In this document: positions 1 through 64,000 of the stretch, in pieces
Layout of the letters: each line of letters starts with the position of its first letter
Position numbering within the stretch: position 1 is the first letter of the stretch
NCBI RefSeq assembly: GCF_003033925.1
Contig: NZ_CP028365.1
Span: 1,984,001 to 2,048,000, forward strand
DNA: 64,000 bases
Origin: Tannerella serpentiformis
GTDB taxonomy: Bacteria > Bacteroidota > Bacteroidia > Bacteroidales > Tannerellaceae
Direction of reading: 5' to 3'
The notes under the pieces: generated by a model
Database searches by the model: none
Told to the model about the DNA's origin: nothing
Seen by the model: only the letters and a program-made list of their open reading frames with translations
Program-made: the position numbers and the translations under genes

Positions 1-193
1 CCATGAATGGCGAGGTCTAGTATCTTGTTCTTCGCTTGCTTGATGGCTGTTTGCAAGTCCTCTTTTCCTTGTTCAATGGTATCAATCAAAGCAAACCAGC
101 GCTGAATCTCGGCAACGATACGTTTTTGCTCCCTAAGAGGGGGGGTAGGGATCAACGTTGCTGTTATTTTCTCCTTTGATATATTAGGCTGTG

Positions 194-206
194 CCCCCCT
201 CCCCCC
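194..206 (-). repeat. Homopolymer tract G6-A-G6 inside hsdS
   Basis: On the coding strand six G, one A and six G follow an ATG codon. A one-base gain shifts reading into the conserved AQPNISKEKI continuation of HsdS. This is the kind of tract that slips during replication. Confidence 0.85.
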
Positions 207-737
207 ATAGCTATAAACATTGTTCTTCTTGCAAGTAGGAAGTAGAACAAATACATTTGCTCTATTTGGTAATTACTACAGGCACAGCATGCTTGGTTTG
301 TGGTTGCAGGGAAGGTGAGTATGCCAATCTTTCCAATTGTGGCTCCATACATGGCTACAAGAATACTGCCTATTGGATTTAATTTGACAGAAGTCTCTTC
401 CAGTGCTTTTTGCGTTATAAATTCCGGTATATCTACAATCATTCCATCATTCAGGTCTCCAGTTTTTAGCCAAGGAATATCACCTTCGTAATATTCCTTA
501 CACATTCGACTTGGCGTGCCTCCCGATTGCCATACCCCAATCTCCCCCAATGTAGCCCACATCCACCCATTGGGCAGTTCAAATGGCACATTCTCATAAT
601 GGGGCGTATCGGAAGTCTTGGTAGATTTTCGACTACGCTTGATTTTTCCTTCTTTTATCAAGCGTTCTTTCTCTACACGAATACGTTGGAGAAGCGCAGA
701 GGCTGGTTCATCAGCAGGGTCTTGGGAGACAAGTTTG

Positions 738-765
738 CCATGAATGGCAAGGTCGAGTATCTTTT
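738..765 (-). repeat. hsdS N-terminal helix repeat (matches bases 1-28)
   Basis: The segment encoding KILDLAIHG at the hsdS start recurs at 1-28, at the central conserved region, with about four mismatches in 28 bases. Such internal repeats allow target-recognition domains to be exchanged by recombination. Confidence 0.7.
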
Positions 766-802
766 GTCGTAATTTCTTCGTGTTCATTGTGTTTGGTTGG
801 GA

Positions 803-1957
803 TTATTCCACGTCAGTTTTATCCTCCAAAAAGAGGTTGCAATACTCATTGAGTTGTTGTTGCATACGTTCTTGCGGAATAAGGATACGTTTGTACTCCG
901 CGATCATCGTTGGGCTCATACTGCGACTCATAGCATATTCCACTACCACCTTATCTGCTTCAGGGCAGAGAAGAATACCGATAGAGGGGTTTTCGTTACT
1001 TCGCTTGACATCGCGATCAAGGGCTTCAAGATAAAACTCCAATTGTCCAAAGTCTCGTGGATGGAATTTTTTCTTTTTCAGTTCTACTGCAACAAGAGCT
1101 TGCAAACCACGATGATAAAACAACAAATCGGCTTTGAAACTTGAAGCTCCTACATTGAGGAAGTATTCTTGATCCATGAAGATAAAGTCTTTACCTAATT
1201 CAAGAATAAACTGCTTCATGTGGTCAATTAGTCCACTTTTCAGCCTTATTTCACTATGCTTTTGAGGAAGATCAAGAAAATCGACAAAGAGTGTGTCCTT
1301 GAATAAAACAGGAGCGTTGGGGTAAGTTGCCAACAACCCCTTAGACATATTCTTTTTATTGCCTAACAGAGTGGCATAGGTCTGATTGGAAATGCAACGC
1401 TGTAATTCTCTTTTTGTTAATTGTTCTTTATGAGCATAAAGGATATAGAATAGGCGTTCCTCATCACTTTGGCATCGACAAGTAATTTCCATCAGATTCG
1501 TTAGCGTGGTATACGTCAGTATCTTGGGTAATTGTGTAGCTAATGGCTGCACAATTATAGATGGAGACCTAATTGTGCTGTCTATATCTTCTTTAGGGTA
1601 TGCTTTCAATTGTCCAGCCACTGGTTGGACAAATTCCGAGCGGAGATATTTCTGCACTGTACTTTGAAAAGATGAGGAAGAATATTCATCGTAAAGCATT
1701 ACCATGTTATAGATACTACTTCGACTATATCCTTTAATTTCAGGATGGTGTGAACGAATGAACTCTGAGAGCTGACTGACCACCTTGCTTCCCCATTCCT
1801 CGCTTTTCAGTTTTGCTGACACGTAGCCACCAATATGCCAAGCCGTGAGCAAAACTTCCTGATTGAGGGCTTGGGAAGCCTTGCTCCGGTGCTGTTGAAT
1901 GATGTGGACGACTTCATTAAATTGCTGCTCTTGGCTAACCTTAATATGCTGTTTCAT
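803..1957 (-). CDS. DUF1016 / YhcG-type PDDEXK nuclease-domain protein inside the RM operon
   Basis: 384 residues. An N-terminal DUF1016 helical part (about 1-180; AWHIGGYVSAKL, GYSRSSIYNMVMLY) is followed by a PDDEXK-like domain with D277 (FKADLLFY) and E292-x-K294 (VAVELKKKKF), the expected catalytic triad. Family members are often found beside restriction systems; their role is not settled and a DNA nuclease activity is inferred. It lies 8 bp after hsdM and 15 bp before hsdS, so it is co-transcribed with them. Protection or accessory cleavage in the type I system is a reasonable guess only. Confidence 0.85.
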   Translation of the reverse strand: MKQHIKVSQEQQFNEVVHIIQQHRSKASQALNQEVLLTAWHIGGYVSAKLKSEEWGSKVVSQLSEFIRSHHPEIKGYSRSSIYNMVMLYDEYSSSSFQSTVQKYLRSEFVQPVAGQLKAYPKEDIDSTIRSPSIIVQPLATQLPKILTYTTLTNLMEITCRCQSDEERLFYILYAHKEQLTKRELQRCISNQTYATLLGNKKNMSKGLLATYPNAPVLFKDTLFVDFLDLPQKHSEIRLKSGLIDHMKQFILELGKDFIFMDQEYFLNVGASSFKADLLFYHRGLQALVAVELKKKKFHPRDFGQLEFYLEALDRDVKRSNENPSIGILLCPEADKVVVEYAMSRSMSPTMIAEYKRILIPQERMQQQLNEYCNLFLEDKTDVE

Positions 1958-1965
1958 TTTGATAC

Positions 1966-6094
<4,129 letters not shown>

Positions 6095-6192
6095 AACGTT
6101 ATGTTCTTATAGTTTTGCATTATGAGTAACTCTGTTGTAAAAGAAAATCTTTGTACGACAACTAGTTGTTGTTACTCTTTGTTTGACCTAAG

Positions 6193-6375
6193 TCATTCTC
6201 TTACATCTACCCTCAATGTTTCTGCGATTTCAAGTAGATTTTCAAGAGATGGTTGTACTTTATTAGAACACCATCGAGAAACGGCATTCTCTGTGCGACC
6301 TATTTCGTTTGCCAGCCATTTGCCTGATACTTGCTTTTCTGCTAAGACTGCTTTAATCCTATTTATTGCCTTCAT
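6193..6375 (-). CDS. Small XRE-family HTH regulator
   Basis: 60 residues, a single HTH_3 fold (WLANEIGRTENAVSRWCSN). The ATG at 6375 is chosen over one at 6450 because a -7 box lies at 6416-6423, between the two. Position 100 bp upstream of hsdR suggests control of the RM operon (inference). The frame stops at TGA just after LRVDVRE, but in the same frame six more codons (LRSNKE) follow before TAA, so the stop may be a recent TTA-to-TGA change that trims the C-terminus. Confidence 0.85.
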   Translation of the reverse strand: MKAINRIKAVLAEKQVSGKWLANEIGRTENAVSRWCSNKVQPSLENLLEIAETLRVDVRE

Positions 6376-6415
6376 CTGTTGATTTTCTTCTCTTCTTTGT
6401 AGAATACAACAAGTA

Positions 6416-6423
6416 CAAAGGTA
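6416..6423 (-). promoter_or_regulatory. -7 promoter box (TACCTTTG) of the XRE gene
   Basis: Matches the Bacteroidetes TAnnTTTG consensus, about 40 bp upstream of the ATG at 6375. Confidence 0.6.
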
Positions 6424-6663
6424 CACATTTAAGGTTATTGTTCCAAGCAAAACCGGAATTTATTATGCGGAATGATTGAAAAAATCATATTTTAATTATT
6501 TCTCTTCTAAGAATGATTATCTTTGCAATATCGAAACAGGGCTTTTTTGAAACATTACAGAATGAAGAGAGAAAGGGAAATTTGCTCGTTTCTTATTCGT
6601 TCCCTTTGGGTGAGTAGAATAATCAGTATTCACTCATTGACAAACACTTAAACTCCCATTCTC
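6424..6663. other. Intergenic junction, RM island to element remnant
   Basis: No gene. A plus-strand -7 box TATCTTTG lies at 6518-6525 with no intact gene behind it. There are two inverted repeats: an AAAGGGAA/TTCCCTTT pair (about 6570-6607) and TGAGT-A-GAATA/TATTC-ACTCA (6611-6635). Sequence composition shifts from AT-rich to GC-rich at about 6.66 kb, which marks the join. Confidence 0.5.
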
Positions 6664-8373
6664 TTGTTTTATGGGGAGATTTGCGATTTCCGCACGGCAA
6701 AGGACATCGGCATCGACCGTCCGGAGAAGCGCGAGATCCTACACCACATCCCGCCGACGCCCGAGCAAGAGGCGTTCATTGGTAAGCTGATGGAGTTTGC
6801 CAAGACGGGTGATGCCACCCTCTTGGATCATGCCCCGCTGAGTGAAAAGGAGGAGAAGGCCAAGATGCTTATCGCCACAGACCTCGCCCGGAAAATGAGC
6901 CTCGATATGCGCATGATCGATCCGGTGAAATACTCGGATCACATCGACAACAAAGCCAGCCATTGCGCCAAGCTGCTCAGCGAGTACTATCGAAAGTATG
7001 ACGAGCAGAAGGGTACGCAGTTCGTCTTCTCCGACCTCGGAACATACAAGCCGGGCGAATGGAACGTGTACTCGGAAATCAAACGCAAGCTCGTGGAGGA
7101 TTACGGCATCCCCTCATCAGAGATTCGCTTCATCCAAGAATGCAAGAATGAGAAAGCCAAGAAAGCGATGGTAGAGGCCGTGAACCGTGGTGACATCCGT
7201 ATCGTCTTCGGCTCGACATCCATGCTCGGCACGGGCGTGAATGCCCAGCAACGTGCGGTGGCAGTCCATCACCTCGATATAGCTTGGAGGCCTTCCGATC
7301 TCGAGCAGCGCAACGGGCGTGCCGTCCGTAAAGGCAACGAGGTGGCCAAACAGTTTGCCGATAATAAAGTGGACGTGATCATCTATGCCGTGGAGCGCTC
7401 GCTCGACAGTTACAAGTTCAACTTGCTGCACAACAAACAGCTCTTCATCAATCAACTCAAGACGAACACGCTCGGCAGTCGCTCCATCGACGAAGGTTCG
7501 ATGGACGAGGACAGCGGCATGAACTTCTCAGAGTATGTGGCCGTGCTGTCGGGTAACACCGACCTACTCGAGAAAGCGAAGCTGGAGAAGAAGATTGTTA
7601 CTTTGGAATCGGAGCGGAAGGGCTTCCTTAAAGAGCGCGATACCGCCGCAGCCAAGCTCGAGGAGATCAAGGGCTCTATCGCCTTCCATTCGGACAAGAT
7701 CCGGGAAGCGCGGGCGGATCGAGCACATTTTGAGAGCCAGCTACAGCGTGACGCCGACGGGGTGCCGGTCAATAAGCTGTTGATAAAAGGTGTGCCGGAC
7801 GGTGCGGATGTTAAGGTCGTGGCTGCGCGACTACAGGAGATCGCGGAGAAGGCGCGCACCGAAGGCGAGTACAATAAGATCGGTGAGATCTACGGGTTTC
7901 CAGTCATGGTGAAGACGGAGAGCACGGCAAAGAACCTTTTCGATTGTTCCGTCAATCGCTTTTTCGTGCAGGGCCGCAGCGGCATCCTCTATACCTATAA
8001 CAATGGTCGTCTGGCCGCTGATCCGAAGCTCGCCTGCCAAAACTTCCTGAACGCACTAGAGCGGATCCCGAGAGTCATCGAGACGCACGAGAGGGAGTTG
8101 GCCAAGACGAAGGAGCAGATTCCAGCCTTCGAGGCAGCCGCCTCAGGCGTCTGGCGGAAAGAGGACGAGCTGCGTACGCTGAAGAGGAACGCGGCGGAGC
8201 TGGATCGGAAGATTGCACTCTCACTTGCACCACCGACGCCGCCGGAAAAAGAGGAGCAGGCAGCGGACAAGAACGTGGTCGGGCAAGGGAATAATGCCCG
8301 CTTTCATCAAACGGACAAGGTGAAGCAGGACGTAGCGAGTCGTGTGGTGATTGGGAAGGTGGGATGGAGATAA
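6664..8373 (+). pseudogene. C-terminal fragment of a large conjugative-element helicase/methylase
   Basis: 569 codons open. The protein has only the C-terminal helicase lobe ([48 protein letters not shown]) followed by a coiled coil and a tail. This is the end of the very large SNF2-like helicase/N6-methylase proteins of Bacteroidetes conjugative transposons, which are normally well over 1000 residues. The first helicase lobe and the N-terminal part are missing. The start used, an ATG just after a TTTT run, is simply the first in frame after the join; homology begins at about [12 protein letters not shown]. Probably non-functional. Confidence 0.85.
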
Positions 8374-8674
8374 ACAGGCCCTGTTTACCCTTGCGCAGGC
8401 CTCTGCCGAGGCAGGGAAGTTTGCCTGATACAAGAGAGGGTGGAAATAGCCTTGTACCCAGCCAAACTTCGCAGGCGGCCGCAGCCGCCCCCAAACAGGC
8501 ACCTGTTTAGCTTCGTGCAGACTGCAGGACACCAAACAGAGGTTGGTTTTGAGGCAAAGGTTATCGTGATCTGATTACCATTGCACCATTTTTACGCAGA
8601 AGAGCAGGTGTGATTCCGGTCAGTTACTCATCGGACTCCTAATCTTTTTGAGCTCCCGGACCTTTCGATCTTTT
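8374..8674. other. Intergenic, two AAACAGG..CCTGTTT dyads
   Basis: No gene seen. Inverted repeats of the form AAACAGG-n-CCTGTTT lie at 8372-8386 (overlapping the preceding stop) and 8493-8508. The same dyad is the conserved part of the 42-bp array at 23.9 kb. Confidence 0.6.
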
Positions 8675-9679
8675 TCATTTGATGTCCACCTCTCGGAACC
8701 GCCTCTGCAACTCCTCTATACGAAGCAGCAATTGGCGAAAAGGCAATTTATCCCCGTAGACAAACGCGTCTTGCAGTGCCTTATAGTCGCTTTCCCACGT
8801 TTTCAGGCTCCTCTCGGGAGGATAGAAAGCGATTCGATCCGGATAATTCTTGTCGTAGTCTGCATAAGAAACGTGATAGGACTTCCTGCGATGTTCGACG
8901 ATGGCTTTGTAAAGCTCCGCATCAGCCAGTGCCTGCATACCAAATTCGGTATCCATCAACCGCTCCAAGTCATATAGGTGTCGGCTCATCCGCAAGCTGC
9001 GAGGCGCTTCTTTCTGAAATTCTTCGCAGAGCAGGAAGGCCTTTTCCAAGAATGTTCTGGAGGGAAGCACGATGGGAATGACGGCCGAGGTGTCTCGGTC
9101 GGCACGTGGAAACGCATCGCTGATCAAGGTTGTAATCTCCTTTACCTCAAAAGGTCCCTTCATGGATAGACAGCTGATTTCCACTTTGACTGCTGGCCGC
9201 ACATAGTCGGAGGTCGTTTCGATGACGGACGGGTACTCGATGATGATCTCCGTCGGATCGCTATCGGTAGACACCTTGTTGCCGCCCTGTTCCACCACCG
9301 GATAAATCCGATAGCCGGACAGCCCCATCGCCTCCATTCGGCAATCTATGTCTCCGACCAACATATCGACAACGTAACGTCGGCATTGCTTGCGCAACAT
9401 CTTTAGCTGGTTGTTGTTTTCGACTGTTTCCCTGAAATATTGATGGTCGATAGAGAGGTCAATGTCTTCGCTGAATCGCTGGATCAGCTTCCAGCCCTTG
9501 CTCAAGCTCGTGCCGCCTTTGAACAGTAGAGAAGCGGCGCACTCCGTTTGGAATATGGCCTTCAGCGTCATCGTTACCCACTAGTCTTTTTCGATCGCAT
9601 ATTCCGGAAGACTTTCCGCCTCGGCCGTTTGACAGAGTATGATCCGCCGATCCCCTATGGAATGAGACAGCCAGTTCAT
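8675..9679 (-). pseudogene. abiEii: AbiEii-family nucleotidyltransferase toxin, interrupted by an amber codon
   Basis: Family members are type IV toxins with a nucleotidyltransferase fold. FKGGTSLSKGW and FSEDIDLSID are the nucleotidyltransferase motifs (G-S and D-x-D). Translation from the ATG at 9677-9679 gives MNWLSHSIGDRRIILCQ and continues to EKD, then TAG at 9581-9583, then WVTMTLK in the same frame. The natural residue is probably W (TGG to TAG). Downstream of the stop 298 codons remain open from an internal ATG at 9571, but this product would lack the first 36 residues. The ATG overlaps the antitoxin stop (ATGA). Confidence 0.85.
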
Positions 9680-10281
9680 TCTTGAAGTGCTTTGGTCGTT
9701 TGGGTAATGATTTTCTTGATCCATAAGGGAGCCAGCGCCAAGTCGTGTTCGAAGGTTTCCGGCTCATTATAGCTGCTTAGCAACTCCTTGATTCGAGTTC
9801 GCTGTCGGTCAGTCAGGTTGCCACGGCCGATCGACTTCATGGCTTGAATCAGTGTGGGGATCAATTTGCCTTTGTAGGCAAAGTTCCTCGGTGCACTGCG
9901 TTTGAATACGATCCGGGTATTTCCTAATACGATGCTTCGAGCCGATCCGGTGGTCAAATACACATGGTTCAGGGGAATCTGCGTGGATAGCCCTAAGCGA
10001 TTTTCAGCTGTTTGCCCCGTTGGCATGATTTGTGCGTGATCTCGCCTAGCAATGGCGCGGACGATCTGCTCGATGCTCGGCTTGACCATCCCGAAATCGG
10101 TTTCGCGAGGCTTATAGTATACACCGGTAGCCAGCCGAGCTAATTTCTTTTGATCTACGAGCCTCGATAAGACGCGACTGATAAATACGTCATTTCCCGA
10201 ACGGGAAAAGTCAGACACGAAGAAGACCTCCCCATGCGGAGCGTCTTCGATCCGTGCTGCAATACTGTCAGTGATATACAT
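9676..10281 (-). CDS. abiEi: AbiEi-like antitoxin (DUF6088 family)
   Basis: 201 residues. An N-terminal winged-helix region (VFFVSDFSRSGNDVFISRVLSRLVDQKKL, then GVYYKPRE) is followed by the family's C-terminal domain (LTTGSARSIVLGNTRIVFKR). In AbiE systems this protein represses its own operon and counteracts the AbiEii toxin. It appears intact, while the partner gene carries a stop codon. The ATGA overlap at 9676-9679 implies translational coupling. Confidence 0.85.
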   Translation of the reverse strand: MYITDSIAARIEDAPHGEVFFVSDFSRSGNDVFISRVLSRLVDQKKLARLATGVYYKPRETDFGMVKPSIEQIVRAIARRDHAQIMPTGQTAENRLGLSTQIPLNHVYLTTGSARSIVLGNTRIVFKRSAPRNFAYKGKLIPTLIQAMKSIGRGNLTDRQRTRIKELLSSYNEPETFEHDLALAPLWIKKIITQTTKALQE

Positions 10282-10340
10282 ATGTCTTGAAGAGAGTGCA
10301 ACGATTACGGCGCAAAGGTTGATCGTTTTTGCAAAACTTT

Positions 10341-10547
10341 CTACCTCTCATTGCGATTCTCCGACTTTTTGAACGCCAAGATGCCTTCGGCGGGGAAGTA
10401 GCGGCGGTTGCCGATCTTGACGGAGGGTAGCATACCTTTCTTCCCCCAAATTAGGGCCGTCTTGTGGTGGATGCGCAGGATACGAGCCGCATCGAAGGCG
10501 TCGTAATATTTCGGTTCATCTGGTTTGGTTTTCATCTTGTTCGTCAT
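10341..10547 (-). CDS. Excisionase-like helix-turn-helix protein
   Basis: 68 residues with a MerR/HTH_17 fold: YDAFDAARILRIHHKTALIWGKKG then PSVKIGNRRYFP. Such small proteins control excision or replication of Bacteroidetes mobilizable elements. The start overlaps the stop of a neighbour encoding a RepA-like ATPase (ATGA at 10544-10547), an arrangement common in these elements. Confidence 0.8.
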   Translation of the reverse strand: MTNKMKTKPDEPKYYDAFDAARILRIHHKTALIWGKKGMLPSVKIGNRRYFPAEGILAFKKSENRNER

Positions 10548-11239
10548 TTCTTCAATGTGTAATGGTTGTCTTTCTGTAGCTCTATCAGGCCGCTCTCTTG
10601 CATGTGGCGGATGTAGTCTTTGGCGGTCCGCTCTTTTACTTCTACTGTCTGCATGATCAATCGAAGAAGCTCGTCATGCGAGAGGCGGTCACGCTCACGG
10701 AACACTTCGCGGGCGATCAGCGACAGCTCAGCCGTCTTGCGTCGCTCACGCTCTTCTTCCGACTTCTCGCCGCGGGAGACGTGCATGTCTTGCTGCTTGT
10801 CCCACCCGAAGAGCATGATCGGGACATCAAGCGGACTGCCGTCGCGCACCTTCAAAGCCTTGACGACCGACAGTGCTGGATTGTCGTCCTTCTCTATCGA
10901 CAGGATGGCGGCCGACTTTCGTTGCAGTTCCGAGCCGATATGTCCGCGTAGCTTGATGCCGTTGGGGACGAAGTGGAGTACGCAAAGGATACATGTGTGG
11001 TAGATGCCCGCCAGCCGATAGAGCTCGTCCACCACAGCGATGCTCTCGGCTTCGTCGTTGGCTGAACGGATCAGGTTTGCGATGCCGTCAATGACAACAA
11101 GGTGGATGCCGCCATGCCGATGATGGTAGAGGTCGAGGCTGTCTTTGATGAGCTGCAAGCGATCCTTGCGAGAGAGTGCAGCGAGGAAAACAGGGTGGTA
11201 AAAGAAAAGGAGACTGTGGACAAGATTGTGCAAAGGCAC
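10544..11239 (-). pseudogene. 5'-truncated RepA-like AAA ATPase
   Basis: 231 codons. A Walker B strand is clear (IHLVVIDGIANLI), followed by LCVLHFVPNG and a C-terminal winged-helix-like part (AKDYIRHMQESGLIEL). No Walker A (GxxxxGK) is present; the first about 20 residues look unrelated to the family, so the gene has lost its ATP-binding half. It is a remnant of a mobilizable element's replication or regulatory ATPase. Confidence 0.75.
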
Positions 11240-11962
11240 TCTCTTAGTCTCTTAGAGAGCTAACCTTCGCATACGTGCAAAAGCATCCACGTACAAACAG
11301 AGTGAGCACTTCACTCATATGGGGGTTGTAAATACACAGGAAGTACAGCTTTTAATAATTGAAAAAAGAGAAGAGAATGCAGGTACAACTGCCGAAGCCA
11401 AATGAATTGGCCTTGTCTATCCCGTTGATCTGATAGGTCAGGGGAAATGTTCCAGCCCGTATAAACACTTGCTTCTTCCATGTCTTTTACTCCGTTTGTT
11501 CGTCTAACTGAGAGCAAATGTAAACCGTATTCTGAACACAAAAAAGGTGCTTTTTCTTTTCCCCATAAGGATATAGACCCGTCTGCAAGCAGAAAGTCGG
11601 CGGATAACACGCCTAAAGAGGCAGGCAATCTTTTTAGGCATCATTCGGGGAAAGGGACGTCTCCCCAAAGGGGCCATTCCCAAAAACACCTCCACAGGTG
11701 GATACCCTCCGAGAATACGGTAGCAGGCAGCATGTGCAGGTTTTGTGCCTAAAGGCAGAGACCTATCCCCATAAGGTAAAAACATCACCACAGGCAGAGA
11801 CCCTCCAAGATGGCGGCAGCAGGTTTGCGGGCTTTACGCCCAAGGTCAAAACCTGTGCGACAACATTCCGTCATTCGCACAGAGCACAGAGATGATAGAC
11901 CCCATCCTGATTTTTGTCTTCATCTTGGGGGTGCAGTATTCAAACCCCTTCTGGGTGCACGG

Positions 11963-11990
11963 GCACGTCCCCCCTTAAAGGGGGACGTGC
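11963..11990. other. Strong 11-bp palindromic hairpin
   Basis: GCACGTCCCCC and GGGGGACGTGC separated by six bases. There is no T run on either side, so a classical terminator is unlikely; it may be an element end or a structured leader. Confidence 0.6.
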
Positions 11991-12433
11991 ACCGTGACAC
12001 ATGAAGAGGGGTATGAGACTGCAGAGAAAAAGAGATTACGTGATTTGAAAAGAGAAGCATCCTGCATGGATCAATTAACAACTTTGCTATCAATACATTA
12101 CGTGGTAAAATAGAGATGATCTACCTTGTCATTTCACGACATTTGACCGTTATGACTATGGGGAAAAGACCGTTTACACCTGCTTTCGTTGGTCACGAAT
12201 AGGGCACCCAAAGAGCAATCGAGAGAAGATTGTAGTGTTCTGCGCATATGAAAGTCGCAGCAAAACGGCAACGTTCTCACGAGGGAAAACTATCTTTGCG
12301 GGCAGAAAGTGAGTGTTCTCATGTTATACATGAACAAAGCAGGTCGAAGCACTTAGCTCATTACCTAATCGTTACCTATTCCCTTTTATGTTATAGGTAA
12401 TATTCTCCCATTCAGATAGATAGATTCTCGATG

Positions 12434-12540
12434 CAGAGTTCCTGCAGAGGCCAAAAAGTTTTTCGCGGCGTTTGCAGCATTCCTGCAAAGTCCAAAAAGT
12501 TTTTCGTGACACTTGCAGCATTCCTGCAATCATTTCCAAA
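12434..12540. repeat. Short tandem repeat with CCAAAAAGTTTTTCG core
   Basis: Two and a half copies of a roughly 50-bp unit: TCCTGCA, then CCAAAAAGTTTTTCG, then a TGCAGCAT-like end. The core is close to palindromic (AAAAAGTTTTT). Non-coding. Confidence 0.6.
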
Positions 12541-12875
12541 AGCTATTTAGCCGTCGCGAGGCTTTCAGAGATGCTCTCTGCAGGCCTTTTTCTTACATCG
12601 AACTCCGCAGCTCTCCAGTTCACTCTCCCCTATGCGTTTGACCTCTGCTAACTGATGGAGAGCACTGGAGAGCTATGGCTTTTGACACGGCTTCCTTGAC
12701 TGAAAAGCACGTCGTTTGGCACTAAAATGGGCTATGGAAACAGAATCTTGTCGAGTTTGGGTCGCTTTTAATAAGTGGAACAAGCCTCACTTCAGGAATA
12801 TGCGACGTCCCCATTGTTGATGGTTTCCGTCGTAATCATTTGCTTTGCGAGAGCAATTTTCATAGACAAACCATC

Positions 12876-15800
12876 ATGAAAACAATAGAGACAACCAAAG
12901 ATCAAAGAGAACAGACAGCGGGAACTTCCCTGCCTTTATCGTTTGAGACTCGGCGAACGGCTCGCCAGAGTCATACACACCGTTTTAACTCCGGCAAGTT
13001 GCTTACCGAAACTCTTCATTCTCAACGCCCACTTCTGTTTACCCTTCTACTCCTATTATTCATCAGCTATCTGTGTGCATCGGCCACGCCAGCTCCAGCC
13101 CATCCCGGCGACATAGTGATCAACGAGGTTATGGCCTCGCCGAAGGGAGCCAAAGGATTACCGGAGACGGATTACGTAGAACTGTACAACACAACGGATC
13201 ACACGATCTCACTCAAGGGCTGGAGTTTTATCTATGACGGGACTGTGATCCGCTTGCCTGACGTACCTCTTGCCGCGAATCGTTACGCCGTGCTTTATCG
13301 CAAGGGGAAAAGTCTGCCATTGAACAAGAAGGTATTGGGATTGGGGTTTAGCAACTTTCCGCTCAATATGTCTGACGAGGGAAAACAGCTGGCCTTGAAA
13401 GATCCATCGGGTACGGTGATTCATAGCTACACTTACCCGAAAGCCGAGGCTGGCCGATCCATCGAGCGCAGTGAAGGCGACAAGTGGCATCTCTCGACCG
13501 ATCCGCGTGGCGGTACACCGGGCGAAGAGAACTCTGTGGCGCCATCTGTTCCCACGCCTAAGCCAGACGATCCGGCTACGTCGCCAGATACACCGTCAGC
13601 ACCACCCTCGTCGCCCTCCGATACGGTTAAGTCCGGCGACATAGTGATCAACGAGGTTATGGCCTCGCCGAAGGGAGCCAAAGGATTACCAGAGACGGAT
13701 TACGTGGAGTTGTACAACACAACGGATCATACGATCTCACTCAAGGGCTGGAGTTTTATCTATGACGGGACCGTGATCCGCTTGCCTGACGTGCCTCTTG
13801 CCGCGAATCGTTACGCCGTGCTTTATCGCAAGGGGAAAAGTCTGCCATTGAACAAGAAGGTGTTGGGATTGGGGTTTAGCAACTTTCCGCTCAATATGTC
13901 TGACGAGGGAAAACAGCTGACTCTAAAAGATTCATCGGGTACGGTAATTCATAGCTACACCTACCCGAAAGCCAAGGCTGGCCGATCCATCGAGCGCGGT
14001 GAAGGCGATAAGTGGCATCTCTCGTCCGATCCGCGTGGCGGTACACCGGGCGAAGAGAACTCTGTGGCGCCATCTGTTCCCACGCCTAAGCCAGACGATC
14101 CGGCTACGTCGCCAGATACACCGTCAGCACCACCCTCGTCGCCCTCCGATACGGTTAAGTCCGGCGACATAGTGATCAACGAGGTTATGGCCTCGCCGAA
14201 GGGAGCCAAAGGATTACCAGAGACGGATTACGTGGAGTTGTACAACACAACGGATCATACGATCTCACTCAAGGGCTGGAGTTTTATCTATGACGGGACC
14301 GTGATCCGCTTGCCTGACGTGCCTCTTGCCGCGAATCGTTACGCCGTGCTTTATCGCAAGGGGAAAAGTCTGCCATTGAACAAGAAGGTGTTGGGATTGG
14401 GGTTTAGCAACTTTCCGCTCAATATGTCTGACGAGGGAAAACAGCTGACCTTGAAAGATTCATCGGGTACAGTGATCCATAGCTACACCTACCCGAAAGC
14501 CAAGGCTGGCCGATCCATCGAGCGCAGTGAAGGCGACAAGTGGCATCTCTCGTCCGATCCGCGTGGCGGTACACCGGGCGAGGAAAACTCGGAGGGTGCG
14601 CCGGACAAGCCAGACAAACCCGAGAGGGAAAAATCTTCCCCCGGTGATGTGCTGATTAATGAAGTGATGGCTGATCCACACGGATTGACAAAGCTCCCTG
14701 CTACGGAGTACGTGGAGCTGCATAACACGACCGATCATGAGATAAACCTTGAAGGCTGGGCCTTTGTGTATGACAAAACATCCATCCCGCTCCCCGACGC
14801 TGAACTCCCGGCTGGCGGTTATGCTGTGTTATATAAAGCAGGTCGTGAGATTAGTGTAGCAGACGGCGCTGCGGAAGTCGCGGTGAAGCGTTTCCCTGCC
14901 AATATGATCAACGCGGGTAAGCCGTTGGCCTTGAAAGATCCATCTGGGACGGTGATCCATAGCTACACTTATCCAAAAGCCAAGGCAGGCCGATCTATCG
15001 AGCGTGGTGAAGGCGATACGTGGCATCTCTCGACCGATCCGCGTGGCGGTACACCGGGCGAAGAGAACTCGGAGGATACGCTTGACAAGCCAGACAAACC
15101 GGAGAAGGAAAAGTCTTCCCCCGGTGATGTGCTGATCAATGAAGTGATGGCTGACTCGCGCGGACTGACGAAGCTCCCTGCTACGGAGTACGTGGAGCTG
15201 CATAACACGACCGATCACGAGATAAACCTCGAAGGCTGGACCTTCGTGTATGACAAGACATCTATTCCGCTTCCCGACGCCGAACTCCCTGCTGGCGGTT
15301 ATGCCGTATTGTATAAAGCGGGGCGTGAGATTAGTGTGGCTGACGGTGCTGCGGAGGTAGCAGTGAAGCGTTTCCCGGCTAACATGATTAACGCGGGTAA
15401 GCCGTTGGCCTTGAAAGATCCATCGGGCACGGTGATCCATAGCTACGCTTATCCGAAAGCTAAGGCAGGCCGATCCATCGAGCGCGGTGAAGGCGATACG
15501 TGGCATCTCTCATCCGATCCGCGTGGCGGCACACCCGGTGAAGAGAACTCGGAAGGTGTGCCTGATAAGCCAGACAAACCGGAGAAGGAAAAGTCTTCCC
15601 CCGGTGATGTCCTGATTAATGAAGTGATGGCTGACCCGCACGGATTGACAAAGCTCCCTGCCACGGAGTACGTGGAGCTGCATAACACGACCGATCACGA
15701 GATAAACCTTGAAGGCTGGACGTTTGTGTATGACAAGACGTCTATTCCGCTCCCCGATGTCGAACTTTCGGCTGGGGGTTATGCCGTGTTGTATAAAGCG

Positions 15801-17876
15801 GGGCGTGAGATCAGTGTGGCTGACGGTGCTGCGGAGGTCGCGGTGAAGCGTTTCCCTGCCAATATGGTCAACGCAGGTAAGCTGTTGACCTTGAAAGATC
15901 CATCGGGCACGGTGATCCATAGCTACACCTACCCGAAAGCCAAGGCTGGCCGATCCATCGAGCGCGGAGAAGGCGACAAGTGGCATCTCTCGTCCGATCC
16001 GCGTGGCGGCACACCGGGCGAGGAAAACTCGGAGGGTGCGCCTGACAAACCGGATGAACCAGAGAAGGAAAAATCTTCCCCCGGCGATGTGCTGATCAAT
16101 GAAGTGATGGCTGACCCACGCGGACTGACGAAACTCCCTGCTACGGAGTACGTGGAGCTGCATAACACGACCGATCACGAGATTAACCTCGAAGGCTGGG
16201 CCTTTGTGTATGACAAGACGTCTATTCCACTCCCCGACACTGAACTCCCGGCTGGCGGTTATGCCGTGTTGTATAAAGCAGGGCGTGAGATTAGTGTAGC
16301 TGACGGTGCAGCGGAAGTCGCGGTGAAGCGTTTCCCGGCTAACATGATTAACGCGGGTAAGCCATTGGCATTGAAAGATCCATCAGGCACGGTGATCCAT
16401 AGCTACACCTATCCGAAAGCCAAGGCAGGCCGATCCATCGAGCGCGGTGAAGGCGACAAGTGGCATCTCTCGTTCGATCCGCGCGGCGGTACACCGGGCG
16501 AGGAAAACTCAGAGGGTGCGCCGGACAAGCCAGACAAACCCGAGAAGGAAAAGTCTTCCCCCGGCGATGTGCTGATCAATGAAGTGATGGCTGACCCACG
16601 TGGACTGACGAAGCTCCCAGCTACGGAGTACGTGGAGCTGCATAACACGACCGATCACGAGATAAACCTCGAAGGCTGGGCCTTTGTGTATGACAAGACA
16701 TCTATCCCGCTCCCCGACGCTGAACTCCCTGCTGGTGGTTATGCTGTGTTGTATAAAGCGGGGCGTGAGATCAGTGTGGCTGACGGTGCTGCGGAGGTAG
16801 CGGTGAGGCGTTTCCCGGCCAATATGATCAACACGGGCAAGCCGTTGGCCTTGAAAGATCCATCGGGTACGGTGATCCATAGCTACACTTACCCGAAAGC
16901 CAAGGCTGGCCGATCCATCGAGCGCGGTGAAGGCGACAAGTGGCATCTCTCGTCCGATCCGCGTGGCGGTACACCGGGCGAGGAGAACTCGGAGGGTGCA
17001 CCTGACAAACCCGACGAACCGGATGAACCCAATAAGCCGAATGAACCAGACGCTACGGGGCAAGTGGAGCCGAGGGAGATCATCCTCAACGAAATACTCT
17101 TCGACCCGCAGCCGCGCGGCAGCGAGTATATCGAGCTATACAACCGATCCGACCGGACGCTGTCAACCCATGGACTGGCCATCGCACTCCGCAAAAGTGA
17201 TGGACACCTTGGCACGCGTCACTCACTCACCTCGCTTGCCACGACCCTCGCACCGGGTGACTACCTCGTTCTAACGTCCGATCCCAACGGAGTGACCAGC
17301 CTCATCCGTACGCCTGCCCTCGACGCCATCCGCCGATTCAAGCTGCCTGCGCTGAATAATCAGGGGGCTACGATCGTCCTGCTCCGGACGGCCGACAGCA
17401 CCGTGGTCGATGAGGTGACCTATTCCGCGAAGTGGCATAGTAGCGCAGTTAAAATCCGGAGGGGTGTGGCGCTGGAGCGTATCAGCCCCGATGGCAGCTC
17501 GCAAGAGGCCGCTAACTGGACATCGGCCAGCTCTGAAACGGGTTATGGTACGCCGGGCTATAAGAACTCACAGTCCGGAACGTCGTCACAAATCGAGGAG
17601 GGTGCGACGATCAGTGAGCCGGAATACAATGCCTCCACACGTGACTACCTGATTCGCTACCGGATGGACAAGCCCGACTATCGATGTCAGATGGCAGTCT
17701 ATTCGAGCAATGGCCAAAAGATGGCTGTAATCGCCAACAACCAGCTGCTGACCTCCGAAGGCGAGATCCGCTGGGATGGTGCAGGCCTCTCTCCTGGCGT
17801 CTATGTCTTCTATGTCGAGCTCTATCATCCCGACGGCAGCAGCCAGCATATCAGGAAGCCCCTTCTGGTACATTAA
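12876..17876 (+). CDS. Large secreted protein with nine lamin-tail domains
   Basis: About 1666 residues from the ATG at 12876 (a TTG 36 bp upstream is in frame but less likely). A long N-terminal region ends in a hydrophobic segment (LLFTLLLLLFISYLCASA) acting as export signal. Then come eight lamin-tail domains (each GDIVINEVMA or GDVLINEVMA ... YVELYNTTDH ... PRGGTPGEENS), joined by Pro/Asp/Lys-rich linkers. A ninth, divergent LTD (REIILNEILFDP) is followed by a FlgD-Ig-like end (RWDGAGLSPGVYVFYVELY). LTDs in bacterial surface proteins are linked to nucleic-acid or ligand binding and to nucleases, but no nuclease domain is present. Stands alone, with a repeat array and a terminator behind it. 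Confidence 0.85.
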   Translation: MKTIETTKDQREQTAGTSLPLSFETRRTARQSHTHRFNSGKLLTETLHSQRPLLFTLLLLLFISYLCASATPAPAHPGDIVINEVMASPKGAKGLPETDYVELYNTTDHTISLKGWSFIYDGTVIRLPDVPLAANRYAVLYRKGKSLPLNKKVLGLGFSNFPLNMSDEGKQLALKDPSGTVIHSYTYPKAEAGRSIERSEGDKWHLSTDPRGGTPGEENSVAPSVPTPKPDDPATSPDTPSAPPSSPSDTVKSGDIVINEVMASPKGAKGLPETDYVELYNTTDHTISLKGWSFIYDGTVIRLPDVPLAANRYAVLYRKGKSLPLNKKVLGLGFSNFPLNMSDEGKQLTLKDSSGTVIHSYTYPKAKAGRSIERGEGDKWHLSSDPRGGTPGEENSVAPSVPTPKPDDPATSPDTPSAPPSSPSDTVKSGDIVINEVMASPKGAKGLPETDYVELYNTTDHTISLKGWSFIYDGTVIRLPDVPLAANRYAVLYRKGKSLPLNKKVLGLGFSNFPLNMSDEGKQLTLKDSSGTVIHSYTYPKAKAGRSIERSEGDKWHLSSDPRGGTPGEENSEGAPDKPDKPEREKSSPGDVLINEVMADPHGLTKLPATEYVELHNTTDHEINLEGWAFVYDKTSIPLPDAELPAGGYAVLYKAGREISVADGAAEVAVKRFPANMINAGKPLALKDPSGTVIHSYTYPKAKAGRSIERGEGDTWHLSTDPRGGTPGEENSEDTLDKPDKPEKEKSSPGDVLINEVMADSRGLTKLPATEYVELHNTTDHEINLEGWTFVYDKTSIPLPDAELPAGGYAVLYKAGREISVADGAAEVAVKRFPANMINAGKPLALKDPSGTVIHSYAYPKAKAGRSIERGEGDTWHLSSDPRGGTPGEENSEGVPDKPDKPEKEKSSPGDVLINEVMADPHGLTKLPATEYVELHNTTDHEINLEGWTFVYDKTSIPLPDVELSAGGYAVLYKAGREISVADGAAEVAVKRFPANMVNAGKLLTLKDPSGTVIHSYTYPKAKAGRSIERGEGDKWHLSSDPRGGTPGEENSEGAPDKPDEPEKEKSSPGDVLINEVMADPRGLTKLPATEYVELHNTTDHEINLEGWAFVYDKTSIPLPDTELPAGGYAVLYKAGREISVADGAAEVAVKRFPANMINAGKPLALKDPSGTVIHSYTYPKAKAGRSIERGEGDKWHLSFDPRGGTPGEENSEGAPDKPDKPEKEKSSPGDVLINEVMADPRGLTKLPATEYVELHNTTDHEINLEGWAFVYDKTSIPLPDAELPAGGYAVLYKAGREISVADGAAEVAVRRFPANMINTGKPLALKDPSGTVIHSYTYPKAKAGRSIERGEGDKWHLSSDPRGGTPGEENSEGAPDKPDEPDEPNKPNEPDATGQVEPREIILNEILFDPQPRGSEYIELYNRSDRTLSTHGLAIALRKSDGHLGTRHSLTSLATTLAPGDYLVLTSDPNGVTSLIRTPALDAIRRFKLPALNNQGATIVLLRTADSTVVDEVTYSAKWHSSAVKIRRGVALERISPDGSSQEAANWTSASSETGYGTPGYKNSQSGTSSQIEEGATISEPEYNASTRDYLIRYRMDKPDYRCQMAVYSSNGQKMAVIANNQLLTSEGEIRWDGAGLSPGVYVFYVELYHPDGSSQHIRKPLLVH
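13107..14642 (+). repeat. Three 528-bp tandem repeats (type A lamin-tail domains)
   Basis: Copies begin at 13107, 13635 and 14163, each exactly 528 bp from the last and nearly identical, even at synonymous sites. Each encodes one LTD plus a linker; the first two linkers are Pro/Ser-rich and identical. Confidence 0.95.
14643..17042 (+). repeat. Five 480-bp tandem repeats (type B lamin-tail domains)
   Basis: Copies begin at 14643, 15123, 15603, 16083 and 16563, exactly 480 bp apart. Type B differs from type A in the middle of the domain (REISVADGAAEVAVKRFPAN instead of KSLPLNKKVLGLGFSNFPLN) and has a shorter charged linker. Confidence 0.95.
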
Positions 17877-17902
17877 CCCCCATCGGTCATAAGGGAAGAA
17901 GT

Positions 17903-18266
17903 AACCCTGAGGGTTTCGCCCTTGGACGGTCGTCGGAGCCCTGAACCCTGAGGGTTTTATCCTCGGACGGTCGTCGGAGCCCTGAACCCTGAGGGTTTTG
18001 CCCTCGGACGGTCGTCGGAGCTCTGAACCCTGAGGGTTTTGCCCTCGGACGGTCGTCGGAGCTCTGAACCCTGAGGGTTTTGCCCTCGGACGGTCGTCGG
18101 AGCTCTGAACCCTGAGGGTTTTGCCCTCGGACGGTCGTCGGAGCTCTGAACCCTGAGGGTTTGGCCTTCGGACGGTCGTCGGAGCTCTGAACCCTGAGGG
18201 TTTCGCCCTTGGACGGTCGTCGGAGCCCTGAACCCTGAGGGTTTTGCCCTCGGACGGTCGTCGGAG
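17903..18266. repeat. Intergenic array R1: 41-bp unit, nine copies
   Basis: Unit contains AACCCTGAGGGTTT (near-palindromic) and GGACGGTCGTCGGAG. Copies vary at a few sites. Starts about 25 bp after the stop of the lamin-tail gene and ends before a bidirectional terminator. The reading frames running through it are by-products of the repeat. Confidence 0.95.
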
Positions 18267-18286
18267 CATAAGCGTAGGTCCATATG

Positions 18287-18337
18287 AAAAGCGCCCGGCC
18301 TTACATCTTGCGTGTAAAGTCGGGCGCCTTCTTTTTG
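18287..18337. terminator. Bidirectional terminator between the lamin-tail gene and tRNA-Ala
   Basis: Stem 18291-18305 pairs with 18313-18327 (two mismatches), loop TCTTGCG. A T-rich run (CTTCTTTTT) follows on the plus strand and four T on the minus strand. Confidence 0.8.
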
Positions 18338-18364
18338 TGTAAGCTGTTATTGGAATAATTCGTG

Positions 18365-18438
18365 TGGAGCATAGCGGACTCGAACCGCTCACCTCGACAC
18401 TGCCAGTGTCGCGCTCTAGCCAGATGAGCTAATGCCCC
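18365..18438 (-). tRNA. tRNA-Ala (anticodon GGC)
   Basis: 74-nt cloverleaf on the minus strand: acceptor GGGGCAT pairs with ATGCTCC plus discriminator A; anticodon loop CTGGCAG gives GGC; T arm GGTTCGAGTC. The G3-U70 wobble pair, the alanine identity element, is present. CCA is not encoded. Confidence 0.93.
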
Positions 18439-18454
18439 TTCGGTTAAGACGGCG

Positions 18455-18462
18455 CAAATATA
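18455..18462 (-). promoter_or_regulatory. -7 promoter box (TATATTTG) of tRNA-Ala
   Basis: TAnnTTTG match 17 bp upstream of the mature tRNA 5' end. Confidence 0.6.
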
Positions 18463-18482
18463 GATCTTTCCTTCAGACGCCC

Positions 18483-18490
18483 TAATTTTG
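18483..18490 (+). promoter_or_regulatory. -7 promoter box (TAATTTTG) of the DUF4286-ruvC pair
   Basis: TAnnTTTG match 24 bp upstream of the ATG at 18514. Confidence 0.6.
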
Positions 18491-18513
18491 ATCCAAAATT
18501 CATTCGAATAGAT

Positions 18514-18828
18514 ATGCTTGTTTTCTACACCACGTTCCATTTCTCAAACCAGACCTATGAGGATGGACTAAACTATTTGCGAACGACCCTTTTGCCTGCC
18601 ATCGGGCAGCACCCAGAGTTCCATACGCTGCGTTTGCAGCGCATTCTGCACGAAGTCGAGGACAGCAACGGCCGATCCGTATCCATGCAGTTTTGTGTCC
18701 CAGACGAAGCCGCGTTGCATCGTTGGTTAGAGGCTTCCGGCGACGAACTGCTGCAGGCCGTCGCAAAGCGATATGGCACAGAGGTAGCCTATTTCTCCAC
18801 CCTTTTGGAGGAGTTGGCGCTGCAATGA
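18514..18828 (+). CDS. DUF4286 family protein
   Basis: 104 residues, starting [19 protein letters not shown] small cytosolic protein of unknown function; the family is typically found directly before ruvC in Bacteroidetes, as here. Its TGA overlaps the ruvC ATG (ATGA at 18825-18828), so the two are translationally coupled. No catalytic motif is evident. Confidence 0.85.
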
Positions 18829-19403
18829 AACTTCCGGAACAGACCGCGGAGCGCGTCATCATTGGCATCGACCCGGGCACAGTCGTGATGGGCTACGGCG
18901 TGCTCATCGTCCGAGGCCGCACGACGGCCTTAGTGACGATGGGGGTGCTGAAGCTCGACCGCTACGAGAATCATTATCTCCGCCTGCACCGCATCTATCA
19001 GAAGGTGCTTGCCCTGATGGACGAGTATCACCCCGACGAGATGGCGATCGAGGCGCCCTTCTTTGGGAAGAACGTGCAGAGTATGCTCAAGCTCGGACGT
19101 GCGCAGGGTGCGGCCATCGCGGCGGCCTTGAATCGCGAGATCCCCATCTTTGAATATGCCCCGCTGAAGATCAAAATGGCTATCACCGGCAATGGTCAGG
19201 CGTCCAAGGAGCAAGTGGCAGGCATGCTGCAGCGCATCCTACACATCCCCGAGGCCGACATGCTCCCCCAGCTGGACGCTACGGATGGCCTCGCCGCCGC
19301 CTATTGCCACTATATGCAAACCACCCGGCCCATGCCTGAAAAAGCATACGCCGGGTGGAAAGATTTCATCGCCAAGAATCCGGGTAAAGTCCGCGGATTA
19401 TAG
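18825..19403 (+). CDS. ruvC: RuvC Holliday-junction resolvase
   Basis: 192 residues. Endonuclease that cuts Holliday junctions made by RecA and moved by RuvAB. All four metal-binding acidic residues are present: D16 (IIGIDPGT), E76 (AIEAPFF), D151 and D154 ([15 protein letters not shown]). The start at the ATGA overlap gives the normal RuvC N-terminus; longer upstream frames would read into the preceding gene. Converges on gdhA with only 17 bp between stops. Confidence 0.95.
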
Positions 19404-19420
19404 GCGGGAGACTGACAGGC

Positions 19421-20755
19421 TTAGACAATACCTTGCGCCATCATTGCGCGGGCTACCTTCATGAAGCCGGCGATGTTGGCACCCTTTACATAGTTGATGT
19501 ATTTGCCTTCGCGTCCGTGAACAACGCACTGTTCGTGGATGCTGCTCATGATCTGGTGCAGACGTTCGTCTACTTCAGCAGCCGTCCAAGAGAGGTGCAT
19601 AGCGTTCTGTGTCATTTCGAGGCCAGAGGTAGCTACGCCACCGGCATTGACAGCCTTACCCGGCGCAAACAGCTGCTGGTTCTCCAGGAACAGGTCGACA
19701 GCCTCAGCGGTGCATCCCATGTTAGAGATCTCGGCTACGCAGAGCGTCTTGTTGTTGATCAAGGCGCGAGCGTCGTCAGCGTTGAGCTCGTTCTGGGTGG
19801 CACAAGGCAGCGCGATGTCTACCTTCTGCTCCCACGGACGTTTGCCTGCGGTGAAGGTAGCTTCCTTGAACTTGTCAGCGTACGGAGCCACGATGTCGTT
19901 ACCCGATGCGCGGAGCTCCAGCATATAGTTGATCTTCTCACCCGAAACGCCAGCCGGATCGTAGATATATCCGTCAGGACCGGAGATGGTAACCACCTTC
20001 GCGCCCAGCTCAGTAGCCTTCGTTACGGCACCCCAAGCCACGTTACCAAAGCCTGAAACGGCTACGGTCTTGCCCTTGATGTCGTGTCCGTGCTCGCGGA
20101 GCATCTGGTTGACGAAATAGAGACCGCCGAAGCCCGTAGCTTCCGGACGGAGGATCGATCCGCCGAACTCCATGCCCTTGCCGGTGAGTGTGCCGGTGTG
20201 TTCGCGGGCGAGCTTCTTATACATGCCGTAGAGATAGCCTACTTCACGTGCGCCAACGCCGATGTCACCAGCGGGGACGTCGGTGTCGGGGCCAATATTA
20301 CGCCAGAGCTCGAGCATGAACGACTGACAGAATCGCATGACTTCAGCGTCGCTACGTCCGCGGAATACGAAGTCTGCACCGCCCTTGCCGCCGCCCATGG
20401 GGAGGGTGGTAAGAGCGTTTTTGAAGGTCTGCTCGAAGCCGAGGAATTTGAGGATGGAGAGATTCACGGATGGATGGAAGCGGAGGCCACCTTTGTACGG
20501 GCCGATCGCGTTGTTGAATTGGACGCGGTAACCCAAGTTTACGTGCACTTCGCCTTGGTCGTCGACCCAGGGCACACGGAAAGTGAAGATGCGATCGGGC
20601 TCGACAAGACGCTCGATGATTTTCGCTTTCTCAAACTCTGGATGCTCGTTGTAGACGCCCTCAATAGAGGTGAGTACTTCTTTCACGGCCTGCAGGTATT
20701 CCTTTTCACCAGGATGCTTGGCCTCTAATGATGACAGAATTTCTTCGGTTTTCAT
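19421..20755 (-). CDS. gdhA: NADP-type glutamate dehydrogenase
   Basis: 444 residues, the length of the hexameric bacterial enzyme, which interconverts 2-oxoglutarate plus ammonia and glutamate. Contains GGLRFHPSVN, the catalytic-lysine region PMGGGKGG, and a Rossmann motif (AVSGFGNVAWGA). The ATG at 20755 (MKTEEILSSLEAKHPG) fits the family and lies about 25 bp from a -7 box. A nine-codon longer reading is less likely. Single-gene unit. Confidence 0.96.
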   Translation of the reverse strand: MKTEEILSSLEAKHPGEKEYLQAVKEVLTSIEGVYNEHPEFEKAKIIERLVEPDRIFTFRVPWVDDQGEVHVNLGYRVQFNNAIGPYKGGLRFHPSVNLSILKFLGFEQTFKNALTTLPMGGGKGGADFVFRGRSDAEVMRFCQSFMLELWRNIGPDTDVPAGDIGVGAREVGYLYGMYKKLAREHTGTLTGKGMEFGGSILRPEATGFGGLYFVNQMLREHGHDIKGKTVAVSGFGNVAWGAVTKATELGAKVVTISGPDGYIYDPAGVSGEKINYMLELRASGNDIVAPYADKFKEATFTAGKRPWEQKVDIALPCATQNELNADDARALINNKTLCVAEISNMGCTAEAVDLFLENQQLFAPGKAVNAGGVATSGLEMTQNAMHLSWTAAEVDERLHQIMSSIHEQCVVHGREGKYINYVKGANIAGFMKVARAMMAQGIV

Positions 20756-20779
20756 GTTTATATGTTTTTTAAACGTGCA

Positions 20780-20787
20780 CAAATGTA
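20780..20787 (-). promoter_or_regulatory. -7 promoter box (TACATTTG) of gdhA
   Basis: Exact TAnnTTTG match about 25 bp upstream of the gdhA ATG. Confidence 0.65.
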
Positions 20788-21068
20788 AGCCCTTTCCAAC
20801 AACGCCAAAATCTTTCTCGAGAAATGTGTCGAAAGCGCTGTCGTTGTGTTTTTGGGGGTGAGTTAGAGTGTTGAGATGGAGGTCTTTGTGTTTGTCATGT
20901 TTTTTCGGGATGCGTAGCCAGATTCGTGGGTGAATGCCTGAATCAGGGCCGTGATATGGCCTTTCAAGGCCTATGTCGGGGGTAGAGAAGGGGAGCGATG
21001 ACTAAAGACGTACCATCCATGAGGCGCGTTCGTGTGATGAAATCGCTCGAGGAGGCTTCGAGTAGGCC
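20788..21068. other. Intergenic, nothing recognised
   Basis: No gene, array or clear hairpin seen between the gdhA promoter and the stop of the small membrane protein. Confidence 0.5.
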
Positions 21069-21422
21069 TTAGCGGGTGAGGAGGGCGACGCCGGACATGA
21101 TCAGGAGGACGCCCAACCAACGGACGGGGGGGACGGGCTCGTGAAGGATGAGGATGGAGGCGAGGAGGCCGAAGATGTAGCTGATGCTGAGCAGCGGGTA
21201 GGCCAGGGAGAGATTGTGGTGGCGAAGGATGTAGAACCAGAGCAGGGAGGCGGAGCCCATGGCAATCCCCGAGGCAGAGAATTGCCAGTTGAAAAGGGCG
21301 CTGCGGAAGAAGGCCCACGTCCAGGAGAAGGGGAGCATCTTGGTGAGGGCAAACTTGAGGAAGATCTGGCCGGAGACAAGGAGGATGGACTGGAGGGTGG
21401 AAAGGATGAGTAGTCTTAGCAT
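21069..21422 (-). CDS. Small EamA/SMR-type four-helix membrane protein
   Basis: 117 residues with four hydrophobic segments (from LLILSTLQSILLVSGQIFLK to WLGVLLIMSGVALLT), and the motif SLAYPLLSISYIFGLLASILILHEPV typical of half-size EamA/SMR transporters such as ArnE-like lipid flippase subunits. It works presumably as a dimer. It overlaps the end of the ketosynthase-like gene by 7 bp, so it may export or flip a product of that pathway (inference). Confidence 0.75.
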   Translation of the reverse strand: MLRLLILSTLQSILLVSGQIFLKFALTKMLPFSWTWAFFRSALFNWQFSASGIAMGSASLLWFYILRHHNLSLAYPLLSISYIFGLLASILILHEPVPPVRWLGVLLIMSGVALLTR

Positions 21423-22450
21423 GCGGAAAGGAGGGTGAGGGTGTGGGTTTTGTTCATCGAGTGATTGTGGATGAGGATGCGGCGGGCGGGGAGAGACGCG
21501 GCGGCGGAGTCGAGGCGGAGGTGCGACGGGATGTGACCGCGACGGAGGCAGTTGGCCGCGACGTAGTGCGCGAGGGCGGAAGCGGAGAAGGATTCGCCGA
21601 AGAGGTGCTTGTAGCGGATGAGTGGCGTCGCGGGGTAGAGTTCGGCGGCAGTGTCGAGGTAGACCGTGTCGTTATCGGGGTTGGTGTTGAGGCCGATGAG
21701 AACGGCGTCGATGTCACCTAACGAGCAGCTGTTGGCGGTGAGGAGATCGTGGAGGGCGTGGCGGAGGGTGTCGGGCGTGGGGCGATAGAGGAGGCGGAGG
21801 TCATCGAGGCGGCAGAGGGTGTTGGCGTGCTGTTGGCCGTCGAGGAGGAAGCTGACGGCGGCTTCGCCGGCGAAACCGTCGGGGGTGAATTGCCAGCGGC
21901 CGGTACGGCGAAAGAACTGGAGATAGTCGTCGGTGAGTTCGTCGAAGCCGCCCACGAGCGCGTTGCGGATGCTACCCGAACGGAGCCGCAGGAGGGTGTC
22001 GAGGAGGGCGTTCTCGAAGGAGGTGCCGCGGTGGACGTAGGTCGTGTTGTAGGCGTGGCACTTGAGGTCGATGGCGATGGTGGAGCTGATGATGTTGTGC
22101 GTGGACTGCATGAAGGCCGTGGGCTGAAGGCATTGCTCGCCCTCCTGGCGAATGGCGTGGAGGAAACGCTCGGTGTTTTGGATGCAGCCAAGGCCTGTGC
22201 CGCTGATGATAGCGTCGGGTAGCTCGAGGTCGGCCTCGCGAAGGGTAAGGCGAGAGAGGACGACGGCACGGCGCAGCAGGGTGCAGAGGCGGCGGGCGAC
22301 GAGTGGCGGGATGTGCTCCGAGAAGTTGGGGTCAAGGCTGCGGACGGCCGCGACGTCGCGGTGCAAGATGGGGCTGTCAAACCAGTCGTCAGTGAGGGGC
22401 GTCTGGGCGGAGATCTGTCGGGCGGAGCGTATATATATAGGTATAGGCAT
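21416..22450 (-). CDS. Ketosynthase-like protein without active-site cysteine (chain-length-factor type)
   Basis: 344 residues with a beta-ketoacyl-synthase fold: ISGTGLGCIQNTERFL, AFMQSTHNIISSTIA and VGGFDELTDDYL. Where active synthases have TACSS, this has YVHRGTSFE, so the nucleophilic Cys is missing. This matches chain-length-factor or partner subunits of type II polyketide and aryl-polyene synthases. It is 35 bp downstream of an active ketosynthase gene and overlaps the EamA-like gene, so the three form an operon. Confidence 0.75.
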   Translation of the reverse strand: MPIPIYIRSARQISAQTPLTDDWFDSPILHRDVAAVRSLDPNFSEHIPPLVARRLCTLLRRAVVLSRLTLREADLELPDAIISGTGLGCIQNTERFLHAIRQEGEQCLQPTAFMQSTHNIISSTIAIDLKCHAYNTTYVHRGTSFENALLDTLLRLRSGSIRNALVGGFDELTDDYLQFFRRTGRWQFTPDGFAGEAAVSFLLDGQQHANTLCRLDDLRLLYRPTPDTLRHALHDLLTANSCSLGDIDAVLIGLNTNPDNDTVYLDTAAELYPATPLIRYKHLFGESFSASALAHYVAANCLRRGHIPSHLRLDSAAASLPARRILIHNHSMNKTHTLTLLSAC

Positions 22451-22485
22451 ATAGAGGGTAGAGGGTAGAGAGTAGAGGGTAGTTA
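22451..22485 (-). repeat. Intercistronic CTACCCTC-type short repeats
   Basis: Spacer made almost entirely of TACCCTC/CTACTCTC heptamers plus a TATATATA stretch. The same heptamer fills spacers at 36827-36864 and 63820-63870. Confidence 0.75.
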
Positions 22486-23688
22486 TTAGACGGCGGAGAG
22501 GACGAGCGCGGTGTCGTTGCCGCCGAAGCCGAAGGAGTTGGAGAGGATGTGGCGAACGGGGCGCGTGGGCTGCGGGTCAGTGAGGGGCCGGAAATTGTGC
22601 TCCGGAATGGGGGTCCGGAAGTGGAGGTTGATGGGGAGGAATTGATGCTCGATGGCCAGGAGCGCGATGATGGCTTCGATGCTGCCGGCGGCGCTGGTGG
22701 TGTGACCCGTGTAGGCCTTGACGGAGGCGATGGGCGGGACGCGGTCGCCGAAGAGACGCATGGCCGCGAGGCCCTCGGTGAGATCATTGTTGGGTGTGCC
22801 GGTGCCGTGCGCATTGATGTAATCGATGTCGTCGGGGGTAAGCCCGGCGTCCTGAACGGCTTGCCGCATGACCAGATAGGGGCCGAGGCCGTCGGGCGAG
22901 GAGGCCGTTGGGTGGTAGGCATCGCAGGCGTTGGCCGCGCCGGAGAGTCGGCCGATGGGGCGGACACCACGCGCTCGGGCGTGTTCGGCCGTTTCGAGGA
23001 CCACGTACCCAGCCCCTTCGCCGAGATTGATGCCAGCGCGGTCGCGATCGAAGGGTCGGCAGACGTCCGGATCGAGGATTTTGAGGGTATTGAAGCCGTT
23101 GACGTGGTAACGCGAGAGGCATTCGCAGCCCCCGGCCACAACCACATCGGCGCGCCCCGAGCGAAGAAGCTCAGCGCCCTGCATGAGCGCGTTGGCCGAT
23201 GAGGAGCAGGCGGTGACGATGGTCGACACGAGTGTGAAACGGCTGCCGAAAAAGTCGGCAATCTGCTCGGTGCATGCGCCGCAATCGTTCAGTTCGATGT
23301 AGGCGTTGCGGGAGTCGTTCTGGAGAAAATCGTCGTAATACTGCTCGGCCTTGTCCATGCCCCCGACGGTGATGCCGGAGAGCAGCGCGACGCGTGCTGT
23401 CGGTGCCAGCTCGCCGATCCGGGCCTGCTCGAGGGCCTCCTTCACGGCCGGGATGGCCAGGAGGGAGGAGCGGATGAAGGCCTCCGCGGGCGGTATGCCG
23501 AGCTGTTCGCAGAGGGCGTCGTTGCTATGCTTGACTTCGCCCGAGGGCAGGTGGCGGTGTGCAGTCTCGAGGAACTGGATGGGCTGGACACCCGATTGTT
23601 GGTTGATCAGTGCGCGCAAATTGGCGTCTTTGCCGAGTCCGAGGGCGGAGACGATGCCGGCTCCGGTGACATAAATTTCTTTCTTCAT
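22486..23688 (-). CDS. Beta-ketoacyl-ACP synthase, FabF-like
   Basis: About 400 residues from MKKEIYVTGAGIVSALG. Catalyses decarboxylative condensation of malonyl-ACP with an acyl-ACP. The catalytic triad is present: Cys in IVTACSSSANAL, His in NAHGTGTPNND, His in KAYTGHTTSAAG. The closeness of a Cys-less partner suggests a heterodimeric KS-CLF for a specialised chain (aryl polyene or flexirubin type) rather than primary fatty-acid synthesis. The expected companions (ACP, dehydratase, ammonia-lyase, acyltransferases) are not in this window. Confidence 0.85.
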   Translation of the reverse strand: MKKEIYVTGAGIVSALGLGKDANLRALINQQSGVQPIQFLETAHRHLPSGEVKHSNDALCEQLGIPPAEAFIRSSLLAIPAVKEALEQARIGELAPTARVALLSGITVGGMDKAEQYYDDFLQNDSRNAYIELNDCGACTEQIADFFGSRFTLVSTIVTACSSSANALMQGAELLRSGRADVVVAGGCECLSRYHVNGFNTLKILDPDVCRPFDRDRAGINLGEGAGYVVLETAEHARARGVRPIGRLSGAANACDAYHPTASSPDGLGPYLVMRQAVQDAGLTPDDIDYINAHGTGTPNNDLTEGLAAMRLFGDRVPPIASVKAYTGHTTSAAGSIEAIIALLAIEHQFLPINLHFRTPIPEHNFRPLTDPQPTRPVRHILSNSFGFGGNDTALVLSAV

Positions 23689-23888
23689 TCTGTTTCGTGC
23701 TGTCAGCCCATCCGTTTGTTTGTGGGGAGAACTTGCTGCGGACGGGGAAAAGCGCGGCAAAGAAAGGGCAAAAGGGTCAAGCGACGGGCGCGGGGGCAGA
23801 TCGCAGCTCTCGGCTTTGCCTTGCAGCGAGGGTTCTGGGGGCGTTCAGGGGGCTAATCGACTTCGCACAGTGTGCGCAGGGCGTTTAG

Positions 23889-24068
23889 GGCGCCTGTTTG
23901 ATAAGCCTCATACTTGTAATTTAGCAGACAGGCACCTGTTTGATAATCCTCAAAATTGTGATTTAATAGACAGGCGCCTGTTTGATAAGCCACGAACTCG
24001 TGCTTTAATAAACAGGTACCTGTTTGATAAGCATCAAACTTGTGCTTTAATAAACAGGCGCCTGTTTG
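23889..24068. repeat. Intergenic array R2: 42-bp unit, four copies plus a partial one
   Basis: Units begin at 23889, 23931, 23973 and 24015. Each junction between units forms an AAACAGG-CG/TA-CCTGTTT-like dyad; the central pair changes (GGCGCC, GGTACC) but mostly stays self-complementary. The rest of 23689-24286 holds no gene. Confidence 0.92.
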
Positions 24069-24221
24069 CCTGTGGAGAGTTTGCGCGGAGCATTTCGAGG
24101 GGGCTGTTTGATAGTGGGCATCAGAGAGCGAGTTGGGCTGCATCGCGGATGGCCCGCCACCGGTTGCCTCTATGGGGAAGGGGGTGCTTGTCGGGGAAAG
24201 ACAAGGCTGCGCGCATAAAGA

Positions 24222-24265
24222 AAGTCCCCCGAACGAAGGGTGAGAACCCAGCGCCCGGGGGACTT
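24222..24265 (-). terminator. Terminator of the MFS gene
   Basis: Perfect 10-bp stem AAGTCCCCCG/CGGGGGACTT with a 24-base loop, followed on the minus strand by TTCTTTATG. Lies 22 bp after the MFS stop. Confidence 0.75.
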
Positions 24266-24286
24266 GTCTGTGTTTGTGTGACTGAT

Positions 24287-25942
24287 TTATTGCGGCTTGA
24301 TGTTTGGCTCCTCGAGGCCGAGGTGGTGCTTCTTGTCGACAGCCTTCAGCAGGATGCCGAGCACGAGGGCGGCCACACCGAGCATGGCGAGCATGAGCAG
24401 CGCGTTGGTATAGTTGTACGACACGGCGGCTTCCGTCGGCGTGAGTTGGCCCGAGGCCAGAGCTTGTTCTACCTCCGGATTGGAGGCTTTGAGCACCTTG
24501 CCGATGAGCAGAGGGAAGAGCCAAAGGCCGATGTTCTGTATCCAGAAGATGAGCGCGTAGGCCGAGCCGATCACTTTGCTATCAACCAGCTTCGGCACGC
24601 TGGGCCACAGCGATGCGGGCACGAGCGAGAACGACGAACCGAGCACCAGGATGGTGGCGAAGGCCAGCACGACGCCGCCCACGGGGCTGCCCTTGAACAG
24701 CGGCAGGACGAAGGCGAACGTGAGGTGACAGATGATGAGCAGGATCGATCCGAGCATCAGCATCGAGGCGGCCTTGCCTTTGTTGTCGACGTATTTGCCG
24801 AGGATCGGCGTGATGCCGACGGCCAGGAGCGGGAAGACGGCAAAGATGGATTCGGCCGACTGGCGGCAGTAGGCCATGTAGCAGAAGACAAGCAGCGAGG
24901 CGATGGAGGCCACGAGCAGGATGCTCTTCATCACGCCCCGGCTGAAGTTGCTCGTAAAGGCGGTGATGGCGATGATGAGCATGACGACGTATTGCACGTA
25001 AGCTACCGTGCTGGAGGCCCAGAAGCTGCCCTCGGCTGGCGGGTTGAAGGTGATGTTGCACTGGAGCATGTTCACGGCGTACTTCTGGAACGGGAAGATG
25101 GCCGAATAGTAGAGCACGCAGAGCAGGGCCACGAGCCAGAAGCCGCCGTCGGAGAGGATGCGGCCGAGGTCCTTGATGTGGAACGGCTCTTCGGCCTCTT
25201 CGGCCTCGCCCGTCTCAGCATCGAGCTTGCGATCCATGAAGAAGTAGGCGACGAACATGATCAGGGCGATGAGCAGCAGGATCACGCCGAAGGCTACGGA
25301 ACGCGACACATCGGGCGGTGTAGACATGCGGGCGATGACGGGCGAGAAGATCATACAGGTGGCTACGCCGAGGCGCGCCAGAGCCATCTCTGATCCCATC
25401 GCCAGAGCCATCTCTTTACCCTTAAACCACTTCACGATACCGCGCGAAACGGTGATGCCGGCCATCTCTACGCCGCAACCGAAGATCATGAAGCCGACGG
25501 AGGCAAACTTGGCCGAGGCGGGCATGCCCTGATAGAAGGGCGAGACGCCCAGCTCGTCGAGCAGCGGGATGTAGTTCAGGTTGGCCGTGAACCAGGCCTC
25601 GAGCGAGGAGCCCATGAAGGCGTCCGTGACGGCGTACCAGTTGATAGTGGCGCCGGCCACCATCACCACGCCGGAGAGGAGCGCTGTGAAGCGCACGCCC
25701 ATCTTGTCGAGGATGATACCGGCAATGATGAGGAAGAAGATGAAGACGTTGAGGAAAGTTTCGGAGCCGGCGTAGGTGCCGAAGGCGGTCGAATCCCAGT
25801 GGCGCTGGGTTTCCAAAATGTCTTTCAGCGGCGAAAGGATGTCCATGAAAATGTAGGAGAAGAACATCGCCATAGCCAGCAGGATGAGTGCCGTCCAACG
25901 TGCTGACGGCTTGTCTCTGAGGGTTTGTAATGCTTGTGTCAT
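24287..25942 (-). CDS. Major facilitator superfamily transporter
   Basis: 551 residues with about 12 hydrophobic helices and a cytoplasmic linker rich in acidic residues (AETGEAEEAEEPFHIKDL) in the middle. Inner-membrane secondary transporter; substrate not deducible. The family fit (DKMGVRF after helix 2, KGKEMALAMG after helix 5) is MFS_1-like. Ends at a strong terminator; next upstream is folC with a 69-bp gap. Confidence 0.85.
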   Translation of the reverse strand: MTQALQTLRDKPSARWTALILLAMAMFFSYIFMDILSPLKDILETQRHWDSTAFGTYAGSETFLNVFIFFLIIAGIILDKMGVRFTALLSGVVMVAGATINWYAVTDAFMGSSLEAWFTANLNYIPLLDELGVSPFYQGMPASAKFASVGFMIFGCGVEMAGITVSRGIVKWFKGKEMALAMGSEMALARLGVATCMIFSPVIARMSTPPDVSRSVAFGVILLLIALIMFVAYFFMDRKLDAETGEAEEAEEPFHIKDLGRILSDGGFWLVALLCVLYYSAIFPFQKYAVNMLQCNITFNPPAEGSFWASSTVAYVQYVVMLIIAITAFTSNFSRGVMKSILLVASIASLLVFCYMAYCRQSAESIFAVFPLLAVGITPILGKYVDNKGKAASMLMLGSILLIICHLTFAFVLPLFKGSPVGGVVLAFATILVLGSSFSLVPASLWPSVPKLVDSKVIGSAYALIFWIQNIGLWLFPLLIGKVLKASNPEVEQALASGQLTPTEAAVSYNYTNALLMLAMLGVAALVLGILLKAVDKKHHLGLEEPNIKPQ

Positions 25943-26011
25943 TGTTGTGTATAAGTAGTTAGTAATAGTCTATCGTTAGGGCAGATCGACGGGGGAGTGA
26001 TGCGCCCTAGG

Positions 26012-27319
26012 TTAATTCTGAGTGAGTAGTGGCAGGGCGTCGGCCAGGACGAAGTGGCTGCCGCCGACGAAGATCATGTCGTCCGTCGTGGCCGCGGCCT
26101 GTGCCGCGCGAATGGCCTCGGGGACGGTGGCGTAAGCCGTGCCCTGAAGGCCGGCCTTGGCACCCAGCTTGGCCAGCTCGTCGGCCGAGAGGGCGCGGTC
26201 GGTGTCGGCTTGGGTGAAGTAATACGTAGCCTGCGGAGGCATGAGGCGGAGCACGGCGGTGATGTCCTTATCGCTGCTCATGCCCACGACCATATGCAGG
26301 TGGGCGTGCCGTTTGGCCGTCTCTTTAAGGAGCGGGCGGAGGCGGCTCCATGCGCCGACGTTGTGCCCCGAATCGCAGACGATGGTCGGGCGGCGGGCGA
26401 TGGTCTGCCAGCGGCCTGCGAGCCCGGTCATCTCGACCACATGGGCGAATCCCTGGCGGACAGCCTCGGGCAGTATCTTTCTTAATACGGGGGGATGGAA
26501 GAAGATGTTCAGCGCCGTGAGCACCGTACGCGCGTTGGCCACTTGGAACGATCCGCCCAGCTCGCCGATGAGCGTGCCAAACTCGGTAGATTCAAACTCC
26601 CAACGCCCGTCGGGCAATGGGCGGACCTTCCGCAGCACGTCTTCCTCTTCGGCCCAAAAGATGGGCGTGTCGCACTCGTCGCCCTTGTCTGCAAACACAC
26701 GGCGCACAGCCTTGTCGTCGACTTCACCCACCACGACGGGCACGCCGGGCTTGATGATGCCTGCCTTTTCGGCTGCGATCTGCGCGAGCGTGTCGCCGAG
26801 GTACTGCGTGTGGTCGAGGCTGACGTTGGTGATGACGCTGAGGATGGGCGTGACGATGTTCGTGCTGTCCAGGCGGCCGCCGAGGCCTGTCTCGATGACG
26901 GCAATGTCCACCTCGCAGCGGCGGAAATAGTCGAAGGTCATGGCCGTGGTCAGCTCGAAGAAGGAGGGCTCCAGGCGGTCGATGAGGTGTGCGTTTTCGG
27001 CCACGAAGTCCACCACGCGCTGCTGCGGGATGGGCTGGCCGTCAACGCGGATGCGCTCGCTGAAGTCGATTAAATGCGGGGAGGTATAGAGTCCTGTGCG
27101 GAGGCCGTGCGCCTGAAACGTGGCGGCCAGCAGGTGAGAGACGGAGCCTTTGCCGTTGGTGCCGGCCACGTGAACGATGGGGTAGGCCGCGGAGGGTCGC
27201 CCCAGTGCGTCGTCGAGTGCCCGACTGCGTTCCAGCCCGGGCTTGTAGGCGTCCGCCCCGACGCGATGGAAGGCGGGCGTCCGTACATAGAGATATTGAA
27301 GGGTTTCTGCGTAATTCAT
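26012..27319 (-). CDS. folC: Bifunctional folylpolyglutamate/dihydrofolate synthase
   Basis: 435 residues. Adds glutamate to dihydropteroate and to folates using ATP. Contains the Mur-ligase-type P-loop VAGTNGKGSVSHLLA near 50, the folate-site region YTSPHLIDFSERI, the GLGGRLDSTN motif and the C-terminal domain (CDSGHNVGA, GGSHFVLADAL). Normal length. A near-match -7 box (TACTTTTA) lies about 20 bp upstream. The 5' side is bordered by repeat array R3. Confidence 0.93.
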   Translation of the reverse strand: MNYAETLQYLYVRTPAFHRVGADAYKPGLERSRALDDALGRPSAAYPIVHVAGTNGKGSVSHLLAATFQAHGLRTGLYTSPHLIDFSERIRVDGQPIPQQRVVDFVAENAHLIDRLEPSFFELTTAMTFDYFRRCEVDIAVIETGLGGRLDSTNIVTPILSVITNVSLDHTQYLGDTLAQIAAEKAGIIKPGVPVVVGEVDDKAVRRVFADKGDECDTPIFWAEEEDVLRKVRPLPDGRWEFESTEFGTLIGELGGSFQVANARTVLTALNIFFHPPVLRKILPEAVRQGFAHVVEMTGLAGRWQTIARRPTIVCDSGHNVGAWSRLRPLLKETAKRHAHLHMVVGMSSDKDITAVLRLMPPQATYYFTQADTDRALSADELAKLGAKAGLQGTAYATVPEAIRAAQAAATTDDMIFVGGSHFVLADALPLLTQN

Positions 27320-27435
27320 ACGTCGCCGAATTGTTTAGCGGCGTAAAAGTAGAAGATGTTTTAAGGGAACGTCTAAAATCTAACCATAGACAGCCTTCGG
27401 AGATACATTATTTCCATTCGCCGCAGGTTTTTGGA

Positions 27436-27778
27436 GCCTCGATATACAGTATATCAGCCCCGCGCAGGCTTGCATGGCCTCGATATACAGTAAATCAGCC
27501 CCGCGCACGCTTGCATGGCTCCGATATACAGTAAATCAGCTCCGCGCAGGCTTGCATGGCCTCGATATACAGTATATCAGCTCCGCGCAGGCTTGCATGG
27601 CCTCGATATACAGTATATCAGCTCCGCGCAGGCTTGCATGGCCTCGATATACAGTATATCAGCTCCGCGCAGGCATGCATGGCTCCGATTTATCGTAAAT
27701 CAACCCCGCACAAGCTTGCATGGCCTCGATTTACCGTAAATCAGCGTCAAGCAGACTTGCCCCGATTTACCGTAAATC
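27436..27778. repeat. Intergenic array R3a: 41-bp unit with a 15-bp palindrome, nine dyads
   Basis: Dyads begin at 27441, 27482, 27523, 27564, 27605, 27646, 27687, 27728 and 27764. Forms seen: GATATACAGTATATC, GATATACAGTAAATC, GATTTATCGTAAATC and GATTTACCGTAAATC. The linker is AGCTCCGCGCAGGCTTGCATGG-like. The last dyad ends 4 bp from the stop codon of the HAD gene. Confidence 0.95.
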
Positions 27779-27782
27779 AGCC

Positions 27783-28493
27783 TTACAGGATTTCCCGGAT
27801 CTCGTCGAGGGTGCGGACGGTGAACTGTGGGCTGAGGTCGCCGGGGAGCGGTAGGCCGGCGGGGTTGTACCAGAGGGCGTCGATGCCGGAGCGGAGGGCG
27901 CCGGCGATGTCGGCCGCGTAGCTGTCGCCGATCATGAGCACCTCCGTGCGACGCGTCCGGGTGTGATGGAGGGCGTAGTCGAAAAAGACGGGGTTGGGCT
28001 TGCGGGCGCCGACCCGCTCGGAGAGGATCAGCCCACGGAAGAAGCGGGCTATCCCGGCGCGCTCCATCTTCAGGCTTTGCACCTCGTGAAAGCCGTTGGA
28101 GAGGACGAAGAGGCGGTACGAACGGCTGACGTGCTCGAGCAGCTCCGTGGCGCCGGGGATGAGCGTCGTGTGGCGCGTAGTGCGCTCGTTGAGGTCACGG
28201 TTGAGGCGCATGGCCAGGCGGGTGTCACGGATGCCCATCGGACGGAGCACATGCAGCATGCGCTCTTGCAGCAGGGTCCGGCGATCGATCTCCTGGTTCT
28301 GATAGCGCTCCCAGAGGCGTTCGTTATAGGGAAGGTAAAGGGCATAAAAAGCCTCGAAGGAGGCAAAGTGTCGATCGAATTGATAGTCGACAAAAAGCTC
28401 TTCGAGGCATTTTTTATTGTCGTGGATGGTGTCCCACAACGTGTTGTCCAAGTCGATAAACAAGGACGTGTAGCGGCGCTCGGGGCTGGTCAT
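27783..28493 (-). CDS. HAD-superfamily hydrolase, YjjG-like
   Basis: 236 residues starting MTSPERRYTSLFIDLDNT. HAD motifs: DLDNTLWD (nucleophile and acid Asp), VLSNGF, RKPNPVFFDYAL and MIGDSYAADIAG. Closest in plan to the YjjG/nucleotidase branch; substrate (pyrimidine monophosphates in YjjG) is inferred. The start overlaps the stop of the lipoprotein gene (ATGA at 28490-28493), which rules out the longer upstream frame. Confidence 0.88.
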   Translation of the reverse strand: MTSPERRYTSLFIDLDNTLWDTIHDNKKCLEELFVDYQFDRHFASFEAFYALYLPYNERLWERYQNQEIDRRTLLQERMLHVLRPMGIRDTRLAMRLNRDLNERTTRHTTLIPGATELLEHVSRSYRLFVLSNGFHEVQSLKMERAGIARFFRGLILSERVGARKPNPVFFDYALHHTRTRRTEVLMIGDSYAADIAGALRSGIDALWYNPAGLPLPGDLSPQFTVRTLDEIREIL

Positions 28494-29362
28494 CCGACCT
28501 CCACGACGAGGTACTTGCTCATGCTCCAGAACGATTTTGCGTTGACGATCTCGAGCGTCAGGTTGCCCTCGGCGTCCTTGACGAAGCGATACGAGTTCTC
28601 CGGGTGGCTGGAGCGTACGGTGGCCTTGCGGGCGTAGAGCGGGATGGAGGTCACCTCGCGGGTGTCGATGGAGATGAAGTAGTCCTCGTTGAAGTTCTCC
28701 TTCGCCATCTTGGACTTCGAGAAGAGTCCGCCGCCGGTCAGGATGTTCTGATCCTTGAGCTCCTTCTTCGTGCCGAAGCAATAGTAGGCGCGGTGGAGCT
28801 GCTTATCCTGCTCGTTGATCTTCTTGGTTTGCTCGGCGCTGGTGGCGTTGAGGGTCTCCACGTTCTCGTTGAGGTTAGCCACGATGTCGTCCAGCTCCTT
28901 GATGCGGATATCCTTCTTAGCCAGCTCCTCTTGCAGTCCGGCTATCATCTGGGCCTTCTCGTTGAGCTCCTTGGAGATGCGGTCGATGGTCTTCTGCAAG
29001 GCCGACGACTGGATGTTGCTCTTCTTCAGTTTCTCTTGCAGGGCGTTGAGCTGCTCACGGTTGTTCTTGAGCGTCTCGGCAATGAGCTTCATGTTGTTCC
29101 TGATCTGCTCCTTCTTGTTGGCGTTCATCTCGCCGCTGGTGGGTTCGATCTTGAGGTACTGCTCGGCGTCCTTGATGGACTGGATGTCGGTCTGGATGTC
29201 ATTCAGGGTGGAGAGCATCTCGTTCAGCTCTTCGGTGCTCTTGGCCTTGTCAGCCTTCAACTCTTCATTCTCGCTCTTCAGCTTCTGATACTCTGAAGAG
29301 TTCTCTACGCAGGAGGCCGTCAGCAGGGCCGTGCTCAGGAGGAATAATACGATCCTTTTCAT
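28490..29362 (-). CDS. Coiled-coil lipoprotein, function unknown
   Basis: 290 residues. Lipoprotein signal with lipobox LLTASC (Cys18), then a long heptad-rich coiled coil (about 25-195), and a C-terminal globular part (YYCFGTKKELKDQNILTGGG, about 200-290). Expected at the periplasmic face of a membrane. Conserved as a hypothetical protein in Bacteroidales as far as I recall. Lies in an operon with rsmI (16-bp gap) and a HAD gene (ATGA overlap). Confidence 0.75.
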   Translation of the reverse strand: MKRIVLFLLSTALLTASCVENSSEYQKLKSENEELKADKAKSTEELNEMLSTLNDIQTDIQSIKDAEQYLKIEPTSGEMNANKKEQIRNNMKLIAETLKNNREQLNALQEKLKKSNIQSSALQKTIDRISKELNEKAQMIAGLQEELAKKDIRIKELDDIVANLNENVETLNATSAEQTKKINEQDKQLHRAYYCFGTKKELKDQNILTGGGLFSKSKMAKENFNEDYFISIDTREVTSIPLYARKATVRSSHPENSYRFVKDAEGNLTLEIVNAKSFWSMSKYLVVEVG

Positions 29363-29378
29363 TGTTACAATATGGTTT

Positions 29379-30092
29379 TTAAGTAGATGAAACTGTGGAT
29401 GGATGCCGGTCTTCAGACGTCTCGTCCGCGCCGGCCACCACTATAACAAACTCTCCCCGCGGATCGTTCACGGTGAAGTGCGGAATTATTTCGTCCACCC
29501 GTCCGCGGACGGTCTCTTCGAACCGTTTCGAGATCTCGCGCGAGACGGACAGGCGACGCTCCGGGCCGAGCACTTCGGAGAGCTGATCGAGCGTCTTGCG
29601 GAGTCGGTGAGGCGACTCGTAGAGGATCACCGTGCGACGCTCCTCGCGCAGTGCCTCCAGGCGTGTCCGCCTACCCTTCTTGGGCGGCAGGAACCCCTCG
29701 AAGCAGAAGCGATCCGTCGGCAAACCAGACACCACCAAGGCCGGCACAAAGGCCGTAGCGCCCGGCAGGCACTCCACCTCCACGCCAGCCGCCACACAGG
29801 CCCGGACGAGCAGGAAGCCGGGATCGGAGATGGCCGGTGTACCGGCGTCCGATACAAGCGCCATGTGCTCACCGGCCTGCATACGCTCCACGAGCTCCTC
29901 TGCCGTGCGATGCTCGTTGTAGGCGTGGTGCGACTGGAGGCGGTTCTGTATCTCATAATGACGGAGCAGGACGAGCGTCGTGCGCGTATCCTCGGCCAAG
30001 ATCAGGTCGGCCTCACGGAGCACACGCACGGCGCGGTAGGTCATGTCCTCCAGGTTCCCCACCGGCGTGGGGACAATCGTGAGCTTACCCAT
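29379..30092 (-). CDS. rsmI: 16S rRNA (cytidine-1402 2'-O)-methyltransferase RsmI
   Basis: 237 residues. Tetrapyrrole-methylase fold using SAM: LTIVPTPVGNLEDMTYRA at the N-terminus, AEDTRTTLVLLRHY, VSDAGTPAISDPG and LYESPHRLRKTL, all diagnostic for RsmI. The start codon shares a base with the stop of the preceding gene (TGATG at 30090-30094), so they are coupled. Confidence 0.95.
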   Translation of the reverse strand: MGKLTIVPTPVGNLEDMTYRAVRVLREADLILAEDTRTTLVLLRHYEIQNRLQSHHAYNEHRTAEELVERMQAGEHMALVSDAGTPAISDPGFLLVRACVAAGVEVECLPGATAFVPALVVSGLPTDRFCFEGFLPPKKGRRTRLEALREERRTVILYESPHRLRKTLDQLSEVLGPERRLSVSREISKRFEETVRGRVDEIIPHFTVNDPRGEFVIVVAGADETSEDRHPSTVSST

Positions 30093-30862
30093 CAGACGAA
30101 GCGTCGCTCGATGAACTTGAGGAAGTCCGTGGCCGTCTCGCCCTCAAAGTCCCACTGGACACGGGCGCGGAGCAGGTCGAGGGATTCGCTGTAGGAGTGG
30201 GCCTCGTTGAGCGCACTCAGCGTGTCGTTCATGCGGGCCTCGTCACGGTCGAAGAGCTCGCGGCAGAAGCGGAAGCGGTCGTTCAGCGTGAAGGCCTTGC
30301 GGAGGTCGGTCAGCTTCGTGCGCTCGATGGCGTCGTTGAGCGATGTGTCCGCGTGCGACAATGGGGCCGGAGCCATTTTGGGCACAGGGATGGGCGTCGG
30401 CTTGGGCGCCGGTGCTGGCATGGGGTCGGGCGTCGGTTCCGGCTCCGGCGTAGGCGCAGGGTTGGGTTGAGGCTCGGGGGTAGGTGCAGGGTTGGGTTGA
30501 GGCTCGGGGGTAGGTTCGGGCATGGGCGTGGGTCGCATGAGCGGCTCCTCATCGACGGGCGGTGCCGACGGTGGAGGAGGAGGGGTGGGGGCGACGGGTC
30601 GAGGGGCGGGTACCTCGAAGGTGGGGCGTGCCTTGGCCTCGAAGGCACGGATCTGTTCGCGGTGTTCGCGGAGTTGCCGGTCGAAGAGCTCGATTTGCCC
30701 GATCTCCATCTCGTGCAGGTCGACCTGCATCTTGCCCGTGAGGTCGAAAGCGCTGCTAAAGAAAGACACGGGATAGATCTCCATGCCGCGGATGCTGTTC
30801 ACCAGCTTGGCCAGTTCGTCGATATGTTGGATCAGCTGATCCAGTCGTTCTTGGTTGCTCAT
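30092..30862 (-). CDS. Conserved Bacteroidales protein with a proline-rich middle
   Basis: 256 residues from MSNQERLDQLIQHIDELAKL. An N-terminal helical domain (about 1-85), a Pro/Thr/Glu-rich linker with repeated PTPEPQPNPA blocks (about 90-175), and a C-terminal domain (TDLRKAFTLNDRFRFCREL to TDFLKFIERRF). No signal peptide; cytosolic. Function unknown. The longer upstream frame is rejected because the -7 box at 30942-30949 would lie inside it. Confidence 0.75.
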   Translation of the reverse strand: MSNQERLDQLIQHIDELAKLVNSIRGMEIYPVSFFSSAFDLTGKMQVDLHEMEIGQIELFDRQLREHREQIRAFEAKARPTFEVPAPRPVAPTPPPPPSAPPVDEEPLMRPTPMPEPTPEPQPNPAPTPEPQPNPAPTPEPEPTPDPMPAPAPKPTPIPVPKMAPAPLSHADTSLNDAIERTKLTDLRKAFTLNDRFRFCRELFDRDEARMNDTLSALNEAHSYSESLDLLRARVQWDFEGETATDFLKFIERRFV

Positions 30863-30941
30863 AAGTGTATTGTTGAGGGGGGTATATATAAATGTATGTA
30901 TGCCTTGAGAAAGCCTGTCGAAGAGGAAGTCTTGGGGCGGG

Positions 30942-30949
30942 CAAAAGTA
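30942..30949 (-). promoter_or_regulatory. -7 promoter box (TACTTTTG) of the rsmI operon
   Basis: Exact consensus match, about 80 bp upstream of the first gene of a four-gene operon. Confidence 0.6.
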
Positions 30950-31069
30950 GGAATAGCCGCGTGGGGCGCCGCGTTTCCCCCTCCGCTGCACCGATAAGCT
31001 CCGAAAAGTGTCGCGTTTAGGCCGTCGACCGGCGGCACAAAGCACACGAGGCGCAATACAGGCAATTCC

Positions 31070-31077
31070 TATTTTTG
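31070..31077 (+). promoter_or_regulatory. -7 promoter box (TATTTTTG) of higBA
   Basis: Exact consensus match 23 bp upstream of the toxin ATG at 31101. Confidence 0.65.
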
Positions 31078-31100
31078 CATCGTAAAGACGACGTCTGAAA

Positions 31101-31442
31101 ATGCGCAAACTCAAGATTATATTGATGGACGAAACGAAGGATTTCATATCTGGACTCCCTCAAGCTGCTGCATACAAGATATACTACAACATGAAGCGTC
31201 TAGCTGAAGGAGAGCGTAACAGCGAACTCTTCAAAAAGCTGGAAGGATCGGAGATCTGGGAGTTTCGTACACTTTACAACAAGACGAATTACCGGATATT
31301 CGCCTTTTGGGATACGGTAAATGACACCTTAGTAGTCGCTACTCACGGCGTGGTCAAGAAGACACAGAAGACACCTTCAAAAGAAATAGCGAAGGCTGAA
31401 GCAATCAGAATAGAGTATTTCAAAAACAAATCTCCCTTATGA
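31101..31442 (+). CDS. higB: HigB-type toxin (RelE superfamily, phage Gp49-like)
   Basis: 113 residues. RelE-like mRNA interferase: YYNMKRLAEG, KKLEGSEIWEFRTLYNKTNYRIFAFWD, then HGVVKKTQKTPSKEIAKA, the usual Gp49/HigB signature with the conserved WEFR and HGxxKK motifs. Toxin precedes antitoxin, as in HigBA modules, with a 4-bp ATGA overlap. Confidence 0.9.
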   Translation: MRKLKIILMDETKDFISGLPQAAAYKIYYNMKRLAEGERNSELFKKLEGSEIWEFRTLYNKTNYRIFAFWDTVNDTLVVATHGVVKKTQKTPSKEIAKAEAIRIEYFKNKSPL

Positions 31443-31768
31443 CACAAATGCACTTTACCCCGCTGGATGAGGCGCTGGATGAACACTTCGGCAAGCGGGG
31501 ATCCCCCGAAAGGGACAAGTTTGAGGCCGACGTTGAAGCCGCTGTAAATGCTTACCACATAGGGGAAGTCATACGCAACGAGCGGCTGAAACAAAATCTC
31601 ACGCAAGAACAATTGGGCGAACGGATGGGCGTGAAAAAGGCGCAGATATCCCGCTTAGAGCGCGGATTGAGTGTTTCCGTCCCCACGTTAGGACGTGTTT
31701 TCAAAGCATTAGGTATCACCTCCGGTACACTCGATTTAGGTATGGCCGGAAAAGTTGTGCTATGGTGA
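31439..31768 (+). CDS. higA: HigA-type XRE antitoxin
   Basis: 109 residues. C-terminal HTH_3 domain (LTQEQLGERMGVKKAQISRLERG) preceded by a short toxin-binding N-terminal part. Expected to bind HigB and repress its own promoter at about 31070. Followed by a terminator. Confidence 0.9.
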   Translation: MTQMHFTPLDEALDEHFGKRGSPERDKFEADVEAAVNAYHIGEVIRNERLKQNLTQEQLGERMGVKKAQISRLERGLSVSVPTLGRVFKALGITSGTLDLGMAGKVVLW

Positions 31769-31821
31769 GTAAAGGAATCTCCCCTCTTTATCCCTGACAC
31801 GGACAAATGCTTCTACCATCA

Positions 31822-31875
31822 AATCCTCGGGTCGTACTTCCCTTTAGAGAAGGTATGATTCGAGGATTCTTTATC
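31822..31875 (+). terminator. Terminator of higBA
   Basis: Stem AATCCTCG (31822-31829) with CGAGGATT (31861-31868), with inner pairing of TACTTC and GAAGGTA, then TCTTTATC. Confidence 0.65.
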
Positions 31876-31879
31876 GCTT

Positions 31880-31887
31880 TACATTTG
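31880..31887 (+). promoter_or_regulatory. -7 promoter box (TACATTTG) of the flavin reductase gene
   Basis: Exact consensus match 34 bp upstream of the ATG at 31922. Confidence 0.6.
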
Positions 31888-31921
31888 GGGCACTTATCAT
31901 CAGAGAAAGGAGAACGAAACA

Positions 31922-32506
31922 ATGAAGATCAATTTGGGGGTAAAACCCTACCTCTTTCCCATGCCTGTGTTGATGATCGCCACGTACGGCGAGGACGACC
32001 GGGTGAACGTAATGAACATGGCTTGGGGCGGCATCTGCGACGACAACAAGGTGGCGCTCAACATCAGTGACACGCACAAGACGGCCGACAATCTGCGGGC
32101 GCGGCGTGCCTTTACCATCAGCGTGGCCAACCAGGATCACTTGGAAGCGGCCGACTACTTCGGTATGGTCACGGGCAACAAGGTGCCGGACAAGTTCGAG
32201 CGCACGGGGTTGCATGCTGTGCGGAGCGAACGGGTGGACGCACCCGTGGTGGTGGAGTTTCCGTTGACCATCGAGTGTCGCGTGGTGGACATGAAGACGA
32301 CGGACGGCACGATGCGCGTGGTCGGCGAGATCGTCAACGTGCTGGCCGATGAGACTGTGCTCGACGAGCGGGGACGTGTCGACCCAACGCGCCTTAACGC
32401 CATCCTCTTCGATCCCTTCCAAAGCGGCTACTACGCCATCGGAGAAAAAGTGGGGCAGGCCTGGAAGAGCGGCGCGGTGATCTCAAAGAGGGACGCGAAC
32501 GCATGA
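31922..32506 (+). CDS. Flavin reductase-like protein (FMN-binding split barrel)
   Basis: 194 residues. Opens with PYLFPMPVLMIATYGEDD and NVMNMAWGGICDDNKVALNI, the flavin-binding pattern of the flavin-reductase-like family; ends with YYAIGEKVGQAWKSG. Cytosolic; probably an NAD(P)H:flavin oxidoreductase or FMN-binding redox protein, exact substrate unknown. Own promoter and a hairpin after the stop, so probably a single-gene unit. Confidence 0.88.
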   Translation: MKINLGVKPYLFPMPVLMIATYGEDDRVNVMNMAWGGICDDNKVALNISDTHKTADNLRARRAFTISVANQDHLEAADYFGMVTGNKVPDKFERTGLHAVRSERVDAPVVVEFPLTIECRVVDMKTTDGTMRVVGEIVNVLADETVLDERGRVDPTRLNAILFDPFQSGYYAIGEKVGQAWKSGAVISKRDANA

Positions 32507-32512
32507 AATAAA

Positions 32513-32549
32513 CGGAGGCTTCTGTGGTGCATACGCCGCAGGGCCTCCG
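32513..32549 (+). terminator. Hairpin after the flavin reductase gene
   Basis: CGGAGGC pairs with GCCTCCG, with inner CTGTGG/CCGCAG; followed by ATTCATTTATA, a weak T run. Probable terminator or 5' leader of the next gene. Confidence 0.5.
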
Positions 32550-32583
32550 ATTCATTTATATACACCATAAAAACTACAGCGTA

Positions 32584-34026
32584 ATGACAAACGAAGAATT
32601 GAAGCAAGGCGGAGCTTATCCGTCAGAGTGTACGACCGTGATCGTGGGCAGCCGCATGACGGCCGATGGGTCGATGATCCTGGCCCGGTCGGAGGATTGG
32701 AATATGTCCTTCGCCAAGAATCTGGAGATCTATGAGGACCGCGAAGAGGGGCCGAAGGAGTTTGTGGCCCAAGACAGCGGCTTCCGCTGCGAATTGCCTC
32801 GCGAGGCGTTGGGTTACACCGCGCTCGCACCCTGCCACCTGCGTGGCAGCTGGGGTAGCGCTGGGTATAACACGGCGGGCGTGGGTATGAGCGCCACGGA
32901 GAGCATCTTCAGCAGTGAGAAGGCGCTGGCTGTTGACCCGCTGGTGAAGGACGGTCTGGCTGAGAACTCGGTCTTCAACATCGTCCTGCCCTACATCCGT
33001 ACGGCACGCGAGGGCGTCAGCCGTTTGGGCAGCTTGATCGAGCAGTATGGCATCTCTGAGGGCTTCGGCATCGGCTTCGTGGACGAGAGCGAGATCTGGT
33101 ACCTCGAGACGGCTTCGGGCCACCGGTGGCTGGCCTGCCGCATGCCCGAGGATATGTATTTCGTGACCGGCAATCAGAGCCGCTTCCGCACCTATGACCC
33201 GAACGACAAGGCCAACTATATGGCTTCGGCCGACCTCATCGAGTTCGCCGAGAAGCACGGCCTCTACGACCCCGCCACGGGCCCCTTCGACTTCCACACG
33301 GCTTACATCCGTGACGTGAAGCTGGATACGACCTACAACTATCCGCGCGTCTGGGGACTTCAGGCCATGTTTAGCCCCGCGATCGAGAACGACGTGACGA
33401 AGAACACCTTCCCCGTCTTTGCCAAGGCCGAGCACCCGCTTTCTTTAGACGATCTGCGCCGCGCCTTCCGATTCCACTATCAGGGCACGGAGCACGACCC
33501 CTATCTGCACAACAACCCGAAGGAAAAGTATCGCCCCGTCTCCATCTTCCGCACCACGCAGACGCATATCCTGCACGTGCGGCCGGAGCTGCCGCAGGCC
33601 ATCGGCCGGGTGGACTATATGGCGATGGGCATGGCCGTGCTGGGCGTCTTTCTGCCGCTCTATCAGGGTATCACTTCCTACCCCGAGGCGTACACGAAGG
33701 GCGGGCTCCGGTCGGATGCTGATTCGGCCTATTGGAAGTTCCGCAAGGTGCAGACGCTGGGCATGGTGAACTATAACCGATACGCCCCGCTGATTCAGGA
33801 GACCTATGCCCGCTGGGAGGCCGAGACGACGCAGCGTCAGCGTGAGATGGAGGCGCAATACCTGGCCGTCTATGAGACGCAGCCCATCCACGCCCGCGAG
33901 TTGCTGCAGGCCTTCTCGGACAAGATGCTCCAGTCGGCCCTCGACGTGACGGATCGCCTCATTGAGGAGCTCTTTACCCGCCTGGCCGAGGACATCCAAG
34001 CCGAGTATCGCTTCGCTGGCGCGTGA
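32584..34026 (+). CDS. C69-family dipeptidase
   Basis: 480 residues from MTNEELKQGGAYPSEC. N-terminal-nucleophile hydrolase of peptidase family C69: the Cys of SECTTVIVG (Cys16) would become the N-terminal nucleophile after propeptide removal; TADGSMILARSEDW follows as in the family. GWGSAGYN-like segment (RGSWGSAGYNTAGVGMSATES) is conserved too. No signal peptide, so probably cytosolic use of dipeptides, in keeping with an amino-acid-fermenting lifestyle. The upstream in-frame ATG lies within the hairpin region and is less likely. Confidence 0.9.
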   Translation: MTNEELKQGGAYPSECTTVIVGSRMTADGSMILARSEDWNMSFAKNLEIYEDREEGPKEFVAQDSGFRCELPREALGYTALAPCHLRGSWGSAGYNTAGVGMSATESIFSSEKALAVDPLVKDGLAENSVFNIVLPYIRTAREGVSRLGSLIEQYGISEGFGIGFVDESEIWYLETASGHRWLACRMPEDMYFVTGNQSRFRTYDPNDKANYMASADLIEFAEKHGLYDPATGPFDFHTAYIRDVKLDTTYNYPRVWGLQAMFSPAIENDVTKNTFPVFAKAEHPLSLDDLRRAFRFHYQGTEHDPYLHNNPKEKYRPVSIFRTTQTHILHVRPELPQAIGRVDYMAMGMAVLGVFLPLYQGITSYPEAYTKGGLRSDADSAYWKFRKVQTLGMVNYNRYAPLIQETYARWEAETTQRQREMEAQYLAVYETQPIHARELLQAFSDKMLQSALDVTDRLIEELFTRLAEDIQAEYRFAGA

Positions 34027-34064
34027 TGGAGCCGCTGAGCCGCGAGTAGCTCATCGATAAGCAC

Positions 34065-34104
34065 GGGGGGCACGGACGCAAGGTCTGTGCCCCCCTTCTT
34101 TTTC
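34065..34104 (+). terminator. Strong terminator of the C69 dipeptidase gene
   Basis: 13-bp G/C-rich stem (34065-34077 with 34083-34095, one G-T pair), loop of five bases, then TTCTTTTTC. Confidence 0.9.
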
Positions 34105-34112
34105 GTGTCACG

Positions 34113-35357
34113 TCACCGCGCGGAGCCCTTCAGCGGGAAAGTGGGATGAAAACGGAGGTAGACGCCGAAGGAATAGCTGAGGCGCTGGCCCTCGAAATCG
34201 TGTCGGCCGGCGGGGTCGGTGATCGGCGAGGCGAGGCGATGGAAGGCGTCGAAGTCGATGCCTAACGAACAGTCGCGGCTGAAGTGGCGCGTGTATTCGG
34301 CCCCGAAGCGGAGCATCTGCGGGCGGCGATAGACGGCGCCGTCGAGATAGGTGGAGATGACGCCGAAGTAGGGGTGACCGAAGAGCGACACGAAGCCGTC
34401 GCACTGCCAGTAGGCGGCGCGGAGGTAGAACGAGGGCGAGAGATCGGCGCGGAGGTCGAGGTAGCGGCCGTAGCCCCGCTTGACGGGCCAGAGGTTGCCG
34501 GCGTGTTGGTAATAACCCGTGAGGGAGTATTCGAGCGCCAGTCGGCGGAGCACACCACGCCTAATGTGCCACTCGAGGCCCGCCCCAAGGGCGCCGTTGA
34601 GCATCGTTTGCACAGCCTGATCGCCACTGATGGTGTCTATCTCGCCGCCGCGATGCTGCGCCAGGCCCTGCGCCAGGGCGTAGAGATGGAGCGGAGCGTC
34701 GGGCGGGGTGATGTGGAGGCGGGAGGAGAGCCCGAAGGTGAAGGCCTCTTGGTGGGTGTCGAGTTTATAGATGAAGCTCTCCCAATTGAGCCAGACGTCG
34801 AGCTGGGCGTGGCGCGGGTGGTAGAGGATCTGGAGGCCCGCCTCGGGGTCGGCCGAGAGGTTCAGCTCGGGGTTGTAGAGCGGCTCAATGAGGCGATGAT
34901 TGGCGCCGCCGTAGAGGTCGCCCAGGATGATATCCACTTGGGGCGAGAGGGCGGCGCGGGCGCGGAAGAAGGGCAGCAGATGGACGTGGTGGCACGACGA
35001 TTCGCCGCGCCAGACCGCGATGTCATTATAGGCAAAGGCGGGGTATCGGTTGGCCCCCCAGAACCAAAGTGTGTGCAGACCGGCCTCGACCGTCACCCGC
35101 TCCGCCGGCCGATAGGCAGCCCGGACTTGGAGCCGAAAGCCGGGCAGGGTGTACCCCTTGGCGGCCAGGGTGGCGCTCTCCACATTGCGGAAGAAGCTGA
35201 GGTTGTCGAACTCGAGCGAGAGTCGGTGCAGGTCGTCCGACGGGCGCGTGGTGTCGGTCGTGAAGACTTGTTCGTTGATTTGGGCCCAGACGGACGGCGT
35301 GACGACCGTCAGCAGCAGGATCAGCCAGGCGGCTGGGCGCAGGATGTATAGACGCAT
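34113..35357 (-). CDS. Outer-membrane beta-barrel protein, function unknown
   Basis: 414 residues from MRLYILRPAAWLILLLTV. Signal peptide ending SVWAQ; then alternating amphipathic strands throughout and a C-terminus with aromatic strand ends (YSFGVYLRFHPTF). No TonB plug or known enzymatic motif. An intact barrel of unknown cargo. A -7 box 34 bp upstream supports this start. Lies just past repeat array R4a and converges on the C69 gene. Confidence 0.7.
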   Translation of the reverse strand: MRLYILRPAAWLILLLTVVTPSVWAQINEQVFTTDTTRPSDDLHRLSLEFDNLSFFRNVESATLAAKGYTLPGFRLQVRAAYRPAERVTVEAGLHTLWFWGANRYPAFAYNDIAVWRGESSCHHVHLLPFFRARAALSPQVDIILGDLYGGANHRLIEPLYNPELNLSADPEAGLQILYHPRHAQLDVWLNWESFIYKLDTHQEAFTFGLSSRLHITPPDAPLHLYALAQGLAQHRGGEIDTISGDQAVQTMLNGALGAGLEWHIRRGVLRRLALEYSLTGYYQHAGNLWPVKRGYGRYLDLRADLSPSFYLRAAYWQCDGFVSLFGHPYFGVISTYLDGAVYRRPQMLRFGAEYTRHFSRDCSLGIDFDAFHRLASPITDPAGRHDFEGQRLSYSFGVYLRFHPTFPLKGSAR

Positions 35358-35390
35358 AAAATCGAATAGGGGCGATGATTTTTCGGGCGG

Positions 35391-35398
35391 CAAACATA
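35391..35398 (-). promoter_or_regulatory. -7 promoter box (TATGTTTG) of the barrel gene
   Basis: Consensus match 34 bp upstream of the ATG at 35357. Confidence 0.6.
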
Positions 35399-35439
35399 GG
35401 GCGCCGTGGAACTAAAATCTAACGGTGGAGAGCGAAAGG

Positions 35440-36232
35440 CTAAAAAACGGAGCCGCGCAGGGTGGCGGCGTGCTAAAGGCGGCGCCGTTTTGACCGCGCA
35501 GCTAAGAATGGTGAAAAACGGGCCGCCTTTTTCACCGCGCACCCAAGAACTGTGAAAAACAGACCGCCTTTTTCACCGCGCAGGCAAGAACTGTGAAAAA
35601 CGGGCCGCCTTTTTGACCGCGCAGCGAGGAATGGTGCTAACGGCGGCGCCTTTTTGACCGCGCAGCGAGGAATGGTGCTAACGGCGGCGCCTTTTTGACC
35701 GCGCACCCCGTCGGGCTCCCAAACGGGCCGCCTTTTGCAGGCCAACACCCCGTCGGGCTTCAAAACAGGCCGCCTTTTGTAGGCCAACACCCCGTCGGCC
35801 TCCAAAACGGGCCGCCTTTTGTAGGCCAACACCCCGTCGGCCTTCAAAACAGACCGCCTTTTGCAGGCCAACACCCCGTCGGGCTCCAAAACGGGCCGCC
35901 TTTTGCAGGCCAACACCCCGTCGGGCCCCCAAACGGGCCGCCTTTTGCATGCCAACACCCCGTCGGGCCCCAAAACGGGCCGCCTTTTGCAGGCCAACAC
36001 CCCGTCGGGCCCCAAAACAGGCCGCCTTTTGCAGGCCAACACCCCGTCGGGCTCCAAAACAGGCCGCCTTTTATAGGCCAACACCCCGTCGGGCTCCAAA
36101 ACGGGCCGCCTTTTGCAGGCCAACACCCCGTCGGCCTCGAAAACAGTCCGCCTTTTGCAGGCCAACACCCCGTAGGTATCCAAAACAGGCCGCCTTTTGC
36201 GGGCCAACACCCCGTCGGCCTTCAAAAAGCAG
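35440..36232. repeat. Intergenic array R4a: about six 41-bp B units, then thirteen 42-bp A units
   Basis: A units (first CCCCG at 35706, then every 42 bp to 36210) read CCCCGTCGGnnnCCAAAA, then CGGGCCGCCTTTTG and a short linker. The preceding units have the same AAAACGGGCCGCCTTTT core with a linker of the form ACCGCGCAnnnAAGAAnnGTG. Both parts carry the core in the same orientation. Reading frames through it (14-residue periodic) look non-coding: they lack start signals and several frames are open at once. Confidence 0.93.
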
Positions 36233-36253
36233 TCTCTCTGCCTCGGTTCGGTT

Positions 36254-36826
36254 TCAGTCCGCCATCATCCGCCGCCACCGCACGTACCCGAAGATGGGCA
36301 CGATGGTGTAGACGACATAGGTGACGGCCGTCGGCGTCATGCCCTTCCAGAAGTAGAGCGCGGCCGAGACGGCGTTGATCACCATCCAGACGCCCCACTG
36401 CTCGATGTATTTCTGCGCCAGCATCCACATCGCCAGAATACTTAGCGCCGTCGTGAAGGCGTCGCCCCAGGGCACGGGGCTGTCCGTGAAGCGCGAGAGT
36501 ACGAGGTAGAGCGCCGTCTGCAGCAGGATGTAGGCCGACGCCAGTCGGAGCCACGTCCCGCGCGGCGTCCGCCGGATCGCCACCTCCGCCTCCGAGGTCT
36601 CACGACCGCGGCCGCGCTGCCAGCGATACCAGCCGTAGGCGCTGGCGAAAAGGTAGTAGACGTTGACGCCCATATCGGCGTAGAACTTGTTGACGTAGTA
36701 GATATAGATGTAGAAGGCGGGGATCACCACGCCCACTGGCCAGAGCCAGATGCTGGCTCGGTATTCGAGCCAGAGGTAGAGCAGCATGATCCCCGCCGCT
36801 ACGATCTCGATTGCGTCGTAGAACAT
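36254..36826 (-). CDS. pnuT: PnuC-family transporter, probably thiamine (PnuT)
   Basis: 190 residues with about seven hydrophobic segments and the PnuC hallmark WPVGVVIPAFYIYIYY and GWYRWQRG. PnuC relatives carry nicotinamide riboside, riboflavin or thiamine by facilitated diffusion. Position directly after a TPP-riboswitch-controlled TonB receptor makes thiamine the likely cargo; no thiamine pyrophosphokinase is adjacent. 38 bp after the receptor stop. Confidence 0.85.
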   Translation of the reverse strand: MFYDAIEIVAAGIMLLYLWLEYRASIWLWPVGVVIPAFYIYIYYVNKFYADMGVNVYYLFASAYGWYRWQRGRGRETSEAEVAIRRTPRGTWLRLASAYILLQTALYLVLSRFTDSPVPWGDAFTTALSILAMWMLAQKYIEQWGVWMVINAVSAALYFWKGMTPTAVTYVVYTIVPIFGYVRWRRMMAD

Positions 36827-36864
36827 AGAGGGTAGAGGGTGGAGAATAGAGGGTAGATGGGGGG
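36827..36864 (-). repeat. Intercistronic CTACCCTC-type short repeats
   Basis: Spacer between the receptor and pnuT composed of heptamers like TACCCTC/TTCTCCACCCTC, matching the spacer at 22451-22485. Confidence 0.7.
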
Positions 36865-39072
36865 TTAGAATTTCAGCGTCAGCCGCGCCATAAAGTTGCG
36901 GGTGGCTTGGGCGAAGTAGTTCAGCTGGTTCACACGCTTTCCGTCATTGATGAATGTGTCATAGATGTAGCCGCCCGACTCATACTCGGCGTTGAAGAGG
37001 TTGCGGACGCTGAGGTCGAGGGCGATCTCTTTCATGAAGCTCGGATGAAAAGCGTAGCCTACGCGCAAGTCGCTCAGGAAGTAGGGATCGATGCTGCGCT
37101 CGAGGGCGGAGGTGTTGTCGAGGTACTGCCGCCCGACGTACGACGACATCAGCGCCGCAGTGAAGCCCCGCCAACGCACGTCGAAGGTGCTGCCGAAGGT
37201 CAGGTTGGGCGAGAAGGCAATATCCGTCGTGCCCAGCTCATTGACCGTCTGCGGCAGTTCTTTCCTGCCCTGGTAGGTGTTGACGTACTCCGTGAAGTTG
37301 CGGATCTTGTTACTGCTCAGGGTTACGTTGCCACTCCAATCGAGCCACGGGGCGAGGCGTACGCCGCCGCTTAGCTCCACGCCCATGCGATAGCTGTCCT
37401 TGATGTTCGACGTGAGCGCCTCGCCAATCTCGGAGATCTTGCCCGTGAGCACGAGCTGGTTGTCGTAGTCCATATAGTAGAGGTTGGCGCCGAGGTGGAA
37501 GGCGCGGCCGGTGTATTCGTAGCCCGCCTCGTAGTCGTAGAGGGTCTCGTAGGTTGGCTGCGCCGTGGGTCCGTTCTCGGTGAAGTTCTTGCGGTTCGGC
37601 TCGCGGTGTGCCACGGCGAACGAGGCATAGGCATGGTTGCCGCCGCGTTCGTAGGAGAGTCCCGCCTTGGGGTTGAAGAAGGAGAAGGTGCGGTGCACGT
37701 CGATGTCGCCCGCCTTGTCGTCCGTGCCCGTGATGCTGTAGTTGATGCCGCGGTATTGCAAATCGGCATAGGCGCTGAGGGCGTTCGACAGCCGATAGGA
37801 GGCCTTCAGAAACGTGTTGTAATCGAGCTTCTCGCCCCGGCTGCGGTAATACTCATAGTCGGGCTGCGGCATAGCCTCGACGGTCTTCATCCAGATGACG
37901 CGCCCGAAGTGATCGCCCGTGTAGTTGTTGATCGAGGCGCCCCAGACGGCCTGCAGTCGGTCGTGGGTGTAGGTCAGGCGGGCCAGTGCGCCGTAGAAGT
38001 CGTTCTGGAGCCACTTGCGCCGCACCAGGTCGGTGCGCTTCTGCTCCTTGCCATCGGCGCCCTTGAAGTTGGGCAGCTTGTAGGCCGCATACTTGGCGCC
38101 AGCCTTGTAATCCTCGTAATACCCGCGGCCGTCGGTGTAATGCAGCGTCACGTTCAGGTTGAGGGCGTCCGTGAGGCGTTGCGTGGCCAGAAGGTGGTAA
38201 TGGTGCTGCCAGTAGTTGTCCGTCTGGTTGTCGTAGAAGCGCGTCACACCGTTCTCGTCAGTGTACTTGCCGCAGCTGTTGTACCGCCGATTGGTGCGCA
38301 GCGTATCGGCGTCGACGCCGTTCCACGCCTGATAGCTCACTTCGCTGCTGCCGAAGGTCTGGAACTTGAGCATCGTGCCGCCGTTGTAGTAAGCCGCCGA
38401 AGCGTAATACGAGCTCATGTTCGCCCGCGCACGCTCGATGTAGCCGTCCGTTTGCACGTTGGAGTAACGGGCATCGAAGACGAAATGGTTGCCGATGAGT
38501 CCCGTTCCGCCACGCACGGTGTGCGCAAAGGTGCCATAGCTACCCGCCGCAGACGAGGCCTCGAAGTACGGCTCTAACCGCGGACGCTGCGTTTGCATGG
38601 CCACCGTGGCGCCGAAGGCCGCGGCACCGTTCGTCGACGTGCCTGCGCCGCGCTGGATCTGTATCGACTCGACCGACGAGGCGAAGTCGGGCATGTTGAC
38701 CCAGAAAACGCCGTGGCTCTCGGAGTCGTTCACCGGCACACCGTCTACCGTGAAGTTGATGCGCCCCGCATCCGTGCCACGCACCCGCATGGAGACGTAG
38801 CCCACGCCGTTGCCACCGTCCGAGGTGACGACCACCGAGGGCGTCTGGGTGAAGAGGTAGGGCAGCGACTGGCCCGTGTTGTTCTCGCGCAGCTCCGCCG
38901 CCGAGACGTTGCGAAAGGCCACAGGCGTCTCTCTCCGTGCCTGCACGGCCGAGACCACGACCTCGTTCAGTTCATACACATTCGTCGTGTCCACGACCGC
39001 CTGTTGCGCCGTGATCGACATTCGGCCGGAAACGATCAGCAGTCCGGCCACTACATAGAAAATCTTCCTCAT
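36865..39072 (-). CDS. TonB-dependent outer-membrane receptor, thiamine uptake
   Basis: 735 residues from MRKIFYVVAGLLIVSGR. Signal peptide, then TonB box region (NEVVVSAVQARRETPVAF), plug domain (TGQSLPYLFTQTPSVVVTSD, RGTDAGRINFTVDGVPVND, SIQIQRGAGTSTNGAAAFGA) and a long 22-strand-type barrel ending in NFMARLTLKF. Transports its ligand at the expense of the proton gradient through TonB. A TPP riboswitch lies directly upstream, so the cargo is most likely thiamine or a phosphate ester. ATG at 39072 chosen; the longer frame would start inside the riboswitch region. Confidence 0.9.
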   Translation of the reverse strand: MRKIFYVVAGLLIVSGRMSITAQQAVVDTTNVYELNEVVVSAVQARRETPVAFRNVSAAELRENNTGQSLPYLFTQTPSVVVTSDGGNGVGYVSMRVRGTDAGRINFTVDGVPVNDSESHGVFWVNMPDFASSVESIQIQRGAGTSTNGAAAFGATVAMQTQRPRLEPYFEASSAAGSYGTFAHTVRGGTGLIGNHFVFDARYSNVQTDGYIERARANMSSYYASAAYYNGGTMLKFQTFGSSEVSYQAWNGVDADTLRTNRRYNSCGKYTDENGVTRFYDNQTDNYWQHHYHLLATQRLTDALNLNVTLHYTDGRGYYEDYKAGAKYAAYKLPNFKGADGKEQKRTDLVRRKWLQNDFYGALARLTYTHDRLQAVWGASINNYTGDHFGRVIWMKTVEAMPQPDYEYYRSRGEKLDYNTFLKASYRLSNALSAYADLQYRGINYSITGTDDKAGDIDVHRTFSFFNPKAGLSYERGGNHAYASFAVAHREPNRKNFTENGPTAQPTYETLYDYEAGYEYTGRAFHLGANLYYMDYDNQLVLTGKISEIGEALTSNIKDSYRMGVELSGGVRLAPWLDWSGNVTLSSNKIRNFTEYVNTYQGRKELPQTVNELGTTDIAFSPNLTFGSTFDVRWRGFTAALMSSYVGRQYLDNTSALERSIDPYFLSDLRVGYAFHPSFMKEIALDLSVRNLFNAEYESGGYIYDTFINDGKRVNQLNYFAQATRNFMARLTLKF

Positions 39073-39135
39073 TTGATTGTGTCTATTAAATGGGGAGCGA
39101 TTTACGATGCACAAAAAAGAGATGAAAACCACCTA

Positions 39136-39263
39136 TTGTCCCTCCGCCGGCATTACCCGGATCAGGTTTTGGGGCCGCCCCGAATTATCTCGAGAACTCA
39201 TTCGGTGGGCAGTCCTTAGGGTATGATCTCAGCCTGTGTAAGTAAGGCACCCCTTGGGAGGCA
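39136..39263 (-). promoter_or_regulatory. TPP (thiamine pyrophosphate) riboswitch
   Basis: On the minus strand: GGGGTGCC, then GGCTGAGATCATACCC, then CCTGATCCGGGTAATGCCGG and GGAGGGACAA, the conserved core of the THI element in correct order. Located about 60 bp upstream of the receptor ATG at 39072, downstream of a -7 box at 39306-39313. Expected to shut off receptor and pnuT when TPP is plentiful. Confidence 0.95.
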
Positions 39264-39305
39264 ACCTTTACGGCGCCTCCGATGTGAATAATTCGTTATC
39301 GGCGG

Positions 39306-39313
39306 CAAATGTA
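39306..39313 (-). promoter_or_regulatory. -7 promoter box (TACATTTG) of the thiamine uptake operon
   Basis: Exact consensus match about 45 bp before the riboswitch core. Confidence 0.65.
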
Positions 39314-39357
39314 AACGAGCAATGGAAAAACGAAAGCCTTTGCGCCGATAGGTGTGG

Positions 39358-39483
39358 CCTCGATATACAGTAAATCAGCTCCGCGCAGGCTTGCATGGCT
39401 TCGATATACAGTAAATCAGCTCCGCGCAGGCTTGCATGGTCCCGATATACAGTAAATCAGCTCCGCGCAGGCTTGCATGGCCT
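39358..39483. repeat. Intergenic array R3b: three 41-bp units
   Basis: Same family as R3a: GATATACAGTAAATC at 39362, 39403 and 39444 with the same AGCTCCGCGCAGGCTTGCATGG-like linker. It lies between two divergent promoters, unlike most arrays here. Confidence 0.92.
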
Positions 39484-39590
39484 CGTCGAAGTCTTCGCCA
39501 GCGTCAAACGGGCATGGCTCTCGTATCCCGCGGGGCGATTGGGGTGGCGGTCAGTCGTGGGGGTGGAAAGAAGGATTGAGCGCAGGAATC

Positions 39591-39598
39591 TATCTTTG
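39591..39598 (+). promoter_or_regulatory. -7 promoter box (TATCTTTG) of pruA
   Basis: Exact consensus match 33 bp upstream of the pruA ATG. Confidence 0.65.
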
Positions 39599-39630
39599 TC
39601 CACGCTTCAAACCAAAGAAGAAACAGATTT

Positions 39631-41262
39631 ATGAACAATTCGATTTACCGATTCCCGAATCCGGGAAATGAGCCGGTCAAGACGTATGCTCCCGGCACGA
39701 GTGATAAAGCAGCCTTGAAGAAGGCTTTGTTGCAGCTGAGCGCTGAAGAATGGGACATCCCGCTGGTGATCGGCGGGAAGGAGATCCGCACGGGTCAGAC
39801 GGACAAGGTGGTGATGCCGCACGACCACCGCCATGTGCTGGCGACCTACCACAAGGCGAGCGAAAAGGAAGTGCAGATGGCTATCGACGCGGCCATGAAG
39901 GCACACCACGACTGGTCGATGCTGCCGTGGGAAGAGCGCGCGATGGTGATGCTGCGTGCGGCTGAGCTTTTCGCCACGAAGTATCGCTACCTGCTCAACG
40001 CGGCCGTGATGCTGGGCCAGAGCAAGAACCCCTTCCAGGCCGAGATCGACGCCCCGTGCGAGCTGATCGACTTCCTGCGTTACAGCGCCTTCTATGCCGG
40101 GCAGATCTATGCCGACCAACCTTATTCGGAAAAGGGCATCATCAACCGCTTGGAGTATCGCGCCCTGGAAGGCTTCGTCTTCTCGCTGACGCCATTCAAC
40201 TTCACCTCTATCGCCTCGAACCTCAACATGGCGCCGGCTATGATGGGTAACGTGGCCGTGTGGAAACCCTCGACGACGGCTATCTATTCGAACTACCTGC
40301 TCATGAAGGTCTTCAAAGAGGCCGGTCTGCCGGACGGCGTGGTGAACTTCATCCCCGGCCAGGGCAGCACGGTTGGGCGCGTGATCTTGTCCAGCCCCGA
40401 CTTTGCAGGCTTCCACTTCACCGGCTCTACGAACACCTTCAACACGCTCTGGTGTCAGATGGGCGAGAACCTGAAGAAGTACAAGTCCTATCCCAAGGTG
40501 GTGGGCGAGACGGGCGGCAAGAACTTCATCTTCGCCCATCCCTCGGCTCCGGCGGAAGACGTGGCAGCAGCCATCGTGCGCGGCGCCTTCGAGTATCAGG
40601 GCCAGAAGTGCTCCGCCGGATCGCGTGCCTACCTGCCCAAGTCGCTGTGGAAAGAGATCAAGGAGCGCGTGGGCGAGATGCTGAAGGAGATCAAGATGGG
40701 CGACGTGCAAGACTTCACGAACTTCATCAACGCCGTGATCGACGAGGCTTCGTTCGACAACATCATGGGCTACATCAACTACGCTCGTGAGGCGTCCGAC
40801 GCAGAGATCCTCTTCGGCGGACGGGGTGACAAGTCGACGGGTTACTTCATCGAGCCGACGGTGATCCAGACGACGAACCCGACCTTCAAGACGATGACCG
40901 AAGAGATCTTCGGCCCGGTGATCACCATCTACGTCTATGACGACGAGAAGTATGAGGAGACGCTCGACGTCTGCGATCGTACGTCGCCTTACGGCCTGAC
41001 AGGCTCCATCTTCGCCTGCGACCGTTACGCCATCGAGACGGCTTTCCGCAAGCTGCGCTATGCGGCGGGCAACTTCTACGTGAACGACAAGCCGACGGGA
41101 GCCGTCATCGCCCAGCAACCTTTCGGTGGTTCGCGTGCCTCGGGTACGAACGACAAGGCGGGTGGCCCGCTGAACCTGATCCGCTGGACGAACCCGCGCT
41201 GCATCAAGGAGACGTTCGTTCCGCCGGTGCATTACGGATATCCGTTCCTCAACGAGAAGTAA
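39631..41262 (+). CDS. pruA: 1-pyrroline-5-carboxylate dehydrogenase
   Basis: 543 residues, the length of the stand-alone enzyme that oxidises glutamate semialdehyde to glutamate with NAD in proline (and arginine) breakdown. Aldehyde dehydrogenase motifs: catalytic Glu in VGETGGKNF, catalytic Cys in YQGQKCSAGSRAYLP, EEIFGPVITIYVY and PFGGSRASGTNDK. No proline dehydrogenase domain or neighbour is seen. Own promoter and a strong terminator, so monocistronic. Confidence 0.95.
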   Translation: MNNSIYRFPNPGNEPVKTYAPGTSDKAALKKALLQLSAEEWDIPLVIGGKEIRTGQTDKVVMPHDHRHVLATYHKASEKEVQMAIDAAMKAHHDWSMLPWEERAMVMLRAAELFATKYRYLLNAAVMLGQSKNPFQAEIDAPCELIDFLRYSAFYAGQIYADQPYSEKGIINRLEYRALEGFVFSLTPFNFTSIASNLNMAPAMMGNVAVWKPSTTAIYSNYLLMKVFKEAGLPDGVVNFIPGQGSTVGRVILSSPDFAGFHFTGSTNTFNTLWCQMGENLKKYKSYPKVVGETGGKNFIFAHPSAPAEDVAAAIVRGAFEYQGQKCSAGSRAYLPKSLWKEIKERVGEMLKEIKMGDVQDFTNFINAVIDEASFDNIMGYINYAREASDAEILFGGRGDKSTGYFIEPTVIQTTNPTFKTMTEEIFGPVITIYVYDDEKYEETLDVCDRTSPYGLTGSIFACDRYAIETAFRKLRYAAGNFYVNDKPTGAVIAQQPFGGSRASGTNDKAGGPLNLIRWTNPRCIKETFVPPVHYGYPFLNEK

Positions 41263-41378
41263 GGCCGCTGCAAAGTTGGCCGGCGTCCCTGACGCCTTGA
41301 TTTTCTTTTGCTTCTTTTCTTGCATCAAGGCAAGAAAAGAAGATCCCTCAAAGGAAAAGGCAAGGCCATAAACAAGGA

Positions 41379-41426
41379 AATCCCGGAAGCGCTCTTTTGA
41401 TAGAAGCACTCCCGGGATTCTTTTTT
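41379..41426 (+). terminator. Terminator of pruA
   Basis: AATCCCGG (41379-41386) pairs with CCGGGATT (41412-41419), then CTTTTTT. Confidence 0.88.
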
Positions 41427-41490
41427 CCCCGAGCTTGGAGTTTTTACCCCGCGTCCTTCATCGGGCGGGGGCGACGTGTATCCGTAAAGC

Positions 41491-42351
41491 TCAACCCAAA
41501 TAAGTTTTCAGCAGCTTGCTGCGTGTACCCTGCCGTAAGCGTCGGATAGCTTTCTCCTTGATCTGGCGGACGCGCTCGCGAGTGAGCCCGAATTTATCGC
41601 CGATCTCTTCCAGTGTGACTTCTTGGCAGCCGATGCCGAAGAACATCTTAATGATGTCGCTTTCGCGCTCGGTGAGTGTAGCAAGTGCTCTGTCGATTTC
41701 CCTCGACAGCGATTCGTACATCAATGTCCCATCCGTGTTGGGGGTGTCCTCGTTGACAAGCACATCGAGCAGGCTGTTATCCTCGCCTTCGACGAAGGGG
41801 GCGTCCACCGAGACGTGTCGGCCGGAGACCTTGAGGGTGTCCGTGATCTTGTCCACGGGGATGTCCAACTCTTCGGCCAGCTCTTCGGCCGACGGGCGAC
41901 GCTCATTCTCCTGCTCAAAGCGGGAAAGCACCTTGCCGATCTTGTTGAGCGACCCGACCTGATTGAGCGGCAAGCGCACGATACGTGACTGCTCGGCCAG
42001 GGCCTGCAAGATGGATTGGCGGATCCACCACACGGCGTAAGAGATGAACTTGAACCCGCGTGTCTCGTCGAATTTCTCGGCGGCTTTGATCAGTCCCAGG
42101 TTGCCCTCGTTGATGAGGTCGGGCAGGCTCAGGCCTTGGTTCTGGTACTGCTTAGCCACGGAAACGACGAAGCGCAGGTTGGCTTTGGTGAGCTTCTCCA
42201 GCGCTTTGCGGTCGCCTTTCTTGATGGCTTGTGCAAGTTCGACTTCTTCCTCGACGGTGATCAGGTCTTCGCGGCCGATCTCTTGGAGGTATTTGTCTAA
42301 CGATGCACTCTCACGATTGGTGATTGACTTGGTAATCTTTAATTGTCTCAT
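41491..42351 (-). CDS. rpoD: Primary sigma factor RpoD/SigA
   Basis: 286 residues, the short Bacteroidetes form lacking a large region 1.1. Region 1.2 ([22 protein letters not shown]), region 2 ([45 protein letters not shown]), region 3 ([22 protein letters not shown]) and region 4 ([37 protein letters not shown]). Directs RNA polymerase to TAnnTTTG-type promoters such as those marked in this window. Promoter box 40 bp upstream. Confidence 0.97.
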
Positions 42352-42390
42352 TCGATAAGATGATGATATATATCAATGGAATACAGGGCG

Positions 42391-42398
42391 CAAAGATA
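42391..42398 (-). promoter_or_regulatory. -7 promoter box (TATCTTTG) of rpoD
   Basis: Exact consensus match 40 bp upstream of the rpoD ATG. Confidence 0.65.
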
Positions 42399-42456
42399 GG
42401 GCGAGGCGCTGCATCTTCACGCATAGGCGCTATGCTGCGGCGTCTCGCCCATCGGT

Positions 42457-43965
42457 TTACTCCGACAGATTGATGGCGTAGAACTGGGTGCGACCGTTCG
42501 GGTAGAAGCCTTTGATGAAGAGGCCTTGCTCCTCGGACGAGCCTTTCTGCACACGCTCCACGATCTGGAAGAGGTCTTCGGGCGAGGAGATCCGCTGGTC
42601 GTTCACCACCATGATGATGAAGCCCTTGCGGATGCCAGCCTCCTGCACTTTGCCGCGGCTGATACCGTTGACCTCGATGCCATAACTAACACCGTACTCG
42701 CGTTTTTGTTCGTCGCTGAGGGCGCGGAAGGCGGCTCCGAGCACCTCCGAAGCATCGCCATTCTTCTTCACCACCGCCGTACTGCCTTGCGAGTTGCGCA
42801 GCTCCACGGTGAAGGTCTTCTTCGATCCGTAGCGATCCACGTCGAGCTTCACCTTGTCACCCGGGCGGAACTTGCCGATCTGCTCCTGCAACGCATTGCC
42901 CGAGCGGACACGCACGCCATTGACGGCCGTGATGACGTCGCCCACCTCCAGGCCGGCTGTCTTCGCCGAGCTGTGCTGGCCGAACTCAGCCACATAGGCG
43001 CCCTCGAGCTCCTTGACCTTCTTGTCTTGCGAGGCTGCGGCCTCCGCGTTCTGGATCGATATACCTAAGACGGCACGCTGCACAGCTCCGTATTGCTTGA
43101 GGTCGCTGACCACCTTGCCCGCAATGCTGATGGGTACGGCGAAGGAGTAGCCAGCGAAGTTGCCCGTCTCGGAATAGATGGCCGTATTGATGCCTACCAG
43201 CTCTCCGCGCGTGTTGACGAGTGCGCCGCCACTGTTACCCGGGTTCACGGCCGCGTCGGTCTGGATGAACGACTCGATCTTGTTGCGATCCGAGCCGCCG
43301 GACATGATGCCGCGGCCTTTGGCGCTGACGATACCCGCGGTGACGGTTGAGTTCAGGTTGAACGGGTTACCGACGGCCAATACCCATTCGCCCACCTTGA
43401 GCTGCTCGGAGTCGCCGAAGGGGAGCGTCTTGAGGTCCTTCGCCTCGATCTTGATCAGGGCGATGTCCGTGCTGGGATCGGTGCCGATGATCTTGGCGGG
43501 GAACTTACGGTTGTCGTTGAGCGTCACCTCCAGTTCGTCGGAGTTCTCGACCACGTGGTTGTTCGTTACGATATACCCGTCGGTGGAGATGATCACGCCC
43601 GAGCCCGACCCGACGCGCGGCTGCGGTGTGCGCTGCTGAAAGCCGCCGCCGTTGCCGAAGAAGAACTCGAAGGGGTCGAAGATGTCGCCGCCGCGCTGCA
43701 TGCGTGTATCCACCTTGGTGGTGGCTTTGATGTGCACCACGGCGTGCACGGCCATGTCGGCGGCGTAGGTAAAGTCGGTGCGTTCGGCGGGCGCAGCCTC
43801 ATAGCCCGTCAGGTGCACCGGCTGTTTGAACACATCGTTGTCGCCCACCATGGCGCGCACGTCGGCGTTGCGGTGAGCCATATACGTGACGGCGCCCAGG
43901 GCCGACACGAAGCTGATCGCCGCTACGAGGGCGACCGCCAATCCTTTTTTCCACATTGCATTCAT
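42457..43965 (-). CDS. htrA: DegP/HtrA periplasmic serine protease
   Basis: 502 residues. N-terminal hydrophobic segment (GLAVALVAAISFVSALGAV) for export or anchoring. Trypsin-like domain with His in VTNNHVVENS, Asp in DPSTDIALIKIEA and Ser in NPGNSGGALVNTRGE, followed by two PDZ domains (AYVAEFGQHSSAKTAGLEVGD and GISRGKVQEAGIRKG). Envelope protein quality control. Glycine-rich loop (FFFGNGGGFQQ) typical of the LA loop. 105 bp upstream of the rpoD start on the same strand; repeat array R5 lies further upstream. Confidence 0.95.
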   Translation of the reverse strand: MNAMWKKGLAVALVAAISFVSALGAVTYMAHRNADVRAMVGDNDVFKQPVHLTGYEAAPAERTDFTYAADMAVHAVVHIKATTKVDTRMQRGGDIFDPFEFFFGNGGGFQQRTPQPRVGSGSGVIISTDGYIVTNNHVVENSDELEVTLNDNRKFPAKIIGTDPSTDIALIKIEAKDLKTLPFGDSEQLKVGEWVLAVGNPFNLNSTVTAGIVSAKGRGIMSGGSDRNKIESFIQTDAAVNPGNSGGALVNTRGELVGINTAIYSETGNFAGYSFAVPISIAGKVVSDLKQYGAVQRAVLGISIQNAEAAASQDKKVKELEGAYVAEFGQHSSAKTAGLEVGDVITAVNGVRVRSGNALQEQIGKFRPGDKVKLDVDRYGSKKTFTVELRNSQGSTAVVKKNGDASEVLGAAFRALSDEQKREYGVSYGIEVNGISRGKVQEAGIRKGFIIMVVNDQRISSPEDLFQIVERVQKGSSEEQGLFIKGFYPNGRTQFYAINLSE

Positions 43966-44154
43966 TGTTTCGATCTTTAATTGATTAGAGATTAGATGCG
44001 GTCTGAAAACTCAAAAAGGGTGCAATTATTCTTTGCTCCGCTGCGCTTTCGGCACTTTTAACCAGCTACTTTTCAGACTTAACCGGGCTTAACGGCCACC
44101 GCCCGGCTCCCTCGCCCCGGACCTGACAGGGCGGCAGAAATGGCAATGCAATCG

Positions 44155-44504
44155 GGCCGCCCGAAACCCTTTCGGCCCATTTCCTTGAGGAAATCGGCCG
44201 CCACAAAACTTTTTCGGCTCATTTCCTCTGGAAATCGGCCGCCACAAACTTTTTCGGCTCATTTCCTCAGGAAATCGCCTGCCACAAAACTTTTTCGGCC
44301 CATTTCCTCAGGAAATCGGCCGCCACAAACTTTTTCGGCTCATTTCCTCAGGAAATCGCTCGCCACAAACTTTTTCGGCTCATTTCCTCAGGAAATCGCT
44401 GGGATGGTCTTCCACTCATTTCCTCAGGAAATCGCTGGGATGGTCTTCCACTCATTTCCTCAGGAAATCGCTGGGATGGTCTTCCACTCATTTCCTCAGG
44501 AAAT
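44155..44504. repeat. Intergenic array R5: ATTTCCTCAGGAAAT palindrome, nine copies
   Basis: Palindromes begin at 44179, 44221, 44261, 44302, 44342, 44382, 44418, 44454 and 44490, so spacing is 40-42 bp for the first five intervals and 36 bp for the last three. The linker switches from a CGGCCGCCACAAACTTTTTCGG type to a CGCTGGGATGGTCTTCCACT type while the palindrome persists. No gene in 43966-44623. Confidence 0.93.
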
Positions 44505-44623
44505 AGGCTACAGGGGTGCGGCTGATGGCCTCAGACAATAAGAGTTACACGAAAATTTCCGCTCCGCTTGCATCTGTTTTTTGCTCGCCAAAACCCCGCT
44601 CCCGGCACGTTTTCCGTGCGCCG

Positions 44624-47188
44624 CTAAAAGGTCGTGAGGACCGTGAGGAGAAGCGTGAACGGCCGCAGGCGATAGGTCTGCTCGACGGCCATAAGATCCG
44701 TGTAGGAGGTGTAGGCAAACGTGCGATAATCGAGCAGGTTTTGCGCCGTCAGTCGGAAGGTGAAGAGCCGTGAGAGGCGCCAAGCGACGCGAGCGTCCAG
44801 CAGGTAGATGTGCTTGCCGGAGCCGGTGAGGGTGTGGTAATAATGACTCCCGGAGGCGGTGAAGCTCAGCGCGGAGAGCGGCGTGAGGGTGGCCGAAAGT
44901 TGCTGGTGCAGGGTGCGGGTGGTCTGCCGGTCAGCGTGATCCGGGCGGTAGATATAGTCGGAAAGGTCGGCGGTGTAATCCAGATCGAGCCAGGAGCGGG
45001 GCGAGGCGTAAGCGTGCAGGGCCAGCTGACGCATGATGCTTGTGAGCCGTCGCAAGTGACCGCTCTGCATGAGTTGCGACTGGCTGGACGAGATGCTGCC
45101 GTTCAGGGTCACGCCACCGCGAATGGCGGGGATCATATAGCTGAGGCTGGCGGCCACGTAGTCCGAGAGGTTGAGGTGGGGGCGATGTACGAAGCCGGAC
45201 GTGATGTAGATCTCGCCAAAGTCCTGCGTGGGCATCAGTCGGCTGTGTTGCCACATGCGGGTGCAAATGAGGTTGCCGAAAAGGCCGTGGAGGATGTTTT
45301 TGTAACGGATCGTGGCGCTCACGGTCGTCATCTCCGCACGGCTGTAGGCCGTCGTGCCAGTCTGTAGGTAGGGATATGACGCGACGAGGGGGGCGGAGAA
45401 AAACGCAGAGGGATCCTCGGGCTGGCTTTGCCATGAGCCGCTGAGCGAGGTCGTAACGTAGCGACCAAAGATGCGGACGACGGATGCCGTGGGCGAAAGA
45501 TGCAGCCGACGGTCGATGTAGGAGCGGTCGGCAAGGCGGTCGATGTAGTCGCTGTGGCGGAAGTCGGCCGGGATGGAGAGCCCGAAATTCCAGGCCGTGA
45601 GGCCGATGTTGAGCGAAGGGGTGACGCGGAGTGAGGCCGTGCGATAGCAGAAGTCGTTGCGCGCCGAGTCGCCAGGGATGACCCCTCGAAGGTCGCTTTG
45701 GAAGGCGCTCTGATCGTAGGAGAACCCCTCCTCGAGCGAGAGGGTGGCTCGCCCGAAGCCGATCATTTGCGAGGTAGATGTCTGCGCGCGGAACGCTGAG
45801 GCACCGATCCGCTCGCCTATTTCGGCCTCAGCACGCCGGATGTCGAGACGTTGAGGCAGTCGGCTCCATTCGATGGCGGACTTGATGCCGACCACTCTTC
45901 GTCCGCGGCGAAAGAGGACGTAGAGATCGTTGCGGAGATAGGTGCCGTCCACCTGTCCGTCGGCCACATTCGAGTAAGTCCCGACTGCGTCCGTATGGCC
46001 GGAGGAGCGTCGGATGTCGGAAGTCAATACGTTGCTGAGGTACATCTGGCGGGTGTTCGCCTCGAGGCGGATGGAGGGCGAAGCACCGTGGAGGCGTCGC
46101 CGCCCGCTCTGGCGCGTTGTCAACTCGCGCGTCTGCCCGTCGTCAAGGTAGTAACGGCGTGTCTCAGCCGCGTCGCTCTCCGTCTCGGCCCCGAACAGCT
46201 CCATGCACGGTGTGAGGGTGAACGATCTCCCCATGTCCCATTGGTTGTTGAGGCTCAGTCGGTGCGAGCGGTTGAAGAGCGTCCTGCTACGCTCCAAGTA
46301 CGGATTGTCGGCGCTCGGCAGAGCGATCACCTCACGCGCCGATCCGCCTCCCGACGTGCCTCCGCCTACCACATCGCGCCCCGTATTGTTGCCCTTATAC
46401 GTGTTCATCGTCTTCACCTTTTGGGCGAAACGCATGGCGCTTGCGTCCACCTGCCACAGGCGCGGCACTCCGCCGCCGGCCTCGACCACTCCCACCCATC
46501 GGTTCTTGGCCGTCTCTTTCAGCGTGACATTGACGGCCGTTTGGTCGGAGAAGAGCAAGTCCTCAAACAGTTTGATCGGCTGATGGTGTTCGATCACCTC
46601 CACACGCCCCACGTCATCGTGTTTGATGCTGCGTATGGCTGTGGTATAGTTGCCTGTCATCATGTCCGACCCGTCGATGTAGAAATTGCTGATCTCGCGC
46701 CCGGCGTACTTGATGCGTCCGTCGGCGGAGATGTTGAAGCCTGGCATGCGCTTGATCACATCGGCCAGCGTGATGTCGTTCTCGCGGGCGAAGGATGAGG
46801 CGAGGTAACGCGTCGTGTCGCCGGCACCACTGATGGGTGTGGCGCGCACCTTCACCTCTTTCAGCATGACGGACGCCTCGGCCAAGACGAATGCGTATTC
46901 GCTACGATCCGGTGTCAAGAGCACCTTTTGAGCCGTATAGCCCATCATGCGAGCATGAATAAATCGCGAGCCCTGCGCCGCTTCGGCCACCTTCAACGCG
47001 AAGTGTCCCTCGGCATCGGCCACGGCGTAAGCCAACACATGATCGTCGGCCTCAGTCGTGACCGTGACCAGCGCCCCCGGCAGACTTCCCGTGGCGCATT
47101 TTACCGTACCCGTGATCTCACGCACTTGCCCCGCGACCCTGAACAGCGAAGCCGAGAGCAAGAACAGTATCGAAAGAAGCATCCTCAT
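44624..47188 (-). CDS. TonB-dependent-receptor-like outer-membrane protein with carboxypeptidase-type N-domain
   Basis: 854 residues. Signal peptide (MLLSILFLLSASLFRVAG), carboxypeptidase-like regulatory domain (EITGTVKCATGSLPGALVTV, about 22-110), a plug-like region (TLADVIKRMPGFNISADGRIKYAGREISNFYIDG) and a barrel. This type of receptor commonly sits beside a GLPGLI protein, as here (11 bp gap). Cargo or function unknown. Confidence 0.85.
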   Translation of the reverse strand: MRMLLSILFLLSASLFRVAGQVREITGTVKCATGSLPGALVTVTTEADDHVLAYAVADAEGHFALKVAEAAQGSRFIHARMMGYTAQKVLLTPDRSEYAFVLAEASVMLKEVKVRATPISGAGDTTRYLASSFARENDITLADVIKRMPGFNISADGRIKYAGREISNFYIDGSDMMTGNYTTAIRSIKHDDVGRVEVIEHHQPIKLFEDLLFSDQTAVNVTLKETAKNRWVGVVEAGGGVPRLWQVDASAMRFAQKVKTMNTYKGNNTGRDVVGGGTSGGGSAREVIALPSADNPYLERSRTLFNRSHRLSLNNQWDMGRSFTLTPCMELFGAETESDAAETRRYYLDDGQTRELTTRQSGRRRLHGASPSIRLEANTRQMYLSNVLTSDIRRSSGHTDAVGTYSNVADGQVDGTYLRNDLYVLFRRGRRVVGIKSAIEWSRLPQRLDIRRAEAEIGERIGASAFRAQTSTSQMIGFGRATLSLEEGFSYDQSAFQSDLRGVIPGDSARNDFCYRTASLRVTPSLNIGLTAWNFGLSIPADFRHSDYIDRLADRSYIDRRLHLSPTASVVRIFGRYVTTSLSGSWQSQPEDPSAFFSAPLVASYPYLQTGTTAYSRAEMTTVSATIRYKNILHGLFGNLICTRMWQHSRLMPTQDFGEIYITSGFVHRPHLNLSDYVAASLSYMIPAIRGGVTLNGSISSSQSQLMQSGHLRRLTSIMRQLALHAYASPRSWLDLDYTADLSDYIYRPDHADRQTTRTLHQQLSATLTPLSALSFTASGSHYYHTLTGSGKHIYLLDARVAWRLSRLFTFRLTAQNLLDYRTFAYTSYTDLMAVEQTYRLRPFTLLLTVLTTF

Positions 47189-47199
47189 GGCGTCGCCTC

Positions 47200-48084
47200 C
47201 TACTTCTTATAGTCCCGCTCGAGCAGGTCATAGCGCGCCGTCTCACCGGATGCCCCGGCCATCGTTCCGCCCGGTGCGTTGGCTTGTATATAGCGCGCTA
47301 AGCCAATCTGCGCGCTTTTGGCCTGCGTACGGAGAAAGGTCATCCGATCGGTGCGCACATATTGCCGTTCGTCGTACGTGATGTATTCGATCGGCTCACG
47401 CACAAAGTCCAGTCTGGACAGGTCGAAGGTGTAATGTCCGCTTGCGTCGCGCGCACTCATGATCAACCCCGGCAGTCCGGCCAACTTCCACGGCCCGGCG
47501 CTGACTGGAATCTCGGGGGCGTACCACGCCTCATAGTTACGCCCGCGATAGCTGCAGACGGCCTTTCGGCAGGTGTATCCGAGGATCTGCCTCACGGAGT
47601 CCGTCAAGAGCGTCCATTGCTGCGGCTCGGCATCATCCTCGTAGACGTAATAATCAAGAAAGACGGCGTCCTGCACCGTGCGGCGGTTAGCCGGATACCC
47701 GGTATAAATGACCAGCGCGTCCACTCGGCTCAGCAGCGGCATCCCCGAATAGTCGCCACTTAAGGCACCCCGCTCTATTTCGGCCTCCATTTGGCTCATG
47801 TAGTTGGCCCAAGTCTTAGCGTCGGTGCGTATTCGTTCGTAGCGATCGGTCATCAGTTCGTAGTATTTGGAGGCCTTCCGCCCGATTTGAAGGACAAAGC
47901 GGCCTCCCGTCAGCGTGCCATTTTCTAGCTGCGTCGTATCCAAATAATAGAGGGTTTTGTATTCGCAGGTAAGGAGCGTTGTATCGATCACAACGGGCGA
48001 CGTTTGCGCGTGCCCCTGCGCCGCGGCTGCCAGCCATCCGCAGAGGAGCAGGAGGATGGGAGAGATAGATCGGTTCGGTGTCAT
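47200..48084 (-). CDS. GLPGLI family protein
   Basis: 294 residues from MTPNRSISPILLLLCG with a signal peptide ending GHAQ. The hallmark GPWKLAGLPGLI lies near residue 205; upstream GYTCRKAVCSYRGRNYEAWYAPEIP is also typical. Periplasmic or surface protein of unknown function restricted to Bacteroidetes. First gene of a two-gene operon with the receptor. The frame extends 32 codons further upstream but those overlap the terminator of the rubredoxin gene. Confidence 0.88.
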   Translation of the reverse strand: MTPNRSISPILLLLCGWLAAAAQGHAQTSPVVIDTTLLTCEYKTLYYLDTTQLENGTLTGGRFVLQIGRKASKYYELMTDRYERIRTDAKTWANYMSQMEAEIERGALSGDYSGMPLLSRVDALVIYTGYPANRRTVQDAVFLDYYVYEDDAEPQQWTLLTDSVRQILGYTCRKAVCSYRGRNYEAWYAPEIPVSAGPWKLAGLPGLIMSARDASGHYTFDLSRLDFVREPIEYITYDERQYVRTDRMTFLRTQAKSAQIGLARYIQANAPGGTMAGASGETARYDLLERDYKK

Positions 48085-48124
48085 TAGATGGGGTGTTCGT
48101 GTGACTCTCGTGAAAGGGGGGAAT

Positions 48125-48171
48125 AAAAAAGCGAGATCAACCGCTCCCGGGGGAGTAACGGCCGATCTCGC
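48125..48171 (-). terminator. Terminator of the rubredoxin gene
   Basis: GCGAGATC/GATCTCGC stem with a long GC-rich loop, followed by TTTTTT on the minus strand. Confidence 0.85.
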
Positions 48172-48226
48172 ACATTGCATTCAGAATAGTTCCGTCGCCA
48201 TGCCAGAGGCTGGGCGGCGGGGGGCA

Positions 48227-48385
48227 TTATACCGGTTCGAAATCTTCCTTACCGACACCACAGAGGGGGCAAACCCAATCGTCGGGGATCTCTTCAAACG
48301 CCGTTCCCGGGTCGATTCCGCCGTCCGGATCGCCTACCTCGGGATCATAAATGTAGTCGCATACGGTACATCTGTACTTTCTCAT
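48227..48385 (-). CDS. Rubredoxin
   Basis: 52 residues, starting [18 protein letters not shown] and ending [18 protein letters not shown]. The two CxxC pairs (CTVC, CPLC) bind a single iron; spacing and the aromatic residues are those of classical rubredoxin. A cytosolic one-electron carrier, usual in anaerobes for peroxide and superoxide detoxification. Own promoter (48414-48421) and terminator. Confidence 0.96.
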
Positions 48386-48413
48386 TTCCTTCTTGATTTT
48401 TAATTAGACGGGG

Positions 48414-48421
48414 CAAAGATA
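48414..48421 (-). promoter_or_regulatory. -7 promoter box (TATCTTTG) of the rubredoxin gene
   Basis: Exact consensus match 29 bp upstream of the ATG. Confidence 0.65.
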
Positions 48422-48519
48422 GACCGGAAAACCTGTACTCCTTTCAGATCTTCCGGCCGAGAGCGATCTTCAAGTCCTCCCTCCTTCAAAAATGGGAAGG
48501 GGGGATGTACACCCTTTCC

Positions 48520-50175
48520 TTACTTGTACAGGTATCGCTTGATGCTCTGCTTGGGCGTCTTCTCGAAGGGCTCATCGCGGAGCTCGACGGCGGAGACGTT
48601 GCAGTACTTGGGGATGCGACTATTGAGCTGACGCAGGTTGTCGGTCATGGTGGCCTGAAGAGCAGCGGCGTCGAGGCCGTCCTTCTCGGCGCGGTCGCGG
48701 TCGGGAATGATGAGGGCGACGAGCCCCTCGGGGCGTTGCACGATGAGCGACTCGGTGACGTAGGGCAAGGTGCCGAGGATGCTTTCGATCTCCTCGGGGT
48801 AGATGTTCTGACCGTTGGAGCTAAGGATCATTGTCTTGCTGCGGCCGCGAATGAAGATGAATCCGTCACGGTCGATCACGCCCAAGTCGCCCGTCTTAAG
48901 CCATCCGTCGGGCGTCATGGCGGCGGCCGTAGCGTCCGGATTCTTGTAGTAACCGAGCATGACGTTCATGCTGCGCACCTGAATCTCGCCGGCGGTGTTC
49001 TCCGGATCGGGTGAGTCGATACGCACCTCCATGCGGTCGACCGCGCGGCCGACAGAGCCGGTGCGGTACGTCTTCCAGTATTCGTAAGAGATGAGCGGAC
49101 CGCACTCGGTCATGCCGTAGCCTACGGTATAGCGGAAGCCGATGCGATGCAGGAACTGTTCGACCTCCTTATTGATAGCCGCGCCACCGATGACAATCTC
49201 GGAGAAGTCGCTACCGAAGGCTGCGCTGAGGGCCTTGCAGATGCGTCGATCGATGAGGCGACCGATGCCGGGCAGGCTGCGCAGGAGGCGTGTCGTGGGT
49301 TTGTTGATCTCAGGGAAGATGCGTGTGCGGACGATCTTTTCGATGATCAGGGGCACGGCGATGATGAGTCGCGGGCGGACGGCGGTAAAGGTGTCAATGA
49401 CCACCTTGGGGTTGGGCACGCGCGGCAGGAAGTGGATGTGGCAACCCTTGTTGATGCCATTCATAATCTCGAAGGCCAGGCCATACATGTGGGCCATGGG
49501 GAGCATGCAGACGAAGTGATCGCCGGCCTTGATGAAGCTCAGATGGTCGGCCGCGAAGCGCGTGTTGCTCCAGAGGCTGCGGTAGGGCAGCATGACGCCT
49601 TTGGAGTATCCCGTGGTGCCGGAGGTGTAGTTAAGGATGGCCATCTCGTCAGGCTGTTCGATGTGCACATGCAGGCTGTCGGCCGTGAAGAGGGGAGAGT
49701 AACGTTCGGCGAAGTCCGTTTCGAGGCGTTCGCGGAGGCGGTCAATGCCCGGGTGGCGACTGAGGACCACGCTCCAGTCCTCCAAGAGGAGGGCGGCCGT
49801 GAGGTCGGGCATGGCGTCGGCCGAGAGCTTCTCCCAGCTGGCGGAGGCGGCCAGCAGGACTTTCGACTCGGAGTGGCAGACGATGTGATGCACATTCTCG
49901 GGATGGAAGTCGTGGAGGATGGGCGTAGCCACGGCACCATAGGTAAGGATGCCGAAGAAGGCGATGACCCAGCGCGAGGAGTTGCGTCCGATGAGGGCTA
50001 CGCGATCGCCCTTACGTACGCCGGCATGTTCGAGCAGGAGGTGTAGGCGGGCCATTTCGGCGGCCATGTCTTTGTAGTAGTAGGTTACACCCTGATGGTC
50101 GGTGAGTGCGGGAAAATCCCAGTGGGCCTTGATGCTGTCTTCAATAAGCCCTAAGAAGCGATCCTGATTGTTCAT
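48520..50175 (-). CDS. AMP-dependent acyl-CoA synthetase (long-chain fatty acid type)
   Basis: 551 residues from MNNQDRFLGLIEDSIKAHWD. Adenylate-forming enzyme: P-loop-like LNYTSGTTGYSKGVML, GYGMTECGPLIS, WLKTGDLGVIDRDGFIFIRGR and a C-terminal domain with KTPKQSIKRYLY carrying the catalytic Lys. Probably activates fatty acids, though the acyl preference cannot be read from sequence. Monocistronic, with a promoter at 50206-50213. Confidence 0.9.
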   Translation of the reverse strand: MNNQDRFLGLIEDSIKAHWDFPALTDHQGVTYYYKDMAAEMARLHLLLEHAGVRKGDRVALIGRNSSRWVIAFFGILTYGAVATPILHDFHPENVHHIVCHSESKVLLAASASWEKLSADAMPDLTAALLLEDWSVVLSRHPGIDRLRERLETDFAERYSPLFTADSLHVHIEQPDEMAILNYTSGTTGYSKGVMLPYRSLWSNTRFAADHLSFIKAGDHFVCMLPMAHMYGLAFEIMNGINKGCHIHFLPRVPNPKVVIDTFTAVRPRLIIAVPLIIEKIVRTRIFPEINKPTTRLLRSLPGIGRLIDRRICKALSAAFGSDFSEIVIGGAAINKEVEQFLHRIGFRYTVGYGMTECGPLISYEYWKTYRTGSVGRAVDRMEVRIDSPDPENTAGEIQVRSMNVMLGYYKNPDATAAAMTPDGWLKTGDLGVIDRDGFIFIRGRSKTMILSSNGQNIYPEEIESILGTLPYVTESLIVQRPEGLVALIIPDRDRAEKDGLDAAALQATMTDNLRQLNSRIPKYCNVSAVELRDEPFEKTPKQSIKRYLYK

Positions 50176-50205
50176 AAGTCTTGCTGTTTTGTTCTTTATA
50201 GGCGA

Positions 50206-50213
50206 CAAAAGTA
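50206..50213 (-). promoter_or_regulatory. -7 promoter box (TACTTTTG) of the acyl-CoA synthetase gene
   Basis: Exact consensus match, within a 20-bp sequence (50195-50214) repeated exactly at 50531-50550. Confidence 0.65.
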
Positions 50214-50306
50214 GGCCGAATCAGAGAGGGCGGGCGGGGGAGGATTATAGGAGCGTATGCGCGTGCACCCTTGTATAGTCTGCTGAGAGGAGAAGTCAAT
50301 AGGGGC

Positions 50307-50519
50307 CTATATTCCAATGATCCGTCTCATGCCTGCTTCTATCCGCGTGATGGCTTCATCCATTGAGAGGGCACGATCGAAGTCTTCCGGAAGTCGATCC
50401 TCACTCGGAGCGACGAAAGATTCATGGTGCCTACTGCGGACGAGGGCCACTTCCTGCTTTGTGCGATCTACGGACCTCGTCTTGTTGTCGCGTAATTCCG
50501 TTGAACTGATTGTATGCAT
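50307..50519 (-). CDS. Phd/YefM-like antitoxin without a toxin partner
   Basis: 70 residues: MHTISSTELRDNKTRSVDRT and a C-terminal acidic helix (EDFDRALSMDEAITRIE). This is the prevent-host-death family of small DNA-binding antitoxins. No toxin-sized frame of the RelE/YoeB type follows: only about 100 bp separate it from the next promoter. Orphan; may act as a regulator, or the toxin was lost. Confidence 0.7.
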   Translation of the reverse strand: MHTISSTELRDNKTRSVDRTKQEVALVRSRHHESFVAPSEDRLPEDFDRALSMDEAITRIEAGMRRIIGI

Positions 50520-50541
50520 TGTATCTGTCGTTTATAGGCGA

Positions 50542-50549
50542 CAAAAGTA
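50542..50549 (-). promoter_or_regulatory. -7 promoter box (TACTTTTG) of the phd-like gene, at the edge of array R4b
   Basis: Exact consensus match 23 bp upstream of the ATG. The array starts at the next base but one. A TTTTG (minus strand of 50571-50575), 21 bp further up and inside the first repeat unit, could serve as the -33 element. Confidence 0.6.
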
Positions 50550-50550
50550 G

Positions 50551-51287
50551 TCCAACACCCCGTCGGCCCCCAAAACGGGCCGCCTTTTGCAGTCCAACAC
50601 CCCGTCGGGGTCAAAAAGGCGCCGCCTTTTATAGTCCAACGCCCCGTCGGCCCCCAAAACAGACCGCCTTTCATAGGCCAACACCCCGTCGGCCCCCAAA
50701 ACGGGCCGCCTTTTGCAGGCCAACACCCCGTCGGTGCCCAAAACAGGCCGCCTTTTGCAGGCCAACATCCCGTCGGCCCCCAAAACGCGCCGCCTTTTGC
50801 AGGCCTACACCCCGTCGGCCCCCAAAACGCGCCGCCTTTTGCAGGCCTACACCCTGTCGGTGCCCAAAACGGGCCGCCTTTTATAGGCCAACACCCCGTC
50901 GGCCCCCAAAACGGGCCACCTTTTGTAGGCCAACACCCCGTCGACCCCCCAAACGCGCCGCCTTTTGCAGGCCAACACCCCGTCGAGGTCAAAAAGGCGC
51001 CACGTTTTGCATTGTTCCGGGCTGCGCGGCGAAAAAGGCGGCCTGTTTTTCACCGTTCCGGGCTGCGCGGCGAAAAAGGCGGTCTGTTTTTCACCGTTCC
51101 GGACTGCGCGGCGAAAAAGGCGGCCTGTTTTTCATCGTTCCGGGGTGCGCGGTGAAAAAGGCGGTCTGTTTTTCACCGTTCCGGGCTGCGCGGTGAAAAT
51201 GGCGGCCCGTTTTTCACAGTTCTTGGGTGCGCGGCGAAAAAGGTGGCCTGTTTTTCACAGTTCTTGGGTGCGCGGTCAAAAACGGGG
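50551..51287. repeat. Intergenic array R4b: eleven 42-bp A units, junction, about seven 41-bp B units
   Basis: A units have CCCC near 50558 and then every 42 bp to 50978. After a junction (TCGAGGTCAAAAAGGCGCC at about 50982) the B units run with the core inverted (GGCGGCCTGTTTTTCACCG). The same order and the same junction occur at R4c (60.2 kb). Confidence 0.95.
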
Positions 51288-51331
51288 CCGCCGTTCACAC
51301 CGCCTAACTCTTGGGGCGATGCAAACGGCGG
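51288..51331. terminator. 44-bp hairpin, identical to 61012-61055
   Basis: CCGCCGTT and AACGGCGG form the outer stem, CACACCGCC..GGCGATGCA an inner one, loop about ten bases. Lies 33 bp downstream of the symporter stop (51365, minus strand) and before the array. Function as terminator is inferred from position; no long T run. Confidence 0.6.
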
Positions 51332-51364
51332 ACGACTTGAGGTATATCCGATCGGCCGATGGGC

Positions 51365-52546
51365 TTACAGGGCCTCGGCCTCGAGGTCGGGGACGTGGCG
51401 CTTGGCATAGGTGTCGGTGATGAGCGAGAGGGCGCCGTCGCCGGTGATGTTGCAGGCCGTGCCGAAGCCGTCTTGCAGGGCGAAGATGGCGATGAGGAGC
51501 GCCGTGCCTGAGTCGCCGAAACCGAGCACGGAGGTGACGATGCCGAGCGAGGCGAGCACCGTGCCACCCGGTACGCCGGGCGCACCTACGGCGAAGATGC
51601 CCAGGAGGACGATGAAGAGCGTCAGCGTGGCGGGGTCTGGCAGGTGGCCGTAGAGCAGCTGCGAGACGACGCAGACGAGAAACGTCTCCGTAAAGACCGA
51701 ACCGCAGAGGTGGATGTTGGCAAAGAGCGGAATGGAGAAGTCGGTCACCTTACGGCTGAGGATGGGGCTGCGGCGGATGCAGTCGAGCGAGACGCCGAGG
51801 GTGGCTGCGGACGACATGGTGCCCCAGGCCGTGAGGTAAGCCGGGCCGTAATAGCGGAGGACGTTCCAGCCGTTCTTCCGGGAGTAGGCCGAGGCGGTGC
51901 CGTAGAGCAGGGCGAGCCAGAGGTAATGGCAGACGATGACGATGGCCAGGACGGGCAGGAAGATGCCGAGGCGGGCCACGTCGCCCTCGTAAGATAGGGC
52001 CGCGAAGTTGGCCGCGATATAGACGGGCAGCACGGGCATGAGCACACGGCGAACGAGCAGGAGGACAATGTCGCGGAACTGCAGCAGTAGGCGTGTGACG
52101 TCCACTGCGCTGGTGCGAAGGGCGCCAAAGCCAAGGAAGACGGCCAGTAGCAGGGCCGACATGACGCTCATCACGGGTGGTATGTCGACACGGAAGATGA
52201 GTTCAGGCAGCTGGCGCAGACCTTCTTCAGCCGGCCGTATGTTCAGCAGCGGGATGGTCTGATAACCCACCAGCGCGGCAAACGTGGCGGCGCCAACGGA
52301 CGAGACGTAGGCCAAGAGGAAGGCGAAGAAGATCAGTCGTGTGGCACCTTGGCGCAGGGCCGTGATAGAAGGAGCCACGAAACCGATGACGATCAGGGGG
52401 ACGAGGAAGAAGATGATCTGCCCCGTGATTTGCTTGATGGAAAGGATGGTGCGGATGCCCTCCTCCCCGACGAGGCGCCCCGTGAAGAGGCCCACAACGA
52501 CGGCGATGAGGAGTATGACGATGGAGTTGGATAGGATTTTTTTCAT
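51365..52546 (-). CDS. Dicarboxylate/amino-acid:cation symporter (DAACS family)
   Basis: 393 residues from MKKILSNSIVILLIAVVVG. Hydrophobic helices throughout; re-entrant hairpins with TMSSAATLGVS and GVPGGTVLASLG, and a transmembrane segment with LQDGFGTACNITGDG (the NxxGD-type sodium/substrate site). Inner-membrane sodium- or proton-coupled uptake of dicarboxylates or acidic/neutral amino acids. Last gene of the operon starting with the binding protein at 59.9 kb, 48 bp after the URO-D-like gene. Its last about 12 residues (RHVPDLEAEAL) are homologous to those of the Fic protein at 61.1 kb. Confidence 0.88.
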   Translation of the reverse strand: MKKILSNSIVILLIAVVVGLFTGRLVGEEGIRTILSIKQITGQIIFFLVPLIVIGFVAPSITALRQGATRLIFFAFLLAYVSSVGAATFAALVGYQTIPLLNIRPAEEGLRQLPELIFRVDIPPVMSVMSALLLAVFLGFGALRTSAVDVTRLLLQFRDIVLLLVRRVLMPVLPVYIAANFAALSYEGDVARLGIFLPVLAIVIVCHYLWLALLYGTASAYSRKNGWNVLRYYGPAYLTAWGTMSSAATLGVSLDCIRRSPILSRKVTDFSIPLFANIHLCGSVFTETFLVCVVSQLLYGHLPDPATLTLFIVLLGIFAVGAPGVPGGTVLASLGIVTSVLGFGDSGTALLIAIFALQDGFGTACNITGDGALSLITDTYAKRHVPDLEAEAL

Positions 52547-52594
52547 TGAATGATGGCTTCTGAGGGGTGAATGGTTAGACATGTTGAGGGGAAA

Positions 52595-53683
52595 TTATTG
52601 GGCCGCGGACGCCTTGTGGGTCAGTCGCCAGGTGTGGATGTAGTCCACGAGGCGGCGCACCTTCTCGGGGTCGGAATCGTTGGGCAGGGAGTCGTCGGCG
52701 CCGAAGATGAAGTTGGCGGGCGCCTCACGCAGGATGGCGTCCACTTCGGCCTTGGCCTCCTCCAGCGTGCCTTTGTACAGGGCGCCCCAACGCTGCATGC
52801 CGCCGAGGACGGGGCGACGGAAACGCTCCGAGATCTGCCGAAGGGTGAGGGTGCTGTCCTTGAAGTTGTGCATCGGGGGATTGATGATGCTGCCGGGATA
52901 GTCGAGGTAATCGTCGAAGGTGGCGGGGGTGATATGGCCGCCCGATTCGCAGATGTGGAGGATGTTGAAAGGGGCCACCTCAGCGGCTACGTCGGCCAAT
53001 TGGCGGTCGTAGGGCTTGAGAATGCGACGGAAGATGTCGCCTGCGAACTCCTCCAGATCGTCGCCTTGGCTGGAGATGTAGAAGCCATCGGCTCCGGCGC
53101 GTCGGGCCTCGCGGATGTAGTGCACAAGGCTCTGGGTGACGGCCTCCAGAGCCGGACGGATGGCCTCGGGATCGCGGCGGATCAGCTCGACCATAGCCGC
53201 GCGCCCCGCCTTATCGCTCGAGAGGGGGACACCGGCCGCCTGGATCAGCACGCGCAGCGGAGAGAAGACGGTGGGGATGATCAGCGCCTCGCTGCCCAGC
53301 TCGCGCTTCAGCTCGCGGATGACGAGCAGCTGTTCTTCCCACACCTCGGGGCTGAAGGGCCGGATGCGCTTCCAGTCGGCCGGCGTACGGACGGCATGCG
53401 AGGGGGGGAAGTATTCGTATTTGACGTTCACGAAGTCCACATGGGTGCGGCGGAACCAGTCCACGTGGGCCCGGACGGCGTCGAGGCCTTCGTGCTCCTT
53501 GAAGTGGATGTTGAAGAAGACGGGAACGTAGTCGTTCGGCCTGCTTTGATCGAGCGTCTGGAGCATCAGCTCGCGCTTGTTGTAGTCCGTGGGGGTCTGT
53601 GCCCCGGCGCGTAGGGCCAAGAGGGCGGTGGCGGCGGCCGCAAGGAGGGCCGCCCGGAGGAGGTGGGTAGTTGTCTTGCTCAT
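52595..53683 (-). CDS. Exported uroporphyrinogen-decarboxylase-like protein
   Basis: 362 residues. A signal peptide (LLRAALLAAAATALLALRAGAQ) precedes a URO-D-type TIM barrel: FFNIHFKEHEGLDAVRAHVD, GADGFYISSQGDDLEEF, ICESGGHI and GGMQRWGALYKGT-type segments. URO-D itself is cytosolic; the superfamily also includes corrinoid and thiol methyltransferases. A periplasmic version is unusual. Position in a SusCD operon with a binding protein and symporter suggests it acts on the imported compound. Reaction unknown. Confidence 0.75.
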   Translation of the reverse strand: MSKTTTHLLRAALLAAAATALLALRAGAQTPTDYNKRELMLQTLDQSRPNDYVPVFFNIHFKEHEGLDAVRAHVDWFRRTHVDFVNVKYEYFPPSHAVRTPADWKRIRPFSPEVWEEQLLVIRELKRELGSEALIIPTVFSPLRVLIQAAGVPLSSDKAGRAAMVELIRRDPEAIRPALEAVTQSLVHYIREARRAGADGFYISSQGDDLEEFAGDIFRRILKPYDRQLADVAAEVAPFNILHICESGGHITPATFDDYLDYPGSIINPPMHNFKDSTLTLRQISERFRRPVLGGMQRWGALYKGTLEEAKAEVDAILREAPANFIFGADDSLPNDSDPEKVRRLVDYIHTWRLTHKASAAQ

Positions 53684-53722
53684 TGTCTTGTCGAGTATAA
53701 GGGTGAGTAAAGAAGAGGGGGA

Positions 53723-55315
53723 CTATTCCCAGCCTTTGGCCGTGTAGGGATCGCCGGAGGTCTGTCCGTCGTAGCCCCAGTTCTGCTTCAGGGCGGGATT
53801 GAGGGCGATCTGCTCGGAGGGGATGGGCAGGAAGTAATGCTTGGGCGAGATGTTCTGGTGCTTGAGGTCCGTGGCCGGCACCTTCTCTCGGATCGTCTTG
53901 ACGAGGATATGCCAGCGCTTGAGGTCGAACCAGCGCGTACCCTCCATGATGAATTCCTTGAGCTGCTCCGTGCGTACGGCCTGTCGGAAGGCTTCTTGGC
54001 TGAGGCCCGCAAGCTCCGTTTTCGATCCGTCGGCGGGTGCGCGCTGGATCTGGGCGTAAGAGTCGTAGAAGGCACGCCGACGCACCTCGTTGATGGCCTT
54101 ATAAGCCGTCTCGGTGGGGCCGTTCAGCTCGTTCTCGGCCTCGGCCTTGATGAGCAGTACCTCGGCATAGCGCAGGACGGAGGAGCTGGTGTTCTGCCCC
54201 GAGATGTAGGGGGCGGAATACTTGGCCATCTCTATCGTGTCGATGTATTTGCGGAAGCGGATGCGGTCGAAGTCGAACCAGTGGCCGGTGAAGGGGTCGT
54301 AGAGGCGCTTGGTGACGGAGGCCTCGCGGCGCTGATCGTTGGCGTCGAAAAGGTCGTAGAGCGAGTTGTCGAGCGCGGCGATGACGGGCTGCTTATCGTT
54401 CGTGAAGCCGGTGGAGAGCACACAGCGACCGATGACGTTGCGGTTGATGCCGAACTTATGCTCCACGGTGAAGATCAGTTCGGCGTTGCCCAGCTTCTTA
54501 TCCACCGACCAGTTGTCGCAATAGCGATCCAGCAGCTTGTATTTCCCCTCCACCTTCGAGGCATACGCTACGGCCTGACCGAAGAGCTCCCGCTGGTGAG
54601 CCTGGGAATACTCCGTATCGCTCTGCGCCCAGACCAGGTGCACCTTAGCCAGCAAGGCCGTTGCGGCACCTGCTGACGCTACGCTCGGCAGCGACGAATA
54701 GCCTGCGGGGATGCCCTCGGCGGCCTTCAGGTCGGCCACGATCTGCTCATAGACTTTGTCTGTTGCTGTGCGGGGCTGGCCCTCCCCCTCGCCGTCGTGA
54801 AGCACGAGCGGCACGTCGCCGTAATAGCGCACCAAGTCGAAGTAATACAGCGCCCGGAGGAACTTGGCCTGCCCCACGATGGCGGCGCGGACACGATCCG
54901 AGATGGCCGTGTTGGCCTCGGCTTTATCGATGAGTACGTTGGCGCGATTGATGCCCGTGTAGTGCACCAACCAGGTGGAGACGACGAAGGTGTTGGTAGG
55001 CGTGATGGCGAAGTTGCCGATCTCGGCGATGTCCGGGCTGTTGGCGGTGCCGCGGCGGGCATATTCGCTTTGCAGATCGTTGAAGAAGATCATCTCGGTG
55101 TTGTAGATGCCGTACATCTCGCCGGCCAGATCGTTGTCCGAGAGGATCTGATAGACGCCGTAGAGGGCGGCTTGCAGGTCGGCCTCGGTCTGATAGAAGT
55201 CGTTCTTTTCAATCGAGCTGAGCGGCGTCTGATCCAGATCGGTGCAGGCGCTCAGCAGCGGAGCCGACAGCGCGGCTGCGAGCAGGTATAGGGTAGTCTT
55301 CTTATTCATCTTCAT
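53723..55315 (-). CDS. susD: SusD/RagB-like surface nutrient-binding lipoprotein
   Basis: About 530 residues from MKMNKKTTLYLLAAALSA. Lipobox LLSAC, then TDLDQTPLSSIEKNDFY, the usual SusD start, with TPR-like helical core (FLRALYYFDLVRYYGDVPLV, EVLLIKAEAENELNG) and a C-terminal SusD domain (EFIMEGTRWFDLKRWHIL). Caps the SusC transporter at the cell surface. Separated from susC not by the usual few bases but by a 500-bp repeat array (R6). Confidence 0.93.
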   Translation of the reverse strand: MKMNKKTTLYLLAAALSAPLLSACTDLDQTPLSSIEKNDFYQTEADLQAALYGVYQILSDNDLAGEMYGIYNTEMIFFNDLQSEYARRGTANSPDIAEIGNFAITPTNTFVVSTWLVHYTGINRANVLIDKAEANTAISDRVRAAIVGQAKFLRALYYFDLVRYYGDVPLVLHDGEGEGQPRTATDKVYEQIVADLKAAEGIPAGYSSLPSVASAGAATALLAKVHLVWAQSDTEYSQAHQRELFGQAVAYASKVEGKYKLLDRYCDNWSVDKKLGNAELIFTVEHKFGINRNVIGRCVLSTGFTNDKQPVIAALDNSLYDLFDANDQRREASVTKRLYDPFTGHWFDFDRIRFRKYIDTIEMAKYSAPYISGQNTSSSVLRYAEVLLIKAEAENELNGPTETAYKAINEVRRRAFYDSYAQIQRAPADGSKTELAGLSQEAFRQAVRTEQLKEFIMEGTRWFDLKRWHILVKTIREKVPATDLKHQNISPKHYFLPIPSEQIALNPALKQNWGYDGQTSGDPYTAKGWE

Positions 55316-55380
55316 AGGGAGGGGTGAGAAATAGTTTGGAGTGGTAGTTATCGTCCGTTTGGGGGATGTCATTCTCGCGT

Positions 55381-55880
55381 TCAAGCGACTTTCTGGCTCA
55401 CTTTGGCGCGAGAGCGGCCTCGTCAAGCGACTTTTTGACGCCGCTGCATGCCAGCGGGCCCGTCAAGCAACTTTTTGACGCCGCTGCGTGCCAGCGGGCC
55501 CGTCAAGCGACTTTTTGGCGCCGCTGCGTGCCAGCGGCTCCGTCAAGCGACTTTTTGGCGTCGCTGCGTGCCAGCGGCCCCGTCAAGCGACTTTTTGGCG
55601 CCGCTGCGTGCCAGCGGCCTCGTCAAGCGACTTTTTGGCGTCGCTGCGTGCCAGCGGCCCCGTCAAGCAACTTTTTGACGCCGCTGCGTGCCAGCGGAGC
55701 CGTCAAGCGACTTTTTGACGCCGCTGCGTGCCAGCGGAGCCGTCAAGCGACTTTTTGACGCCGCTGCGTGCCAGCGGCCCCGTCAAGCGACTTTTTGGCG
55801 CCGCTGCGTGCCAGCGGCCTCGTCAAGCGACTTTTTGGTGTCGCTGGGAGCCAGCAGGGCCCCCCGAGCGACTTTTTGAG
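55381..55880. repeat. Intercistronic array R6: 40-bp unit, about twelve copies, between susC and susD
   Basis: The motif CGTCAAGCGACTTTTTG recurs at 55421 and then every 40 bp to 55821, with degenerate copies at each end. Each unit contains the hairpin CCGCTG-CGTGC-CAGCGG. On the plus strand this hairpin is followed by a T run; genes here are on the minus strand. The frames through it are not convincing genes. Confidence 0.95.
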
Positions 55881-55902
55881 TGAATGAATGGCGGCGGGGG
55901 GC

Positions 55903-58900
55903 TTATAAAGTCAGCTGTAGCCCCACCTGCACGGTCTTGGCTGTGGGATAAGTGCCCATGTCGACGCCTTGATAGAGTGCGCTGTGCTCATCCATGCCGT
56001 TGCGCGAAGCCTCGGGGTCATAACCCGAATAGCGGGTCAGGGTGACGAAGTTCTGGAGCGAGAGGAAGAGGCGGATCTGCGCATCTTTCGTTACCTGTCG
56101 GAGGGGGAGGGTGTAGCCCACCTGCACGTTCTTGAGGCGCAGGTAGCTGGCGTCCTCCACGTAGCGACTGTCAGAGACGATCGTCAGGTCGTCGCTGGCG
56201 CGCTGTATGCGGTCCGAAGGGTTCGTCTCCGTCCAGCGGTCGGCCACGATGGCCAGGGAGTTATAGTACGTCGATCCCTTTGTCAGACGCGTAGCCAAGC
56301 CGTTGAAGAGCTTGTTGCCGTAGCTGCCTGCCAAGGCGAGGAAAAGGTCCACACGTCCCCACGTGAGAGTGGTGTTGAAGCCGTAAGTAAAGAGTGGCTG
56401 CGAGTTGCCGAGCACGGTCTGATCGGCCGTGTTCACCACATTGTCGCCGTTTACATCCTCATAGATCGGGTTGCCCGGGCGCAGGGGGCTGATGGACTGG
56501 CGGGGCAGGGCGGAGACGTCCGTCTCTTTCTGCACGAGGCCCTTGAACTTGTATCCGTAGAGCGTGCCCAACGGCTCGCCCACCTTGACGATCACGGGCG
56601 AGATATAGCCCAGCGTGGCGCCGCTGAAGTTGGGGACGATGGACGAGGCCGACCCGAGGCTGGTCACCTCGTTGCGGTTGTGAGCGATGTTGAAGTCGGC
56701 AGTCCAGCGCACCTGCTTGTTGCTGATGAGTGTGCCACCGATAGCCAGCTCCACGCCGCGGTTAGTCACCGAGCCGACGTTGCGCAGCGAGGTCTCAAAG
56801 CCCGAGACTTGCTCCACGGGCACCATCAGCAGCAGGTCGGACGTGCGCTTGTAGTAGGCGTCCAGCACCACCGTGAGTCGGTTGCGAAAGAAGCCCGTGC
56901 TCAGGCCCACGTTATAGCTGGCCGTACGCTCCCACTTCAGGTCGGGGTTAGCCTTGCTCTGTATGTAATAGGCCAACACTTCGCGCCCGCCAGAGTAGCC
57001 CGGCGTAGGGGTCGGCGCTACGTTGGCCACGAACTGATAATCGCCAATCTCTTGATTGCCTACCACACCGGCCGAGAGGCGCACCTGCAAATGATCCACA
57101 GCGCGGCCGAGGCGGATGAACTTCTCCCGACCCACATTCCACGACAAGCCTGCGGAGGGGAAGAGCCCCCATTTGTTGTTCTCTGCGAAGCGGCTGGAGC
57201 CGTCGGCACGCAGGGTGAGGGAGAGGTTGTAGCGACCGTCGTAGGAGTAGTTGGCGCGACCGAGCCATGAGCGCAGTGTGCTGATATAGGCACGACTGGT
57301 GGCGGAGAAAAGGTCGGAGCCAGCCGCGAGGTTGTTGTACCCCGTCACATCGTTGGCGAAGTTGCGGACGGTGGTGGCATAACCACTGCGATCCGTACGC
57401 TGGGCGGTGTATCCGGCCAGGAGCGCCACGTGATGCAGACGGTTGAACTCGCGGTCGTAGTTGGCCGTGAACTCCGCCTGCCAAACGTTGGCCAGCGTAG
57501 ATCCGACCGAGGCCACGCCCTTATACTCCAGCCCGGTGGTGGTGTAGGAGGGCGAATAGTTGCTCTCGCGGGTGTTGGAGAGGTCGGCTCCGGCTTGCAC
57601 CTTCAGCTTGAGGTGCTTCACCGGCTCCCATTCGGCAAAGGCCGAGGCGATGAGGCGGGAGTTGGCGATACGGGTCTTGGCGTTGTATAGGTCCGAGATG
57701 GGGTTACCCACCACTTGCTCCCCGTTGCGGGTGTAGAGGTCTTGACTGATGGGGCTGGGGGCATAGTTGAAATGGCCCGCGGCGTCGTAGATCGGGTGCG
57801 TAGGGGCCGAGGTGATCACGGCCATCCAGGTGTTTGAGGCCCACTTAGCGGCCTGCCCCGCTGTGCCGCGATCCACGTTGCGCAACCCATTCAGCGCGCT
57901 ATAAGCGCCCGAGGCATTGACACCGATCACGAAGTTGGGCCACATGGTGCGCTCATAGTTGATGCGCCCCGCATAGCGCTTCAGGCCCGTGTTGACGATG
58001 ATGCCCTCTTGCCCCTTGTAACTGCCCGAGATGGCGTAGCGCGAGTGCTCGTCGCCACCGGCGGCGCTCAGCTGATGCTCCTGGGTGAAGGCCGTGCGAA
58101 GGGCCTCGTCCTGCCAGTCGTAGCTGTGCGTGGGTGAGGGTAGGGGCGCTTTGGGGTTGATCTCGTTGTAGAGGGCTGTGAACTGTTCGGCGTTGAGGAA
58201 CTCCAGTCGGCGGGCGGCGGTGCTCCATCCGGCCGTACCGGCATATCTGAGGTTGTTGCGCCCCTTGGTGCCCTTCTTGGTGGTGATCATGATCACACCG
58301 TTGGCGCCGCGTGTGCCATAGATGGCTGTGGCGCTGACGTCCTTCAGCACCTCGATGCTCTCGATGTCCGAGGGATTGAGGAAGGACAGCGGATCGAGCG
58401 AGGCATCCGCACCCGAAGCACCCGTGCGAGTGGCCTCGGGATCGTTGTAGACGATGAAACCGTCGATCACATAGAGCGGCTCATTGCTGCCCGTGATGGA
58501 ATTGCCTCCGCGGATGCGGATGTTGCTCGAGGCGCCCGGTTGACCCGACGTGGTGGTGACGTTCAGACCCGCCACGGCTCCGGCCAGGGCGTTCTCCACC
58601 GTGGTGGGCGACTGCTTGAGTAGGTCCTTGTTCACGGTCGAGATGGCGCTGGTCAGCTCGCGACGCTTCTGCGTGCTGTAGCCCACCACGACCACCTCCT
58701 GCAACACGTCCACCGCCTCATTGAGCGGGATGACGATCGGCTCCGAGGCGTCGTAGACGTCCACTTGCAGCTCTCTGTAGCCCACGAAGCTGACCTTGAT
58801 AACGGCTGGAAGGTTGCGCACTGTGACGGAGAAATTCCCATCCAAATCCGTCAAGACTCCCGAATGCTCGTCCACAACGGCGACGGTGGCCCCAATGATC

Positions 58901-59013
58901 GGCTCGTCCGTCTGAGAGTCCAGCACGCGTCCCTCCAGCTTAGTTTGTGCCCCTGCCTGACCCACGATGAGTAGCAGCAGGGCGATGATGTAATGCGTAG
59001 TTTTCACCTTCAT
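55903..59013 (-). CDS. susC: SusC/RagA-like TonB-dependent transporter
   Basis: 1036 residues. Signal peptide (IIALLLLIVGQAGAQ), carboxypeptidase-like domain (LEGRVLDSQTDEPIIGATVAV), TonB box-like VLQEVVVVGYSTQKRRELTSAIS, plug with SIEVLKDVSATAIYGTRGANG and IRIRGGNSITG, and a 22-strand barrel ending in KTVQVGLQLTL. Imports an oligomer or other ligand held by SusD. 20 bp downstream of the binding-protein gene; ligand unknown. Confidence 0.95.
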   Translation of the reverse strand: MKVKTTHYIIALLLLIVGQAGAQTKLEGRVLDSQTDEPIIGATVAVVDEHSGVLTDLDGNFSVTVRNLPAVIKVSFVGYRELQVDVYDASEPIVIPLNEAVDVLQEVVVVGYSTQKRRELTSAISTVNKDLLKQSPTTVENALAGAVAGLNVTTTSGQPGASSNIRIRGGNSITGSNEPLYVIDGFIVYNDPEATRTGASGADASLDPLSFLNPSDIESIEVLKDVSATAIYGTRGANGVIMITTKKGTKGRNNLRYAGTAGWSTAARRLEFLNAEQFTALYNEINPKAPLPSPTHSYDWQDEALRTAFTQEHQLSAAGGDEHSRYAISGSYKGQEGIIVNTGLKRYAGRINYERTMWPNFVIGVNASGAYSALNGLRNVDRGTAGQAAKWASNTWMAVITSAPTHPIYDAAGHFNYAPSPISQDLYTRNGEQVVGNPISDLYNAKTRIANSRLIASAFAEWEPVKHLKLKVQAGADLSNTRESNYSPSYTTTGLEYKGVASVGSTLANVWQAEFTANYDREFNRLHHVALLAGYTAQRTDRSGYATTVRNFANDVTGYNNLAAGSDLFSATSRAYISTLRSWLGRANYSYDGRYNLSLTLRADGSSRFAENNKWGLFPSAGLSWNVGREKFIRLGRAVDHLQVRLSAGVVGNQEIGDYQFVANVAPTPTPGYSGGREVLAYYIQSKANPDLKWERTASYNVGLSTGFFRNRLTVVLDAYYKRTSDLLLMVPVEQVSGFETSLRNVGSVTNRGVELAIGGTLISNKQVRWTADFNIAHNRNEVTSLGSASSIVPNFSGATLGYISPVIVKVGEPLGTLYGYKFKGLVQKETDVSALPRQSISPLRPGNPIYEDVNGDNVVNTADQTVLGNSQPLFTYGFNTTLTWGRVDLFLALAGSYGNKLFNGLATRLTKGSTYYNSLAIVADRWTETNPSDRIQRASDDLTIVSDSRYVEDASYLRLKNVQVGYTLPLRQVTKDAQIRLFLSLQNFVTLTRYSGYDPEASRNGMDEHSALYQGVDMGTYPTAKTVQVGLQLTL

Positions 59014-59033
59014 GCTTTGTCCTCCTCATCGTT

Positions 59034-59963
59034 TTATCGGTCGCTCAGCAGCCTCGAGAGGCGCTTCTGCTCCTTCTGCTCCGTTTTCTTGTCGATGGTC
59101 AGGAAGCCCGACGCATGGTTGTATTGCTGTCCCTCGCTGACTACCCACTGCAGGAAGTCCCTGACGGGCGCCTTGTCGCGATAGACAAAGCCGATCATTT
59201 GCAGCGGGATCAGGTCGATCTCTGCGTCCTCCAGCAACCGCAACGTCTCGTCCAGATTGCCACTGCGCAGGATCTGCTCCTGATCCTTCTTCAGGTTCAG
59301 CGGCAGGACAGAGAGCTCCGGCTTCAACTTGCGGCTTTGCAGGTCGAAGAGGTAAGCCGTCGTGTTGAACGTGATGCCCGTGCGATCCTTTCCGATGGCC
59401 GTCAACAGATGGATGTCGTCGCCGGCGATGCGTTTGCCACGGATCTGCGACGGGCGGTATCCGAAGTGCGAGGCAAAGGCCTGCGCACCCGATGTGCGAC
59501 CCATCGTCGAATAGACCGTCAGGCCGTCACGCAGGGCGTCCTTCTTCTTGCCCTCTTCCACCTCTTGCACGACATCGTTTTGGAAGAATAGGCGCTTCAG
59601 TTCCTTCTTGTCGAATCGGCGGCGATTGATTTGCTCATAGAGCGGGTTGCCCGTCGTCGTGACCGGCAGCAGGGCGTAGCGCCCCACGTAGGCCACGTTT
59701 CCTTCGGCCTCTTTGTCGGCCTCGGTCGAGGCTTGCGTTAGCGTCAGGTCGGCCTCGCCCTTGCCATCATTCACCACGCGGATCTGCACCTCCGGGTGTT
59801 GCTCCGTATATTTCTTAATCCAAGTCTCTACCAGCCCGCTGCAAGCCTTGGCTGTGCTTACGGTGATCACTTCGCTCGGTGTATCCGATGCGCGCAGCGA
59901 CGTGGAGGCTGCGATCAGCAGCGTCGCCACCAGCAGTTGCTTGAGTGTAAATCTTGCCTTCAT
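59034..59963 (-). CDS. Periplasmic binding protein (PstS/PBP2-like)
   Basis: 309 residues from MKARFTLKQLLVATLLIAA with a signal peptide ending SLRAS. PBP-like two-lobe pattern: VITVSTAKACSGLVETWIKKYTEQHP, then DLTLTQAS, GLTVYSTMGRTSGAQAFASH and GITFNTTAYL. Similar to phosphate-type substrate-binding proteins, but no ABC transporter genes accompany it. It starts the operon with susC, susD, the URO-D-like gene and the symporter; so it may feed the symporter or sense ligand (inference). Confidence 0.8.
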   Translation of the reverse strand: MKARFTLKQLLVATLLIAASTSLRASDTPSEVITVSTAKACSGLVETWIKKYTEQHPEVQIRVVNDGKGEADLTLTQASTEADKEAEGNVAYVGRYALLPVTTTGNPLYEQINRRRFDKKELKRLFFQNDVVQEVEEGKKKDALRDGLTVYSTMGRTSGAQAFASHFGYRPSQIRGKRIAGDDIHLLTAIGKDRTGITFNTTAYLFDLQSRKLKPELSVLPLNLKKDQEQILRSGNLDETLRLLEDAEIDLIPLQMIGFVYRDKAPVRDFLQWVVSEGQQYNHASGFLTIDKKTEQKEQKRLSRLLSDR

Positions 59964-60030
59964 TGTTTCTGTTACTCCTATTCTTTTGGGGGTTCTCAAT
60001 CGTTGTTTCTATCTCGTTTTTTTGACGGTG

Positions 60031-60038
60031 CAAAGGTG
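60031..60038 (-). promoter_or_regulatory. Weak -7 box (CACCTTTG) of the SusCD uptake operon
   Basis: Six of eight consensus positions; about 68 bp upstream of the binding-protein ATG. A weak box would fit an activator-dependent promoter with the dyads at 60061-60101. Confidence 0.45.
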
Positions 60039-60060
60039 TGGGCACCTCAACCCCTGCACA

Positions 60061-60101
60061 ATCCCACGCGTGTGGTATTTTCCATCCCACAACCGTGGTA
60101 T
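60061..60101. promoter_or_regulatory. Two tandem operator-like dyads, ATCCCAC-n4-GTGGTAT
   Basis: Copies at 60061-60078 and 60084-60101, 23 bp apart, each an imperfect inverted repeat. Located upstream of the SusCD operon promoter, at the place for an activator. Confidence 0.6.
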
Positions 60102-60155
60102 AAAGCCGATTCTTCCCCCATTTTACCCTTGGAGCACGCCTCATTTTCCTCTTTC

Positions 60156-61010
60156 CACACCCCGTCGGCCTCCCAAACGGGCCGCCTTTTGTAGGCCAAC
60201 ACCCCGTCGACCCTCAAAACGGGCCGCCTTTTGCAGGCCAACACCCCGTCGGCCTCCCAAACGGGCCGCCTTTTATAGTCCAACACCCCGTCGGTGCCCC
60301 AAAGGCGCCGCCTTTTGCAGTCCAACACCCCGTCGACCCCCCAAACAGGCCGCCTTTTATAGTCCAACACCCCGTCGGTGCCCAAAACGCGCCGCCTTTT
60401 GCAGGCCAACACCCCGTCGACCCCCAAAACGGGCCGCCTTTTGCAGTCCAACACCCCGTCGGCCCTCAAAACAGGCCGCCTTTTGCAGGCCAACACCCCG
60501 TCGGCCCCCCAAACAGGCCGCCTTTTATAGGCCAACACCCCGTCGAGGTCAAAAAGACGCCACGTTTTGCATTGTTCCGGACTGCGCGGTGAAAAAGGCG
60601 GTCTGTTTTTCACCGTTCCGGGCTGCGCGGCGAAAAAGGCGGCCTGTTTTTCACAGTTCTTGGGTGCGCGGTGAAAAAGGCGGTCTGTTTTTCACCGTTC
60701 CAGGCTGCGCGGCGAAAAAGGCGGCCTGTTTTTTACCCTTCCGGGCTGCGCGGCGAAAAAGGCGGTCTGTTTTTTACCCTTCCGGGCTGCGCGGCGAAAA
60801 AGGCGGTCTGTTTTTCACCGTTCCGGGCTGCGCGGTCAAAAAGGCGGTCTGTTTTTCACCGTTCCGGACTGCGCGGTGAAAAAGGCGGTCTGTTTTTCAC
60901 AGTTCTTGGGTGCGCGGTGAAAAAGGCGGTCTGTTTTTCACAGTTCTTGGGTGCGCGGTGAAAAAGGCGGTCTGTTTTTCACCATTCTTAGCTGCGCGGT
61001 CAAAAACAGA
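60156..61010. repeat. Intergenic array R4c: ten 42-bp A units, junction, about ten 41-bp B units
   Basis: Same architecture as R4b: A units (CCCC near 60160, every 42 bp to 60538), the junction TCGAGGTCAAAAAGACGCC, then B units with the inverted core. Unit numbers differ from R4b, so arrays have expanded or contracted independently. Confidence 0.95.
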
Positions 61011-61011
61011 G

Positions 61012-61055
61012 CCGCCGTTCACACCGCCTAACTCTTGGGGCGATGCAAACGGCGG
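61012..61055. terminator. 44-bp hairpin, identical to 51288-51331
   Basis: 44 of 44 bases match the hairpin at R4b. Sits 31 bp downstream of the Fic stop (61087, minus strand). Confidence 0.6.
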
Positions 61056-61086
61056 TCTGCCTGAGGGTATGTCCGATGAGGAGGGC

Positions 61087-62187
61087 CTACAAGGCCTCAG
61101 TCTCGAGGCTGTAGCTGATGTGGCGCGTGGATCGATCCTCGCGGAGGATGCCTATTGATACCAGATCTGCGATGTCGGCCTCTGCCTCGGTGCGGGAACA
61201 CTTGGCCAGCTTGGCCCATTTGGCGACGGTGAGCTTGCCTTCGAGACCGTCAAACAGTCGGCTGATGAGCAGGCGTTGTCGCTCGTTCATCGCCATAGTT
61301 CGATGCGCATGGAAGAAGTGATGCTTATGGAAGGCCGTGGAGATCCGCTCCAATACGGCCTCGATCGTTTCGCTTAGGCAGGTGAGGAACCACTGGAGCC
61401 AATCGGTAATCTCGCCGTCGCCGTGCTGGGTGCGTTCGAGCGCGTCGTAGTAGTCCCTTCGGTGCTGCATGATGCTGGACGACATGCTGTAGAAGCGCCG
61501 CGCATGGCCTTCAGCGCGCGACAGGAGCAGGTCGGTGATGGCGCGGGCGATGCGTCCGTTGCCGTCGTCGAAGGGGTGGATGGAGACGAACCAAAGGTGG
61601 GCGATGGCCGCCTTGAGCACGCCGTCTTCACGCTCATTGGAGGCATTGATCCAGGCCAGGAAACGCGCCATCTCGGTGGGCAATCGGTCCGGGGCGGGAG
61701 CCATGTAATGCACGCGCTCACGCCCCATTGGGCCGGACACGACCTGCATCTGGCCCGTGCGATAACGCGCCACTTCGATCCGATACGGCCCACTGTATCC
61801 GGTGGGGAAGAGGGCGGCGTGCCAACCGAAGAGGCGCTCGCGGGTAAGGGGGGCGTCGTAGTGTTGCGTGGCGTCGAGGAGCATTTCCACGACCCCGTCC
61901 ACGTAGCGTGAAGAAGGGATGAGCCCGGCTGTATCGATGCCTAACCGTCGGGCGATGGAGGAGCGCACCTCGGTCAGGTCTAACCGTTCGCCCTCGATGG
62001 CGGAGGAGTGCACGAGCTCGTCGGAGAGGGAGGAGAGCGTCAGGTCGTCCTGCATATCGCGCCACATCGCCCCCGCCAAGGCCGAAAGCTGCGCCTGCCG
62101 GTCGTGTACGTGGCGCAAGGGCATCTCCGTGGCCTCCGTGTCGTAGCGGAAGCGCCACCACTCCTCTCGTTCGTGCAGATAGATCAT
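61087..62187 (-). CDS. Fic-domain AMP-transferase (class II, self-inhibited)
   Basis: 366 residues from MIYLHEREEWWRFRYDTEA. N-terminal helical domain (DUF4172-like), inhibitory helix SSAIEG at 61-66 (the S/TxxxE[G/N] motif, so auto-inhibited), catalytic HPFDDGNGRIAR at 204-215 and a C-terminal winged-helix part (SRTEAEADIADLVSIGIL). Transfers AMP from ATP to target proteins; target unknown. Its start overlaps the stop of the HAD gene (ATGA). C-terminal RHISYSLETEAL resembles the symporter tail at 51.4 kb. Confidence 0.93.
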   Translation of the reverse strand: MIYLHEREEWWRFRYDTEATEMPLRHVHDRQAQLSALAGAMWRDMQDDLTLSSLSDELVHSSAIEGERLDLTEVRSSIARRLGIDTAGLIPSSRYVDGVVEMLLDATQHYDAPLTRERLFGWHAALFPTGYSGPYRIEVARYRTGQMQVVSGPMGRERVHYMAPAPDRLPTEMARFLAWINASNEREDGVLKAAIAHLWFVSIHPFDDGNGRIARAITDLLLSRAEGHARRFYSMSSSIMQHRRDYYDALERTQHGDGEITDWLQWFLTCLSETIEAVLERISTAFHKHHFFHAHRTMAMNERQRLLISRLFDGLEGKLTVAKWAKLAKCSRTEAEADIADLVSIGILREDRSTRHISYSLETEAL

Positions 62188-62900
62188 AGCAGTCCCTCCA
62201 GTTCCTTGAAGTCGGTGATCACCGCGTCGGCCTGCTCGGTGCCGGTGTAGGGTTTCCAGCCGATGTTCTTCAGCCAGACGGTACGGCAACCGAGCGAGGC
62301 GGCGGGCAGGATGTCCTTGTCGTACGAGTCGCCGATGACGACCGCGCTCGAGGCGTCGCTGATGCCTAAGGCGTCGAGGCCGAGGCGGAAGATGGCGGGG
62401 TCGGGCTTGCGGACGCCCACCACGGCCGACTCGATGACGTGCGGGAAGTAGCGATCCAGCCGGAAGTCGTGCAGCACGGCGCCGATGTTGCCGTAGAAGT
62501 TCGACACGAGCGCCAGCGGATACCGCTCGGCCAAGGCTGCGATGAGGGGGCGTGCAGCCGTGACGCACCGCTCGGCCGAGGCATAGCAACGCCCTGCCAG
62601 ACGACGCCTCACGTCGCGTGTGGCACGGAAATCGGGCAGCGCGGACTGCTCTTGCAGCCAGTCCACCTGCAGGTCGATCTTGATCCGCATCATGTCCGCG
62701 AACGTGTGCTCGGGCCGTACGAGTGGCAGCTGCGCCATGGTCCGCTCGGCGTGCACGTAGGCCGCGCGAAAGTCCTCCTTCGTGACCGGCACATCCTCCG
62801 CCTCATAGGCCTGCCAAATGACCTCCGACCAATGCAGCCCGTTGCTGTCGATCGTGCCCCCGTAGTCGAAGAGGAGCGCCGCGATGTGATTCATTTTCAT
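62184..62900 (-). CDS. HAD-superfamily phosphatase
   Basis: 238 residues from MKMNHIAALLFDYGGT. Motif I is DYGGT, with the nucleophile Asp; the second acidic position of DxD is Gly, as in some HAD subgroups. Other motifs: LVSNFYGN, RKPDPAIFRLGLDAL and VIGDSYDKDI. ATGA overlaps on both sides couple it to the CDP-alcohol transferase and to Fic. Possibly removes a phosphate from the lipid made by the upstream enzyme (inference). Confidence 0.85.
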   Translation of the reverse strand: MKMNHIAALLFDYGGTIDSNGLHWSEVIWQAYEAEDVPVTKEDFRAAYVHAERTMAQLPLVRPEHTFADMMRIKIDLQVDWLQEQSALPDFRATRDVRRRLAGRCYASAERCVTAARPLIAALAERYPLALVSNFYGNIGAVLHDFRLDRYFPHVIESAVVGVRKPDPAIFRLGLDALGISDASSAVVIGDSYDKDILPAASLGCRTVWLKNIGWKPYTGTEQADAVITDFKELEGLL

Positions 62901-63817
62901 CTCACAGCCTCCTTCAGTTGCACGGTGAACTGGGCGCAGAAGCGCTCGTGCGTCCGTACCATATAAATAAGCATCGCGTTGAGCACAGTCAGCTCGAATG
63001 CGAAGTAGAGCCAGGGCGCGTCGATGAGTAGCGAGACGAAGAGGGCGATGACGCGCGTGTTGAATGAGAGCATATTGGTGTACTTCATCAGCGGCAGGCT
63101 CCGGGTGCGGAAGGCCGTGCGGAACCACTCGGGTGCCTCGTCGGCATAGTCGTGGCGGATGACGTCCATCATCTCCTGAAAGCGCGGCGTGGAGCGCTCC
63201 TGGCCGCGGGTGTAGCGGAGGTAGAACATCTCGAAGAGCTTGTAGACGAAGTCGCCGCGCCACGTCATCCGGCGGTAGCTCTCTGCGACGGCCTGCGAGT
63301 GCGACAGCTCGCTGCCCGCACGCCCCTTGAGGAAGAGCAGGTGGATGTTGCGGTAATAGTCGGCCATGGCGGCCTGCTTGCTGTGGTAGCTGCCCGTGAC
63401 GATGGCCAGTAGCCAGATCCACAGCCCCCACTCGGGCATGAGTCGCAGGCAGATGGCTACGTAGATGGTGAAGAACCAGACGTCGCCACAGAATCCGTCC
63501 AGCACGCGCCCGAGGGGCGACTTCTGGCCCGTCATGCGCGCCAACTGCCCGTCGGCGCTGTCGTAGGAGTTGGCCCAGACGAGCAGCAGCATGCCGACCA
63601 CGTTCACCATGAGGCTGGTGTAATAGAAGCATACGCCGGCGGCAATGCCGATGAAGATGGCCATGATCGTGATCGCGTTGGGCGAGACGCCTAACCGGTG
63701 GAAGAGCAGCGCCCAGCGGTAGCCGATGGGGCGGTAAAACCAGATGTCGATGCACTCCTCCGTGTCGAGAGATTTGAGGGTCGACGCCATGCCCGGCGCC
63801 GTGGTTTGTTGGGTCAT
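62897..63817 (-). CDS. CDP-alcohol phosphatidyltransferase family membrane enzyme
   Basis: 306 residues with six or so hydrophobic helices. The signature D-x2-DG-x2-AR-x8-G-x3-D is present (D86 to D107: SYDSADGQLARMTGQ then LGRVLDGFCGD); the final Asp is at x4 rather than x3 spacing (G111, D112). Moves a phosphoalcohol from or to a CDP-linked lipid in the inner membrane. Coupling to a phosphatase would suit a phosphatidylinositol- or glycerol-phosphate-type pathway, but the substrate is not determined. Confidence 0.85.
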   Translation of the reverse strand: MTQQTTAPGMASTLKSLDTEECIDIWFYRPIGYRWALLFHRLGVSPNAITIMAIFIGIAAGVCFYYTSLMVNVVGMLLLVWANSYDSADGQLARMTGQKSPLGRVLDGFCGDVWFFTIYVAICLRLMPEWGLWIWLLAIVTGSYHSKQAAMADYYRNIHLLFLKGRAGSELSHSQAVAESYRRMTWRGDFVYKLFEMFYLRYTRGQERSTPRFQEMMDVIRHDYADEAPEWFRTAFRTRSLPLMKYTNMLSFNTRVIALFVSLLIDAPWLYFAFELTVLNAMLIYMVRTHERFCAQFTVQLKEAVR

Positions 63818-63947
63818 TGTTGAAAGTAGTTAGAGGGTAGTCAGGGGTAGTCAGAGGGTAGTTGGAAGTAATGAGGCACTACGCTTCACTACTTCTGACT
63901 ACTTGCGCCGGAAGGCGCATAACTACCCGGCCGAAGGCCGATACTAC
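63818..63947. other. Spacer with heptamer repeats and two small hairpins
   Basis: Repeated CTACCCTC/ACTACC heptamers (63828-63870) like those at 22.45 and 36.83 kb; also GCGCC-TTCC-GGCGC and CGGCC-TTC-GGCCG hairpins on the minus strand near 63907-63941. Confidence 0.65.
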
Positions 63948-64000
63948 CTATTATACAGGAGGCGATAAACGGTGCCGCCGCCTCGCGACAGGGGGCGAAG
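63948..64000 (-). CDS. Possible 3' end of an upstream gene (partial)
   Basis: On the minus strand a frame reads GGGTVYRLLYNR then TAG at 63948-63950. It is too short to identify; it is only the arrangement of same-strand genes that suggests a real gene end. Confidence 0.3.

Follow-up and report, generated by a model that had tools for sequence, protein, structure and literature searches.

A composite minisatellite segment shared in two copies by the 3′ ends of a symporter gene and a Fic gene in Tannerella serpentiformis

The DNA analysed here, called the window in the following, is a stretch of 64,000 nt from the 3,013,500-base single-contig genome of Tannerella serpentiformis and has a GC content of 56.9%. 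It carries, both on the minus strand, a dicarboxylate symporter gene (51365..52582; Pfam PF00375, SDF) and a DUF4172/Fic gene (61087..62178; Pfam DUF4172 and Fic), the listed open reading frame of the latter extending to 62589 and the part matched by orthologues starting at about 62178. Each of the two genes has a tandem array of the R4 type at its 3′ end, R4b (50554-51331) behind the symporter gene and R4c (60156-61055) behind the Fic gene, and the two copies of the end that they share, both in the same orientation, are 9,724 bp apart. Tandem Repeats Finder reports many intergenic tandem arrays with unit lengths of 36-42 bp in the window.

R4b and R4c are built in the same order, with A units followed by one A/B junction, B units and an identical 44-bp end. 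Read on the plus strand, R4b consists of ten A units of 42 bp (50554..50973), a junction unit (50974..51013) and seven B units of 41 bp (51014..51300), and R4c of nine A units of 42 bp (60156..60533), a junction unit (60534..60573) and eleven B units of 41 bp (60574..61024), the last B unit being diverged and entering the 44-bp end in each array. The core of the A unit, AAAACGGGCCGCCTTTT, is found again in the B units as a near reverse complement, AAAAAGGCGGCCTGTTTTT, and with their head-to-tail unit copies of more than 9 bp both arrays are composite minisatellites in the analysis by Tandem Repeats Finder. The junction of R4b is identical to that of R4c at 40 of 41 positions (50976-51016), and as the A/B boundary is a different one in the array R4a as well as in the array at locus L055, this common junction identifies R4b and R4c as copies of each other. 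The array interiors have been turned over: between R4b and R4c the A units show 5.62 mean mismatches per 42-bp unit, which is no less than between either array and R4a (5.50 for R4b and 5.46 for R4c, with ten R4a units compared), the means within R4b and within R4c being 5.78 and 5.56. A unit-by-unit comparison found no positional order between the two arrays and therefore leaves the copying event undated. No common flank was found to the left of the arrays, where the best local match has a length of 12 bp.

The identical ends (51288..51331 and 61012..61055; 44 of 44 bases) are located 31-33 nt past the stop codons of the symporter and Fic genes, and on the minus strand, which is the sense strand for either gene, they fold into a hairpin of 17 pairs with a 10-nt loop and −30.4 kcal/mol (z scores of −5.8 and −5.2 for 52-nt folds). 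In both genes the stop codon is thus followed on the sense strand by a stable, GC-rich hairpin, as looked for in a terminator, and UUUUU begins 5 nt past the stem in both copies, with the stem being drawn nearer to it by extra pairs in R4c. A consensus terminator scan did not list the 44-bp hairpin because the 10-nt loop and the 5-nt offset of the U-tract are outside its limits. Judged by fold and position, the hairpin is probably the intrinsic terminator of both genes. Given an identity of 77-88% in the flanks, the chance of 44 identical bases in a row is about 1e-5 to 4e-3, so that selection for a terminator or a recent conversion is likely, and most likely the hairpin stayed identical because transcription of both genes ends there. 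In its right arm, 13 bases (ATGCAAACGGCGG) recur at the end of the B-type R4 array L059, so that the hairpin seems to be made of array-edge units in opposite orientation.

The likeness of the two loci extends for about 75 bp past the 44-bp end, through the 3′ UTR and the stop codon into the last 12-13 codons of both genes, and it is continuous and collinear from the A array to these codons. The shared UTR parts, located on the minus strand at 51332..51364 behind the symporter gene and at 61056..61086 behind the Fic gene, are identical in 23 of 30 aligned bases with four gap columns. The last 12 codons and the stop of the symporter gene (51365..51403, minus strand), which end KRHVPDLEAEAL before the stop, resemble the last 13 codons and the stop of the Fic gene (61087..61128, minus strand), which end TRHISYSLETEAL, in 30 of 39 positions with one in-frame gap of 3 nt. 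When anchored, the pair of tails reaches a score of 27.5, as high as none of 1406 ordered pairs from 38 other open reading frames of the window, the maximum of which is 13.5. Two reading frames inside the arrays were left out of this null set; including them results in 2 of 1560 pairs above the observed score, an artefact as both pairs are made up of these two array frames. For the coding tail alone again none of the 1406 pairs is as high, for the UTR part alone two are, and the local alignment past the 44 bp is equalled by 0 of 2000 shuffles (Gumbel p about 5.5e-6). An unanchored search of the own genome with the 80-bp Fic flank (61056-61135) does not recover the symporter flank at E ≤ 10, showing that the significance of the tail rests on its collinearity with the 44 bp. 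Going by these alignments, we regard the likeness of the symporter and Fic tails as real, but dependent on its position beside the identical 44 bp.

Three claims of the initial annotation are thereby borne out, namely the same composite order with B units carrying the inverted A core, the identical hairpin, and a likeness running past the stop codon into two unrelated genes. It had further suggested a genome search for the hairpin and for other proteins ending LExEAL. The 44-bp hairpin is present twice in the 3.01-Mb genome (41-bp core, up to 3 mismatches), and LExEAL followed by a stop has three matches, two of them being the symporter and Fic ends and the third lying in no open frame, with an in-frame stop nine codons upstream.

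The tails of orthologues were compared in order to judge the direction of copying. For Fic, 12 distinct loci other than the own one were used, and nine of them end in YxL plus one to six residues, as for example GRNVNYTLQE, with the own Fic protein having TRHISYSLE; the other three (L067, L077 and L201) continue differently. As the Fic tail aligns through YSLE with these native ends, at most TEAL and the stop are extra in this gene. For the symporter, tails were readable in 25 of 27 named loci drawn from 80, the other two having been translated in a wrong frame, and in 10 of 11 orthologues of the genus, with more distant paralogues in addition, and the own tail is matched by none of the 25 named relatives and by none of the 10 genus orthologues, the ends of the relatives varying freely past TYxKR. 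Scores were then compared for a hand-picked set of 8 Fic and 25 symporter orthologue tails. The own Fic tail scores 2 to 14 against the eight Fic tails, better than shuffles (74 of 5000 as good), and the own symporter tail is negative against all of them; the latter has a best score of 9 against the 25 symporter tails and a score of 30 against the own Fic tail, with 0 of 5000 shuffles as good. Fic is the likelier donor because its tail fits its orthologues and the symporter tail fits that of Fic far better than those of its own orthologues, and of the two tails only that of the symporter looks acquired. Most likely the Fic 3′ end was copied onto the symporter gene, a direction that we infer by parsimony from distant relatives with about 43-66% identity. 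Of the earlier proposal that a cassette supplied both tails, the part on the symporter would accordingly stand and the part on Fic, which appears native through YSLE, would not. Array-free orthologues keeping the same tails had been named as a sign of native tails, and such orthologues are found in part for Fic, in the form of the YxL ends, and not for the symporter.

We consider it fairly probable that one old, local and non-reciprocal copying transferred the Fic 3′ end together with the UTR, the hairpin and the array to the symporter gene. One composite minisatellite would then be the common ancestor of R4b and R4c, and a single event, which could have been a segmental copy or a gene conversion begun in a pre-existing array and overrunning its edge, would have placed the Fic 3′ end, the hairpin-bearing UTR and the adjoining B-junction-A array at the symporter 3′ end 9.7 kb off. 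The last codons of the symporter would have been replaced from about KRH onward with a likely breakpoint at CCAnGCGCCAC, a motif present in both genes, and KRH may be native to the symporter because its orthologue L109 ends KRHSVD (120 of 2000 shuffles as good). Since relatives do not conserve the C-terminus of the symporter, a borrowed tail would be tolerable here. Afterwards the array interiors would have been turned over by slippage or exchange, with the junction and the outer edge remaining recognisable. In this account the common segment, its presence in two copies and the fold are observed, whereas the direction, the type of event, the role as terminator and the cause of the 44-bp identity are inferred.

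The KRHSVD end of L109 can also be taken in favour of the reverse, a copying from symporter to Fic or an edge that was repeatedly converted both ways; between direct repeats at a distance of 9.7 kb, conversion is possible in either direction. This is unlikely, however, as the pattern R-x-x-x-Y-x-L fits the ends of the Fic orthologues and as the eight Fic orthologue tails give positive scores with the Fic tail but only negative ones with that of the symporter.

The 44-bp end and the tail were not found in 40 congeners, a query of 181 bp with end and tail matching only the own among 41 genomes of the genus (its remaining matches in the own genome are B units), and among 393 genomes of the order, with at most two candidates scored in each, a query of 486 bp from the junction to the tail again matches the own genome and no other. 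No match was obtained in plasmids for the 201-bp end region, nor in viral contigs for a 33-bp hairpin stretch. R4-type arrays occur at nine sites of the genome (186-bp query, 67 matches, grouped manually), and the tail is present at two of these sites, R4b and R4c.

It might be argued from these nine sites, and from the fact that the likeness of both loci covers a defined right part but no flank on the left, that a MITE-like mobile cassette consisting of tail codons, stop, hairpin and array was inserted independently behind both genes, and a minisatellite inside a MITE is described, in the accessible text of PMC4596501, for BrickBuilt of Porphyromonas gingivalis. Such an origin is quite unlikely, as end and tail exist in two copies only, as the Fic tail is native up to YSLE, and as neither target duplications above chance nor consistent terminal inverted repeats were found. 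For inverted repeats between the left and right edges, 164 and 808 of 1000 shuffles were as good at the outer border and 22 and 200 of 1000 at the hairpin border, with no agreement between the two copies; the longest shared words that could be target site duplications have 4-5 bp (equalled in 272-767 of 1000 shuffles), the true borders being uncertain. Assignment to the MITEs was tried and rejected, since convincing terminal inverted repeats, convincing target duplications and many dispersed copies, by which the accessible text of PMC4596501 defines them, are all lacking. The initial annotation had spoken of a mobile or duplicated 3′ cassette; a duplicated segment it is, but with two copies, none found in 40 congeners and no convincing inverted repeats or target duplications the word mobile finds no support.

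The same annotation had held that no described element does this, which was too strong. As far as the accessible text of the reports goes, the enterobacterial RU small mobile sequences supply genes with their last codons and stop (Delihas 2007, PMC2759123; review PMC2229807), and RU-1, RU-2 and RU-3 are like R4b/R4c in that a repeat over the 3′ end gives unrelated genes their last codons and stop (PMC2759123). RU, however, are described there as dispersed MITE-like sequences of 100-170 bp in many copies, whereas R4b/R4c is a two-copy minisatellite segment with a tail that seemingly comes from one gene. QMITE2 of Coxiella is likewise reported, in the accessible part of PMC5896051, as a small mobile repeat supplying C-terminal codons and stop; QMITE1 and QMITE2 overlap gene ends, in one strain making up the last 33 residues of EnhC, the stop being followed by a strong stem, but they belong to a many-copy MITE described without a minisatellite, and in R4b/R4c neither inverted ends nor target duplications are convincing. 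BrickBuilt resembles R4 as an intergenic minisatellite with conserved edges (‘leader’ and ‘tail’), many sites, a restricted host range and interiors that grow and shrink, but according to the accessible text it has a 23-nt unit and terminal inverted repeats and is reported as always intergenic (PMC4596501). R4, in contrast, has 41/42-bp units of two types and a shared edge that extends into coding sequence. Among the open-licence papers listed in literature searches there was none on the R4 array. Because RU and QMITE2 repeats giving C-terminal codons and stops have already been described, the class is not new, and R4b/R4c is a variant of repeat-linked gene-end acquisition that behaves as a minisatellite-bearing segmental duplication of small size would.

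The finding is real and modest, comprising two copies and one event, and a mobile cassette is not needed for it. It gives a readable case of how the C-terminus of a protein can change without a transposon, an intergenic array providing either the homology or the unit that is copied, and the end of the adjacent gene travelling along with a ready terminator. One event is an anecdote; should further exchanges of this kind turn up in sister strains, it would become testable whether arrays drive a shuffling of gene ends. That minisatellite edges of this genome serve more generally as recombination handles, at which arrays located between transcription units exchange units together with the neighbouring terminator and last codons and thus shuffle the 3′ ends of unrelated genes, we regard as very unlikely.

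It is highly improbable that array, junction and hairpin are paralogous and only the likeness of last codons and UTR is due to chance or base composition, an explanation in line with the failed unanchored search and the two null pairs equalling the UTR part, but contradicted by the anchored coding tail, the whole tail and the local alignment, which no null pair or shuffle equalled. Hardly credible is an EAL tail selected on both proteins as a functional signal, e.g. for degradation or contact, and spread for that reason, since in spite of the frame kept by the single in-frame indel and the agreement of the last three residues the pattern is limited to these two genes of the genome, its carriers, a membrane symporter and a Fic protein, are unrelated in kind, and orthologues are without it.

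The nine R4-type sites also have a setting in common. By crude ORF calls eight of them are flanked by genes that point the same way and L059 by convergent genes, and TAnnTTTG, which we take to be the Bacteroidetes −7 motif and which occurs 23 times in the 64-kb window with both strands counted together, is found at six of the nine sites no more than 150 bp away, towards the downstream gene. From the gene directions and the positions of this motif, R4-type arrays are placed between the end of one gene and the promoter of the next.

Within a constant frame of the 42-bp A units the cores invert, because the unit core in the A units of L055, another R4-type array site of the genome (L055 1863-3205), is opposite in orientation to the core in the A units of R4b (50554-51331). 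Judged from crude ORF calls, co-directional genes flank eight of the nine R4-type arrays (R4a at 35473-36251, R4b, R4c at 60156-61055 and the sites L054-L059), and the element TAnnTTTG, the Bacteroidetes -7 motif, is found near the downstream gene at six of these nine.

This element is also contained in the 20-mer TTTATAGGCGACAAAAGTAG, of which two exact copies are present at 50195-50214 and 50531-50550 (zero expected by chance), the second directly adjoining R4b. Each copy precedes the start of one of two successive minus-strand genes, and with the TAnnTTTG element in it the pair looks like a duplicated promoter. For the 70-aa ORF behind R4b (50310-50519, minus) no Pfam match was found. Elsewhere, lamin-tail domains account for nine stretches of a 1678-aa ORF (12840-17876, plus), which also has a 480-bp tandem repeat within it.
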